From: Musa acuminata AAA Group
Lineage: Eukaryota; Streptophyta; Magnoliopsida; Zingiberales; Musaceae
NCBI RefSeq assembly: GCF_036884655.1
Contig: NC_088345.1
Span: forward strand, 33,605,501-33,669,500
DNA: 64,000 nt
Direction of reading: 5' to 3'
Position numbers and translations under genes: made by a program. The notes under the pieces were generated by a model that did no database searches, had not been told where the DNA came from, and worked only from the letters and a program-made list of their open reading frames with translations. This document shows, piece after piece, positions 1 to 64,000 of the stretch (within the stretch, counting starts at the first letter, position 1; each line of letters starts with the position of its first letter).

Positions 1-1207
1 GTTTTGAGTGACGCAGGGTGCTTCGATCAAGATGAGACAATTAAAGCAGGAACATCATGTTGTGCCGGAAGAACATGTCAGAAGATTGGACGTCAGGCCG
101 GTGGATCGGTCGACGTATCGACAGAAGGCTTCGGGCCGTGGACTCGGGCATCGGGCCAAGAAGAGCGAGTATTGTGCCAAGGATATCGGAGTTGCGGAGT
201 CAATTGGCCAATTGGGCAATAGGCTACAGGAAAGGACGATGCGCCGAAGAATCGGACGAAGCGTCGAGGGACCAATGACATGTCGGACAACTTGGTTAAT
301 TGCTTAGGATTAATTGTCTCGATCGAAGTTTTTGTTTTGAGTGTGCAGGATTGACTACGATGAAAGTAAGACATGCAGCAGGAGTTGCGCCGGAGTCATG
401 ACAATGATCACGTTGGGAGTTCGAGAGCTCGACGGAAGTTCGGACAGTCGTCGGAGATTCTACGGGAACAAATCCGAGAAGTCCAGAAACTTGCCAAAGG
501 ATCTCGTCAAAACTTGCCAAGTGGATCATCGCAGTCCAGGAGTTTGCTGGAAGTCCGCAGGAGCATCACCGAGGGTTCATCGGATGATCGACGGAAGTTC
601 GCCGGAAACTCACCGGAAGAAGCGAGTGACGCACCGAAGCAAGCTGCAGAATATGTCTTAGGAAATAATCGTAGTTAGCACTTTGATTAAGTTAGAAATG
701 GGAGGTAATCCCATTAGCTTAATCCTGGGGCAATTGGGCCCCTGAAGAACTCAAATTGGGTCGAATGGTTCAACCCATTCGGACCCAGGTTGCTGTGGGA
801 GGTGCAACCGCCCAGGCAGGGAGGTAGCACCGCCCAGGCTATGTCTCCCAGCGAGACTGGGCGGTGCAACCGCCCCAGCCAAGAGGTGCAACCGCCCAGG
901 GCTTAGTCTCCGAGCGAGACTGGGCGGTGCAACCTCCTCTGTCAGGAGGTAGCACCGCCAGAGCTCAAGTTTCGAGCTCTGCCAGGCGGTGCAACCTCTC
1001 CAGTCAGGCGATGCAACCGCTTGAGCTCGGTCATCGAGCTCTGGCAGAGAGGTGCAACCGCCCCTGACAGAGGTAGCACCGCCCAGAGGCTGAGTCTTCG
1101 AGCTCTGCCAGGCGGTGCAACCGCCCCAGTCAAGAGGTGCAACCGCCTGATCCCGGAATTTCGGGATTTGATCGTTTTGAGCTCTAAATTTGAACTGGGT
1201 TGGGGCC

Positions 1208-1215
1208 TATAAATA
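1208..1215 (+). promoter_or_regulatory. LTR TATA box
   Basis: TATAAATA in the context CCTATAAATACCCC, at the end of the repeat-rich U3. The same context is kept in all Sirevirus-like LTRs in the window. Confidence 0.7.
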
Positions 1216-1756
1216 CCCCACCCATTCAGCACTGAAAGCATAGATCACACACACGAAATCTTGCTATCTTTCTGTGATTCTTAGAGCTCAAAACTATTAG
1301 TTCTCCTCTTTCTGTTCTTTAAAGTTTGAATTGTAAAGAGAGGAGAGAAAACTTCTGTAAGGGTTGTCTCCTAAGCCCTTAAAAAGGAGTGAATCTGTAA
1401 GAGGGTGGTTGGCCTACACCTATTGAAGGAAGGCTTCTTGTTGACATCGGTGACCTCGTCGATGGAGGAAGCCAAAAGTGGAGTAGGTCAAGACTGACCG
1501 AACCACTCTAAATCTCTGGTTTGCTTTTATTTTGAGCACTTTATCATTACTGCAAACCTCCTAGATAGCTACTGCTCTCTGCGCTTTTACGAACAAGTTT
1601 CTAAGTTCTGATCTTTCCGAATCTGCATTCAGACGTAAATCGGTGCTTTCGTACGATCTTTACATTGCAATTTACACTTACGTTTTGATTCCATTTATAA
1701 CTACAAAATGCCTTCTGTGCTTTTACGAACGAGTGTCTATGTTCAGATCTTTCCGA

Positions 1757-1990
1757 ATCTGCGTTTTGACGTAAAACTGTGTTTAGACGCAAACTGCACT
1801 TAGACGCAATCTGCGCTTAGACACAAACTACGCTTAGACGCAAACTACGCTTAGATGCAATCTGAGCTTAGACGCAAACTGCGCCTAGATGCAAACTGCG
1901 CTTAGACGCAATCTGCATTTAGACGCAAACTGCATTTAGACGCAAACTGCGTAAACTACGCTTAGACGCAAACTGTGTTTAGACGTAAAC
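1757..1990 (+). repeat. Degenerate 18-base minisatellite in R/U5
   Basis: Variants of a TTAGACGCAAACTGC-type unit recur every 15-18 bases. This copy is more decayed than the arrays at 52458-52700 and 57668-57968. Confidence 0.75.
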
Positions 1991-2171
1991 TGCACTTAAT
2001 CATAAGTAATCTTAGAATCGGCTTTTGCATCAAAATAGTTTTTATCGAACGAACGCAGCTTTCATTTTTAATCGCTGAAAGATTTCCGCTGCACTAATTC
2101 ACCCCCCCCCCCCTCTTAGTGCTCTCGATCCTAACACCTAATACATTGGTGGCAAAAAAAAAAAAATAGAT

Positions 2172-2668
2172 GATGCGATTGGAGAAAATATTTGATGTAC
2201 GAAATTGTTCTAATGATCAAAAGAATTTCTTGAGATCAAGAACATGAATAGCAAGGAGAAGTTTACCAAAAAAAAAAAAAAAAGATTAGAAATGAATTAG
2301 AATGTGATAATAAGAGGGTCAAGAAATCATCGATTTGAAAAGGGAAGTCACCACAAAAAAAATTCAATCTTGTGTAAGATACGAGTTAAATTATGAAATA
2401 AGTTTATATTCATAGGGTGACTAGAGCCTATTTTGCTTGTGGAAAGTTGGATCATTAAATAAAAGACTGCCCTTTGAATAAGAAGAAAGAATCACTGCCT
2501 CATAAATCATCAGTCCATGTTAGAGTGTATGATATCACGGAATATGATTCTAAAGCTTCTGAATTAGTGGTCGAGGGTACTATTCATGTTTCTGAAAGAA
2601 TGCAAATATTTGTTTGACCATATGTCTCATCTATAATTTGATTCGCAATATTTTGCTTATCACATGGG
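2172..2668 (+). pseudogene. Gypsy-1 gag remnant with zinc knuckle
   Basis: Broken gag reading the same way as the better-kept gag at 9578-10807 on the other strand. It begins at a stretch reading MMRLEKIFDVRNC. After a gap it continues through a knuckle-like AYFACGKLDH followed by a stop, then IKDCPLNKKKE. It runs to the start of protease, where a QYFAYHLGI-like stretch is cut at 2669 by the array insertion. Stops and frame changes make it non-functional. The protease active-site area reads FDH, not D-S/T-G. Confidence 0.8.
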
Positions 2669-2673
2669 CATTC
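2669..2673. repeat. Target-site duplication CATTC, left copy
   Basis: CATTC directly precedes the TGTCACGCC terminus and matches 13706-13710. Joining the flanks restores the same protease-region order as in the gag copies at 5449-6678 and 9578-10807. Confidence 0.9.
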
Positions 2674-3190
2674 TGTCACGCCCCACCCCGAATTATCACA
2701 TTCAGGAGGTGTGACCCTATCTAAAATCAATTATATTATAATTCATCATCAATTCAATCCAGGATCCAAACTAACAATTTGAGGATACTAAGAATCATTC
2801 AAAATCAATATTTACAATTCATAAACCTGAACGTTACATAAACCATAATCCACTTCACTCAGAGATTCACAAAATCCCATGGCAACTCAACTAAATATCA
2901 TCCACAACATAAATCCATAATCGTAGAAGTATATACAATCATAAAAAGATAATTATTTACCATGAGTTCTTATCCTTATACAACTTAAACTTATCATTCC
3001 ATACACATGAGCAGTCCTTTAAACTTTTACAACACATAAGTATCAACAGATTCCTTAACATTACATAAGAAGTAAAGTATACTATACAACAAAAACCATC
3101 ATCCAACAAAATTAGCTCAAAAATCTTCTAGCCTTTCACTACTTTAACCCAATTCTAGCTTTTCAGTGCGTGACAAGTTACCCTGAAAAA

Positions 3191-3198
3191 TTTATATA
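3191..3198 (-). promoter_or_regulatory. Probable gypsy LTR TATA box (LTR 1)
   Basis: Minus-strand TATATAAA between GTTGC and TTTTTCAGG. The surrounding block is conserved in every gypsy LTR here. Confidence 0.4.
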
Positions 3199-5057
3199 GC
3201 AACGGGGTGAGCATAAAGAGCTCAGCAAGTGTCTAACATATCCATGGCGATAGGAGAAGTTCAAGCAGGTTTAGTATCAAGATACAAAGTAGAAATACAA
3301 ATGTTCATTTGAAGTCATCTCATTTGATATAAAATCACAAAGGTTGACCTCGTTCAAAAACAGGCATTAGACATAACAATAGGAGAAAGGAAATTGGAGC
3401 ATTTCATTGGCAAAAGAAACATTTAGGCATGTATCAAATGGCACATGAAGCATTTAGGTACATATCAAAGGCATAAGAGTGTTTGAGAGCATAATCATGA
3501 CATACGAAACACTTCAAGGTATAACAAGTGAACTGAGTAATAAACACAAGCTTGTATGTCATTTTTGATGTAGCATGCATTCCATTTTTATCCAAAGCAT
3601 AATATGAACTCATAAACAAAGCTTTGGATATCATATCAATAAACATAGATGGCACTGTGGGACCACATAAATAATATGATTCATCCATTTCTGGATGACC
3701 ACCAAGCATAAGTCTCCCACGTCTGGGAGCTCCATCCACCCACGTCTGAGTGAAGTCAATGGGGCCGGCAGAGCAATCGCGGGCTCTAAGCATAACTCCC
3801 TTTACCATTTCTGGCAAAGGTTCACAATATCCCACAAGACACCAGAGTACAAAAGGGTAGTATGAACAATAACATTGACACATATCAGAAGCACATGCGG
3901 AACAACGAAATGTACATATGCCTTTCGAGTCAATACGATACAAATATAATCTTTCACAAATGTATTCAGATTTAAAAGGAAACAAAAGCAGGAGTATACA
4001 AGGATTTCAAGAAATCACATATGGCTCAATTGAAACAAGAAAGTTAGTTGAATTCAATGTCCAAAGAAATGAAACTGGAAGAGGCACATATCGAAAGCAA
4101 ATTCGGAACAATGGGATGCATGTGCCGAATCATTACGCTGAAAACATGAACTTTAGATGATAGCTGCAGACAAATAAATAAAGGAAAAAAGTATACAGGA
4201 ATTTAAGGTAATAATGTAAAGCTTAACTGAAGAGTGTTTGCCGAAATCGGTTTCCAAAGAGAAGAAACAAGGAGAGCCGAAATCGACCAAAGTTCGATTC
4301 TGGCAGAATTTGATAGGGATATTGTATGAACTATTTAGATAACCAATTATACTCCAATTTATGCAAAATATGTGTCATTATAACGCTTTATTAATCTAAT
4401 TTTAGGAAAATGAAGTTTGACAAGAATTGGAATTTACAACATGGAGTTACAGATAATTTCGTAGCCAAAGGTCTAAAAATATTTGCTCTGTTTTACTGAA
4501 TCTATTGGGTCGATGAAAGTAGATGTTATAGTTAGCAATTATACTCCAAAAATTTCAAATCAGGTATATAAAGAAAGAATTTTGAGTCTAGCTTCGAATA
4601 AATCATACTTTGTATGAATCTGAGTTCACAGCAGAAAGTTATAAGTAGTTAAGCAATAAGAGTTCAGAAATTTTAGTCTCTATTTTGCAGAATCTGTAGG
4701 GTTAATTGAAATAGAAGTCGTAGTAGGCATTTAAACTCCAAATCATTCATTCTTAGTGTCAAAATAAAGATATTTGAGTCTACTTTTAAATGGAATAGGT
4801 TTTGCCTAGATCTTATTTGAGTGCTAAAAGTTAGATCCAAAACAATGTATAGAAGTCAGATTACCGAAAAATTTCAGATCCATGGCTTTGTATCAAAAGG
4901 AAAGAACGGTTTGGTACTAAGCTGAAATCTTTTGCATTATGAAGAATTAAAAGGAAAACAGAGATTAGGAATTCTGTAGGAAGAGATTAGAACACTTGCC
5001 TTAGATGAGTTTGATTCCCAAATATAGGGAGTTGATACAAAACCTCAAACAAAGTTT

Positions 5058-5095
5058 CCTCTTCTTCTTCTTCTCTTCTTCTTCTTCTCCTCAAA
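5058..5095. repeat. CTT/TTC microsatellite in LTR 1
   Basis: TTCTTC tract whose length differs between the three LTRs; it is shorter in LTR 2 (about 9205-9222). Confidence 0.8.
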
Positions 5096-5425
5096 CTAAC
5101 GTTGGCTGAAAACTTTCTTCTTAATGGTGCCTTAAATTACTTAGGTTTGGCTCATGCTAAAATAGTGAGGTGGCAAGCATGCTTGGGGGTTGAGGTGTCA
5201 ACTTTAGAATAAATGCTAAGTGGCTCATCCTTGTTATTGACACATGTCCTCCATTTTATTTTATTTTATTTTTATTTACTCAATTTTGAATATTTTATAA
5301 ATCATCTCAAACATTTAATATTTACTCTTAGGTCCTTAGCCATAAACTTTAATATAATATTATTTAATAAAAAAAAATATATTATTATTTACTAATTTTT
5401 TTTTTTTTAAATGGGGGATGTTACA

Positions 5426-5440
5426 CGCTCCCCTCCTTAA
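5426..5440 (-). promoter_or_regulatory. Polypurine tract of interior 1
   Basis: Minus strand reads TTAAGGAGGGGAGCG next to the LTR terminus. This is the expected plus-strand DNA priming site beside a 3' LTR. Confidence 0.75.
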
Positions 5441-5448
5441 AAGAAAAT

Positions 5449-6678
5449 TTAGTCCACTAAATTTGTCATATCTCTTTCGACGAAAAGATAAGGATAAACC
5501 AGATTTGTAGTCAAGGAATCCCCAACAGCAGTAGTTACGTGTAGCAAATAATCCAGTGGTTTAGGTTGAATGCCCAAGTGACAAGCAAAATATTGTGAAA
5601 CAAAAGACAAGTTGGAGCCAGGATCAAACAAAACTTTTGCATTTCTATTAGAAACATGTAGAATACCTTCAACCACTGATTTAGAGGCTCTGGAATCTTG
5701 TTCTGTGATAGCATATACTCTAGCATGGGTTGTCGGCTTAGGGAGTAGTGGCTCTTTGTTCTTGTTTAGTGGGCAGTCTCTGACTTTATGATCTAACTTT
5801 CCACAGGCAAAACAAGCTCTAGTCACCCAAAAACACTCGCTTGTTTCATGATTACGTCCGCATTTTGTACACGATAGAGTTCTTTGTGATGGAGTTCCTT
5901 TCTCAAATCTAAGTACCTTTACCTTCTCGTTACTTCTTTCTGCTTCATTTCCTCTCTTACTTTTACCAACAAACTTATCCTTTCTATTCCTGTCCCTGAT
6001 TTCTTGGATCTCCTCCAAGTCTTTTTCAAGTATGAAAGCTCTTTCTACTACTCCAGTGTATACTTGGAGTTTTAAAGCTGATATCCGACTTCTTATTGCC
6101 GGCCTTAATCATCTTTCAAATATTCTTGCTTTCCTATATTCATCATCAATCATATGTGTGGCAAATCTAGAGAGCTCGGTGAATTTAGACTCATATTTGG
6201 CTACTGTCAAATTTCCCTGGATGAGATTCAGGAACTCCAATTCTTTCTGCTCTCTGATACAATCCGGAAAATATTTATCATTGAACTTTTCTGTAAATAC
6301 CTTCCAAGTGATTGGCTCCTGTCGAGCTTCAGAAATCCTCTTCATGGTTCACCACCAGTGCTCAGCCTCTCCTTCTAGCATGAAGGTAGCAAGAGAAACC
6401 TTCTTATCATCTAGGCAATTTAAAACATCAAATATTTTCTCCATCCGCATCATCCATTGTTCTGCTACCATTGGATCAGGCTCACCACCAAAACTGGGAC
6501 GACTAAGCTTCTTAAACTGTTCAATTCCCAACCCAGTCTGGTTTGAATTCCCACCTTCATCATTTCTTCCTTCTCGGACTTGTTGTTACATTACTTGTGT
6601 CATTGCCTCTAGAGTTTTCATAATTCCACTCAATTGATCAGAAGTAGATGCAATAGGAGAACCAGATGACCTAGTCAT
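5449..6678 (-). pseudogene. Gypsy gag with protease stub, three stop codons (interior 1)
   Basis: Same length as the open frame in interior 2 (1230 bases), with no net indel. Relative to that copy it has premature stops at codons 31, 110 and 190. The N-terminal part and most of the Retrotrans_gag-type domain are therefore broken. Codons 221-409 stay open and include both zinc-knuckle motifs and the start of protease with Asp-Pro-Gly. The stops look like single base changes (CAA to TAA, CGA to TGA, GGA to TGA). This fits a copy that decayed after the array formed or before it was duplicated. Confidence 0.88.
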
Positions 6679-6797
6679 CCTTGCTTCCTAAAAATAACAA
6701 AAAAAAATCTTTTGATCGGTCTCTAAATAGAAATCACTAAACCTTAAAATTTATTACACATCTAGCATATCAAAATTCTTAGAAATCCTCAAATCAT

Positions 6798-6810
6798 GCT
6801 CTGATACCAC
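6798..6810 (-). promoter_or_regulatory. Primer-binding site, initiator tRNA-Met type
   Basis: Minus strand reads TGGTATCAGAGC, the plant initiator-Met primer sequence. It lies two bases inside LTR 2. Confidence 0.85.
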
Positions 6811-6812
6811 TC

Positions 6813-9554
6813 TCTCACGCCCCCCCCCCCCCCCCCGAATTTTCAGTTTCAGGAGGTGTGACCTTGTCTAAAATCAATTATATTATAATTCATCATCAAT
6901 TCAATCCAGAATCCAAACTAACAATTTGAGGATACTAAGAATCATTCAAAATCAATATTCACAATTCATAAACCTGAACGTTACATAAACCATAATCCAC
7001 TTCACTCAGAGATTCACAAAATCCCATGGCAACTCAACTAAACATCATCCACAACATAAATCCATAATCGTAGAAGTATATACAATCACAAAAAGATAAT
7101 TATTTACCATGAGTTCTTATCCTTATACAACTTAAACTTATCATTCCATACACATGAGTAGTCCTTTAAACTTTTACAACACATAAGTATCAACATATTC
7201 CTTAACATTACATCAGAAGTAAAGTATACTATACAACAAAAACCATCATCCAACAAAATTAGCTCAAAAATCTTCAGCCTTTCACTACTTTAACCCAATT
7301 CTAGCTTTTCAGTGCCTGAAAAGTTACCCTGAAAAATTTATATAGCAACGGGGTGAGCATAAAGAGCTCAGCAAGTGTCTAACATATCCATGGCGATAGG
7401 AGAAGTTCAAGCAGGTTTAGTATCAAGATACAAAGTAGAAATACAAATGTTCATTTGAAGTCATCTCATTTGATATAAAATCACAAAGGTTGACCTCGTT
7501 CAAAAACGGGCATTAGACATAACAATAGGAGAAAGGAAATTGGAACATTTCATTGGCAAAAGAAACATTTAGGCATGTATCAAATGGCACATGAAGCATT
7601 TAGGTACATATCAAAGGCATAAGAGTGTTTGAGAGCATAATAATAACATACGAAATACTTCAAGGTATAACAAGTGAACCGAGTAATAAACACAAGCTTG
7701 TATGTCATTTTTGATGTAGCATGCATTCCATTTTTATCCAAAGCATAATATGAACTCATAAACAAAGCTTTGGATATCATATCAATAAACATAGATGGCA
7801 CTGTGGGACCACATAAATAATATGATTCATCCATTTCTGGATGACCACCAAGCATAAGTCTCCCACGTCTGGGAGCTCCATCCACCCACGTCTGAGTGAA
7901 GTCAATGGGGCCGGCAGAGCAATCGCGGGCTCTAAGCATAACTCCCTTTACCATTTCTGGCAAAGGTTCACAATATCCCACAAGACACCAGAGTACAAAA
8001 GGGTAGTATGAACAATAACATTGACACATATCAGAAGCACATGCGGAACAACGAAATGTACATATGCCTTTCGAGTCAATACGATACAAATATAATCTTT
8101 CACAAATGTATTCAGATTTAAAAGGAAACAAAAGCAGGAGTATACAAGGATTTCAAGAAATCACATATGGCTCAATTGAAACAAGAAAGTTAGTTGAATT
8201 CAATGTCCAAAGAAATGAAACTGGAAGAGGCACATATCGAAAGCAAATGCGGAACAATGGGATGCATGTGCCGAATCATTACGCTGAAAACATGAACTTT
8301 AGTTGATAGCTGCAGACAAATAAATAAAGGACAAAAGTATACAGGAATTTAAGATAATAATGTAAAGCTTAACTGAAGAGTGTTTGCCGAAATCGGTTTC
8401 CAAAGAGAAGAAACAAGGAGAGCCGAAATCGACCAAAGTTCGATTCTGGCAGAATTTGATAGGGACATTGTATGAACTATTTAGATAACCAATTATGCTC
8501 CAATTTATGCAAAATATGTGTCATTAGAAAGCTTTATCAATCTAATTTTAGGAAAATGATGTTTGACAAGAATTGGAATTTACAACAGGGAGTTACAGAT
8601 AATTTCGTAGCCAAAGGTCTGAAAATATTTGCTCTGTTTTACTGAATCTATTGGGTCGATGAAAGCAGATCATTTAGTTAGCAATTATATTGGAAAAATT
8701 TTAAATCAGGTATATAAAGAAAGCATTTTGAGTCTAGCTTCGAATAAATCATACTTTGTATGAATCTGAGTTCACAGCAGAAAGTTATAAGTAGTTAAGT
8801 AATAAGAGGTCAGAAATTTCAGTCTATATTTTGCAGAATCTGTAGGGTTAATTGAAACAGAAGTCTTAGTAGGCATTTAAACTCCAAATCATTCAATCTT
8901 TGTGTCAAAATAAAGATATTTGAGTCTACTTTTAAATGGAATAGGTTTTGCCTAGATCATAGTTTAGTGCTAAAAGTTAGATCCAAAACAATGTATAGAA
9001 GTCAGATTACCGAAAAATTTCAGATCCATGGCTTTGTATCAAAAGGAAAGAACGGTTTGGTACTAAGCTGAAATCTTTTGCATTATGAAGAATTAAAAGG
9101 AAAACAGAGATTAGGAATTCTGTAGGAAGAGATTAGAACACTTGCCTTAGATGAGTTTGATTCCCAAATATAGGGAGTTGATACAAAACCTCAAACAAAG
9201 TTTCCTCTTCTTCTTCTTCTCCTCAAACTAACGTTGGCTGAAAACTTTCTTCTTAATGGTGCCTTAAATTACTTAGGTTTGGCTCATGCTAAAATAGTGA
9301 GGTGGCAAGCATGCATGGGGGTTTAGGTGTCAACTTTAGAATAAATGCTAAGTGGCTCATCCTTGTTAATGACACATGTCCTCCATTTTATTTTATTTTA
9401 TTTTTATTTACTCAATTCTGAATATTTTATAAATCATCTCAAACATTTAATATTTACTCTTAGGTCCTTAGCCATAAACTTTAATATAATATTATTTAAT
9501 ATAAAAAAATATATTATTATTTACTTTTTTTTTTTTTAAATGGGGGATGTTACA
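6813..9554 (-). repeat. Array LTR 2 (shared middle LTR)
   Basis: Very similar to LTRs 1 and 3. Its plus-strand first bases are TCTCACGCC rather than TGTCACGCC, so one terminal dinucleotide is mutated. A C run of about 17 follows. No 5-base duplication flanks it, so it is internal to the array. Confidence 0.9.
7337..7344 (-). promoter_or_regulatory. Probable gypsy LTR TATA box (LTR 2)
   Basis: Same TATATAAA block as in LTR 1. Confidence 0.4.
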
Positions 9555-9570
9555 CTCTCCCCTCCTTAAA
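9555..9570 (-). promoter_or_regulatory. Polypurine tract of interior 2
   Basis: Minus strand TTAAGGAGGGGAGAG beside LTR 2. Confidence 0.75.
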
Positions 9571-9577
9571 AGAAAAT

Positions 9578-10807
9578 TTAGTCCTCTAAATTTGTCATAC
9601 CTCTTTGGACGAAAAGATAAGGATAAACCAGATTTGTAGTCAAGGAATCCCCAACAGTAGTAGTTACGTGTAGCAAATAATCCAGTGGCTCAGGTTGAAT
9701 GCCCAAGTGATAAGCAAAATATTGTGAAACAAAAGACAAGTTGGAGCCAGGATCAAACAAAACTTTTGCATTTCTATTAGAAACATGTAGAATACCTTCA
9801 ACCACTGATTTAGAGGCTCTGGAATCTTGTTCTGTGATAGCATATACTATAGCATGGGTTGTCGGCTTAGGGAGTAGTGGCTCTTTGTTCTTGTTTAGTG
9901 GGCAGTCTCTGACTTTATGATCTAACTTTCCACAGGCAAAACAAGCTCCAGTCACCCAAAAACACTCACTTGTTTCATGATTACGTCCGCATTTTGTACA
10001 CGATAGAGTTCTTTGTGATGGAGTTCCTTTCTCAAATCTAGGTACCTTTACCTTCTCGTTACTTCTTTCTGCTTCATTTCCTCTCTTACTTTTACCAACA
10101 AACTTATCCTTTCTATTCCTGTCCCTGATTTCTTGGATCTCCTCCAAGTCTTTTTTAAGTATGAAAGCTCTTTCTACTACTTCAGTGTATACTTCGAGTT
10201 TTAAAGCTGATATCCGGCTTCTTATTGCCGGCCTTAATCCCCTTTCAAATCTTCTTGCTTTCCTATATTCATCATCAATCATATGTGTGGCAAATCTAGA
10301 GAGCTCGGTGAATTTAGACTCATATTTGGCTACTGTCAAATTTCCCTGGATGAGATTTAGGAACTCCAAATCTTTCTGCTCTCTGATACAATCCGGAAAA
10401 TATTTATCATTGAACTTTTCTGTAAATACCTTCCAAGTGATGGGCTCCTGTCGAGCTTCAGAAACCCTCTTCATGGTTCGCCACCTGTGCTCAGCCTCTC
10501 CTTCTAGCATGAAGGTAGCAAGAGAAACCTTCTTATCATCTAGGCAATTTAAAACATCAAATATTTTCTCCATCCGCATCATCCATTGTTCTGCTACCAT
10601 TGGATCAGGCTCACCACCAAAACTGGGAGGACTAAGCTTCTTAAACTGTTCAATTCCCAACCCAGTCTGGTTTGAATTCCCACCTTCATCATTTCTTCCT
10701 TCTCGGACTTGTTGTTGCATTACTTGTGTCATTGCCTTTAGAGTTTTCATAATTCCACTCAATTGATCAGAAGTAGATGCAATAGGAGAACCAGATGACC
10801 TAGTCAT
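9578..10807 (-). CDS. gag: Gypsy Gag with truncated, active-site-altered protease (409 aa)
   Basis: Intact frame in interior 2. Gag forms the virus-like particle and packages element RNA. A Retrotrans_gag-type domain spans roughly residues 70-215. A basic linker follows. Cys-rich knuckles lie at 270-282 (CTKC...H...C) and 289-302 (CFACGKLDHKVRDC). From about 335 the chain enters retropepsin sequence, but the active-site triad is Asp352-Pro-Gly rather than Asp-Ser/Thr-Gly. The frame ends at 409, before the rest of protease, RT, RNase H and integrase. The start is the first ATG, about 120 bases from the primer site. The sister copy at 5449-6678 has three stops. It probably depends on another gypsy element for enzymes. 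Confidence 0.85.
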   Translation of the reverse strand: MTRSSGSPIASTSDQLSGIMKTLKAMTQVMQQQVREGRNDEGGNSNQTGLGIEQFKKLSPPSFGGEPDPMVAEQWMMRMEKIFDVLNCLDDKKVSLATFMLEGEAEHRWRTMKRVSEARQEPITWKVFTEKFNDKYFPDCIREQKDLEFLNLIQGNLTVAKYESKFTELSRFATHMIDDEYRKARRFERGLRPAIRSRISALKLEVYTEVVERAFILKKDLEEIQEIRDRNRKDKFVGKSKRGNEAERSNEKVKVPRFEKGTPSQRTLSCTKCGRNHETSECFWVTGACFACGKLDHKVRDCPLNKNKEPLLPKPTTHAIVYAITEQDSRASKSVVEGILHVSNRNAKVLFDPGSNLSFVSQYFAYHLGIQPEPLDYLLHVTTTVGDSLTTNLVYPYLFVQRGMTNLED

Positions 10808-10926
10808 CCTTGCTTCCTAAAAATAACAAAAAAAAAACTTTTGATCGGTCTCTAAATAGAAATCACTAAACCTTAAAATTTATTACACATCTAGCATATC
10901 AAAATTCTTAGAAATCCTCAAATCAT

Positions 10927-10946
10927 GCTCTGATACCTGATACCAC
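10927..10946 (-). promoter_or_regulatory. Primer-binding site with internal duplication
   Basis: The plus strand reads GCTCTGATACCTGATACCAC: the TGATACC core is repeated. Interior 1 has it once. The duplicated form could shift primer pairing. Confidence 0.75.
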
Positions 10947-10948
10947 TT

Positions 10949-13705
10949 TGTCACGCCCGCCCCCCCCCCCGAATTTTCAGTTTCAGGAGGTGTGACCCTG
11001 TTTAAAATCAATTATATTATAATTCATCATCAATTCAATCCAGGATCCAAACTAACAATTTGAGGATACTAAGAATCATTCAAAATCAATATTCACAATT
11101 CATAAACTTGAACGTTACATAAACCATAATCTACTTCACTCAGAGATTCACAAAATCCCATGGCAACTCAACTAAACATCATCCACAACATAAATCCATA
11201 ATCGTAGAAGTATATACAATCACAAAAAGATAATTATTTACCATGAGTTCTTATCCTTATACAACTTAAACTTATCATTCCATACACATGAGTAGTCCTT
11301 TAAACTTTTACAACACATAAGTATCAACAGATTCCTTAACATTACATCAGAAGTAAAGTATACTATACAACAAAAACCATCATCCAACAAAATTAGCTCA
11401 AAAATCTTCTAGCCTTTCACTACTTTAACCCAATTCTAGCTTTTCAGTGCGTGACAAGTTACCCTGAAAAATTTATATAGCAACGGGGTGAGCATAAAGA
11501 GCTCAGCAAGTGTCTAACATATCCATGGCGATAGGAGAAGTTCAAGCAGGTTTAGTATCAAGATACAAAGTAGAAATACAAATGTTCATTTGAAGTCATC
11601 TCATTTGATATAAAATCACAAAGGTTGACCTCGTTCAAAAACAGGCATTAGACATAACAATAGGAGAAAGGAAATTAGAGCATTTCATTGGCAAAAGAAA
11701 CATTTAGGCATGTATCAAATGGCACATGAAGCATTTAGGTACATATCAAAGGCATAAGAGTGTTTGAGAGCATAACAATAACATACGAAATACTTCAAGG
11801 TATAACAAGTGAACCGAGTAATAAACACAAGCTTGTATGTCATTTTTGATGTAGCATGCAATCCATTTTTATCCAAAGCATAATATGAACTCATAAACAA
11901 AGCTTTGGATATCATATCAATAAACATAGATGGCGCTGTGGGACCACATACATAATGTGATTCATCCATTTCTGGATGACCACCAAGCATAAGTCTCCCA
12001 CGTCTGGGAGCTCCATCCACCCACGTCTGAGTGAAGTCAATGGGGCCGGCAGAGCAATCGCGGGCTCTAAGCATAACTCCCTTTACCATTTCTGGCAAAG
12101 GTTCACAATATCCCACAAGACACCAGAGTACAAAAGGGTAGTATGAACAATAACAATGACACATATCAGAAGCACATGCAGAACAACGAAATGTACATAT
12201 GCCTTTCGAGTCAATACGATACAAACATAATCTTTCACAAATGTATTCAGATTTAAAAGGAAACAAAAGCAGGAGTATACAAGGATTTCAAGAAATCACA
12301 TATGGCTCAATTGAAACAAGAAAGTTAGTTGAATTCAATGTCCAAAGAAATGAAACTGGAAGAGGCACATATCGAAAGCAAATTCGGAACAATGGGATGC
12401 ATGTGCCGAATCATTACGCTGAAAACATGAACTTTAGATGATAGCTGCAGACAAATAAATAAATGACAAAAGTATACAGGAATTTAAGGTAATAATGTAA
12501 AGCTTAACTGAAGAGTGTTTGCCGAAATCGATTTCCAAAGAGAAGAAACAAGGAGAGCCGAAATCGACCAAAGTTTGATTCTGGCAGAATTTGATAGGGA
12601 CATTGTATGAACTATTTAGATAACCAATTATGCTCCAGTTTATGCAAATTATATTTCATTAGAAAGCTTTATCCATCTAATTTTAGGAAAATTATGTTTG
12701 ACAAGAATTGGAATTTACAACAGGGAGTTACAGATAATTTTGTAGACAAAGGTCTGAAAATATTTGCTCTGTTTTACTGAATCCATTGGGTCGATGAAAG
12801 CAGATGTTTTAGTTAGCAATTATACTCCGAAAATTTCAAATCAGGTATATAAAGAAAGTATTTTGAGTCGAGCTTCGAATAAATCATACTTTGTATGAAA
12901 CTGAGTTCACAGCAGAAAGTTATAAGTAGCTAAGCAACAAGAGGTCAGAAATTTCAGTCTCTATTTTGTAGAATCTGTAGGGTTAATTGAAACAGAAGTC
13001 TTAGTAGGCATTTAAACTCCAAATCATTCAATCTTTGTGTCAAAATAAAGATATTTGAGTCTAATTTTAAATGGAATAGGTTTTGCCTAGATCATAGTTT
13101 AGTGCTAAAAGTTAGATCCAAAACAATGTATAGAAGTCAGATTACCGAAAAATTTCAGATCCATGGCTTTGTATCAAAAGGAAAGAACGGTTTGGTAATA
13201 AGCTAAAATCTTTTGCATTATGAAGAATTAAAAGGAAAACAGAGATTAGGAATTCTGTAGGAAGAGATTAGAACACTTGTCTTAGATGAGTTTGATTCCC
13301 AAATATAGGGAGTTGATACAAAACCTCAAACAAAGTTTCCTCTTCTTCTTCTTCTCTTCTTCTTCTTCTCCTCAAACTAACGTTGGCTGAAAACTTTCTT
13401 CTTAATGGTGCCTTAAATTACTTAGATTTGACTCATGCTAAAATAGTGAGGTGGCAAGCATGCATGGGGGTTTAGGTGTCAACTTTAGAATAAATGCTAA
13501 GTGGCTCATCCTTGTTAATGACACATGTCCTCCATTTTATTTTATTTTATTTTTATTTACTCAATTCTGAATATTCTATAAATCATCTCAAACATTTAAT
13601 ATTTACTCTTAGGTCCTTAGCCATAAACTTTAATATAATATTATTTAATAAAAAATTATTATTATTATTTACTATTTTTTTTTTTTTTAAATGGGGGATG
13701 TTACA
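10949..13705 (-). repeat. Array LTR 3 (5' LTR in element sense)
   Basis: Begins TGTCACGCCC with a C-rich run and ends GGGATGTTACA directly before CATTC. Closely similar to LTRs 1 and 2, with scattered substitutions. No gene is supported inside it. Confidence 0.92.
11472..11479 (-). promoter_or_regulatory. Probable gypsy LTR TATA box (LTR 3)
   Basis: Same TATATAAA block. As the upstream LTR in element sense, this copy would drive the array. Confidence 0.45.
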
Positions 13706-13710
13706 CATTC
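13706..13710. repeat. Target-site duplication CATTC, right copy
   Basis: Matches 2669-2673; Gypsy-1 protease sequence resumes here. Confidence 0.9.
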
Positions 13711-14330
13711 AACCTAAACCACTGGATTATATGCTATATGTAAATACGACTATTTGGGATTGTTTGATAACAAACTCGATCTGGTCATCTTGTTTGATTT
13801 CTATTGGAGAACACAAACTTCTTGCTGATTTAGTTCTCCTAGATATTTGGAGTTTTGATATTATATTAAGTATGGATTGACTATCTTCCAATCATACCAG
13901 TATATATTGTTATACAAAATGATCACTTTTTGTATACTAGATCATCCCATCTTTTATTTTGAGAGTATTGGGCATGATTCACCTCCTTGCCTGATGTATC
14001 TTAAGATGACTTGCCTAGATTATCTCTAGATAGAGAGGATGAATTTGCTTTTGATTTGGTCATTGGGACAATTCCAATATCTAAGCCTCTTTATAGAATG
14101 ACACCATTTTAGTAAGTGGAATTGAAAAAGCAACTACAAGGACTATTAGATAAGGGTGCTCTAGTGCTAGTGTTTCATCATGGGGTGCTCCGGTGTTAGT
14201 TAAGAAGATGGATAAAACTTCTAAAGGATTATGATTGTACCATTCGTTATCATCCGGGTAAAGCTAATATTGTAGTAGATGCCCTTTGTAGAAAATCTAT
14301 AAGTTTTATGGCGACTTTGGTTGTGAAGCA
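13711..14330 (+). pseudogene. Gypsy-1 protease end, RT start and RNase H end
   Basis: After the array, protease sequence continues (QPKPLDYML). Near 13982-14110 a stretch reads EDEFAFDLVIGTIPISKPLY and then LYRMTPF, the usual N-terminal part of gypsy reverse transcriptase. It continues to SSWGAPVLVKKMDKT near 14215 and jumps directly to RYHPGKANIVVDAL near 14229-14320, the C-terminal end of RNase H. The RT catalytic core and most of RNase H are therefore deleted. Stops and frame changes are present throughout. Confidence 0.8.
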
Positions 14331-15450
14331 ATGGAAGTTATTAGAAGAGAATTATGATTCGAATGTCATGAGAAAAGGGCAAGACTCAATGATATTAATG
14401 GCCTCCATCCAAGTGCAATATGATCTCATTCAACAAATTAAAGGAGGACAACTATGAGATCAACGCTTGATCTGCTTAAGGAATGAAGTAGAAAAGGGAT
14501 TGAAAATTTTCGAGTTTCAGAGGATGGCCTATTGAGATTTGGGGATAGAATATGAGTTTCAAATGACTCAGATATCAAAAAATCAAATCCTGAGGGATGG
14601 TCATAATTCAAAGTACACCATGCACCCTGGTAGCACTAAGATGTATAGAGATCTCCAAAGTCATTATTGGTGGGACGGCATGAAGAAGGAGATTGCAATA
14701 TATATTTCAAAGTGTTTGACTTGTCAGCAAATCAAAGCAGAACACCAAAGACCTAGAGGTTTGTTGCAACCTTTAGATATTCCTGAATAGAAATGGGAAT
14801 GTATTACCATGGACTTTATTTCAGGACTACCCCGAACTTCTAGAAAGCATGATACTATTTGGGTTATCATTGATAGGTTAACGAAATCTGAACATTTCCT
14901 ACCGATCAATATTACTTATTCTCTTGATAGGCTTGCAGATTTATATATAAATGAAATAGTAAGACTTCATGGTGTTCCAAAGGAGATAATCTCTGACAGA
15001 GACTCCAAATTTCTATCTAGATTTTGGAGAAGGTTACAGGAATCTATTAGCACTAAAGTCAAGTTTAGTACTGCTTATCACCCTCAAACTGATGGTCAAT
15101 CAGAAAGAACCATTTAAACACTTGAGGATTTGCTTCGAGCCTATGTTATGGATTGGGAAGGTGAATGGGATAAAGATATCTCTCTTATTGAGTTCACTTA
15201 CAATAATAGTTATCATTCAAGTATTCAGATGGCTCCTTATGAAGCTTTATATGGGCGAAAGTGCAGGACGCCTATATGTTGGGAAGAAATTAGCGACAGA
15301 AAGTTATTAGCACCAGAAAAAGTACAAGAGAATACTAAGAAAATTCAACTTATAAGAAAAAGGTTAAAGACTGCTCAGAGTCGTCAAAAGAGTTATGCTG
15401 ATAATATAAGACGAAATATTGAGTTCAATTCGGGGATTTTGTATTCCTGA
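14331..15450 (+). pseudogene. Gypsy-1 integrase remnant
   Basis: The HHCC zinc-binding part lies near 14600-14730: HPGSTKMY, then YWWDGMKKE, then CLTCQQIK. The catalytic core follows with MDFISGLP (first Asp) at 14809, SDRDSKF (second Asp) near 14993 and HPQTDGQSERTI (catalytic Glu) near 15080-15114. A stop follows at 15115-15117. A second segment continues to about 15450 with the LIEFTYNNSYHSSIQMAPYE and YGRKCRTPICW motifs typical of plant gypsy integrase. Another stop lies between the zinc domain and core. The motifs are readable but the frame is broken at least three times. Confidence 0.88.
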
Positions 15451-15906
15451 AGGTCTCCCTTTCTAAAGGCATTGTAAGATTTGGGAAGAAAGGAAAGTTA
15501 AGCCCAAGATTTATTGAACCTTTTGAGATTCTTGAGAGGGTTGGTTATGTCGCTTACAGGATTGTCTTGCCACCATCATTATGCCATATCCATGATATGT
15601 TTCATGTTTCAATGATCATAAAGTATATACATGATCCCTCTCATATCATTAAGTATGAGCCGATGGTGATTGATAAAGACTTGTCTTATGTGGAAGAGCC
15701 CACTCAGATTGTTGATAAAAAAGAAAAGATCTTGAGGAATCGGGTTATCCCTCTAGTTAAAGTGATATGGAGATATCATTTTGGAGAGGAGGAATCGGGT
15801 TATCCCTCTAGTTAAAGTGATCTGGAGATATCATTCTGGAGAGGAAACAACTTGGGAGCTTGAGGAAGAAATGATGAAAGCTTATCCTCATCTTTTCGTC
15901 GAATGA
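15451..15906 (+). pseudogene. Gypsy-1 integrase C-terminus with chromodomain-like end
   Basis: Reads HIHDMFHVSMIIKYIHDPSH from about 15585, then a WRYH-type segment, and ends ETTWELEEEMMKAYPHLF near 15846-15900. This W-E-x-E...YPxLF ending is typical of the chromodomain end of plant chromoviruses. A 55-base tandem duplication (15734-15843) throws the frame off inside this region. Confidence 0.78.
15734..15843. repeat. 55-base tandem duplication within the Gypsy-1 C-terminus
   Basis: The units 15734-15788 and 15789-15843 differ at two positions I can see. As 55 is not a multiple of three, it causes a frameshift. Confidence 0.88.
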
Positions 15907-15941
15907 GGTATGATAAATTTAGAGGACTAAATTTTTTTTTT

Positions 15942-15954
15942 AAGGAGGGGAGAG
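15942..15954 (+). promoter_or_regulatory. Gypsy-1 polypurine tract
   Basis: AAGGAGGGGAGAG directly precedes the TGTAACATCC terminus of the 3' LTR. Confidence 0.85.
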
Positions 15955-16331
15955 TGTAACATCCCCCATTTTTGAAAATTTAGTAAAAGGTTTGTTTGTA
16001 AAAATAAAGATTATTTAATAATTATTTTATATTAAATGATATTATATTAAAGGTTTATGGCTAGGGACCTAAGAGTAAATATTAGAAGTTTGATATAATT
16101 TATGAAAGATTCAGATTTAAGTTAAAAAAAAAAAAGAAAAAAATATATAGTGTACATGTGTCACTAACTAACCTAAGGTTGGTGCCACTCATCTTTGCTC
16201 TAAAGATGACACCTAGCCCCTTTCATGCATGCATGACACCTTGCAACTTTTGCATTAGCCAAAACCTAAATAATTAGATGAAAGGTTAAAGAAAACAAAT
16301 CTGAAGAGTTGCAGCCAACGTGAGTTTGAGA

Positions 16332-16366
16332 AAAGAAGAAGAAGAAGAAGAAGAAGAAGAAGAAGA
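16332..16366. repeat. GAA microsatellite
   Basis: Uninterrupted GAA repeats at the position where the array LTRs carry CTT on the plus strand; an ancestral LTR feature. Confidence 0.9.
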
Positions 16367-17899
16367 GCTAGAGGTTTTTCATCAATTTTCTCACATTTGG
16401 GATTCAAATAGTTATAAGGCAAGTGTTCTAACCCCATCCCAAAGTAACATTAATCTCTGTTTCCATTTTTATTCTGCAAAATTTGAAAGATTTCAACTGA
16501 GAACCAGACCTTCTTTCATTTTGATATAAAGCTATGAATCTGTAATTTTTCAGTAATTTGACCTCTATGCAATGTTTTGGTCATAACATTTTGTAATAAA
16601 CTCTGATTTAAACAAAACCAATTTTATTTGAAAGTAGACAAGAAAATATTTATTTCGATATAAAGATCGAATGATTTGGAGTTTAAATTCCTACTAAGAC
16701 TTCTGTTTAAATTAACCCTATAGATTCTGTAAAACAGGGACTAAAATTTCTGACCTCTTGTTGCTTAACTACTTATAACTTTCTGCTGTGAACTCAGATT
16801 CATACAAAGTATGATTTATTCGAAGGTAGACTCAAAATACTTTCTGTGTATTTCTGATTTGAAAATTTTGGAGTACAATTGCTAACTGAAACATCTGCTT
16901 TCATCGACCCTATGGATTCAGTAAAATAGAGCTAATATTTTCAGACCTTTTGCTACGAAATTATCTTTAACTCCCTATTGTAAATTTTAATTCTTGTTAA
17001 ACTTGATTTGCATAAAACTAGATTGACAAAGCTTTCTAATGACACCTAATTTGTATAAATTGGAGTATAATTGGTTATCCAAATAGTTCATGCAATGTTC
17101 CTATCAAATTCTACCAGAATCGAGCTTTGGTCGATTTCGGCTTTCCTTGTTTATTCTCTTTGGAAATCGATTTCGGCAAAAAAAACTCTTACTTCAGTTA
17201 AGCTTTACATTATTACCTTAAATTCCTGTATACTTTTGTCCTCTATTTATTTGTACATCTGTAGCTATCATCTAAAGATCATGTTTGCATCGTAATGATT
17301 TCGACACATGCATCCCATTATTCCGCATTTGCTTTCGATATGTGCCTCCTCCAGTTTCATTTCTTTGGCCATTGAATTTATCTAACTTTCTTATTTCAAT
17401 TGAGCTATATATGATTTCTTGAAAATCCTTGTATGCTCTTGCTTTTGTTTTCTTTCAAATCTGAATACATTTATGAAAGATTATGTTTGTATCGTATTGA
17501 CTCGAATGGCATATGTACATTTCGTTGTTCCACATGTGCTTCCGATATATCCCAATTCATTATTTACAATACCCTTTTGTACTCTGGTGTTTGTGGGATT
17601 ATTTGGACCTTTGCTAGAAATGGTAAATGGTATGTGCTTAGAGCCCGCGATGCTCTAGATTATGTTTGGTGGTCATTCGGAAATGGATGGACCATATTAT
17701 GTTTGGAATCCCACTTCACCTTCTATCTGTTTGATATGAAATTCAGAGCCGACCTAGCACTTGGGTAGGGTGAGAGGGCTCAAGTAGGAAAGGGCTACCC
17801 GTGGATGGAGTCGAGAACTCATCACGGCGTGGAGCCACCACTGAGTTAAACCTCACATGCACTATGCTAGAGTACGACGTTTGAGCTTCTATTTCGTAT

Positions 17900-18020
17900 T
17901 TGTTCTTTGATATGTTCTGAAATGCTTCTTATGCTTCCAAAATATTTCCATATGCCATTGATACGTTCTGAAGCATTTCATTCACCATTGATATGTTCCG
18001 AACAATTTCATATGCCATTG
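17900..18020 (+). repeat. Short repeats of ATTGATATGTTCCGAA type in the LTR
   Basis: Variants of CATATGCCATTGATATG followed by TTCCGAAxxATTTC recur. Related minus-strand arrays lie at 20321-20930 and 24960-25320. Confidence 0.7.
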
Positions 18021-18485
18021 ATATCCAAAATGCTCCTTACGTCTTTGTTATGCCTTGAAATTACCATATGTCATCGATATGCTCCTCATGCCAATGATAT
18101 GCTCCAATTATCTTTCCTCGATTGTATGAACAAAACGTGCTTCGAACGAAATGACATCGTAATTCTGCATTCATGATGTCCAAAATGCTCCTTACGTCTT
18201 TGTTATGCCTTGAAATTACTATATGTCATCGATATGCTCCTTATGCCAATAATATGCTTCAATTATCTTTCCTTGATTGTATGAACAAAATGTGATTCAA
18301 ACGAAATGACATCATAATTCTGCATTCATGATATCCAAAATGCTCCTTACGTCTTTGTTATGCCTTGAAATTATCATATGTCATCAATATGCTCCTTATG
18401 CCAATGATATGCTCCAATTACCTTTTCTCGATTGTATGAACAAAATGTGCTTCGAACGATATGACATTGTAATTCTGCATTAAAA
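18021..18485 (+). repeat. Three tandem units of 155 bases
   Basis: Units begin at 18021, 18176 and 18331 (each AT(A/G)TCCAAAATGCTCC). The third ends in an A-rich run. Units differ at only a few bases. They lie just upstream of the probable TATA block. Confidence 0.9.
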
Positions 18486-18612
18486 AAAAAACATGCTACT
18501 GTTTCATCTTGTATCTCTGATTTGTATTTTGATACCTTATTTGTTTGAAACCTGTCCTCTTTGCTATGGATATGTTAGTCACTTGCTGAGCTTTATATGC
18601 TCACCCCGTTGC

Positions 18613-18620
18613 TATATAAA
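18613..18620 (+). promoter_or_regulatory. Probable Gypsy-1 LTR TATA box
   Basis: TATATAAA in the context GTTGC-TATATAAA-TTTTTCAGG, matching the minus-strand block of the other gypsy LTRs. Confidence 0.45.
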
Positions 18621-19156
18621 TTTTTCAGGATAGCTTATCGCTCACTAAAATATGTAAATTGGGTTGAGGCAGTGGAAGACTAGAAGATTTTGGGGCAAAT
18701 ATTTTGTACTTGATTGGTTGATGTTGTATAAGTCATTTTTGGGAGTAATGAAATATCAATGACAAATCTAGATTGATGTATCTTGTAAATATTTGAAAAG
18801 TACCTCTTATGTCAGGATTTTGAAAATGTTAAGTCTAAACTGTGTACTAATATAAACATGTAGTACATGTTAGTTTTGTGATTGCATTAATTGTCACGCT
18901 TATGGATTTATGATATAGTTATGGTTTAATTAAGTTGCCTTTGGATTTTAAGAATCATCTAGTGACATGATGTATGATTATAAACTGCACAGGTTTTGTG
19001 AATTGTGGATTGTATAGGTGACTGACTTGAATGTTTTTTTCTTAGTGACCTCAAATGTGTGATTGGATCCTAGATTGTTTGTTGAATTATAATATTATCA
19101 ACTTGAGTTAGGTTCACACCTCCTGAATAAGAATAAAATTCGGGAGGGGCTTGACA

Positions 19157-19207
19157 AGAGTAGTACTAGGATGGGTGACCCCTTGGGAAGTCCTCATGTT
19201 GCACTCC
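19157..19207 (+). rRNA. 5S rRNA 3' fragment, cut by the Gypsy-1 LTR
   Basis: Starts at AGAGTAGTACTAGGATGGGT, which is the internal promoter C-box region, and continues to the mature 3' end GTTGCACTCC. The 5' two thirds are missing because the LTR lies at the break. This copy keeps the 3' end that the longer copies lack. Confidence 0.9.
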
Positions 19208-19520
19208 TCTTTGCGCCCCGAGCGACCAAAACCACTCTCGTCGACCTCCGAGGCGATGGTTTTGGGCCTCGGAATTTGCCGTGACCGCTACGCAGTCAGT
19301 CTCGTGGGGCTTAGAGAGAGGCTTCCGGAATGGGGTCGCAATAGTGATTCCGAGTTCGTTCGAGAAAGTCCCGAGGGTTTCGGCGCGAGCTTGCCGTGTC
19401 CGGTACGCGGCGGGCATCGGAGAGATCTGACAATGGTGATTCCGAGATCGTTCGAGAGGTTTAAGGGCTCCATATGCCGTCCGTGACGTGCACAAAGGCG
19501 AGGGACGACGCGCACAAAAC
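19208..19520 (+). repeat. 5S rDNA intergenic spacer
   Basis: GC-rich spacer starting TTTGCGCCCCGAG, matched at 37301-37613 and, without its first 30 or so bases, at 37716-37992 and 38095-38357. No protein gene is supported; the open frames here come from high GC content. Confidence 0.85.
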
Positions 19521-19622
19521 GAGTACGATCATACCAGCACTAAAGCACCATATCCCATCAGAACTCCGAATTTAAGCGTGCTTGGGCGAGAGTAGTACTA
19601 GGATGGGTGACCCCTTGGGAAG
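19521..19622 (+). rRNA. 5S rRNA copy, truncated at the 3' end (probable pseudogene)
   Basis: Starts GAGTACGATCATACCAGC and continues colinear with plant 5S rRNA through the A-box region and C-box (TAGTACTAGGATGGGTGACC) to GGGAAG. It then runs straight into spacer (ACCTCCGAGGCGATGG). About 19 terminal bases and the terminator are missing. It also carries GAATTTAAGCG in place of the usual GAAGTTAAGCG, a change shared by all three longer copies. Confidence 0.9.
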
Positions 19623-19726
19623 ACCTCCGAGGCGATGGTTTTGGGCCCTGAAATTTACCGTGAACGCTATGCAGTCAATCTCGTGGGGCTCGGAGAGATG
19701 TTTCCGGAATGGGGTCGCAATAGCGA
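19623..19726 (+). repeat. 5S spacer fragment cut by Gypsy-3
   Basis: Starts inside the spacer because of the shared deletion, and ends at GCAATAGCGA where TGTCACGCCC of Gypsy-3 begins. Confidence 0.85.
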
Positions 19727-20160
19727 TGTCACGCCCCTCAAATAATATCGATGATTTAAAAAGATTCATCAAAACACAAACCAATCCAGGATTTATAATC
19801 ATATATCACATCACTCGATAATTCACATTTATGACAACTCAACCCAACTTCACAAACATGAACAACATTTATAAATCCACAAGCTAAATAAATTATACAA
19901 TCAAAACTCCAACTATTTACCACAAGTTCATATCATCATAAACTAGACTTAACATTCCGAAATTCCAAATAAGAGAGATCTTCTAACACTTTTACACATT
20001 ATATCCATTTTGATTCATCGATAACATTTCATTACATACAAAATATGCTTGTACAACAATAACATAATAACCAACAAGACTTGCCCATAATTATGAATAG
20101 CTCTCCACTGCCTCAGCCCAATTCAAAACATCTCAAAGAGTGATAACATGACCTGAAAGA

Positions 20161-20168
20161 TTTATATA
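20161..20168 (-). promoter_or_regulatory. Probable TATA box, Gypsy-3 left LTR
   Basis: Minus-strand TATATAAA in the conserved block. Confidence 0.35.
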
Positions 20169-21971
20169 ACAACGGAGTGAGCTAAAAACAGCTTAGCAAG
20201 TGACAAAACATATTTAGAACAAAAGGAACGGTTTCAAACAAGTAAGATATCATAATGCAAGGGAGAATACAAGATTTCTCAAGGATACCATCTCATTAGA
20301 TACAAAATCATATGTGTCATGTCATTCAAAACATATTTGGTTCATAACAAATGGAGCACAGAGTAATTGGAGCATATCAATAGCGTACGAGATGTTCCGG
20401 AGCATATCAATGGCAAATAGGACATTTCATAACATATCAGGTCATAACAAATGGAACACAGAGTAATTGAAGCATATCAATAGCGTATGAAATGTTCCGG
20501 AGTATATAAATGACATATGAAACATTTCAAAATGTAACAATAACATATGAAACAGATAGAATGTGAAGTGGGATTCCAAACATAATATGGTCAATCCATT
20601 TTTGAATGACCACCAAACATAATCTAGAGCATCGCATGCTCTAAGCACATACCCTTTACCATTTCTGGCAAAGGTCCAAATAATCCCACAAACACCAGAG
20701 TACAAAAGGGTATTCTGAACAATAATTTGAGACAGTAGCAGATGAAGCATTTCGGAGCATATCAATGGCGTATGAAATGTTCCGGAGCATATCAATGACA
20801 TGGAATATTTCGAAGCGTAACAATAATAGATGACACATTTCGGAGCATATCAATGGGGTATGAAATGTTTCAGAGCATATCAATAACAAATGAAACATTT
20901 CGGAACATATCAATAACAAATACCAAACAAAAGCTCAAACGTCGTAGTTGACGTTGCATTCATATCATTCTTATCCATAACAAAGTAGAAGGGTCAGAAT
21001 ATCAGAAGTTGCATAGATTCGAATCGTTACATCTAAATAGGAGATATATCAAATGAAAGGCTAGAACAATTCAAAGTTCCTCATATTCAAAACAACTGTA
21101 GCGGTAAAATTGCGGTAAGGAAAGATCAGGACACTTGCAATAGGAAAGATTAGAAAGCTTGCAATAGGAATGATAGGAACACTTGCATGAGAAAAGATTA
21201 GAAAGCTTGCAATAGAAAGGATCAGAACACTTGCCTTTCAAAGATTTCGATCCAAAGATCCAAAGAAGGTGTCAGCCCAAATCCTTTTACTTTTCCTTCA
21301 CAACTGTAGCTCATGCAGAACATAGAGGCATAGTCACATACTCTCTCTTACACTCATTCCTTCGTTTTCTTTCACAAACGCAGCTGCCACAGCCACCACC
21401 GCTGTCGCTGCCACAATCGCTGCCCCTTCAACTGCACTACTTCCTTCCTCCTCTTCTTTCACAGACACAGCTGCTGCATACGCAGTCGCTGCCATTGTGG
21501 CCGCAATCCCTTCCGCAGCCCCTTTTTCCCCCTTTCCTTTCTTTTCTTTCCCAGCAGCTCTGTTGCAGTCGCAGCCTCAGCCACGGCCGCAGCCTCTTCT
21601 TCCTCCCCTGCTCATCTTCCTCTCCTTCTCTTCCAACTGCAGCTGCCATCGCCGCAGCTGCAGCCCCTTCTCCTCTTCCCCTCTTCTTCCTCTCCTTCCC
21701 TTTCTCTTCTTCTTCCTTTCCTTTTTCTCTTTCCCTGCCACAACTGCAGCTGCCACTACCGCTGCCGTAGCTACTTCTTTCCCTTCTCCTCTTCCTTCTC
21801 CTTCCTTTCTTCTTCTTCTCTCCCCGCTGCAACTGCTGCAGTCGCGGCCGCAGCTATGGCCGCAACCTCTTCTTTCTCCCCTGCTCATCTTCCTCTTCTT
21901 CTTCTCTTCCAGCTGCAGCTGCCATCGCCGCAGCTGCAGCCCCTTCTTCCATGGCATCACACACACCCTCT

Positions 21972-21999
21972 CCTCTGTTTCCTGTGCAGGAAACAGAGG
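21972..21999. repeat. Perfect 13-bp inverted repeat, 2-base loop
   Basis: Arms CCTCTGTTTCCTG and CAGGAAACAGAGG. First of a series in Gypsy-3 LTRs. Confidence 0.9.
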
Positions 22000-22080
22000 T
22001 ATCACAACCTCTTCTCCTGCTTCCTCTTCTTCTTCTCTTCCTCTTCTTCTTCTTCTCCTCTTCGAACGCCCCACACCTCT

Positions 22081-22109
22081 CCTCTGTTTCCACCTACAAG
22101 AAACAGAGG
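22081..22109. repeat. 10-bp inverted repeat of the same series
   Basis: Arms CCTCTGTTTC and GAAACAGAGG, loop of 9. Confidence 0.9.
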
Positions 22110-22244
22110 TGCAGCACACCTCTCGCTCCTCTCCCTCGTCCCTCTCTTTTCCCTCTTCTTCTCCTTCTCTTCTTCTCCTAAGACCCTTTTCCTCCCTAAC
22201 GCCACACACCTCCTCGCTGCAGCGTTGCCGTAGCTATCCTCCTC

Positions 22245-22279
22245 TCTTCTTCTTCTTCTTCTTCTTCTTCTTCTTCTTC
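22245..22279. repeat. CTT microsatellite
   Basis: Uninterrupted TTC repeats in the pyrimidine-rich LTR part. Confidence 0.9.
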
Positions 22280-22311
22280 CCTTCTCCTCCCCAACGCCCC
22301 ACACATCCTCT

Positions 22312-22340
22312 CCTCTGTTTCCACCTGCGGGAAACAGAGG
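22312..22340. repeat. 10-bp inverted repeat of the same series
   Basis: Arms CCTCTGTTTC and GAAACAGAGG. Confidence 0.9.
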
Positions 22341-22661
22341 TGCAGCAGCCCTAGCTGCTGCTGTTGCCTCTCTCTCTCTCCTCTCTATCTTCCCTCTCTT
22401 CTTCTTCTTCTTCTTTTCTTCTCTTCTCCATCTTCCTCCTCTCTTCTTTTCCCTCTTCTTCTTCTTTCTTCTCTCCTCACGCCCCACCGCTCGAGAGTGC
22501 GTGGGAAGCCGTGGGATAAAATCGAAATTTTCGCTTTTCTTTATTTTTTTTTTATTTTGCAACTTAGCAGTTTAGTCCTTGAAATTTTTATATTTACATA
22601 TAGGTCCTCAAATTTACATATAATTTCTTATTAATAATTTTCAAAAGTGAGGGATATTACA

Positions 22662-22676
22662 CTCTTCCCCCCTTAA
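22662..22676 (-). promoter_or_regulatory. Gypsy-3 polypurine tract
   Basis: Minus strand TTTAAGGGGGGAAGAG, beside the left LTR. Confidence 0.7.
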
Positions 22677-22744
22677 ATGAAAATTTAGTCCTCTAAATTG
22701 ATCATAGCTCAATCGATGAAAAAAATGAGGATTATGATATCTTT

Positions 22745-23540
22745 ATTTCCTCCTTCTGCTCTTAAATAGTTTCATCAATATAATACAATTACACAATTAT
22801 CCACGAGTGGCCGAAATATTCTCCTTCTTGATCCTCAATAGATGGTAACCCGATATTCAAACAATCTTTGAAAATACTTGTGCACCCTGTAGTTAATCAA
22901 ACAAGTCGTCACTTTAGAGAATACTCGTTTTTGATGGTCACCTAATTCAATTGTCCACAATCAATACAAAGCCTTAATGTTCCCTCTATCTTTTTAACTA
23001 ACACCAGAGCACCCCATGATGAAATATTAAGCCAAATAAAATCCTTATTTAATAGTCCTTGTAGTTGCTTTTTCTAATTCCATTTACTCAAATGATGTCA
23101 TTCTGTAGAGAGGCTTAGATATTGGGATTGTCCCAAGGACCAAATCAAAAGCAAAGTCACGTTTGGAGGTAATCCAAGTAAGTCATCCTAGGATACATTA
23201 GGCAAGGAGATAAATCGTGTCCAATACTTTCAAAATAAAAGATCGATTGATCAAATGTACAAAAAGTGATCATTTGTTATATACTAATCCATACTGGTAT
23301 GATAGGAAGATAGTCAATCCATACCAAGTATAATATCGAAACTCCAAATCTCTAGGAGAACTAAATCAACAAAAGTTCAAGTTCTCCAATAAAAATCAGA
23401 CAAGAGGACCAGATTCAAGTTCGTTATTAAAGAATCTCCAATGATCGTATTTTATATATATCATATAATGCAGTGGTCTAGGTTGAATGCCCAAGTGATA
23501 AGCAACATGTTACGAATCAAATCGTAGATAGGACCCATGG
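22745..23540 (-). pseudogene. Gypsy-3 protease and N-terminal RT remnant
   Basis: On the minus strand the order is protease scraps with a FDHGS-type active site near 23535, then RDFAFDLVLGTIPISKPLYR near 23100-23160 (start of RT). A broken stretch containing LRLCIDCGQLN follows, the first conserved RT block. The RT active-site region and everything downstream are missing before the purine tract. Multiple stops and frame breaks. Confidence 0.72.
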
Positions 23541-24190
23541 TCAAACAAATATTTGCATTCTTTCATAAACATGCATAATACCTTCGATCACTAATTCAGA
23601 AGTTTTAGAATCATATTCAGTGATAGCATACACTCTGACATGGGCTGATGATTTAAGAGGCAGTGACTCTTTCTTCTTGTTCAAAGGACAGTATTTTATT
23701 TTATGATCCAACTTTATACAAGCAAAATAGACTCTAGTCACCCACCAACACAAACTTGTTTCATAATTTAACTTGCAATTCACACATGATTGAGTCTTTT
23801 GTGGTGACTTCCCTTTTCAAATCCAAATGTCTTGACCCTCTTGTTAACACTTTCTAATTCATTTCTAATCATATTTTTATTGGTAAACTTGTCCTTATCA
23901 TTCTTGTTATTGATCTTCAAAAATTCTTTTCATTGTTCCCATTAATGATCAGCCTCTAGTTCTAATATAAGGTGGCAAAAGAAATCTTTCGATCATTGAA
24001 GCAATTTTGAACATCAAATATCTTCTCTATTCGAATCATCCATTTGTCTGCCACCAATGGATTAGGTGCACCATGCTTCTGCTGCGCCACTCTGATTCAA
24101 CATCTCCGATTGCCCATTTCATCCCACTTAATTAATCAAAACCAGATGAAGTAGAAGGACTAAATGTCCTCGTCATCCTAGATTCCCAAA
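23541..24190 (-). pseudogene. Gypsy-3 gag remnant with zinc knuckle
   Basis: Best-preserved piece is 23541-23783, with RVYFACIKLDHKIKYCPLNK, a knuckle in which the second Cys pair is damaged (CIK for CGK), then HVRVYAITEYDSK. Upstream (24190 to 23800) scattered matches to the 409-aa gag appear, including a region equivalent to MMRMEKIF near 24010-24045. It is not functional. Confidence 0.75.
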
Positions 24191-24290
24191 GTGCATCAAA
24201 GAAAATTTCCACCGATCACTATAGTTCACTAGACCTCAATATATTTTACACGTTAACATATCAAATATTTCAGTGATCCTCAAACTATGC

Positions 24291-24304
24291 TCTGATACCA
24301 CCAC
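24291..24304 (-). promoter_or_regulatory. Gypsy-3 primer-binding site
   Basis: Plus strand CTCTGATACCACCAC; on the minus strand TGGTATCAGAG, initiator tRNA-Met type. Confidence 0.8.
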
Positions 24305-24800
24305 TGTCACGCCCGTCAAAAAAATATCCATGATATTAAAATTTTCAACACAAACCAATCCAGGATCCAAACACACATTTGAGGACACTGAAAAACATTC
24401 TATCAATTTCACATCTATAAAACCTGTGCAGTTTATAATCATATATCATATCACTCGATAATTCCCATTTATGGCAACCCAAGCCAACTTTACAAACATG
24501 AACAACATTTATAAATCCACAAGCTAAATAAATTATACAATCAGAACTCCAATTATTCACCACAAGTTCATATCATCATAAACTAGACTTAACATTCTGA
24601 AAGTCCAAATAAGAGAGATCTTCTAATACTTTTACACAGTATATCCATTTTGATTCATCGACAACATTTCATTACATACAAAATATGCTTATACAACAAT
24701 AACATAATAACCAACAAGACTTGCCCATAATTTTGAATAACTCGTCACTGCCTCAGCCCAATTCAAAACATCTCAAAGAGTGACAAGCTGACCTGAAAGA

Positions 24801-24808
24801 TTTATATA
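24801..24808 (-). promoter_or_regulatory. Probable TATA box, Gypsy-3 right LTR
   Basis: Same TATATAAA block; as the 5' LTR in element sense it would be the driving promoter. Confidence 0.35.
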
Positions 24809-26017
24809 ACAACGGAGTGAACTAAAAACAGCTCAGCAAGTGACAAAGCATATTCAGAATAGAAGGAAAGATTTCAAACGAGTAAGATATCATAATGCAA
24901 GGCAGAATATAAGAATTCTCAAGGATACCATCTCATTAGATACAAAATCGTATGTGTCATGTCATTCAAAACATATTTGGTTCATAACAAATGGAGCATA
25001 TCAATAGCATACGAGATGTTCCGGAGCATATCAATGGCAAATAGGACATTTCAGAACATATCAATTTATAGCAAATGAAGCACAGAGTAATTGGAGCATA
25101 CTAATAGCGTATGAAAAGTTCTGGAACATATCAATGACAAATGGAACATTAGGAGCATAACAATAGCAAATGAAACATTTCGGAGCCTAACAAAGGCATA
25201 GGAAATGTTTCAGAGCATATCAATAACAAATGAAACATTTCGGAGCTTGTCAATGGTGTATGAAATGTTCCAGAGCATATCAACGGCATATGGAACATTT
25301 CGGAGCATATCAATAACAAATACCAAACAGAAGCTCAAACGTCGTCTTTGACGTTGCATTCATATCATTCTTATCCAAAGCATGTATAGAAACACATAAC
25401 CAAAGCTCTGGAAATTATATCAAACATACAAAAGGTGCAGTGGGACCGCAGACAGAATGTGAATCATCCATTTCTGAATGACCACCAGACAGAAGTCTCC
25501 CACGTCTGGGAGCTCCATCCACCCACGTCTAGGTGAAGTTAGAGGGGGGCCGGCAGAGCATCTCAGGCTCTATGCACATACCCTTTACCATTTCTGGCAA
25601 AGGTCCAGATAATCCCACAAACACCAGAGTACAAAAAGACAGTATGAACAACGAATAGCATATATCAGAAGCACACGTGGAACAACAAAACATACATGTG
25701 CCTTTATGAGTCAATACGATGCAAGCAATAATCTTTCACAATTGTATTCAGATTTGAAAGGAATTAAAAGCAATGGCACATATGGAATCCAAGCAATCAC
25801 ATACAACTCAATTTCAATAAGAAGGTTAGAGGAATTCGATATCTAAAGGAATGAAACTAGAATAGGCACACATCGAAAGCAAATGCGGAACAATGGGTTA
25901 TACATGTTCCTATATAAGTCAATACGATATAACATAAACGTTACACAACAGTTTTCAAGAATGCAAATAATTTTAAGGACAAGAGCATACAAGAATTCAA
26001 AGTAGTAATATAAAGCT

Positions 26018-26022
26018 CAATT
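26018..26022. repeat. Target-site duplication CAATT, left copy
   Basis: Matches 34905-34909 on the other side of SIRE-1. Confidence 0.92.
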
Positions 26023-26149
26023 TGTTAGGATCAAGAGCACTAAGAGGGGGGGGGGTGAATTAGTGCAGCGGAAATCTTATAATAATTTAAAAACCAAAAG
26101 CTGCGTTCGTTCAAAAACTATTATGATGCAAAAGCAAATTCTCAGTTTG

Positions 26150-26505
26150 TATCTAAGTGCAGTTTGCGTCTAAGCGCAGATTGCGTTTAAGCGCAGTTTT
26201 GCGTCTAAGCGCAGTTTTGCGTCTAAGCGCAGTTTTGCGTCTAAACTCAGATTTACGTCTAAATGCAGATTTACGTCTAAACGCAGATTTACGTCTAAAC
26301 GCAGTTTTACGTCTAAACGCAGTTTTACGTCTAAACGTAGTTTTACGTCTAAACGCAGATTTACATCTAAACGCAGTTTTACGTCTAAACGCAGTTTTAC
26401 GTCTAAACGCAGATTTACGTCTAAACGCAGTTTTACGTCTAGACGCAGATTTACGTCTAAACGCAGTTTTACGTCTAAACGCAGTTTTACGTCTAAATGT
26501 TGAAA
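26150..26505 (-). repeat. 18-base minisatellite, SIRE-1 left LTR
   Basis: About 18-19 units of ACGTCTAAACGCAGTTTT type, alternating TTTT and ATTT variants. One unit more than the right LTR. Confidence 0.93.
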
Positions 26506-27079
26506 CTCGTTCGTAAAATCGTAGAGGACAGATTGCAGTTATTAATAGGATTAAAATGTAAGCGTAAACTGCAAGGAAGCTCGTTCGTAAAAGCGCGGAA
26601 AATAGTTCTGCAGAATCAAACGTAAACGTAAACTGTAATGTATGAAAATACGAGTTTACGTCTGAATGCAGATTTGGAAGAACAGCACTTAGAACTTGTT
26701 CGTGAAAGCGCAGAGAGCAGTAGTGATGAGGGAGGTTTGCAGTAATGATAAAGTGCTCGAAAATAAACGCAAACCAGAGATTTAGAGTGGTTCGGTCAGC
26801 CTTGACCTACTCCACTTTTGGCTTCCTCCACCGATGAGGTTGCCGACGTCAACTAGGTGCCTTCCTTCAATGGGCGAAGGCCAAACTTCCCTCTTACAAT
26901 TTCTCTCCTTTTGACAGGCTTAGGAGACAACCTTTACAGATGTTTTCTCTCCTCTCTTTACAACTCAAACTTGAAGAACAGAAGGAGGAGGAAAACTAGC
27001 AGTTTTGAGCTCTAAGAACCACTGAAGAGATCAAGATTTCGGGTCAGTTCTTGCTCAATTCAGTGCTGAATGGGTGGGG

Positions 27080-27087
27080 TATTTATA
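27080..27087 (-). promoter_or_regulatory. LTR TATA box, SIRE-1 left
   Basis: Minus-strand TATAAATA within GGCCTATAAATACCCC. Confidence 0.7.
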
Positions 27088-27159
27088 GGCCCCAACCCAA
27101 TTCAAAATTCGAGCTCAAAACAATCAAATCGATCAAATCCCAGAATTCTGGGATCAGGC

Positions 27160-27735
27160 GGTTGCACCTCTCGACTGGAGAGGTGGCACCGCCTGGCAGA
27201 GCTCGAAGACTGAGCTCTGCCGATTGCTTCTCTCTGCCAGAGCTCGAAGACTGAGCTCGATGGTTGCATCACCTGGCAGAGCTCGAAGACTGAGCTTGGT
27301 GATTGCATCACCTGGCAGAGCTCGAAACAGAGCTCGGTGGTTGCATCACCTGGCAGAGCTCCAAGCTGAGCTCAGGCTGATCCACCTCTCTGCCAGAGCT
27401 CGAAGACTGAGCTTGGTGAATGCATCACCTGGCAGAGCTCGAGACTGAGCTCAGGCTGATGCACCTCTCTGCCAAAGCTCGAAGACTGAGCTTGGTGGTT
27501 GCATCGCCTGGCAGAGCTCGGAACTTGAGCTCTGGCGGTGCAACCTCTTGGCTGGGGCGGTTGCACCTCCCAGCCGTGCAGCCCTGGCGGTTGCACCTCC
27601 TGGCTGGGGCGGTTGCACCTCCCAGCCCCACAGCCCAGGCGGTTGCACCTCCTGGCTGGGGCGGTTGCACCTCTCAACCCCACAGCCCAGGCGGTTGCAC
27701 CTCCTGGCTGGGGCGGTTGCACCTCCTGGTGCAAT
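27160..27735 (-). repeat. U3 repeat cluster, SIRE-1 left LTR
   Basis: Alternating modules: GCGGTTGCACCTCC-type and GAGCTCGAAGACTGAGCTC-type, more than a dozen each, directly upstream of the TATA box in element sense. The GAGCTC arms are self-complementary. Confidence 0.85.
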
Positions 27736-28583
27736 CAGGGTCCGAATGGTTCACTCCATTCGACCCACTTTGATTCTTTTCAGGGGCCCAATTGCCCCAA
27801 GATTAAGCTAATGGGATCACCTCCTATTTTCATGCTTAATCATCGTGCTAACTACGATTATCTCTAAGACAACTTCTGCAGCTTGCTCCGATGCGTCAAT
27901 CGCTTCTTCCGGCGAGTTTCCGGCCAACTTCCGTCGATCAACCGATAACCCTCGGTGATCCTTCTGCGGACATCCGGTATACTCCTGGACTTTGCGACGA
28001 TCCACTTGGCGAGTTCCGACGAGCTTCGCTTGGCAAGCTTCTGGACTTCTCGGATCTGTTCTCTCTGAACCTCCGACGACCGTCCGAACTTCCGTCGAAC
28101 TCTCGAACTCCCAACATGATCATGATCTTGACTCCGGCGCAACTCCTGCTGCTTGTCTTACTCTCATCGTAGTTAATCCTGCACAACAAATCAAAACTTC
28201 GATCGAGACAAATAATCCTAAGCAATTAACCAAGTTGTCCGACATGTCATTGGTCCCTCGACGCTTCGTCCGATTCTTCGGCGCATCGTCCTCTCGTGCA
28301 GCCTATTGCCCAATCGGCCAGTTGACTCCGCAACTCCGATATCCTTGGCACAATACCCGCTCTTCTTGGCCCGATGCCCGAGTCCACGGCCCGAAGCCTT
28401 CTGTCGATACGTCGACCGATCCACCGGCCCGACGTCCAATCTTCTGACATGATCCTTCGGCACAACATGATTTTCCTGCTTTAATTGTCTCATCCTGATC
28501 GAAGCATCCTGCGTCACTCAAAACGCAGATTAAATCATAAACATATATCAAGTAGTTTCATCATCAAAATACGAGATTCAACA

Positions 28584-28596
28584 ATCTCCCCCTTTT
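28584..28596 (-). promoter_or_regulatory. SIRE-1 LTR-proximal polypurine tract
   Basis: Minus strand AAAAAGGGGGAGAT directly at the LTR end TGTTGAATCTC. Confidence 0.85.
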
Positions 28597-29639
28597 TGAT
28601 GATGACAACTACTTGATGACGGAGTTAAACTTAACTCCCGGAGTTTAAACAAACTCCCCCTATCAATATGCCATATTGATAGAACCTCTTAGATTCAAAA
28701 ATCTAAGCAACATGTCATCATAAACGGAGTTAACCTTAACTCCCGGAGTTTAAACAAACTCCCCCTATCAATATGCCATATTGATAGAACCTTGAATTCT
28801 CACTGAATTCAAGTCATTGCAATATTCATCATGAATACTTGCAACACGTCAACATGAACTTATGCATAAACTTATGCATCACATGTCATGTCATCAACAT
28901 ACTTCTCCCCCTTTGTCATCAACAAAAAGGAGAAGTATCACAATCAAGTGTTTGTGTGTGATATTGGTTCAACTCATTGCATGAAAAAGATAGTATCAAG
29001 TTTTATCATCATGCAAGTTTGCTAATATCAACATGAAAAATTACGATGTAAGCTTTTGATATCATAACGCAAACATTTCAAGTGTTTATCAATTGTAGCA
29101 TTTCATCACATGGTAAGATATCAATGCGTAAAATTACGATACAAGCTCTTGATATCTTAACGCATGATGCAAACATGGCATAATGCAAGTTTGGCAATCA
29201 TAGCATCAATTCATATATTTCTCACCCTTTGTTATCAACAAAACGGAGAACGATATAAGCAAATTTTAAGCATAAGTGCTTGTTGTTATGTGAAATAAAT
29301 CCTTGCAAGTAAAAACACTTTCATCCATATTCATCAAATCCATTTCTCAAAAAATATTTTTCACATGATGTGTGTATGAGAGATGTATTTGCTAGTTAAT
29401 TACATATGTCAAAAATCAATGATATGAACTAAACTTGATATGACATATGCTTGTTAAGTTTGGAAGAGAGTGAACTTGATATGTTAGATTCAAGAGAATC
29501 CGAAAATGAAATTTGACTCTTTCTTCCATTCGGACAAGGTTTTGCTATAGATATTCAATTACAATCATAAAGATAAGACATACTCATCATCATGATAGTA
29601 TGATAGCAGGTTTACCATATACAAGCTAGCAAAAAATTT

Positions 29640-30100
29640 CTACATTTTAAGGCCCGCAAGCTAGCAATTTTGAGATGTTCAAGAAAGCAACTCTTGCTTC
29701 TTGATATATGCAAATTTGTCAAGTTTTGCTAGATGTGCAAGTTAGCATTTTTGCCTCTTGAGATAGGCAAGATAGCACATTTGCTTCTTTTGAGATAGCA
29801 GCTTTTCGCTTCTCTTTAGACTACGAGCTAGCAATTTTTACGATGTACAAGTTTCACATTATACAAGCTAGCAAAAATTTCGAAAGCACATGCAAGATAA
29901 ATTTCTTGTGTAAGCTCATGATTCTTGCTTCCTATTGCAATGTGCAAATTGCAAGTTTTGATTCTTGAGATATTCAAGATAGTGATGTTCAAGAAGACAA
30001 TTTTTCTTCTTGAAATAAGCAAGTTAGCAATCTTTGCTTCTTAAAATAGGTAAGCTAGCAAATCAAGTTTTTGCATCTTCTTGACTTGTACAAGCTAGCT
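29640..30100 (-). repeat. Array of short hairpin motifs, SIRE-1
   Basis: Repeats of a roughly 30-40 base motif with TTGCTTCTTGAGATxTGCAAG. Clear inverted repeats include TCTTGA-GATAT-TCAAGA (29963-29979) and TCTTG-7-CAAGA (29756-29772). The homologous array of SIRE-2 is at 54824-55400. Confidence 0.8.
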
Positions 30101-31312
30101 ATCTCCCCCTTTGTCATTGTCAACAAGGGAAAAACCCTTTACATCAATTTCTAAATCATGACAAAGGTAAGTAATCAATCTTATTTGTGCATCATTATAG
30201 TTTCAATGCACAAATTTATTAACATTACATTTCAAAAAATTTATGCATGATACCGAAAAATCAATCATCATCATGAGCATATCAAACATGATATTCAAGC
30301 ATTCATGATACATCATTTTGGCAGCATGATCATAGATATTCAAACGATGGTATCTAGAATTCATTACATCCTATTATGCATGATCATTAACTCCTCATTT
30401 GTATTTCATGCATTATTTCATTTCATCTCATAAGGAATATCAAGAAGAGTTATTGGATGATGAGATAAATATTTTATGAATACACAGAATATCATAAGTG
30501 TTTCATGTATTCATATTATCACATGAAGCATATTATCATTTTTAAGATTCATAACATGAATAACGTTATTACTATTTCATCAAAATTAGTTTCGAGATTC
30601 ACATAATATCATGAAATCATTAATCTCGATAAAATGGGAAAAACATTTTCTTTTTAAGTGATTCTTTTAACACATCATAAAAAAGAAAAACTCATTCATA
30701 ATTCAAGTGATTTACAAGATATCATAAATGAATTTATCACTTGTATTTCACCAAAATCGAGAACTCTAGAGTTAGAAAAATGATTGAAGCATTTAATCTG
30801 ATTGAAGAATGATTCATATTTAAAGTGTAGCATTTGTCAAATCTGAAATCATCAAGTATAACTTTAATATTTTCATTGCAACATTAAGCAAGGTTTCATT
30901 GAAGATAATTTTGAATGATTCTTATAAATGCCTAAAACTTCTTTAATTTTAATTTATGATTGACTTTATAATAGTATGCTCAAATCTTTATTCTTATGTC
31001 AAAACCATACATTATATTTAATAAACAAAGACAATGAAAAATATCAAGCCTAAAAGCCATGTATCATCATTGAAAAGTAATATGAAAATCATCAAAATAT
31101 ACATTCTTGCTTCTCAAGCACATAAATAAGATTAATCTCACTAGGTGTAAAATCATTAGATTTCTATCTTGCATTATCATAAGACATGCAATTTTCATTA
31201 TCATTTTCAAGATTACAAGCATGATCATATTTTTGCATTTTCATTGTTAAATTATTAAAAATATAATTTTCAACAAAATTTAAAGAAAAAGAAAAGTGCA
31301 TCATGAAAAGCA

Positions 31313-32311
31313 TCATGTAATTTCGAAGTAAATTAGGGGGATTTCGATTACCTCATCATTGTAGGCTGTTAAGGCGTAGTTTGCCGCCTTGCTTTTGTTG
31401 ACTTTCTCTTCTTCGGAGGAGCTCGATTCATCCCAATTTTTGTTCTTCTTCTTGCGTTTAAAGCAAGTGGTTCCATTCTTTTTGCTTTTTAATTTTCGTT
31501 TCATTTTAAGTTCACCATCACTTGAGCTTATGCTCGAGTGGTCTTCAAATGTTCTATGTCCCAAATCCTTCCTGTTCTTTGGAAGGTTGGTTTGTTCATC
31601 ATTGTCCTCATCACTTGAGTCATCGCTCAAGTGGCATTCATTTGTCCAGAGTTCCAAATCCTTCCTGTTCTTTGGAAGGTGGTTCTCAAGTTCTTCACGT
31701 GCATTGCACGTCATTTCATATGTGATCAATGAACCAATTAGTTCTTCAAGTGGAAAATGGTTCAAGTTTTTCGATTCTTGAATAGCAGTTACTTTTGAAT
31801 CCCAAGTTTTAGAAAGTGAGCGCAAAACTTTGTTAACGAGTTCAAAATCCGAAAAGCTTTTACCAAGTGATTTTAAACCATTGACGACATCCGTAAAACG
31901 GGTGTACATGTCAACAACGGTTTCGCTTGGTTTCATATGAAAAAGCTCGAAATCAAGCAGTAGAATATTAACTTTCGAGTCTTTGACTCTACTAGTTCCC
32001 TCGTGCGTGATTTCAAGAGTGCGCCAAATATCGAAAGCCGTTTCACACGTAGAAATCCGATTGAACTCATTTTTGTCCAATGCGCAAAATAAGGCATTCA
32101 TAGCCTTTGCGTTTAAAGAAAAATTCTTCTTCTCCAAAACCGACCATTCGTTCATCGGTTTGGAGGGAAGTTGAAAACCGTTTTCAATGATATTCCATAA
32201 ATCCAGATTTAGAGAAATTAAGAAAACTCTCATTCGAGTTTTCCAATAAGTGTAGTCCAATCCGTTAAAGAACGGTGGACGAAGGACCGAACAGCCCTCT
32301 TGAAAAGTCAT
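31313..32311 (-). CDS. gag: Sirevirus-like copia Gag, truncated form (332 aa)
   Basis: Gag of copia type, expected to build particles. The start ATG lies about 36 bases from the primer site. Residues 16-24 read NGLDYTYWK, the hallmark of the DUF4219 N-terminal segment. Residues about 50-200 match the UBN2/copia gag domain (FDIWRTLEITHEGTSRVKDS; YTRFTDVVNGLKSLGK; LRSLSKTWDSKVTAI). The C-terminal third is charged and contains LPKNRKDL twice, then Lys-rich and Ser/Glu-rich blocks. It ends at YFEIT with no CCHC knuckle and no pol downstream. Gag frames of SIRE-2 (336 aa) and SIRE-D (313 aa) end the same way, so the truncation is a family trait. Confidence 0.88.
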   Translation of the reverse strand: MTFQEGCSVLRPPFFNGLDYTYWKTRMRVFLISLNLDLWNIIENGFQLPSKPMNEWSVLEKKNFSLNAKAMNALFCALDKNEFNRISTCETAFDIWRTLEITHEGTSRVKDSKVNILLLDFELFHMKPSETVVDMYTRFTDVVNGLKSLGKSFSDFELVNKVLRSLSKTWDSKVTAIQESKNLNHFPLEELIGSLITYEMTCNAREELENHLPKNRKDLELWTNECHLSDDSSDEDNDEQTNLPKNRKDLGHRTFEDHSSISSSDGELKMKRKLKSKKNGTTCFKRKKKNKNWDESSSSEEEKVNKSKAANYALTAYNDEVIEIPLIYFEIT

Positions 32312-32346
32312 TTCTCTCGGGTGTAAATCCGAAATGAGAAAAACCC

Positions 32347-32361
32347 CGCTCTGATACCAAT
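32347..32361 (-). promoter_or_regulatory. SIRE-1 primer-binding site
   Basis: Plus strand GCTCTGATACCAATT; minus strand ATTGGTATCAGAGC, initiator tRNA-Met type, directly at the LTR. Confidence 0.9.
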
Positions 32362-32488
32362 TGTTAGGATCAAGAGCACTAAGAGGGGGGGGGGTGAATT
32401 AGTGCAGCGGAAATCTTATAATAATTTAAAAACCAAAAGCTGCGTTCGTTCAAAAACTATTATGATGCAAAAGCAAATTCTCAGTTTG

Positions 32489-32818
32489 TATCTAAGTGCA
32501 GTTTGCGTCTAAGCGCAGATTGCGTTTAAGCGCAGTTTTGCGTCTAAGCGCAGTTTTGCGTCTAAACTCAGATTTACGTCTAAATGCAGATTTACGTCTA
32601 AACGCAGATTTACGTCTAAACGCAGTTTTACGTCTAAACGCAGTTTTACGTCTAAACGCAGTTTTACATCTAAATGCAGATTTACGTCTAAACGCAGTTT
32701 TACGTCTAAACGCAGTTTTACGTCTAAACGCAGATTTACGTCTAAACGCAGTTTTACGTCTAGACGCAGATTTACGTCTAAACGCAGTTTTACGTCTAAA
32801 CGCAGTTTTACGTCTAAA
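32489..32818 (-). repeat. 18-base minisatellite, SIRE-1 right LTR
   Basis: Same array as 26150-26505 with one unit fewer, plus three substitutions seen by eye. Confidence 0.93.
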
Positions 32819-33400
32819 TGTTGAAACTCGTTCGTAAAATCGTAGAGGACAGATTGCAGTTATTAATAGGATTAAAATGTAAGCGTAAACTGCAAGGAAG
32901 CTCGTTCGTAAAAGCGCGGAAAACAGTTCTGCAGAATCAAACGTAAACGTAAACTGTAATGTATGAAAATACGAGTTTACGTCTGAATGCAGATTTGGAA
33001 GAACAGCACTTAGAACTTGTTCGTGAAAGCGCAGAGAGCAGTAGTGATGAGGGAGGTTTGCAGTAATGATAAAGTGCTCGAAAATAAACGCAAACCAGAG
33101 ATTTAGAGTGGTTCGGTCAGCCTTGACCTACTCCACTTTTGGCTTCCTCCACCGATGAGGTTGCCGACGTCAACTAGGTGCCTTCCTTCAATGGGCGAAG
33201 GCCAAACTTCCCTCTTACAATTTCTCTCCTTTTGACAGGCTTAGGAGACAACCTTTACAGATGTTTTCTCTCCTCTCTTTACAACTCAAACTTGAAGAAC
33301 AGAAGGAGGAGGAAAACTAGCAGTTTTGAGCTCTAAGAACCACTGAAGAGATCAAGATTTCGGGTCAGTTCTTGCTCAATTCAGTGCTGAATGGGTGGGG

Positions 33401-33408
33401 TATTTATA
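33401..33408 (-). promoter_or_regulatory. LTR TATA box, SIRE-1 right (driving promoter)
   Basis: Minus-strand TATAAATA, in the LTR upstream of gag. Confidence 0.75.
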
Positions 33409-34904
33409 GGCCCCAACCCAATTCAAAATTCGAGCTCAAAACAATCAAATCGATCAAATCCCAGAATTCTGGGATCAGGCGGTTGCACCTCTCGACTGGA
33501 GAGGTGGCACCGCCTGGCAGAGCTCGAAGACTGAGCTCTGCCGATTGCTTCTCTCTGCCAGAGCTCGAAGACTGAGCTCGATGGTTGCATCACCTGGCAG
33601 AGCTCGAAGACTGAGCTTGGTGATTGCATCACCTGGCAGAGCTCGAAACAGAGCTCGGTGGTTGCATCACCTGGCAGAGCTCCAAGCTGAGCTCAGGCTG
33701 ATCCACCTCTCTGCCAGAGCTCGAAGACTGAGCTTGGTGAATGCATCACCTGGCAGAGCTCGAGACTGAGCTCAGGCTGATGCACCTCTCTGCCAAAGCT
33801 CGAAGACTGAGCTTGGTGGTTGCATCGCCTGGCAGAGCTCGGAACTTGAGCTCTGGCGGTGCAACCTCTTGGCTGGGGCGGTTGCACCTCCCAGCCGTGC
33901 AGCCCTGGCGGTTGCACCTCCTGGCTGGGGCGGTTGCACCTCCCAGCCCCACAGCCCAGGCGGTTGCACCTCCTGGCTGGGGCGGTTGCACCTCTCAACC
34001 CCACAGCCCAGGCGGTTGCACCTCCTGGCTGGGGCGGTTGCACCTCCTGGTGCAATCAGGGTCCGAATGGTTCACTCCATTCGACCCACTTTGATTCTTT
34101 TCAGGGGCCCAATTGCCCCAAGATTAAGCTAATGGGATCACCTCCCATTTTCATGCTTAATCATCGTGCTAACTACGATTATCTCTAAGACAACTTCTGC
34201 AGCTTGCTCCGATGCGTCAATCGCTTCTTCCGGCGAGTTTCCGGCCAACTTCCGTCGATCAACCGATAACCCTCGGTGATCCTTCTGCGGACATCCGGCA
34301 TACTCCTGGACTTTGCGACGATCCACTTGGCGAGTTCCGACGAGCTTCGCTTGGCAAGCTTCTGGACTTCTCGGATCTGTTCTCTCTGAACCTCCGACGA
34401 CTGTCCGAACTTCCGTCGAACTCTCGAACTCCCAACGTGATCATGATCTTGACTCCGGCGCAACTCCTGCTGCTTGTCTTACTCTCATCGTAGTTAATCC
34501 TGCACAACAAATCAAAACTTCGATCGAGACAAATAATCCTAAGCAATTAACCAAGTTGTCCGACATGTCATTGGTCCCTCGACGCTTCGTCCGATTCTTC
34601 GGCGCATCGTCCTCTCGTGCAGCCTATTGCCCAATCGGCCAGTTGACTCCGCAACTCCGATATCCTTGGCACAATACCCGCTCTTCTTGGCCCGATGCCC
34701 GAGTCCACGGCCCGAAGCCTTCTGTCGATACGTCGACCGATCCACCGGCCCGACGTCCAATCTTCTGACATGATCCTTCGGCACAACATGATTTTCCTGC
34801 TTTAATTGTCTCATCCTGATCGAAGCATCCTGCGTCACTCAAAACGCAGATTAAATCATAAACATATATCAAGTAGTTTCATCATCAAAATACGAGATTC
34901 AACA

Positions 34905-34909
34905 CAATT
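34905..34909. repeat. Target-site duplication CAATT, right copy
   Basis: Matches 26018-26022. Confidence 0.92.
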
Positions 34910-36531
34910 GAATAAGAAAGCTAAAGAATGTCAATTTCCAAAGAAATGAAATCAGAATATGCGAAATCGACCAAAGCTCGATTTCTGGCAGAATTCAAGA
35001 GGCACATTGAACAAATGATTCAAACTATCAATCATGCTCCAAGTTACTCAGAAATATATCATTGGAAAGATATTTCAATTTATTTTCAGATAAAACAAGT
35101 CTCGTACGAATCGAAGCTTCCAACAAAAAGTTACAATAGATTTAGTAACCCAAGATCAAAGAACAAATCTCAATTTTACAGAATTCACAGGGTCGGTTTC
35201 AACAGAAAATTGGGCAGGCATTTGGACTCTAAATCATTCAATCCATATGCCAAAGAAAGATCTACGAGTCTAGTTTCCAATGAAATAAGCTTTGAACAAA
35301 TCGGAGTTTCCAAAGTCAACTTATAGGCAAATCACTAACAAAAGGTCAGAAATTACGATCCCTGTTTTGTAGAATCTGTAGGCTCATTTGATACAGAAGT
35401 TTGGGCAGGCAAACTTACTCCGAATTCTTAAAATAAGCTATCAAAAGAAAGGTTTATGAGTCTATATTCTGATCAAATAAGTTTTGTCCAAATCAGAGGT
35501 CAATACATGATGTTATAGCCATAACAAAGTAGAAGGGTCAGAATATCAGAAGTTGCATAGATTCGAATCGTTACGTCTAAACAGGAGATATATCAAATGA
35601 AAGGCTAGAACAATTCAAAGTTCCTCATATTCAAAACAAATGTAGCGGTAAAATTGTGGTAAGGAAAGATCAGGACACTTGCAATAGGAAAGATTAGAAA
35701 GCTTGCCATAGGAAGGATAGGAACACTTGCAAGAGAAAAGATTAGAAAGCTTGCAATAGAAAGGATCAGAACACTTGCCTTTCAAAGATTTCGATCCGAA
35801 GATCCGAAGAAGGTGTCAGCCCAAATCCTTCTACTTTTCCTTCACAACTGTAGCTCATGCAGAACATAGAGGCATAGTCACCGACTCTCTCTTACTCTCG
35901 TTCCTTCGTTTTCTTTCCCAAACGCAGCTGCCACAGCCACCACCGCTGTCGCTGCCACAATCGATGCCCCTACCACTGCACTACTTCCTTCCTCCTCTTC
36001 TTTCGCAGACACAGCTGCTGCATACGCAGTCGCTGCCGCTGTGGCCGCAATCCCTTCCGCAGCCCCATTTTTCCCCCTTTCCTTTCTTTTCTTTCCCAGC
36101 TACACTGCTGCAGTCGCAGCCTCAGCCACGGCCGCAGCCTCTTCTTCCTCCCCTGCTCATCTTCCTCTCCTTCTTCTCTTCCAACTGCAGCTGCCATCGC
36201 CGTAGCCGCAGCCCCTTCTCCTCTTCCTCTCTTCTTCCTCTCCTTCCCTTTCTCTTCTTCTTCCTTTCCTTTTTCTCTTTCCCTGCCACAGCTGCAGCTG
36301 CCACTGCCGCTGCCGCAGCTACTTCTTTCCCTTCTCCTCTTCCTTCTCCTCTTCCTTCTCCTTCCTTTCTTCATCTTCTCTCCCCACTGCAACTACTGCA
36401 GTCGCGGCCGCAGCCACGGCCGCAACCTCTTCTTCCTCCCCTGCTCATCTTCCTCTTCTTCTTCTCTTCCAACTGCAGCTGCCATCGCCGCAGCTGCAGC
36501 CCCTTCTTCCCCGGCGTCACACACACCCACT

Positions 36532-36559
36532 CCTCTGTTTCCTCTGCAGGAAACAGAGG
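36532..36559. repeat. 12-bp inverted repeat, Gypsy-3 hairpin series
   Basis: Arms CCTCTGTTTCCT and AGGAAACAGAGG, 4-base loop. Confidence 0.9.
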
Positions 36560-36640
36560 TATCACAACCTCTTCTCCTGCTTCCTCTTCTTCTTCTCTTC
36601 CTCTTCTTCTTCTTCTCCTCTTCGAACGCCCCACACCTCT

Positions 36641-36669
36641 CCTCTGTTTCCACCTGCAGGAAACAGAGG
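36641..36669. repeat. 11-bp inverted repeat, Gypsy-3 hairpin series
   Basis: Arms CCTCTGTTTCC and GGAAACAGAGG, 7-base loop. Confidence 0.9.
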
Positions 36670-36818
36670 TGCTGCAGCCCTAGCTGCTGCCACCTCTCGC
36701 TCCTCTCCCTCGTCCCTCTCTTTTCCCTCTTCTTCTCCTTCTCTTCTTCTCCTCTTCCCTTTTCCTCCCCAACGCCACACACCTCCTCGCTGCAGCCTTG
36801 CCGCAACTATCCTCCTCT

Positions 36819-36860
36819 CTTCTTCTTCTTCTTCTTCTTCTTCTTCTTCTTCTTCTTCTT
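36819..36860. repeat. CTT microsatellite
   Basis: Uninterrupted TTC repeats, longer than the left LTR equivalent. Confidence 0.9.
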
Positions 36861-36893
36861 CCCTTCTCCTCCCCAACGCCCCACACATCCTCT

Positions 36894-36922
36894 CCTCTGT
36901 TTCCACCTGCGGGAAATAGAGG
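36894..36922. repeat. Inverted repeat with one mismatch, same series
   Basis: Arms CCTCTGTTTCC and GGAAATAGAGG. Confidence 0.85.
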
Positions 36923-37072
36923 TGCAGCAACCCTAGCTGCTGCTGCTGCCTCTCTCTCTCCTCTCCATCTTCCCTCTCTTCTTCTTCTTCTTCTTTTCTT
37001 CTCTTCTCCCTCTTCCTCCTCTCTTCTTTTCCCTCTTCATCTTCTTTCTTCTCTCCTCACGCCCCACCGCTC

Positions 37073-37100
37073 CTCTCTGTTTCTCGAAAGAAACAGAGAG
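37073..37100. repeat. 12-bp inverted repeat, CTCTCTGTTTCT type
   Basis: Arms CTCTCTGTTTCT and AGAAACAGAGAG with loop CGAA. The left LTR has lost it. Confidence 0.9.
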
Positions 37101-37264
37101 TGGGTGGGAGGCAGTGGGATAAAACCGATATTTTCGATTTTGTTTATTTTCTTTTCATTTTGCAACTTAGCAGTTTAGTCCTTGAAATTTTTATATTTAC
37201 ATATAGGTCCTCAAATTTACATATAATTTCTTATTAATAATTTTCAAAAGTGAGGGATGTTACA

Positions 37265-37300
37265 TGGGTGAGCCCTTGGGAATTCCTTCTGTTGCACTCC
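37265..37300 (+). rRNA. 5S rRNA 3' fragment beside the Gypsy-3 LTR
   Basis: Starts TGGGTGAGCCC in the C-box region and ends GTTGCACTCC. A T5 run follows at 37301-37305, which fits a Pol III terminator. The 5' part is absent at the LTR junction. Confidence 0.85.
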
Positions 37301-37613
37301 TTTTTGCGCCCCGAGTGACCAAAACCTCTCCCGTCGACCTCCGAGGTGATGGTTTTGGGCTTCGGAATTTGCCTGGACCGCTATGCAGTCCGTCTCATGG
37401 GGCTCGGAGAGAGGTTTCCGGAATGGGGTCGCAATAGCGATTCCGAGTTCGTTCGAGAAAGTCCCGATGGTTTCGGCGCGAGCTTGCCGTGTCCGGTACG
37501 CGCTGGGCATCGGAGAGATCCGACAATGGCGATTCCGAGATCATTGGAGAGGTTTAGGGGCTCCATACACTGTCCGTGATGTGCACAAAGGCGAGGGACA
37601 ACCCATACAAAAG
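37301..37613 (+). repeat. 5S rDNA intergenic spacer
   Basis: Same spacer as 19208-19520, starting TTTTTGCGCCCCGAG; several substitutions. Confidence 0.85.
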
Positions 37614-37715
37614 GAGTGGGATCATACCAGCACTAAAGCACCAGATCCCATCAGAACTCCGAATTTAAGCGTGCTTGGGCGAGAGTAGTACTAGGATGGG
37701 TGATCCCTTGGGAAG
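37614..37715 (+). rRNA. 5S rRNA copy, truncated at the 3' end (probable pseudogene)
   Basis: Starts GAGTGGGATCATACCAGC and is colinear with 5S to GGGAAG, then jumps to spacer (ACCTCTGAGGCGATGG). It has the same missing 3' end and the same GAATTTAAGCG change as 19521-19622. C-box region reads TGGGTGATCC. Confidence 0.9.
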
Positions 37716-37992
37716 ACCTCTGAGGCGATGGTTTTGAGCCTCGGAATTTGCCGTGACCGCTACACAGTCAGTCTCGTGGGGCTCGGAGAGAGGTTTCCGG
37801 AATGGGGTCGCAATAACGATTCCGAGTTCGTTCGAGAAAGTCCCGATGGTTTCGGCGCGAGCTTGCCGTGTCCGGTACGCGGTGGGCATTGGAGAGATCT
37901 GACAATGGTGATTCCGAGATCGTTTGAGAGGTATAGGGGCTCCATACGTCGTCCGCGACGTGCAGAAAGGCGAGGGACGATGCACACAAAAC
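37716..37992 (+). repeat. 5S spacer, deletion form
   Basis: Spacer lacking its first part because the deletion joins it to the 5S body. Unit period from 37614 to 37993 is 379 bases. Confidence 0.85.
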
Positions 37993-38094
37993 GAGTGCGA
38001 TCATACCAGCACTAAAGCACCGGATCCCATCAGAACTCCGAATTTAAGCGTGCTTGGGCGAGAGTAGTACTAGGATGGGTGACCCCCTGGGAAG
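37993..38094 (+). rRNA. 5S rRNA copy, truncated at the 3' end (probable pseudogene)
   Basis: GAGTGCGATCATACCAGC to CCTGGGAAG, the closest to the plant consensus of the three, including CACCGGATCCC and GGTGACCCCC. It shares the same 3' deletion and GAATTTAAGCG. Confidence 0.9.
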
Positions 38095-38357
38095 ACCTTC
38101 GAGGCGATTGTTTTGGGCCTCAGAATTTGCCATGACCGCTACGCAGTCAGTCTCGTGAGGCTCGGAGAGAGATTTCTGGAATGGGGTCGCAATAGCGATT
38201 CCGAGTTCGTTCGAGAAAGTCCCGATGGTTTCGGCGGGCGCTTGCCATGTCCGGTACGCGGTGGGCATCCGAGAGATCCGACAATGGCAATTCCGAGATC
38301 GTTCGAGAGGTTTAGGGGCTCCATACGCACAAAGGCGAGTGACGACGCACACAAAAC
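38095..38357 (+). repeat. 5S spacer, deletion form, slightly shorter
   Basis: About 14 bases shorter than 37716-37992, near the CTCCATACG block. Confidence 0.85.
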
Positions 38358-38371
38358 GAGTGCGATCATAC
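38358..38371 (+). pseudogene. 5S rRNA 5' stub (14 bases) cut by SIRE-D
   Basis: GAGTGCGATCATAC, the first bases of a 5S gene, then TGTTAGGATC of SIRE-D. The last five bases (CATAC) are the expected left target-duplication copy; the right copy is not in the window. Confidence 0.85.
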
Positions 38372-39194
38372 TGTTAGGATCAAGAGCACTAAGAGGGGGG
38401 GGTGAATTAGTGCAGTGGAAAACCTTCTGAGATTAAAATCAAAAACTGTGTTCGTTCGATAGAAGTGATTTTGGTAAGAAACCCGATTCGTAAATCACTT
38501 CAACTTTTGACTAGGAGAGATGCAGCAAAGATATGAATGTAGTTTGCAGTTATGATGGAAATCAGAATATAAGTGCAAACTGAAATACGACGTTCGTACG
38601 ATAAAAGCGATTTCGGTATAAAAGCTGATTCGTAAACCACTTTAACTTGAGATAAGGTGAGATGCAGTTAAAGCAAAGATATAAAGGCAATTTGCAGTTA
38701 TGATGGAAATCAGAACGTAATCGTAAACTGAAATACGACGTTCGTACGATAAAACTGATTTGCGTCTTAAACCTCGATTCGGAAAGTGCAAAGCTTGAAA
38801 CCCGATCGTATATGCGTAGAAAGCAGTAAGCTTTAGAGGAGGTTTGCAGTAAAGATAATATGCTCAAAGTAAATGCAAATCGAGATTTAGAGTGGTTCAG
38901 TCAATCTTGACCTACTCCACTTTTGGCTTCCTCCACCGACGAGGTCACCGACGTCAACTAGAGGCCTTCCTTCAATAGGCGAAGGCCAAACAACCTTTTA
39001 CAGTTTCACTCCTTTTGACAAGCTTAGAAGACAACCCTTACAGAATTTTCTCTCCTCTCTTTACAACTCAGAACTTGGAAGAATAGAGGGAGAAGAACTT
39101 TTGGCCTTTACAACAATTTTGAGCTCTAAGAATCACAGAAAAATATCAAGATTTCGGTGTAAGTTGAATTCCTTTCAGTGCTGAATGGGTGGGG

Positions 39195-39202
39195 TATTTA
39201 TA
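39195..39202 (-). promoter_or_regulatory. LTR TATA box, SIRE-D left
   Basis: Minus-strand TATAAATA. Confidence 0.65.
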
Positions 39203-39539
39203 GGCTCCAACTCAGTTCAAATTTGGAGCTCAAAACTGTCAATTCCCGGAATTCCGGGATCAGGCGGTTGCACCTCCTGACTAGAGCGGTTGCACCGCCT
39301 GGCAAAGCTCGAAGACTGAGCCTCTGGGCGGTGCTACCTCCTATCAGGGGCGGTTGCACCTCCTGACAGAGCTCGAAGACCGAGCTCAGGCGGTTGCACC
39401 TCCTGACTGAGGCGGTTGCACCGCCTGGCAGAGCTCAAAGACTGAGCTCAAGCGGTGCCACCTCTTGTCAGGGGAGGTTGCACCGCCCAGTCTCGCTCAG
39501 AGACTGAACCACAGGCAGTGCCACCGCCTGGCTGGAGCG

Positions 39540-39544
39540 GTTGC
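39540..39544. repeat. Target-site duplication GTTGC, left copy
   Basis: Matches 41806-41810 around the solo LTR. Confidence 0.9.
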
Positions 39545-39669
39545 TGTTAGGATCGAGAGCACTAAGAGGGGGGGGGTGAATTAGTGCAGCGGAAATCTTA
39601 CAGCGATTAAAAACCAAAAGCTGCGTTCGTTCAAAAAAACTATTATGATGCAAAAGCAAATTCTCAGTT

Positions 39670-39966
39670 TGTATCTAAGTGCAGTTTGCGTCTAAGCGCA
39701 GATTGCGTCTAAGCGCAGTTTTGCGTCTAAGCGCAGTTTACGTCTAAACTCAGATTTACGTCTAAACGCAGTTTTACGTCTAAACGCAGATTTACGTCTA
39801 AACGCAGATTTACGTCTAAACGCAGATTTACGTCTAAACGCAGTTTTACGTCTAAACGCAGATTTACGTCTAAACTCAGATTTACGTCTTAAACTCAGAT
39901 TTACGTCTAAACGCAGATTTACATCTAAACGCAGTTTTACGTCTAGACGCAGATTTACGTCTAAAC
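39670..39966 (-). repeat. 18-base minisatellite, solo LTR
   Basis: Same unit as in SIRE-1, about 15 units, with one 19-base variant near 39880-39900. Confidence 0.9.
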
Positions 39967-40682
39967 TTTGAAACTTGTTTGTATACTCGCAGAAGGCAGT
40001 ATGCAGTTGAAATCAAGACGTAAACGTGAACTGAGATCTGATGATTGAGCGAGGAAAGCCGATTTACGTCTGAATGCAGTTTTACGTCTAAATGTTGAAA
40101 CTCGTTCGTAAAATTGTAGAGGACAGTTTGCAGTTTTCAATAGGATCAAAATGTACGTGTAAACTGCAAAGAAGCTCGTTCGTAAAAGCACGGAAGACAG
40201 TTCTGCAGAATCAAACGTAAACGTAAACTGTAATGTATGAAAATACGAATTTACGTCTGAATGCATATTCGGAAGAACAGCACTTAGAACTTGTTCGTGA
40301 AAGCGCAGAGAGCAGTAGTAATGAAGGAGGTTTGCAGTAATGATAAAGTGCTCGAGAATAAACGCAAACCAGAGATTTAGAGTGGTTCGGTCAGCCTTGA
40401 CCTACTCCACTTTTGGCTTCCTCCACCGACGAGGTTGCCGACGTCAACTAGGGGCCTTCCTTCAATAGGCGAAGGCCAAACTGCCCTTTTACAATTTCTC
40501 TCCTTTTGACAGGCTCAGGAGACAACCTTTACAAACCTTTCTCTCCTCACTTTACAACTGAAAACTTGAAGAACAGAAGGAGGAGACTTAAAGGCTTTAC
40601 AACACTTTTGAGCTCTTAGAATCACAGAAAAGATCAAGATTTCGGTGTCGGTCTGTATCTTTTCAGTGCTGAATGGGTGGGG

Positions 40683-40690
40683 TATTTATA
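40683..40690 (-). promoter_or_regulatory. LTR TATA box, solo LTR
   Basis: Minus-strand TATAAATA. Confidence 0.65.
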
Positions 40691-41805
40691 GGCCCCAACC
40701 CAATTCAAAATTCGAGCTCAAAACGATCAAATCGATCAAATCCCAGAATTCTGGGATCAGGCGGTTGCACCTCTTGACTGGAGAGGTGGCACCGCCTGGC
40801 AGAGCTCGAAGACTGAGCTCAGGTGACTGCTCCTCTCTGCTAGAGCTCGAAGACTGAGCTTGATGGTTGCATCACCTGGCAGAGCTCGAAGACTGAGCTC
40901 GGTGGTTACATCACCTGGCAGAGCTCGGTGGTTGCATCACCTGGCAGAGCTCGAAACTGAGCTCAGGCTGATGCACCTCTCTGCCAGAGCTCGAAGACTG
41001 AGCTCGGTGGTTGCATCACCTGGCAGAGCTCGAGACTGAGCTCAGGCTGATGCACCTCTCTGCCAGAGCTCGAAGACTGAGCTTGGTGGTTGCATCGCCT
41101 GGCAGAGCTCAAAACTTGAGCTCTGGCGGTGCTACCTCTTGACAGAGGAGGTTGCACCGCCCAGTCTAGCTCGAAGACTGAGCTCTGGGCGGTTGCACCT
41201 CTTGGCTGGGGCGGTTGCACCTCCCAGCCTCGCAGCCCTGGCGGTTGCACCTCCTGGCTGGGGCGGTTGCACCTCCTGGTGCAATCAGGGTCCGAATGGT
41301 TCACTCCATTCGACCCAATTTGAATCTTTTCAGGGGCCCAATTGCCCCAAGATTAAGCTAATGGGATCACCTCCCATTTTCATGCTTAATCATCATGCTA
41401 ACTACGATTAACTCTAAGACAACTTCTGCAGCTTTGCTCCGATGCGTCAATCGCTTCTTCCGACGAGTTTCCGGCCAACTTCCGTCGATCATCCGATAAA
41501 CCCTCGGTGATCCTTCTGCGGACATCCGGCATACTCCTGGACTTTGCGACGATCCACTTGGCGAGTTCCGACGAGCTTCGCTTGGCAAGCTTCTGGACTT
41601 CTCGGATCTGTTCTCGCTGAACCTCCGACGACCGTCCGAACTTCCGTCGAACTCTCGAACTCCCAACGTGATCATGATCTTGACTCCGGCGCAACACCTG
41701 CTGCTTGTCTTACTCTCATCGTAGTTAATCCTGCACACTTATCTCAACACATAGATTAGATAACAAATGACAATTGACTTCATCATCAAAATCCGAGATT
41801 CAACA

Positions 41806-41810
41806 GTTGC
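41806..41810. repeat. Target-site duplication GTTGC, right copy
   Basis: Matches 39540-39544. Confidence 0.9.
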
Positions 41811-42733
41811 ACCTCCCAGTCTTGCCGGAGACTGAGCCCAGGCGGTGCAACCTCCTGCCTTGGGCGATTCAAACGCTTAGTAGAAATCAGGGACCGAATG
41901 GGTTGATCCATTCGGCCCAATTTGGGTTTTTTAGGGGCCCAATTGCCCCAAGATTAAGTTATTGGGATCACCTCCCATTTCCAACTTAATCAATGTGCTA
42001 ACTACGATTTTTCCTAAGACATTTACTGCAACTTGCTCCGGTGCGTCAATCGCTTCTTCCGGCGAGCTTCCGACGATCTTCCGTCGATCATCCGATGAAC
42101 CCTTGGTGATGCTCCTGCAGACTTCCGGCAAACTCCTGGACTTGCAACGATTCACTTGGCGAGTTCCGACGAGCTTCTTTGGCAAGCTTATGGACTTCTC
42201 GGATTTGTTCCCGCAGAACTTCCGACGACTGTCCGAACTTCCGTCGAACTCTCGAACTCCCAACGTGATCATTGTCTTGACTCCGGCGTAACTCCTACTG
42301 CATGTCTTTCTTCCATTGTAGTTAATCCTGCACACTTAAAGCAAAACTTCGATCGAGACAATTAATCCTAAGAAATTAACCAAGTTGTCTGGCATGTCAT
42401 TGGTCCCTCGACGCTTCGTCCGATTCTTCGACGCTTCGTCCTCTCCTGCAACCTATTGCCCAATCGGCCAGTTGACTCCGCAACTCCGATATCCTTGGCA
42501 CAATACCCGCTCTTTTTGGCCCGATGCCCGAGTCCATGGCCCGAAGCCTTCTGTCGATACGTCGACCGATCCACTAGCTCGACGTCCAATCTTCTGACAT
42601 GTTCCTTCGGCACAACATGATTTTCCTGCTTTAATTGTCTCATCCTGATCGAAGAATCCTGCGTCACTCAAAACGCAGATTAAATTATAAACATATATCA
42701 AGTGGTTTCATCATCAAAATATGAGATTCAACA
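41811..42733 (-). repeat. SIRE-D left LTR, part 2
   Basis: Resumes U3 after the solo LTR and ends GAGATTCAACA beside a purine tract. Confidence 0.9.
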
Positions 42734-45545
42734 ATCTCCCCCTTTTTGATGATGACAACTACTTGATGACAGAGTTAACATTAACTCCCGAAGTTTAAAC
42801 AAACTCCCCCTATCAATATGCCATATTGATAGAAACTCTTGGATTCAAAAGTCCAAGCAAGATGTCATCATAAACTTATGTATAACATGTCATGTCATCA
42901 ACATACTTCTCCCCCTTTGTCATCAACAAAAAGGAGAAGTACCACGATCAAGTGTTTGTGATATTGGTTCAACTCATTGCATGAAAAACATAATATCAAG
43001 TTTTATCATCATGCAAGTTTGCTATTATCAAATATCAACATGTAAAATTGCGATGTAAGCTTTTGATATCATAACGTAAACATTTCAAGTGTTTATCAAT
43101 TGTAGCATTTCATCACATGGTAAGATATCAATGCGTAAAATTACGATACAAGTTCTTAATATCTTAACACATGATGCAAACATGGCATAATGCAAGTTTG
43201 GCAATCATAGCATCAATTCATATATCTTTTGATGATGCAAGCATTGCAAATATGGCAATCATATCAATTCATATATCTCTTGATGATGCAAGCATAGCAT
43301 TAGTGTTCATAGCATCAATTCATATATTTCTCCCCCTTTGTCATCAACAAAATAGAGAACGATATAAGCAAATTTTAAGCACAAGTGCTTGTAATTATTC
43401 ATGTCATAACTAGGTTAATGTCATTTTCCAATAGTGAGTGATAGGATATCAATTATACAAACATCTCAAGGAAAACATGACATGGAGATAGCTTTGAAAA
43501 CTTCTTCCTTTTTTATCTATTATTATCTTTTTGCATGAAGGAGGAAGACTATTTGTGATATATGCTATTTGTGAGTTTACTTCGAGTGAAGTTAGAATCG
43601 ATGAGAGATTAAATCATGCTTCATTTTTACAAGGATCAAGATATGTATGTGAAACAAATCCTTGCAAGTAAAAACACTTTCATCCATATTCATCAAATCC
43701 ATTTCTCAGAAAAAATATTTTTCACATGATATGTGTATGAGAGATGTATTTGCTAGTTGATTACATATGTCAAAAATCAATGATATGAACTAAACTTGAT
43801 ATGACATATGCTTGTTAAGTTCGGAAGAGAGTAAACTTGATATGTTAGGATCAAGAGAATCCGAAAATAAAATTTGACTCTTTCTTGCATTCGGACAAGG
43901 TTTGCTATAGATATTCAATTACAATCATGAAGGTAAAGCATGTTTGTTATCATGGAAGTTTTGTATTCAAGCACATAATTTCCAACATGGAATTGTGTAA
44001 AATCATTATGCCAATCAAGTGATTTGATCATTCAATCAAGAAAGTTCAAAAAATAATTTTAACACATTCAATCATTAGGAAGTATTTTTGCCATAGTTTT
44101 TCAAATACAATCATAAAGATAAGGCATGCTCATCATCATGGTAGTACGATGACAAGTTTACAATTTTAAGACACGCAAGCTAGTAATTTTGAGATGTTCA
44201 AGAAAGCAACTCTTGCTTCTTGAAATATAAGTTTTGCTACATGTGCAAGTTAACTTTTTGCTTCTGCAAGATATCATTCCTTGGTGATGTTTAATATAGC
44301 AAGTTCTACATCATGCAAGCTAGTGAATCTTATAACATTTTAGAACATGCATAATCACCAAAGCATCATAAATTTTAATGATGTGCAAAATTACAAATTT
44401 TGCATGTTTGCATTTGTGCATCTTGAGATTTGTAAGATGGCACTTCTTGGTGATGTTCAAGATAGCAATTCCTTTTCTTTTGAGAAGTGTAATTATTTTC
44501 TTTCTCCTTTTTTTTGAATTATATGAGCTAGCAAATTAGCTTTCAAGCATGTTTTGCTCCCCCTTTGTCATTGTCAAAATGAAGGGCAGACCCTTTACGT
44601 TAATTTCTAAATTATGGCAAAGGTAAATAGCATTGATGAAAATTCAAGTCTTGAATGTCAAAACAATTATTTTATCATGAATATTTCATCATTGTATGCA
44701 TCATTATTATCATATATATTTTTAAAACATATAAACTCATTATTATATGATTCTAAATCATCATTCATTTTCAATTCATTCAATTTGACAAATCATGATC
44801 ATGATGTTGATAAAACTCATTTCAAATTTAAATCATCAAAATCATTTTTATGGCTCACAAAATTTATAACATAAATAGATTCATGATTTCATTGATAATA
44901 TATTTTTCCCCCTTTTTTAAGTGTTTCATCTTAAGTGATCGATTTCATATAAGCATGTCTTTTCATTTATGTCAAATGAAAACATGCATCAACATTTAGG
45001 ATCATAAAATGAATTTCATCATAAAACCATCAAGACCAATAAGTCACAAAACTCATCATGTATAACTTTAAAATCTCATGCATAAAATCATAAATCATGG
45101 TATCCAAACATTTAGTGTTTTTATTACATCATTATGCATCATTGAGTATACAATCGTCAAGCATGACACTTACACTATTTCATATAACCATGCCTATTTC
45201 ATTTATGTCAAACATGCATCAGTTTTTAAAGCCACTGTTATTATCATGCAAATTGATAATCCATAATTATCAAGAATCATCATACATAATTTCAAAAATA
45301 TATACTTATTAATCATAACTTTAAATTAAACATGATTTAATATACTCAAAATCGAGAAATAACAATGGACATCACCATGATACACATTATTACTTCTTAA
45401 CCATGATTTCATATTTTCAATCAAAATCATTTTGTTTGTTTATCATAAAATATGCAATATTATCATTTTCGAAATTACTAGCATGATCATAATTTTTTTT
45501 AAAACATTAATTCTAAACTAAAAAAGAAAATACATCATGAGAGCA
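42734..45545 (-). other. SIRE-D interior non-coding region
   Basis: AT-rich. Purine tracts near 42734, 42802, 42906, 43328 and 44557. A 19-base palindrome lies at 42812-42830. A hairpin-motif stretch lies at about 44160-44540 between the two most distant tracts, as in SIRE-1 and SIRE-2. In 44600-45545 I see only AT-rich sequence. Confidence 0.82.
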
Positions 45546-46487
45546 TCAAGTAATTTCAAAATAATTCAAGAGAGTTGAGTTACTTACCTTGTAGTCGAAG
45601 TCCGTCAAAGCCCAATTCACCATTTCACCTTTGGAAGTTCTTGATTCATCCTTGGTTGCCTTCCTCTTCTTTAGCCTCTTCCTTCGTTCAAGTTCATTGT
45701 CTATTTTAGATTTTTGTTTAATAAACTTATTAAGATTTAGTATTCGAAGTTCAAGTTCATCATTGTCCTCATCACTTGAGTCATTGCTCAAGTGGTATTC
45801 ATTTGTCCGGAGTTCCAAATCCTTCCTGTTCTTTGGAAGGTGACTTTGTTCATCATGTTTATCATGTGCATTGTGCACTATTTCATATGTCATCAACGAA
45901 CCAATTAGTTCTTCAAGTGGTAAGTTGTTTAGGTTTTTAGCTTCTTGTATTGTAGTTACTTTTGAATCCCACTTCTTAGAAAGAGAACACAAAATCTTGT
46001 TTACGAGTTCAAAATCCGAAAAACATTTTCCAAGAGCTCTTAAACTATTGACGACATCCGTGAAACGGGTGTACATGTTGCCTATAGTCTCGCTTGGTTG
46101 CATTCGAAAAATCTCAAAATCATGCAATAGAATGTTAACTTTCGAGTCATTGACTCTACTAGTTCCCTCGTGCGTGATTTCAAGTGTTCGCCAAATGTCA
46201 AAAGCCATTTTGCACGTAGAAATCCGATTGAACTCATTTTTGTCCAAAGCGCAAAATAAGGCATTCATAGCCTTTGCGTTTAAAGAAAAATACTTCTTCT
46301 CCAAATCCGACCATTCGTTAATCGGTTTAGAGGGAAGTTGAAAATCGTTTTCAACGATATTCCATAAATCCAAATTCATAGAAATCAAGAAAACTCTCAT
46401 TCGAGTTTTCCAATAAGTGTAGTCCAATCCGTTAAACAACGGTGGACGAAAAACCGATATGCCCTCTTGAAAGCCATGAAGAGCCAT
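45546..46487 (-). CDS. gag: Sirevirus-like copia Gag, truncated form (313 aa)
   Basis: Homologous to 31313-32311. It reads NGLDYTYWKTRMRVF near residues 21-35, then the UBN2 region (FDIWRTLEITHEGTSR; YTRFTDVVNSLRALGK). The C-terminal part is shorter and more diverged than in SIRE-1 and SIRE-2. It has one LPKNRKDLEL copy rather than two and ends YFEIT. No knuckle or pol follows. The start ATG is about 30 bases from the primer site; an in-frame downstream ATG also exists. Open despite clear divergence, which suggests it was kept intact until recently. Confidence 0.86.
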   Translation of the reverse strand: MALHGFQEGISVFRPPLFNGLDYTYWKTRMRVFLISMNLDLWNIVENDFQLPSKPINEWSDLEKKYFSLNAKAMNALFCALDKNEFNRISTCKMAFDIWRTLEITHEGTSRVNDSKVNILLHDFEIFRMQPSETIGNMYTRFTDVVNSLRALGKCFSDFELVNKILCSLSKKWDSKVTTIQEAKNLNNLPLEELIGSLMTYEIVHNAHDKHDEQSHLPKNRKDLELRTNEYHLSNDSSDEDNDELELRILNLNKFIKQKSKIDNELERRKRLKKRKATKDESRTSKGEMVNWALTDFDYKVSNSTLLNYFEIT

Positions 46488-46522
46488 TTCTCTCGGGTGT
46501 AAATCTGAAATGAGAAAAACCG

Positions 46523-46537
46523 GGCTCTGATACCAAT
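46523..46537 (-). promoter_or_regulatory. SIRE-D primer-binding site
   Basis: Plus strand GGCTCTGATACCAATT beside the LTR; initiator tRNA-Met type on the minus strand. Confidence 0.88.
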
Positions 46538-48165
46538 TGTTAGGATCAAGAGCACTAAGAGGGGGGGGTGAATGAGTGTAGCGGAAAACCTTCTGAGATT
46601 AAAATCGAAAACTGCGTTCGTTCGATAGAAGTGATTTTGGTAAGAAAGTCGATTCGTAAATCACTTCAACTTTTGACTATGAGAGATGCAGCAAAGATAT
46701 GAACGAAGTTTGCAGTTATGACGGAAATCAGAATATAAGTGTAAACTGAAATACGACGTTCGTACGATAAAAGCGATTTCGGTATAAAAGCTGATTCATA
46801 AACCACTTTAACTTGAGATAAGGCGAGATGCAGTTAAAGCAAAGATATAAAGGCAGTTTGCAGTTATGATGGAAATCAGAACGTAAGCGCAAACTGAAAT
46901 ATGACGTTCGTACGATAAAATTGATTTGCGTCTTAAACCCCGATTCGGAAAGTGCAAAGCTTGAAACCCGATCGTATATGCGCAGAAAGCAGTAAGCTTT
47001 AGAGGAGGTTTGCAGTAAAGATAATATGCTCAAAGTAAATGCAAACCGAGATTTAGAATGGTTCGGTCAATCTTGACCTACTCCACTTTTGGCTTCCTCC
47101 ACCGACGAGGTCACCGACGTCAACTAGAGGCCTTCCTTCAATAGGCGAAGGCCAACCAACCTTTTACAGTTTCACTCCTTTTGACGGGCTTCGGAGACAA
47201 CCCTTACAGAATTTTCTCTCATCTCTTTACAACTCAGAACTTGGAAGAATAGAGGGAGAAGAACTTTTGGCCTTTACAACAATTTTGAGCTCTAAGAATC
47301 ACAGAAAAAGATCAAGATTTCGATGTAAGTTGAATTCCTTTCAGTGCTGAATGGGTGAGGTATTTATAGGCCCCAACCCAGTTCAAATTTGGAGCTCAAA
47401 ACTGTCAATTCCCGAAATTCCGGGATCAGGCGGTTGCACCTCCTGATTGGAGCGGTTGCACCGCCTGGCAGAGCTCGAAGACTATGCCTCTGGGTGGTGC
47501 TACCTCCTGTCAAGGGTGGTTGCACCTCCTGACAGAGCTCAAAGACCGAGCTCAGGCGGTTGCACCTCCTGACTAAGGCGGTTGCACCGCTTGGCAAAGC
47601 TCGAAGACTGAGCTCAAGCGGTGCCACCTCCTGTCAGGGGAGGTTGCACCGCCCAGTCTCGCTCGGAGACTGAGCCCCAAGCGGTGCCACCGCCTGGCTG
47701 GAGCGGTTGCACCTCCCAGTCTCGCTCATAGACTTAGCCAAGGCGGTGCAACCTCCTGCCTTGGGCGGTTCAACCGCCTGGCAGAAATCAGGGTCCGAAT
47801 GGGTTGATCCATTCGGCCCAATTTGGGTTTTTCAAGGGCCCAACTACCCCAAGATTAAGTTAATGGGATCACCTCCCATTTCCAACTTAATTAATGTTCT
47901 AACTACGATTTTTCCTAAGACATTTACTGCAACTTGCTCCGGTGCGTCAATCGCTTCTTCCGGCGAGCTTCCGGCGAACTTCCGTCGATCATCCGATGAA
48001 CCCTCGGTGATGCTCCTACCGACTTCCGGCAAACTCCTGGACTTGCGACGATTCACTTGGCGAGTTCCGACGAGCTTCTTTGGCAAGCTTATGGACTTCT
48101 CGGATTTGTTCCCGCAGAACTTCCGACGACTGTCCGAACTTCCGTCGAACTCTCGAACTCCCAAC
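46538..48165 (-). repeat. SIRE-D right LTR, cut by SIRE-C
   Basis: TGTTAGGATC to CTCCCAAC, matching left LTR sequence as far as 42264. TATA 47361-47368. U3 repeats 47425-47780. Confidence 0.9.
47361..47368 (-). promoter_or_regulatory. LTR TATA box, SIRE-D right (driving promoter)
   Basis: Minus-strand TATAAATA. Confidence 0.68.
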
Positions 48166-49928
48166 TGTTAGGATCAAGAGCACTAAGAGGGGAGGGGGGG
48201 GTGAATTAGTGCAGCGGAAATATTTCAGCGATTAAAATCGAAAGCTGCGTTCGTTTGATAAAAACGATTTTGATGTAAAAGCTGATTCTAAGATTACTTT
48301 AACTTAAGATTAAGCGAGATGACGTTAAAGTAAATCTACAAAGGTAGTTTGCAGTTTATGATGAAAATCAGAATGCAAGCGCAAACTGAAATGCAACGTT
48401 CGTACGATAAAACCGGTTTACGTCTAAATGTCAATTTTGAAGATACTTAACTTTGTGATATGTTTTATAAATGCATAGAAGGTAGTTTGCAGGTATGATT
48501 GAAATCAAAACGTAAACGTAAACTGAAATGTAATGATCGTACGAAAAAGTAGATTTATGTCTAAACGTAGATTCGGAAAGCTCTGAACTTAGAAACTCGT
48601 TCGTAAAAGCGCAGAAGGCAGTAGCTATTTAGGAGGTTTGCAGTAAAGATAAAATGCTCAAAGTAAATGCAAACCGAGATTTAGAGTGGTTCGGTCAATC
48701 TTGACCTACTCCACTTTTGGCTTCCTCCACCGATGAGGTCACCAACGTCAACTAGAGGCCTTCTTTCAATAGGCGAAGGCCAACCACCCTTTTACAGTTT
48801 CACTCCTTTTGACGGGCTTAGGAGACAACCCTTACAGAAATTTTCTCTCCTCTCTTTACAACTCAAAACTTTGAAGAACAGAGGGAGGAGAACTTTTGGC
48901 CTTTACAACAATTTTGAGCTCTAAGAATCACAGAAAGATGTCAAGATTTCGAGTGTTAGTTGCAGCTTTCAGTGCTGAATGGGTGGGGTATTTATAGGCC
49001 CCAAACCAGTTCAAATTTGGAGCTCAAAACTATCAATTCCCGGAATTTCGGGATCAAGCGGTTGCACCTCCTGACTGGAGCGGTTGAACAGCTTGGCAAA
49101 GCTCGAAGACTGAGCCTCTGGGTGGTGCCACCTCTGTCAGGGGCGGTTGCACCTCTCTGCCAGAGCTCGAAGACCGAGCTTAGGCGGTTGCACCTCCTGA
49201 CTGGGGCGGTTGCACCGCCTGCCAGAGATCGAAGACCAAGCTCAAGCGGTGCTACCTCCTATCAGGAGAGGTTGCACCGCCCAGTCTCGCTTGGAGACTG
49301 AGCCCAAGCGGTTGCACCTCCTGGCTGGGGCGGTTGCACCGCCCAGTCTCCCTGGGAGACTTAGCCCAGGCGGTGCTACCTCCTGGCTTGGGCGATTACA
49401 CCTCCCACAGCAATCAGGGTCCGAATGGGTAGATCCATTCGGCCCAAATTGGGTTTTTCAGGGCCCAATTGCCCCAAGATTAAGCTAATGGGATCACCTC
49501 CCATTTCCAACTTAATCATTGTGCTAACTACGATAAATTCTAAGACAATTTCTGCAGCTTGCTCCGGTGCGTCAATCGCTTCTTCCGGCGAGTTTCCGGC
49601 GAACTTCCGTCGATCATCCGATGAACCCTCAGTGATTCTCCTGCGGACTTCCGGCAAACTCTTGGACTTGCAACGATACACTTGGCGAGTTCCGATGAGC
49701 TTCTTTGGTAAGCTTATGGACTTCTCGGATTTGTTCCCGTAGAACCTCCGACGACTGTCCGAACTTCCGTCGAGCTCTCGAACTCCCAACGTGATCATTG
49801 TCATGACTCCGGCGCAACTCCTGCTGCATGTCTTACTTTTATCATAGTTAATCCTACACACTTATCTCAACATATAGGTTAGACAACAAATGACAATTGA
49901 CTTCATCATCAAAATCCGAGATTTAACA
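48166..49928 (-). repeat. SIRE-C left LTR (3' LTR in element sense)
   Basis: TGTTAGGATC to GAGATTTAACA, about 1.76 kb. No 18-base array. The G run near the end is interrupted by one A. TATA 48989-48996, U3 repeats 49053-49400. Confidence 0.88.
48989..48996 (-). promoter_or_regulatory. LTR TATA box, SIRE-C
   Basis: Minus-strand TATAAATA. Confidence 0.65.
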
Positions 49929-50450
49929 ATCTCTCCCTTTTTGATGATGACAATCAATTGATAATGGAGTTAACCTTAACTCCCCCTGTCTACATGATAT
50001 ACTTGAGATAAGTCATTCTTGAATTCAAGACCTAAGAATTCAAGCGACATTTCTGAAGATGATGTCAAGGCTTGACATTCATTCTTACATAACAATTTTG
50101 AATGATGGTAATTGAAGCAATTCATCATATTGTAAGATATCAACATGTAAAGCTGTGAAGTAAGATTTTGATATCATTACATGATGTACACATTTCAAAT
50201 ATTTTAGCAAATGTACACATTTCAAATATTTTAGCAAGTGTTGCATTTCTATATATGGCATCTGTTCATACATCTCTTGATGATGCAGGCATGGCATAAT
50301 CATAGCATCAGTGTTTATAGCATCAATTCATATATTTCTCCCCCTTTCTCATCAACAAAAAGTATGGTAGATGTGATACTAGGAGAACAATATAAACAAG
50401 TTATCAAGCATATAAAGGAAGGCATGATACGTATAATGCTTTGAATACTT
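49929..50450 (-). other. SIRE-C interior next to the 3' LTR
   Basis: Non-coding, with purine tracts beside the LTR (49929-49941), near 50000-50010 and near 50338-50350. Resumes at 58097 after SIRE-2. Confidence 0.75.
50446..50450. repeat. Target-site duplication TACTT, left copy
   Basis: Matches 58092-58096. The restored order matches SIRE-D near 43495-43515. Confidence 0.93.
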
Positions 50451-51299
50451 TGTTGAATCTCGTATTTTGATGATCAAACTACTTGATATATGTTTATGAT
50501 TTAATCTGCGTTTTGAGTGACGCAGGATGCTTCGATCAGGATGAGACAATTAAAGCAGGAAAATCATGTTGTGCCGAAGGAACATGTCAGAAGATTGGAC
50601 GTCGGGCCGGTGGATCGGTCGACGTATCGACAGAAGGCTTCGGGCCGTGGACTCGGGCATCGGGCCAAGAAGAGCGGGTATTGTGCCAAGGATATCGGAG
50701 TTGCGGAGTCAACTGGCCGATTGGGCAATAGGCTGCAAGAGAGGACGATGCGCCGAAGAATCGGACGAAGCGTCGAAGGACCAATGACATGTCGGACAAC
50801 TTAGTTAATTGCTTAGGATTAATTGTCTCGATCGAAGTTTTGTTTTGGTATGCAGGATTAACTACGATGAAAGTTAGACAAGCAGCAGGAGTTGCGCCGG
50901 AGTCAAGTTCATGATCACGTTGGGAGTTCGAGAGTTCGACGGAAGTTCGGACGGTCGTCGGAGGTTCTGCGAGAACAGATCCGAGAAGTCCGGAAGCTTG
51001 CCAAGCGAAGCTCATCGGAACTCGCCAAGTGGATCGTCGCAAAATCAAGGAGTTTGCCGGAAGTCCGCAGAAGCATCACCGAGGGTTCATCGGATGATCG
51101 ACGGAAGTTCGCCGGAAACTCGCCGGAAGAAGCGATTGACGTACCGAATCAAAGCTGCATAAATTGTCTTAGATTTAATCGTAGTTAGCACGTTGATTAA
51201 GTTAGAAATGGGAGGTGATCCAATTAGCTTAATCCTGGGGCAATTGGGCCCCTGAAGAACTCAAATTGGGTCGAATGGTTCAACCCATTCGGACCCAAG

Positions 51300-51850
51300 T
51301 TGCTGTGGGAGGTGCAACCGCCCCAGCCAAGAGGTGCAACCGCCCAGGCTATGTCTCCCAGCGAGACTGGGCGGTGCAACCGCCCCAGCCAAGAGGTGCA
51401 ACCTCCCAGGCTATGTCTCCCAGTGAGACTGGGCGGTGCAACCGCCCCAGCCAAGAGATGCAACCGCCCAGGGCTCAGTCTCCAAGCGAGACTGGGCGGT
51501 GCAACCTCCTCTGTCAAGAGGTAGCACCGCCAGAGCTCAAGTTTCGAGCTCTGCCAAGAGGTGCAACCACCGAGCTCGGTCTTCGAGCTCTGGCAGAGAG
51601 GAGCAACCTCTCTGGACAGGAGATGCACCGCCTGAGCTCGGTCTTCGAGCTTTGGCAGAGAGGTGCAACCACCTCTGGCAGAGAGGTGCAACCTCTCTGG
51701 TCAGGAGATGCACCGCCTGAGCTCGGTCTTCGAGCTCTGGCAGAAAGGTGCAACCACCCCTGACAGAGAGGTGCATTCGCCTGAGCTCAGTCTTCGAGCT
51801 CTGCCAGGCGGTGCAACCTCTCCAGTCAAGAGGTGCAACCGCCTGATCCC
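51300..51850 (+). repeat. U3 repeat cluster, SIRE-2 5' LTR
   Basis: GGCGGT-GCA-ACCGCC inverted repeats and GAGCTCGGTCTTCGAGCTC modules directly upstream of the TATA box. Confidence 0.85.
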
Positions 51851-51903
51851 GGAATTCCGGGATTTGATCGTTTTGAGCTCCAAATTTGAACTGGGTTAGG
51901 GCC

Positions 51904-51911
51904 TATAAATA
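51904..51911 (+). promoter_or_regulatory. LTR TATA box, SIRE-2 5' LTR (driving promoter)
   Basis: TATAAATA in CCTATAAATACCCCACCC. Transcription should start just downstream. Confidence 0.75.
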
Positions 51912-52457
51912 CCCCACCCGTTCAGCACAGAAAGGATACAGATCCACTCCAAATTCCTGATCTTTTCTGTGATTCTAAGAGCTCAAAATTGTGTAAAGTC
52001 CAAAAGTTCTCCTCTTTCTGTTCTTCAAAGTCTTGAGTTGTAAAGAGAGGAGAGAAATGATCTGTAAAGGTTGTCTCCTGAGCCTGTCAAAAGGAGAGAA
52101 ACTGTAAAAGGGCAGTTGGCCTTCGCCCATTGAAGGAAGGCAGCTAGTTGACGTCGGTGACCTCGTCGGAGGAGGAAGCCAAAAGTGGAGTAGGTCAAGG
52201 CTGACCGAACCACTCTAAATCTCTGGTTTGCGTTTATTTTGAGCACTTTATCATTACTGCAAACCTCCTACATAGCTACTACCCTCTGCGCTTTTACGAA
52301 CGATTCTCTAAGTTAAGATCTTTCCGAATCTGCATTGAGACGTAAATCAGTGTTTTCGTACGATCTTTACATCACAGTTTACGCTTACGCTTTGATTCCA
52401 TTCATAACTGCGAACTGCTTTCTGCACATTCACAAAAAGACTTTCAAAGTTCAGTTT

Positions 52458-52700
52458 CTGCGTTTAGACGTAAAACTGCGTTTAGACGCAAAATTGTGTT
52501 TAGACGTAAAACCACGTTTAGACGCAAAACTGCGTTCAGACGCAAAACTGCGTTCAGACGCAAAACTGCGTTCAGACGTAAAACTACGTTTAGATGTAAA
52601 ACTGCGTTTAGACGTAAAACTGAGTTTAGACGTAAAACTGCGTTTAGACGTAAACTGCTCTTAGACGCAATCTGCGCATAGACGCAAACTGCGCTTAAAT
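52458..52700 (+). repeat. 18-base minisatellite, SIRE-2 5' LTR
   Basis: TGCGTTTAGACGTAAAAC units, about 12-13, lying about 550 bases downstream of the TATA box and so in transcribed R/U5. Confidence 0.93.
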
Positions 52701-52831
52701 ACAAACTGTGAATCAGCTTTTGCATCATAATAGATTTTATTGAACGAACGCACCTTTCGGTTTTAAATTGCTGTAAGATTTCCGCTGCACTAATTCACCC
52801 CCCCCTCCTCTTAGTGCTCTCGATCCTAACA

Positions 52832-52847
52832 ATTGCTATCAGAGCGG
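52832..52847 (+). promoter_or_regulatory. SIRE-2 primer-binding site
   Basis: ATTGCTATCAGAGCGG; one base differs from the TTGGTATCAGAGC form of the sister elements. Confidence 0.85.
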
Positions 52848-52881
52848 GGTATTTCTCATTTCGGATTTACACCCGAGAGAA

Positions 52882-53892
52882 ATGACTCTTCAAGAGGGCT
52901 TTTCGGTCTTTCGTCCACCGTTCTTTAACGGATTGGACTACACTTATTGGAAAACTCGAATGAGAGTTTTCTTAATTTCTCTAAATCTGGATTTATGGAA
53001 TATCATTGAAAACGGTTTTCAACTTCCCTCTAAACCAATGAACGAATGGTTGGTTTTAGAGAAGAAGTATTTTTCTTTAAACGCGAAGGCTATGAATGCC
53101 TTATTTTGCACTTTGGACAAAAATGAGTTCAATCCGGTTTCTTTGTGCGAAACGGCTTTCGATATTTGGCGCACTCTTGAAATCACGCACGAGGGAACTA
53201 GTAGAGTCAAAGACTCGAAAGTTAATATTTTACTGCATTATTTCGAGCTTTTTCATATGAAACCAAGCGAAACCATTATTGACATGTACACCCGTTTTAC
53301 GGATGTCGTCAATGGTTTAAAATCACTTGGTAAAAGCTTTTCGGATTTTGAACTCGTTAACAAAGTTTTGCGCTCACTTTCTAAAACTTGGGATTCAAAA
53401 GTAACTGCTACTCAAGAATCAAAAAACCTAAACAACTTACCACTTGAAGAACTAATTGGTTCATTGATGACATATGAAATGGTGCACAATGTACATGATG
53501 AACATATTGAACTCAATGACCTTCCAAAGAACAGGAAGGATTTGGAACTCTGGACAAATGAATGCCACTTGAGCGATGACTCAAGTAATGAGGACAATGA
53601 TGAACAAACCAACCTTCCAAAGAACAGGAAGGATTTGGGACATAGAACATTTGAAAACCACTCGAGCATAAGCTCAAGTGATGGTGAACTTAAACTACAA
53701 ATGAAACAAAAATTAAAAAGCAAAAAGAATAGAACTACTTGCTTTAAACGCAAGAAGAAGAACAAAAATTGGGATGAATCGAGCTCCTCCGAAGATGAGA
53801 AAGTCAACAAAAGCGAGGCGGCAAACTACGCCTTAACAGCCTACAACGTTGAGGTAATTAAAATGCCTTTGGTTTATTTTAAAATTACTTGA
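52882..53892 (+). CDS. gag: Sirevirus-like copia Gag, truncated form (336 aa)
   Basis: Homologous to 31313-32311. It has NGLDYTYWK at residues 16-24, the UBN2 region with FDIWRTLEITHEGTSR and YTRFTDVVNGLKSLGK, two LPKNRKDL copies, a Lys-rich block (KRKKKNKNWDES) and a final YFKIT. No zinc knuckle and no pol follow. The first ATG is 35 bases after the primer site and fits the start of the SIRE-1 frame. It would need enzymes in trans. Expected role: particle formation. Confidence 0.88.
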   Translation: MTLQEGFSVFRPPFFNGLDYTYWKTRMRVFLISLNLDLWNIIENGFQLPSKPMNEWLVLEKKYFSLNAKAMNALFCTLDKNEFNPVSLCETAFDIWRTLEITHEGTSRVKDSKVNILLHYFELFHMKPSETIIDMYTRFTDVVNGLKSLGKSFSDFELVNKVLRSLSKTWDSKVTATQESKNLNNLPLEELIGSLMTYEMVHNVHDEHIELNDLPKNRKDLELWTNECHLSDDSSNEDNDEQTNLPKNRKDLGHRTFENHSSISSSDGELKLQMKQKLKSKKNRTTCFKRKKKNKNWDESSSSEDEKVNKSEAANYALTAYNVEVIKMPLVYFKIT

Positions 53893-54810
53893 TGCTTTCA
53901 TGATATATTTTCTTTTTTAGTTTAGAATTAATTTTCTTAAAAATTACATGTTTAAAAATAAAAATACAAAAATTATGATCATGCTGATAATTTCGAAAAT
54001 GATAATATTGCATGATAAACAAACAAAATGATTTTGATCATGGTTAAGAAGTAATAATGTGTATCATGTTTGATTAACATTATTGAATGAAATCACGTTT
54101 GATTTAAAGTAATGCATAAAGATGTAATATTAAATGGTTATTAACAATTTTATGCATGAGATTTTAAGTTATCCATGATCATGAGCTTGTTTGATCTTCT
54201 TGATTTAATTTCAAGATCTATAGCAAAAATCATGTCTGAATATATGAAAGTGTTAATTTCATTTTCGGATTCACTTAACAATTGGTATCCTAACAATCAG
54301 ATTTTCTCATACACTTATGAAAAATATTTTTCTAAAATTGATTTGATGAAATGATTCCTGCTTATAAATTCCATCTTGAAATATGAATGATAATGTTTTT
54401 GCTTGCGAAGATTTGTTTCACATTCATATCTCCTATGATTCATGTGCAGAAAAAGAATTTATAAATCATAATACAATGAGATTTCTTATGCAATACTTGT
54501 GCTTTCTAATTATGATGTGATGTATTGCATATGATGTAAATCATGATTTAAAATGCTATGAGTGCCAAGTTACACATTTTGAGAAGAAATTGTTATATTG
54601 AAATATTAATGTAATTATGAATGGTGATATGATATCATGCATGTAATACTTCAATTTATGATAATGATGCATGCAATGATAAAATATTCATGATGAAAAA
54701 TTATCTTGACATTCATAACTTGATTATTCATCATTTGTCATGATTTTGAAATCGTTGTAAAAGGAAAAGAGAACTACAAAACTGTATTCTCTCTTTCTTT
54801 TTTACAATGA

Positions 54811-54823
54811 CAAAGGGGGAGAT
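54811..54823 (+). promoter_or_regulatory. Upstream polypurine tract, SIRE-2
   Basis: CAAAGGGGGAGAT, nearly the same as the LTR-proximal tract but about 0.9 kb upstream. Multiple purine tracts are a described Sirevirus feature. Confidence 0.7.
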
Positions 54824-55400
54824 AGCTAGCTTGTACAAGTCAAGAAGATGCAAAAACTTGATTGCTAGCTTGCCTATTTTAAAAAGCAAAGATTGCTAAC
54901 TTGCTTATTTCAAGAAGAAAAATTGTCTTCTTGAACATCACTATCTTGAATATCTCAAGAAGCAAAACTTGCAATTTGCACATTGCAATAGGAAGCAAGA
55001 ATCATGAGCTTACACAAGAAAGCTATCTTGCATTTGCTTTCGAAATTTTTGCTAGCTTATATATTGTGAAACTTGTATATCGTAAAAATTGCTAGCTTGT
55101 TGGTCTAAAGAGAAGCAAAAAGTTGCTATCTCAAAAGAAGCAAATGTGCTATCTTGCCTATCTCAAGAGGCAAAAATGCTAACTTGCGCATCTAGCAAAG
55201 TGAGCAAAATTTTCAAGAAGCAAGAGTTGCCTTCTTGAACATCTCTAATTTGCTAGCTTGCATGATGTAGAACTTGCTATCTTGAACATTACCAAAAGTG
55301 CTATCTTATATGCTATAAAACTTGCATATCTAAAACTTGATAGCATGAATGTTCTAAGCATGATGTAACACTTGCTAAATCTTCTAGCTACAAGATTGCA
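54824..55400 (+). repeat. Array of short hairpin motifs, SIRE-2
   Basis: Repeats of GCTAxCTTGxxxATCTCAAGAAGCAAA type. TCTTGA-ATATC-TCAAGA is at 54944-54960. TCTTG-CCTATCT-CAAGA, near 55152-55168, is the exact counterpart of a SIRE-1 hairpin. Confidence 0.8.
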
Positions 55401-55496
55401 TGATGATAGAACTTGATATTATGATTTTCATGCAATGAGTTGAACCAATATCACACAAAAACGATTAATTGTGATACTTCTCCTTTTTGTTGATGA

Positions 55497-55510
55497 CAAA
55501 GGGGGAGAAG
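55497..55510 (+). promoter_or_regulatory. Second internal polypurine tract, SIRE-2
   Basis: ACAAAGGGGGAGAAG; also present in SIRE-1 (28903) and SIRE-D (42906). Confidence 0.68.
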
Positions 55511-55626
55511 TATGTTGATGACATGACATGTGATGCATAAGTTTATGCATATGTTCATGTTGACGTGTTGCAAGTATTCATGATGAATATTGCAATGACT
55601 TGAATTCAGTTTGAATTCAAGGTTCT

Positions 55627-55645
55627 ATCAATATGGCATATTGAT
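55627..55645. repeat. 19-base palindrome ATCAATATG-G-CATATTGAT
   Basis: Perfect 9-base arms. Conserved at 28662-28680, 28767-28785 and 42812-42830. Confidence 0.9.
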
Positions 55646-55710
55646 AGGGGGAGTTTGTTTAAACTCTAGGAGTTAAGTTTAACTCCGTCATCAAGTGGTT
55701 GTCATCATCA

Positions 55711-55722
55711 AAAAGGGGGAGA
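55711..55722 (+). promoter_or_regulatory. SIRE-2 LTR-proximal polypurine tract
   Basis: AAAAGGGGGAGA at the 3' LTR boundary. Confidence 0.85.
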
Positions 55723-57113
55723 TTGTTGAATCTCGTATTTTGATGATGAAACTACTTGATATATGTTTATGATTTAATCTGCGTTTTGAGTGACGCAGGA
55801 TGCTTCGATCAGGATGAGACAATTAAAGTAGGAAAATCATGTTGTGCCGAAGGAACATGTCAGAAGATTGGACGTCGGGCCGGTGGATCGGTCGACGTAT
55901 CGACAGAAGGCTTCGGGCCGTAGACTCGGGCATCGGGCCAAGAAGAGCGGGTATTATGCCAAGGATATCGGAGTTGCGGAGTCAACTGGCCGATTGGGCA
56001 ATAGGCTGCAAGAGAGGACGATGCGCCGAAGAATCGGACGAAGCGTCGAGGGACCAATGACATGTCAGACAACTTGTTAATTGCTTAGGATTAATTGTCT
56101 CGATCGAAGTTTTGTTTTGGTATGCAGGATTAACTACGATGAAAGTTAGACAAGCAGCAGGAGTTGCGCCGGAGTCAAGATCATGATCACATTGGGAGTT
56201 CGAGAGTTCGATGGAAGTTCGGACGGTCGTCGGAGGTTCTGCGAGAACAGATCCGAGAAGTCCGGAAGCTTGCCAAGCGAAGCTCGTCGGAACTCGCCAA
56301 GTGGATCGTCGCAAAATCCAGGAGTTTGCCGGAAGTCCGCAGAAGCATCACCGAGGGTTCATCGGATGATCGACGAAAGTTCGCCGGAAACTCGCTAGAA
56401 GAAGCGATTGACGTACCGAAGCAAAGCTGCAGAAATTGTCTTAGATTTAATCGTAGTTAGCACGTTGATTAAGTTAGAAATGGGAGGTGATCCCATTAGC
56501 TTAATCCTGGGGCAATTGGGCCCCTGAAGAACTCAAATTGGGTCGAATGGTTCAACCCATTCGGACCCATGTTGCTGTGGGAGGTGCAACCGCCCCAGCC
56601 AAGAGGTGCAACCGCCCAGGCTATGTCTCCCAGTGAGACTGGGCGGTGCAACCGCCCCAGCCAAGAGGTGCAACCGCCCAGGGCTCAGTCTCCAAGCGAG
56701 ACTGGGCGGTGCAACCTCCTCTGTCAAGAGGTAGCACCGCCAGAGCTCAAGTTTCGAGCTCTGCCAAGAGGTGCAACCACCGAGCTCGGTCTTCGAGCTC
56801 TGGCAGAGAGGAGCAACCTCTCTGGACAGGAGATGCACCGCCTGAGCTCGGTCTTCGAGCTTTGGCAGAGAGGTGCAACCACCTCTGGCAGAGAGGTGCA
56901 ACCTCTCTGGTCAGGAGATGCACCGCCTGAGCTCGGTCTTTGAGCTCTGGCAGAAAGGTGCAACCACCCCTGACAGAGAGGTGCATTCGCCTGAGCTCAG
57001 TCTTCGAGCTCTGCCAGGCGGTGCAACCTCTCCAGTCAAGAGGTGCAACCGCCTGATCCCGGAATTTCGGGATTTGATCGTTTTGAGCTCCAAATTTGAA
57101 CTGGGTTAGGACC

Positions 57114-57121
57114 TATAAATA
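57114..57121 (+). promoter_or_regulatory. LTR TATA box, SIRE-2 3' LTR
   Basis: TATAAATA; could read out into the flanking DNA. Confidence 0.65.
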
Positions 57122-57667
57122 CCCCACCCGTTCAGCACAGAAAGGATACAGATCCACTCCGAATTCCTGATCTTTTCTGTGATTCTAAGAGCTCAAAATT
57201 GTGTAAAGTCCAAAAGTTCTCCTCTTTCTGTTCTTCAAAGTCTTGAGTTGTAAAGAGAGGAGAGAAAGGATCTGTAAAGGTTGTCTCCTGAGCCTGTCAA
57301 TGGGAGAGAAACTGTAAAAGGGCAGTTGGCCTTCGCCCATTGAAGGAAGGCAGCTAGTTGATGTCGTTGACCTCGTCGGAGGAGGAAGCCAAAAGTGGAG
57401 TAGGTCAAGGCTGACCGAACCACTCTAAATCTCTGGTTTGCGTTTATTTTGAGCACTTTATCATTATTGCAAACCTCCTACATAGCTACTGCCCTCTGCG
57501 CTTTTACGAACGATTCTCTAAGTTAAGATCTTTCCGAATCTGCATTGAGACGTAAATCAATGTTTTCGTACGATCTTTACATCGCAGTTTACGCTTACGC
57601 TTTGATTCCATTCATAACTGCGAACTGCTTTCTACACATTCACAAAAAGACTTTCAAAGTTCAGTTT

Positions 57668-57968
57668 ATGCGTTTAGACGTAAAACTGCGTTTAGACGTA
57701 AAACTGTGTTTAGACGTAAAACCACGTTTAGACTCAAAACTGCGTTCAGACGCAAAACTGCGTTCAGACGCAAAACTGCGTTTAGACGTAAAACTGCATT
57801 CAGATGCAAAACTGCGTTTAGACGTAAAACTGCGTTTAGACGTAAAACTGTGTTTAGACGTAAAACTGAGTTTAGACGTAAAACTGCGTTTAGACGCAAA
57901 CTGTGTTTAAACATAAACTGCTCTTAGACGCAATCTGCGCATAGACTCAAACTGCGCTTAAATACAAA
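57668..57968 (+). repeat. 18-base minisatellite, SIRE-2 3' LTR
   Basis: About 15-16 units, more than in the 5' LTR. Confidence 0.92.
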
Positions 57969-58091
57969 CTGTGAATCGGCTTTTGCATCATAATAGATTT
58001 TATTGAACGAACGCACCTTTCGGTTTTAAATTGCTGTAAGATTTCCGCTGCACTAATTCACCCCCCCCTCTTAGTGCTCTCGATCCTAACA

Positions 58092-58096
58092 TACTT
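58092..58096. repeat. Target-site duplication TACTT, right copy
   Basis: Matches 50446-50450. Confidence 0.93.
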
Positions 58097-58353
58097 CTTC
58101 TCCTTTTTTTTATTATAATCCTTTGTGCATGAAGGAGGAAAGTCATTTTATCAAATCCATTTCAAAATATTTTTCATAAGAGTGTATTTGATTTTTGTCA
58201 TTCCAACTGTTAAGCGAATCTGAAAATGAGATGAATTCTTTTATGCATTCGGACAAGATTATGCTACAGTTTTTCAAAAATTAAAACATTTCAACACATG
58301 GCAATCAAGTGATTTGATCATTCAATAAAGTCCGAAAAATAATTTTGACTGGT
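58097..58353 (-). other. SIRE-C interior between RNase H and SIRE-2
   Basis: Non-coding continuation of SIRE-C, similar to SIRE-D around 43500-43900 (for example TGCATGAAGGAGGAA). Confidence 0.75.
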
Positions 58354-58851
58354 TTATCTATTCGGACACATCAACATTCCTAATTCTCTTCTTATGAAAT
58401 CAAATTGTTCTTCACTTAGAGGTTTTGTAAAAATGTCAGCTAGTTGATGTTTAGTATCAATGAACTCTATGGTTACGTCATGATTAGTAACATGATCTCG
58501 TATAAAGTGATGTCTAATATCAATGTGTTTTGTTCTTGAGTGTTGTATAGGATTCTTAGTCAAGCATATAGCACTTGTGTTATCACATTTAATGGGAATA
58601 TTTTTAAGATTAACTTTGTAATCTTCTAAGGTGTTTTTCATCCATACAACTTGTGCACAGCATGCACTTGCTGCAATATATTCAGCTTCGGTTGCTGATA
58701 GTGCAACCGAGTTTTGTTTCTTAGATGACTAGGAAACAAGGGCATGTCCTAAAAATTGACATGATCCTGATGTGCTTTTTCTATCTAGTTTACAGCTAGC
58801 AAAGTCCGCATCAGCATAAGCAATTAACTCAAAATTCTTTGATTTTGGGTA
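58354..58851 (-). pseudogene. SIRE-C RNase H remnant
   Basis: C-terminal part of copia pol. The 58354-58641 frame carries KCDNTSAICLTKNPIQHSRT, then KHIDIRHHFIRDHV and HQLADIFTKPLSEEQF, all typical of the copia RNase H end. Upstream, to 58851, matches to the ALSATEAEYIAASACCAQVV motif can be read, but with stops (for example after ALVS). Confidence 0.88.
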
Positions 58852-59864
58852 TCATAATCCAAGATTTGTGGTACCATTAAGATATCTAAGTATTCTTTTA
58901 ACTGCTTTGAGATGAGATATCTTAGGGTTTGATTGAAATCTAGCACAAAGTCCTACACTGAACATGATGTCTGGTCTGGTTGCAGTGAGGTAAAGTAAAC
59001 TTCCTATCATACCCCTATAAGTTTTTTGATCGAAGCTTTCTCCACTTTCATCAATTTCTAACTTAGTGGAGGTGCTCATAGGAGTGTTAATAGCCTTTGA
59101 GTTGTTCATATTAAACTTTTTTTAATAAATTCATAGCATATTTAGTTTGACTAATAAAGATGTCATTGCTTAGTTGTTTGATTTGCAAGCCTAAGAAGAA
59201 TGTTAATTCTCCCATTAAGCTCATTTCGAATTCAAGACTCATAGTTTTAGCAAAAGATTCACAAAGAGATTCATTCGTAGAGCCAAAGATAATATCATCA
59301 ACATAAATCTGAACAATGAGAAAATTATTTTCAAAATTCTTGAGGAACAATGTAGTATCAACCTTGCCTTTTGTGAAATTATTTTCGATAAGAAAAGAAC
59401 TAAGTCTCTCATACCAAGCCCTTGGGGCTTGTTTTAAACCATAGAGAGCTTTAGTTAATCTAAACACATGATTAGGGAGGCTATTATTTTCAAATCCAGG
59501 AGGTTGTTCAAAATAAACTTCTTCGGAGATAAAGCCATTTAGAAAAGCACTTTTAACATCCATTTGAAATAGCTTAAAATTATTTACTACTAGCGTAGGC
59601 AAGGAGCATCCTTATGGCTTCCAATCGAGCCACAAGAGCGAAGGTTTCTTCGTAATCGATACCTTCTTCTTGGTTGAAACCTTTGGCCACTAATCTAGCC
59701 TTGTTTCTAACCATGATACCATTTTCATCTTGCTTGTTTCTGAAGACCCATTTAGTACCAATAACTAAATGGTCATTTGGCCTAGGAACAAGCTTCCACA
59801 CCTCATTTTTCTCAAATTGATTCAATTCATCTTGCATTGCGATAATCCATGAATCATCTTTCAT
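58852..59864 (-). pseudogene. SIRE-C reverse transcriptase remnant
   Basis: Three adjacent frames cover the copia RT. 59580-59864 has [11 protein letters not shown] and [20 protein letters not shown]. 59111-59602 has FQMDVKSAFLNGFISEEVYF, LYGLKQAPRAWYERL and the catalytic YVDDIIFGS. 58852-59109 has YRGMIGSLLYLTATRPDIMF. At least two frameshifts separate them, near 59590 and 59110, so no enzyme is made although the active-site motif survives. Confidence 0.9.
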
Positions 59865-59885
59865 GGCTTCGTCAACACATTTGGG

Positions 59886-60467
59886 TTAAATTTGGGAGAG
59901 AAAGGCGGCGTTCGCACAATAATTTTTAAGAGAAGATCGTGTTTGAACCCCCTTTGACGTGTCTCCTAAAATTAGCTCCTTGGGATGAGCATCTACATAC
60001 TTCCAATCCTTGGGTAAGGATGTTTCGGAAGTGGATGCATCCAAGTTGCTATTTGGAGAATGGGTTTCATTTAAATTCAAGGAATCAAAATTAACATCAT
60101 CATCAAAATCATTTTTCCTGATTTCGGAAATCTCATTGAAAACAACATGAATGGATTCTTCGATAATTAAAGTTCTTTTATTGAAGATACGAAAGGCTTT
60201 AGAAACCGAAGAATAACCAAGAAAGATTCCTTCATCGGATTTAGCATCAAATTTTCCTAAGTTATCCTTTTCATTCAAGATAAAACACTTACACCCAAAG
60301 ACTTTAAAATATGAAACATTGAGTTTTTTGTTGTTCCATAACTCATAGGGAGTTTTGGTTAGTAGGGGTCTTACTAGAACTCTATTCAAAATATAGCATG
60401 TAGTATTTACGGCTTCGGCCCAAAAATATTTGGGTAGGTTGTGTTCATTCAACATGGTTCTTGCCAT
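59886..60467 (-). pseudogene. SIRE-C integrase C-terminal segment
   Basis: Open frame with WAEAVNTTCYILNRVLVRPL, then KTPYELWNNKK, YFKVFGCKCFILN and GIFLGYSS, the usual C-terminal region of copia integrase leading to RT. One stop separates it from the integrase core. Confidence 0.88.
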
Positions 60468-60958
60468 TTCTTATAAATTTCGATTTTTTCTTTCTACTAC
60501 TCCATTTTGTTGAGGATTTCTAGGAGTAGAGAAATTATGGTTGTATCCATTGAGTTCACAAAATTCCTGGAAATCATGGTTTTGAAATTCACCACCATAA
60601 TCACTTCTAATTGACGAAATTATAGAACCTTTCTCATTCTGAACAAGTTTACAAAACTTGGTAAAATATCTAAGGCATTCACTTTTCTGTTTTAAGAAGT
60701 CCATGTGTATCTGCTATAGTCATCCACAATGACGAAGGCATATTTGCTACCTCCTAGGCTTGATGTGGAGATTGGTCCGAACAAGTCCATATGGATCAAT
60801 TGTAAGGGCCTAGAGGTGCTTACTTGATTCTTAGATTTGAAACTACCCTTAATTTGTTTACCTAATTGGCAAGCATCACATACATTATCTTTGATGAACT
60901 TGATATGAGGAATTCCTCTTACAAGTCCTTTAGATGATATTTGAGTGATTAGTTTCAT
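60468..60958 (-). pseudogene. SIRE-C integrase core remnant
   Basis: 60692-60958 carries the pre-integrase end CDACQLGKQIKGSF and the core start MDLFGPISTSSLGG (first Asp). 60471-60704 carries SDYGGEF (second Asp) and PQQNGVVERKNR (catalytic Glu). The two overlap in different frames, showing a frameshift near 60700, and a stop follows the second. Confidence 0.9.
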
Positions 60959-61373
60959 GCTAGCATGACCTAATCTTCTATGTCATATCCAAGCATCCTC
61001 ATTCAAAACAGAAAAGTACATTTCATTACACAAATCATTGATGTCAATAGCGTATACGTTATTTTGTTTCAATGCAATCATAAATATGTTTTTGTGTGAT
61101 TTTTCAATGATGCAAGCATTAGATTTTTGTGTGATTTATCACATAATTGACTAATGCTCAAGAGGTTATGTTTTAAACCATCAACTAACAAAACATCTTC
61201 AATAAAGAAGTTGGATTTGTTACCTATGGTTCCTTGTTGTTGTCTCCGAAGGTGACATAGCCTTCGTCTATGCTAGTGAGCTTAGAGAATTGAGATAGAT
61301 CTCCGGTCATATGCCTTGAGCATCCACTGTTAAGGTACCATCTCTTGCTCCTAGCTTGTGATGGTTTAGTTTT
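60959..61373 (-). pseudogene. SIRE-C protease and pre-integrase remnant
   Basis: Near 61320-61345 the minus strand reads WYLNSGCSRHMTG, the copia protease active site with Asp replaced by Asn (NSG for DSG). Downstream fragments read LSQFSKLTSIDEGYVTFGD. Several stops and frame changes lie between here and integrase. Confidence 0.78.
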
Positions 61374-61800
61374 CTACAATAAAGGATGATTTTTAGGTAC
61401 CCATTTGCTTTTGGGTGCCTCACAAATAGATCTACATTGTCTATCATGTTGCATAGAATTTATCATGGTTCCTTTAGGAACCCAAATCAATTTGTTTGGA
61501 CTAATTTTCTTGAATGGACAATAATGCATCTTGTGTCCAAATTTGCAACAAAAGTTACATTTGTTTTGGTGTCGAACATATAGGATGGTGCCTTTCATGA
61601 AGGTGGTTGGATTTTGGTGAGAACTTCTCACAAATCCAATTCCATTTCTTTTGGGAACGTGACCCTTGTTTGCAAGGATCATGTTCAATGACTTGCTACC
61701 AACCTCGAATTTCTTCAAGGTGTCCTTAAGTAGCAAGTTTTCTTTTTGGAGAGTTTCTAGATCATGGCATTTGATGCATGAATTTAAACTATAATGATAT
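61374..61800 (-). pseudogene. SIRE-C gag C-terminus with CCHC knuckle
   Basis: The frame 61374-61736 has a coiled-coil-like start (LLKDTLKKFEVGSKSLNMIL), then CNFCCKFGHKMHYCPFK, a CCHC knuckle, and KLIWVPKGT/SKWVPKNH blocks that lead to protease in Sireviruses. The N-terminal gag is missing. This is the part that SIRE-1, SIRE-2 and SIRE-D lack. Confidence 0.85.
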
Positions 61801-61859
61801 TCAGTTTTTAACTTATCAAAATTTGTAAATATATTATTATTATAAATTTGATTGTTCCA

Positions 61860-62697
61860 TATGCTAAGTATTTAAAATTTATCCAAATTCGACATCTAAG
61901 CTTGTCGTTAGTCTAATATCAAGAGATAGGAGGTTTTAGGTAAAGATCTTATAAAAACTATATTATGAGTGTGTTTGACAAATATTTCTTTCATGCTAAA
62001 GTAGGAATATGTTGTGACCTTAAGTTGCTCTAAGAGGATTTAAGCAATATACCTAGAGTCTTCTTAGAGTGAGCTCGACTAATCATCTGAGTTAAATGTA
62101 GTGTTAATATGTAGGACAATTACATAAAAGATATTATCCATTATTCAATCATCGAGATGTTCGTTGAATCACTAAACATTATGGTTATAGTACGAAAGCT
62201 CATGTTGATGAGATTAGAGGGTCCCGACTAATATGATGTCTAGCGTAGTATTGAGTTGATATTAATATGGATCAATTGTTCAATGGAAGCATCAAATTGT
62301 TGATATATTTGATACAATGTGATGTATCATCATATTGTCAACATGTGAGAATCTTTATCACTTTGCAATAAGCTAGTAAACCGAAAGCTTTGATGTGAGA
62401 GTATGAGGTTATGATGTTATAATGTCGATGGAAGAGTTTGAGGCTGTGATTTTCCTTTTACTCAACATAATATTAAGCAAGTATATTAATTTAAATTTAT
62501 CATATGAGCTGTAAAAGAAAATGCTCCACAAATATATGGTTGGTGTTCAATGATTCAACACCCTGAATCATGGAGAGGGATATCCAAAAACAACAGTGGT
62601 ATTGATAAAACCACATAATCTTAAACTAAACAATGTGCTTCTCATTGTGTTGGACTAATGAAATGTCAAGTAGGATGCGACTTATCATTGTATGGTT
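61860..62697. other. AT-rich DNA, no recognised gene
   Basis: No open frame or motif that I recognise. The part 62378-62640 is partly repeated at 63655-63845. It may be host DNA or another decayed element. Confidence 0.5.
62378..62640. repeat. Direct repeat, copy 1
   Basis: Shares blocks such as AAGCTTTGATGTxAGAGT, ACATAATATTAAGCA and TTGGTGTTCAATGATTC with 63655-63845, with deletions between them. Confidence 0.75.
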
Positions 62698-62993
62698 TGA
62701 TAAAAATAATAAAAGATAAGAATAATTATTGAAGAAGTTTTATTGAAGTAACTTTAGCTTGAATACATTAACATGTCCCTCTCCTATTTATAGGGATTAG
62801 GAGAGAAGATTTTTCTCAACAGAATATAGGATTTTCCTCAATAGAGTAGATCAATAGAGTGAGAGATTTCTTCGTATAATTGAGAAAATCTTAGGCTTCG
62901 TGAGTAGGGCAAGAGCAGATCGTGATACCAATCTTGGATGGTGCTCATGTCAAGGATACCAATCTTGGATCGATGCAAAGAATAGTTTACGAG

Positions 62994-63545
62994 TCAGAGG
63001 CTTCGTGAGTAGGGCAAGAGCAGATCGTTGCTGTTGTTGTTGTTGTTGCTGTTGTTGTGGTTGCGACGGCGACGGCTGCAGTAGAGGAGAAAGCTACAAT
63101 AATAGAAAAAGTTATAGCAATGCTGTAGCAGAGGAATAAGCTGTAGTAGAGGAGGAAGTTGCAATAGAGAAAGAAGTTGCAGTGATGTTGCAGCGATGCT
63201 ATAGCAGAGGATGAAGCTACAGTAGAGGTGCAGCAGAGGAGAAAGCTGCAATAGAAGTACAGCAGAGGAGGAAGCTACAACGATGCTACAATAGAGAAGA
63301 AGGCTACAGCAAAGGAGGAAAGGTGGGGCAATGCTGGTGAGTGTAGCACTAGAGACGTCACAACGGAAGGGAACGGACGTTGGTGCAGAGTGGTAGTGAA
63401 GAAGATAGTTGTCGTTCGTCGAGGAGAAAAGATTTATTGCACCGATGGCGACAGAAAAGTAGTAGTAGAATGCTTTTTCTTTTGTCGTCGGAGATGGAGA
63501 AGCAACAGATGAGTCGACAGCGAGAAGAGAGCTTGCTCTAGGCAA
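62994..63545 (-). other. Low-complexity open frame after the primer site (183 codons)
   Basis: Starts four bases after the possible primer site. It encodes a Leu/Ser/Tyr/Cys-rich chain ending in an Asn/Ser run, produced by GCTACA/GAGGAG-type repeats and a GTT tract. I recognise no domain; it may be a chance frame. Confidence 0.25.
63028..63058. repeat. GTT/GCT microsatellite
   Basis: TGTTGTTGTTGCTGTTG-type tract. Confidence 0.85.
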
Positions 63546-63548
63546 GTG

Positions 63549-63560
63549 ACTCTGATACCA
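63549..63560 (-). promoter_or_regulatory. Possible primer-binding site
   Basis: Minus strand TGGTATCAGAGT directly beside the repeat at 63561. Confidence 0.5.
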
Positions 63561-63654
63561 TGATATAAATAATAGAAGATAAGAATAATTATTGAAGAAG
63601 CTTTATTGAAGTAACTTTAGTTTGAATATATTAACATGTCTTTTTATCATTTTT

Positions 63655-63845
63655 CATAAGTGAATGAACTGGGAAGCTTTGATGTAAGAGTTTCTTTTCA
63701 CTCGACATAATATTAAGCATATTAATTTAAATCTACTATATGAGTTGTAAAAGAAAAATGCTTCAAGCGTTGGTGTTCAATGATTCGAACACCTTGAATC
63801 TTGGAGAGAAATATCCAATCTTAAACAACACAATGTTCTTCCCAT
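63655..63845. repeat. Direct repeat, copy 2
   Basis: Matches 62378-62640. The rest of the window, to 64000, shows nothing I recognise. Confidence 0.75.
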
Positions 63846-64000
63846 GTAGAGCAAATGATTGGTTATGAGAGGAGAGATACGATTGCTTGTGGCGGAGCAT
63901 GAAGGATCAGATGATGAGGTTTTACATCAAACTGTGAGCTTTTCTCATTGGTCGACTGCATATGCAGTTGACATGCCACTACCAATTTTTACTCAAACCT

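Follow-up and report, generated by a model that had tools for sequence, protein, structure and literature searches.

Why do 5S rDNA repeats at this banana locus lie directly against the ends of LTR retrotransposons from two superfamilies? We analysed a window of 64,000 nucleotides from Musa acuminata AAA Group (contig NC_088345.1), for which a sequence-only reading had proposed either a relic array swamped by elements or a chromatin state that attracts chromovirus and Sirevirus integration. The features of the window, by position and strand, are as follows.

2137..2673, + strand: Gypsy-1 internal region, left piece, collinear with the Gypsy-3 internal region; boundary at the SIRE-B end
2674..13705, - strand: Gypsy-2 (three LTRs, two internal parts), nested in Gypsy-1 with duplication CATTC
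13711..19156, + strand: Gypsy-1 internal region and 3' LTR (15955-19156), from LTR termini and domain matches
19157..19726, + strand: 5S relic island A (Rfam 71.9 bits, unit alignments)
19727..20977, - strand: Gypsy-3 alpha, outer LTR piece with its terminus at the 5S spacer (19726), from LTR comparison
20972..37264, - strand: Gypsy-3 beta, from LTR termini and LTR comparison; primer-binding-site motif at 24289-24300
26023..34904, - strand: SIRE-C, nested in the Gypsy-3 LTR with duplication CAATT; LTRs with 9 differences in 2543; copia gag
37265..38371, + strand: 5S relic island B (Rfam 70.6 and 84.6 bits, alignments)
38372..48165, - strand: SIRE-D, LTR terminus at gene +14; copia gag at 45549-46598
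39545..41805, - strand: SIRE-E solo LTR, nested in SIRE-D with duplication GTTGC
48166..64000, - strand: SIRE-F, in the second LTR of SIRE-D, reaching the window end or beyond
50451..58091, + strand: SIRE-G, nested in SIRE-F with duplication TACTT; LTRs with 46 differences in 2315

Four element ends had been described as abutting 5S rDNA, and each was confirmed as an exact LTR terminus. At 19156/19157 the Gypsy-1 LTR ends in ...GGGGCTTGACA against 5S AGAGTAG; at 19726/19727 5S TAGCGA is followed by the Gypsy-3 alpha terminus TGTCACGCCCC; at 37264/37265 the Gypsy-3 beta terminus ...ATGTTACA stands against 5S TGGGTGAG; and at 38371/38372 5S GATCATAC is followed by the SIRE-D terminus TGTTAGGATC. 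The 5S gene bases adjoining the LTRs are +69 (Gypsy-1), +84 (Gypsy-3 beta) and +10 to +14 (SIRE-D), in agreement with the earlier placement of the ends inside the gene, in the spacer and 14 bases into a gene. Two 5S islands necessarily have four ends, however, so this number by itself is no evidence for preference.

The islands are decayed relic pieces of a 5S array, with truncated and diverged genes. Rfam identified three 5S genes in the window, at 19522-19640 (71.9 bits), 37620-37726 (70.6) and 37993-38112 (84.6), all exceeding the RF00001 gathering score of 38, and BLAST confined 5S-derived DNA in the window to 19157-19727 and 37264-38371. Both islands are built of tandem gene-spacer units (378 and 365 bp, plus partial units). 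Island A consists of A0 (a gene 3' part with the full gene end, and spacer) followed by A1 (a 53-bp-deleted gene and part of the spacer); island B consists of B0 (a gene 3' part and spacer), B1 and B2 (53-bp-deleted genes with spacers) and B3 (the first 14 gene bases). The 53-bp deletion removes the gene end and is common to all three relic genes that have a 5' end, whereas A0 and B0 keep the gene end and lack the gene start; an intact gene end able to pair with the gene start, as in a functional 5S gene, was not found in the window. A Cassandra TRIM, in which 5S lies inside the LTR, was ruled out by the tandem units and by LTR termini that belong to other families.

The relic units differ by 7-11%. 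Among substitutions there are 37 C-to-T plus G-to-A changes, 7 T-to-C plus A-to-G changes and 19 transversions. The relic unit type is distinct from the 567-587-bp units of a large array that lies on the same contig at a distance of 3.6 Mb. All three relic genes with a 5' end read AATTTAAG, while three aligned main-array units read AAGTTAAG; as an exact 29-mer, the T form has 30 matches genome-wide and the G form 3,536. Because two of those 30 T-form matches sit in the main array, the T form counts as a minority variant that does not by itself mark a unit as dead. Searches of the 20 kb to the left and the 20 kb to the right of the window gave no 5S match, and the predicted resumption of 5S beyond SIRE-D was therefore not seen over that distance. 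With decayed, truncated genes, flanks free of 5S over this distance and nested insertions, the relic-array half of the original proposal is supported.

Gypsy-1 carries a Ty3/Gypsy-type integrase, with Integrase_H2C2 and SH3_Tf2-1 above cut-off and rve below, and a weak Chromo match that scores 18.7 bits (E 0.0017), below the cut-off of 25.1. A structure search with the integrase piece gave matches at chance level only, and the left end of Gypsy-1 was not found within the window. Clean nested insertions with 5-bp duplications surround the islands: Retrotran_gag_2, a copia-type gag, occurs in SIRE-C, SIRE-D and SIRE-G, and 5-bp duplications were found for SIRE-C, SIRE-E and SIRE-G. We keep the Sirevirus name of the earlier reading, its basis here being the copia-type gag and the LTR termini. 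The second LTR of SIRE-D starts at 46538 and is cut by SIRE-F; its right end is not in the window, and its two LTR pieces are homogeneous (56/1173 versus 24/454 differences, p 0.70). The nearest named relatives of the gag proteins are from Musa textilis, at 63-76% identity.

Gypsy-3 had been read as a single element. Both of its termini proved exact, but its unity is doubtful. The beta part comprises the rest of the left LTR, the internal region and the right LTR with SIRE-C inserted, its terminus lying at gene +84. The flanks (AGCGA and TGGGT) form no target-site duplication, and the LTR is a mosaic: the LTR pair differs at 63/856 positions of its outer portion, after removal of a misaligned 150-column block with 31 mismatches, and at 70/1687 of its inner portion (Fisher p 0.0009), with the change at a joint near 20972-20977, where there is a 3-bp overlap. 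A single simple insertion was therefore rejected, and from these sequence features Gypsy-3 is probably two insertions joined by deletion, which would bring the independent insertions into 5S to three to four. One insertion whose right flank was rearranged later would make three insertions, not four, and would account for the one internal region and two LTRs with both termini present; given the mismatched flanks and the shift in LTR divergence at the joint, we consider it rather unlikely.

Do these insertions exceed expectation? The raw junction rate in the relic is 4 per 1,677 bp of 5S; by comparison, the window's 62.3 kb of retrotransposon DNA contain 6 insertions. A two-interval test gave p 0.012 when the whole-window rate was assumed, 0.056 with the rate of first-level elements and 0.146 with a growth-based rate of 0.40 per kb, calculated by hand. 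In a uniform-insertion simulation, for which element lengths were partly guessed, target DNA was as scant as here in 210 of the 1773 windows with at least two bounded islands. Short intervals are not peculiar to 5S, since Gypsy-1 too contains a pair of insertions spaced by 537 bp. Three of the four window junctions lie within the 5S gene, and at p 0.05-0.07 this was insufficient for an in-gene insertion preference.

The other half of the original proposal, general attraction of chromovirus and Sirevirus integration to 5S repeats via heterochromatin, was compared with other 5S arrays of the same genome. It could draw on two superfamilies and three to four insertions in one relic, on the weak Chromo match of Gypsy-1, and on a Sirevirus in the main array and Gypsy material in the C1 array. 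Yet 184.9 kb of other 5S array contained only 1-2 LTR-related interruptions, against the 6 in 62.3 kb here (p 0.001-0.004), in arrays selected around intact genes, where homogenisation may purge inserts. This sample comprises a 148,148 bp array (C19:37220001-37400000) with one Sirevirus interruption, one 681-bp segment and three 27-bp gaps; 10,000 bp (C19:41951001-41961000) with zero interruptions; and eight further stretches (26,735 bp in total) with one Gypsy-LTR boundary. In one stretch, L035, a true Gypsy-3-family LTR is cut 308 bp inside. A contiguous 136 kb of 5S array is free of large interruptions, and the 269.6 kb of C1 array show 16 irregular gaps, one of them inspected, a density of 0.059 per kb that is lower than the 0.096 per kb here. 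When the relic is pooled with the other arrays the density difference is not significant (p 0.086). Insertion density in the 184.9-kb sample itself is lower than in neighbouring retrotransposon DNA, the outcome that the sequence-only reading had itself named as telling against attraction. Purging by homogenisation could hide general attraction in active arrays, but we regard such attraction as highly improbable.

A narrower preference was also considered, in which both superfamilies would integrate preferentially at a 13-bp box, CTAGGATGGGTGA, present in the gene and as a duplicate in the spacer, perhaps through recruitment of the integration complex by Pol III factors or their chromatin. Within the gene, the box belongs to the C-box of the internal promoter. 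Three of the eight LTR-end/5S junctions located without a motif search fall inside it (p 0.002-0.008), and five lie outside. Termini in or adjoining the box are those of Gypsy-3 beta in the window, Sireviruses at C19:37356386, C8:38482908 and C19:42097786, a Gypsy element at C1:26598862, and C30:29559180; the Sirevirus at C19:40767451 starts past the box, 13 bases beyond the anchor. Targeted searches gave four extra Sirevirus starts in or just beyond the box. Soon after the anchor there were 3 starts at the spacer copy (one an already-counted concatemer) and 2 at the gene copy, and none at either of two control sites in the spacer; these are raw counts of starts, and the control anchors are absent from some unit types. 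However, the motif was picked after the first cases were seen, the spacer box lies at a joint produced by an older rearrangement, and the insertions at C8:38482908 and C19:42097786 lie at an identical base position and could descend from a single old insertion that was duplicated along with the array (differences of 16/482 and 6/96). Set against the pair of same-unit controls, the chance that all 3 or all 2 events fall at one preset site is 0.04 or 0.11. As regards Pol III-directed integration, overall 5S density is lower than background, and the box counts were compared with two spacer controls. We find a box preference unlikely; if true, Sirevirus and Gypsy elements, from two superfamilies of plant LTR retrotransposons, would both choose their targets in a Pol III-linked way.

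The locus is likely a dead outlier of a 5S array that escaped homogenisation and was split by ordinary LTR-retrotransposon insertion. Gypsy-1, two Gypsy-3-family copies and SIRE-D would be separate insertions; the array between the two Gypsy-3 copies may have been lost in an illegitimate deletion, and Sireviruses would have nested on top later. In active arrays unequal exchange would dilute or remove inserts, whereas in a dead array they would persist. The high junction density here would then reflect age, absent purging and the way an island is defined rather than a general attraction to 5S. Such a history suggests how a 5S array dies: unhomogenised copies retain what has inserted into them, and the remainder is lost when inserted elements recombine with one another.

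Separately, we observed a copia reverse-transcriptase fragment in the spacer of the main 5S array; the relic units are without it. A retrotransposon fragment in main-array spacer units suggests that element DNA is spreading through rDNA by concerted evolution.

Among known systems, Ty3 is a Pol III-directed LTR retrotransposon, and Tj1 reportedly shows Pol III-directed integration upstream of genes. The likeness lies in LTR ends at Pol III genes; at this locus the ends fall within the gene or the spacer, and targeting would be a candidate explanation. One gypsy-type element is said to favour a tandem repeat, which is not 5S rDNA. Earlier publications describe interrupted 5S arrays in maize, banana, Ensete and wheat. 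In wheat, Jeli and Angela insertions in 5S arrays are usable as markers (PMC3843696); these are PCR markers in tetraploid wheats, whereas the locus here is a relic. The 5S array of Ensete glaucum is interrupted by an LTR retroelement (PMC9055855) and that of banana by Nanica LINE and CRM sequences (PMC8423783); base-level junctions and a copia reverse-transcriptase fragment in the unit, both found here, are not among the details in the portions of these accounts that we consulted. In the telomere-to-telomere maize Mo17 assembly, TE insertions, mostly Copia, are commoner in the diverged, older end of the 5S array, and the other end is clean and homogeneous (PMC10335936). The banana relic differs in lying 3.6 Mb away from its main array and in showing ends of both Gypsy and copia elements.

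The window (C19:33605501-33669500 in an assembly of 1.53 Gb) consists of nested plant LTR-retrotransposon DNA, whose gag proteins have their nearest named relatives in Musa textilis. It also holds two pieces of 5S rDNA:

19157-19726, 5S rDNA island A
37265-38371, 5S rDNA island B

As the sequence-only reading had noted, element ends adjoin the 5S DNA, and exact LTR termini were found at all four island ends. Only Gypsy-1 and the Sirevirus SIRE-D, each with one end visible in the window, and Gypsy-3, with both, touch the 5S DNA.

The 5S rDNA in the window is dead, and its interpretation as a relic array was right: the genes are truncated and the units decayed. A 53-bp deletion that takes away the 3' end of the gene together with the T-rich tract behind it is common to units A1, B1 and B2, which are 3/3 of the genes with a complete 5' half and lack a gene end of the GCACTC type. 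Units A0 and B0 keep that gene end, GCACTC being complementary to the GAGTGC at the gene start of B2, and have had their 5' side cut away. Identity between relic units is 88.6-93.2%, and their substitutions comprise 37 from C to T or G to A, 7 in the opposite direction and 19 transversions, a bias that would fit the decay of methylated DNA. Relic genes scored 71-85 bits with Rfam, compared with 112-117 bits for the scored genome candidates (the 47 best scored of 51,408 first-look candidates in the genome search). In alignment with three units of the main array, a large 5S array 3.6 Mb away on the same contig (C19), relic genes read AATTTAAG where the main-array units read AAGTTAAG, and the spacers are several indels apart. 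Counted as exact 29-mers of two gene variants differing at one base, the T form is in the minority, with 30 genome matches (two within the main array) against 3,536 for the G form.

An antisense stretch of ~110-120 bp in the main-array spacer (C19:37354973-37355539) translates into a copia reverse-transcriptase fragment (RVT_2, 42 aa, E 9.7e-5; 22.5 bits, under the curated 31.6) and has a copy of the gene's 3' part on either side. This fragment is present in the three aligned main-array units and, in the unit alignment, absent from A0, B0, B1, B2 and the remaining part of A1; the relic units therefore derive from a unit type without it. Unit types of about 427, 469, 567-587, 605 and 665 bp co-occur in the genome, on several contigs. 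At C1:27300980-27319758, ten T-form 5S genes are spaced alternately by 1,876 and about 2,342 bp, which suggests a higher-order repeat with a 5S copy.

Clean 5-bp duplications flank Gypsy-2 in Gypsy-1 (CATTC), SIRE-C in an LTR of Gypsy-3 (CAATT), the solo LTR SIRE-E in SIRE-D (GTTGC) and SIRE-G in SIRE-F (TACTT). The flanks of Gypsy-3 are mismatched (AGCGA vs TGGGT), and its left LTR is ~1.25 kb shorter than the right, with a joint at 20972-20977 showing a 3-bp overlap. The LTR pair differs at 63/856 positions outside the joint (one misaligned 150-column window with 31 mismatches dropped) vs 70/1687 inside (p 0.0009); the two SIRE-D LTR pieces lack such a contrast (p 0.70). In our reading, Gypsy-3 comprises two separately inserted members of its family that a deletion joined. 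Gypsy-2 (window 2674-13705) is arranged LTR-internal-LTR-internal-LTR, with one CATTC duplication and LTRs 97-98% identical, a layout that is the product of unequal LTR recombination. Copia internal DNA goes on through window 58097-64000, and in the right part of SIRE-F no Sirevirus LTR end follows the primer-site-like motif at 63549-63560 within the window.

Any two islands necessarily have four ends. Under simulated uniform insertion, with element lengths partly guessed, 210/1773 windows in which two or more islands were bounded contained as little target DNA as is seen here or less, and a simple two-interval test gave p 0.012, 0.056 or 0.146 according to the background rate chosen. The retrotransposon DNA of the window took 6 insertions in 62.3 kb, two of them only 537 bp apart in Gypsy-1.

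The main array carries about 240 genes, mostly spaced 543-589 bp apart from a few outliers with short units, and runs without a large interruption across C19:37220010-37356201. A Sirevirus concatemer of 30.9 kb (C19:37356386-37387291) then interrupts it. The concatemer contains five LTR starts, and its LTRs 2 and 3 are identical over 2,189 bp; its flanks share no common 5-bp duplication, and unit positions 196-259 are repeated on both sides. Beyond it the array returns as 605-bp units. A further interruption is a 681-bp non-5S segment (C19:37398744-37399424) that begins at CTAGGATGGGTGA, a 13-bp box present in the 5S gene and as a spacer copy, and is bordered by a near-repeat of this box, also 13 bp long. 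5S DNA made up 148,148 bp of the 180 kb read in this region, 10,000 bp in a second array and 26,735 bp in eight stretches, each 3.5 kb long, that surround T-form genes of other contigs, where one boundary falls at a Gypsy-3-family LTR, 308 bp inside the LTR and not at its terminus. These 184,883 bp, a sample chosen around intact genes and so biased against interruptions, hold one or two LTR-related interruptions, fewer per kb than the 6 insertions that the window's retrotransposon DNA took in its 62.3 kb; p is 0.0014 or 0.0044, and 0.086 with the relic pooled in. Among the first 100 listed of the 3,536 exact matches, an array on C1 showed 16 irregular gaps longer than 2.5 kb across 269.6 kb, a rate of 0.059 per kb; past this gapped part, spacing stayed nearly regular for 75 kb. 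Of these 16 gaps, the single one opened (C1:26598801-26604800) comprises 5,767 bp without 5S and has Gypsy LTRs at both ends. The proposal that 5S chromatin generally attracts integration finds no support in the arrays sampled, where interruptions per kb lie below those in the retrotransposon DNA of the window.

A narrower preference might act at the box, which we take to be the C-box of the internal promoter. Of eight LTR-terminus/5S junctions obtained without motif search (four in the window, two at the concatemer, two at the C1 element), the box holds three: window 37265, C19:37356386 and C1:26598862, the last differing by one base. Chance would give 3/8 with a probability of 0.002-0.008 for a preset motif, and this motif was not chosen beforehand. 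Targeted searches added four Sirevirus starts. Near the spacer copy, three Sirevirus starts lie no more than 12 bp away. One of these is the concatemer; the other two share an identical base position (16/482 and 6/96 differences) and may go back to a single insertion that was copied. The gene copy has two such starts, of which one falls at the edge of the box and the other beyond it. Targeted searches returned 0 and 0 Sirevirus starts at two spacer control sites, and 0 Gypsy starts at a preset site in the gene's 5' part. On balance, we consider a narrow target-site preference at the box unlikely.

In rice, a tandem repeat other than 5S rDNA is reportedly a preferred insertion site of the gypsy-type element RIRE7. 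Among the listed matches in the open-licence full-text literature, none named a plant LTR retrotransposon that targets 5S genes, and passages from papers on coffee, Hieracium and fingerroot contain nothing on 5S targeting. In Aegilops speltoides, 5S and 45S regions are reported to be flanked by three Ty3-gypsy clones, which are not intercalated in them. Other papers describe insertions in the 5S arrays of banana (PMC8423783), Ensete (PMC9055855), wheat (PMC3843696) and maize, the last with an interrupted and a clean end (PMC10335936). With its gapped part and the nearly regular stretch past it, the C1 array resembles that of maize.
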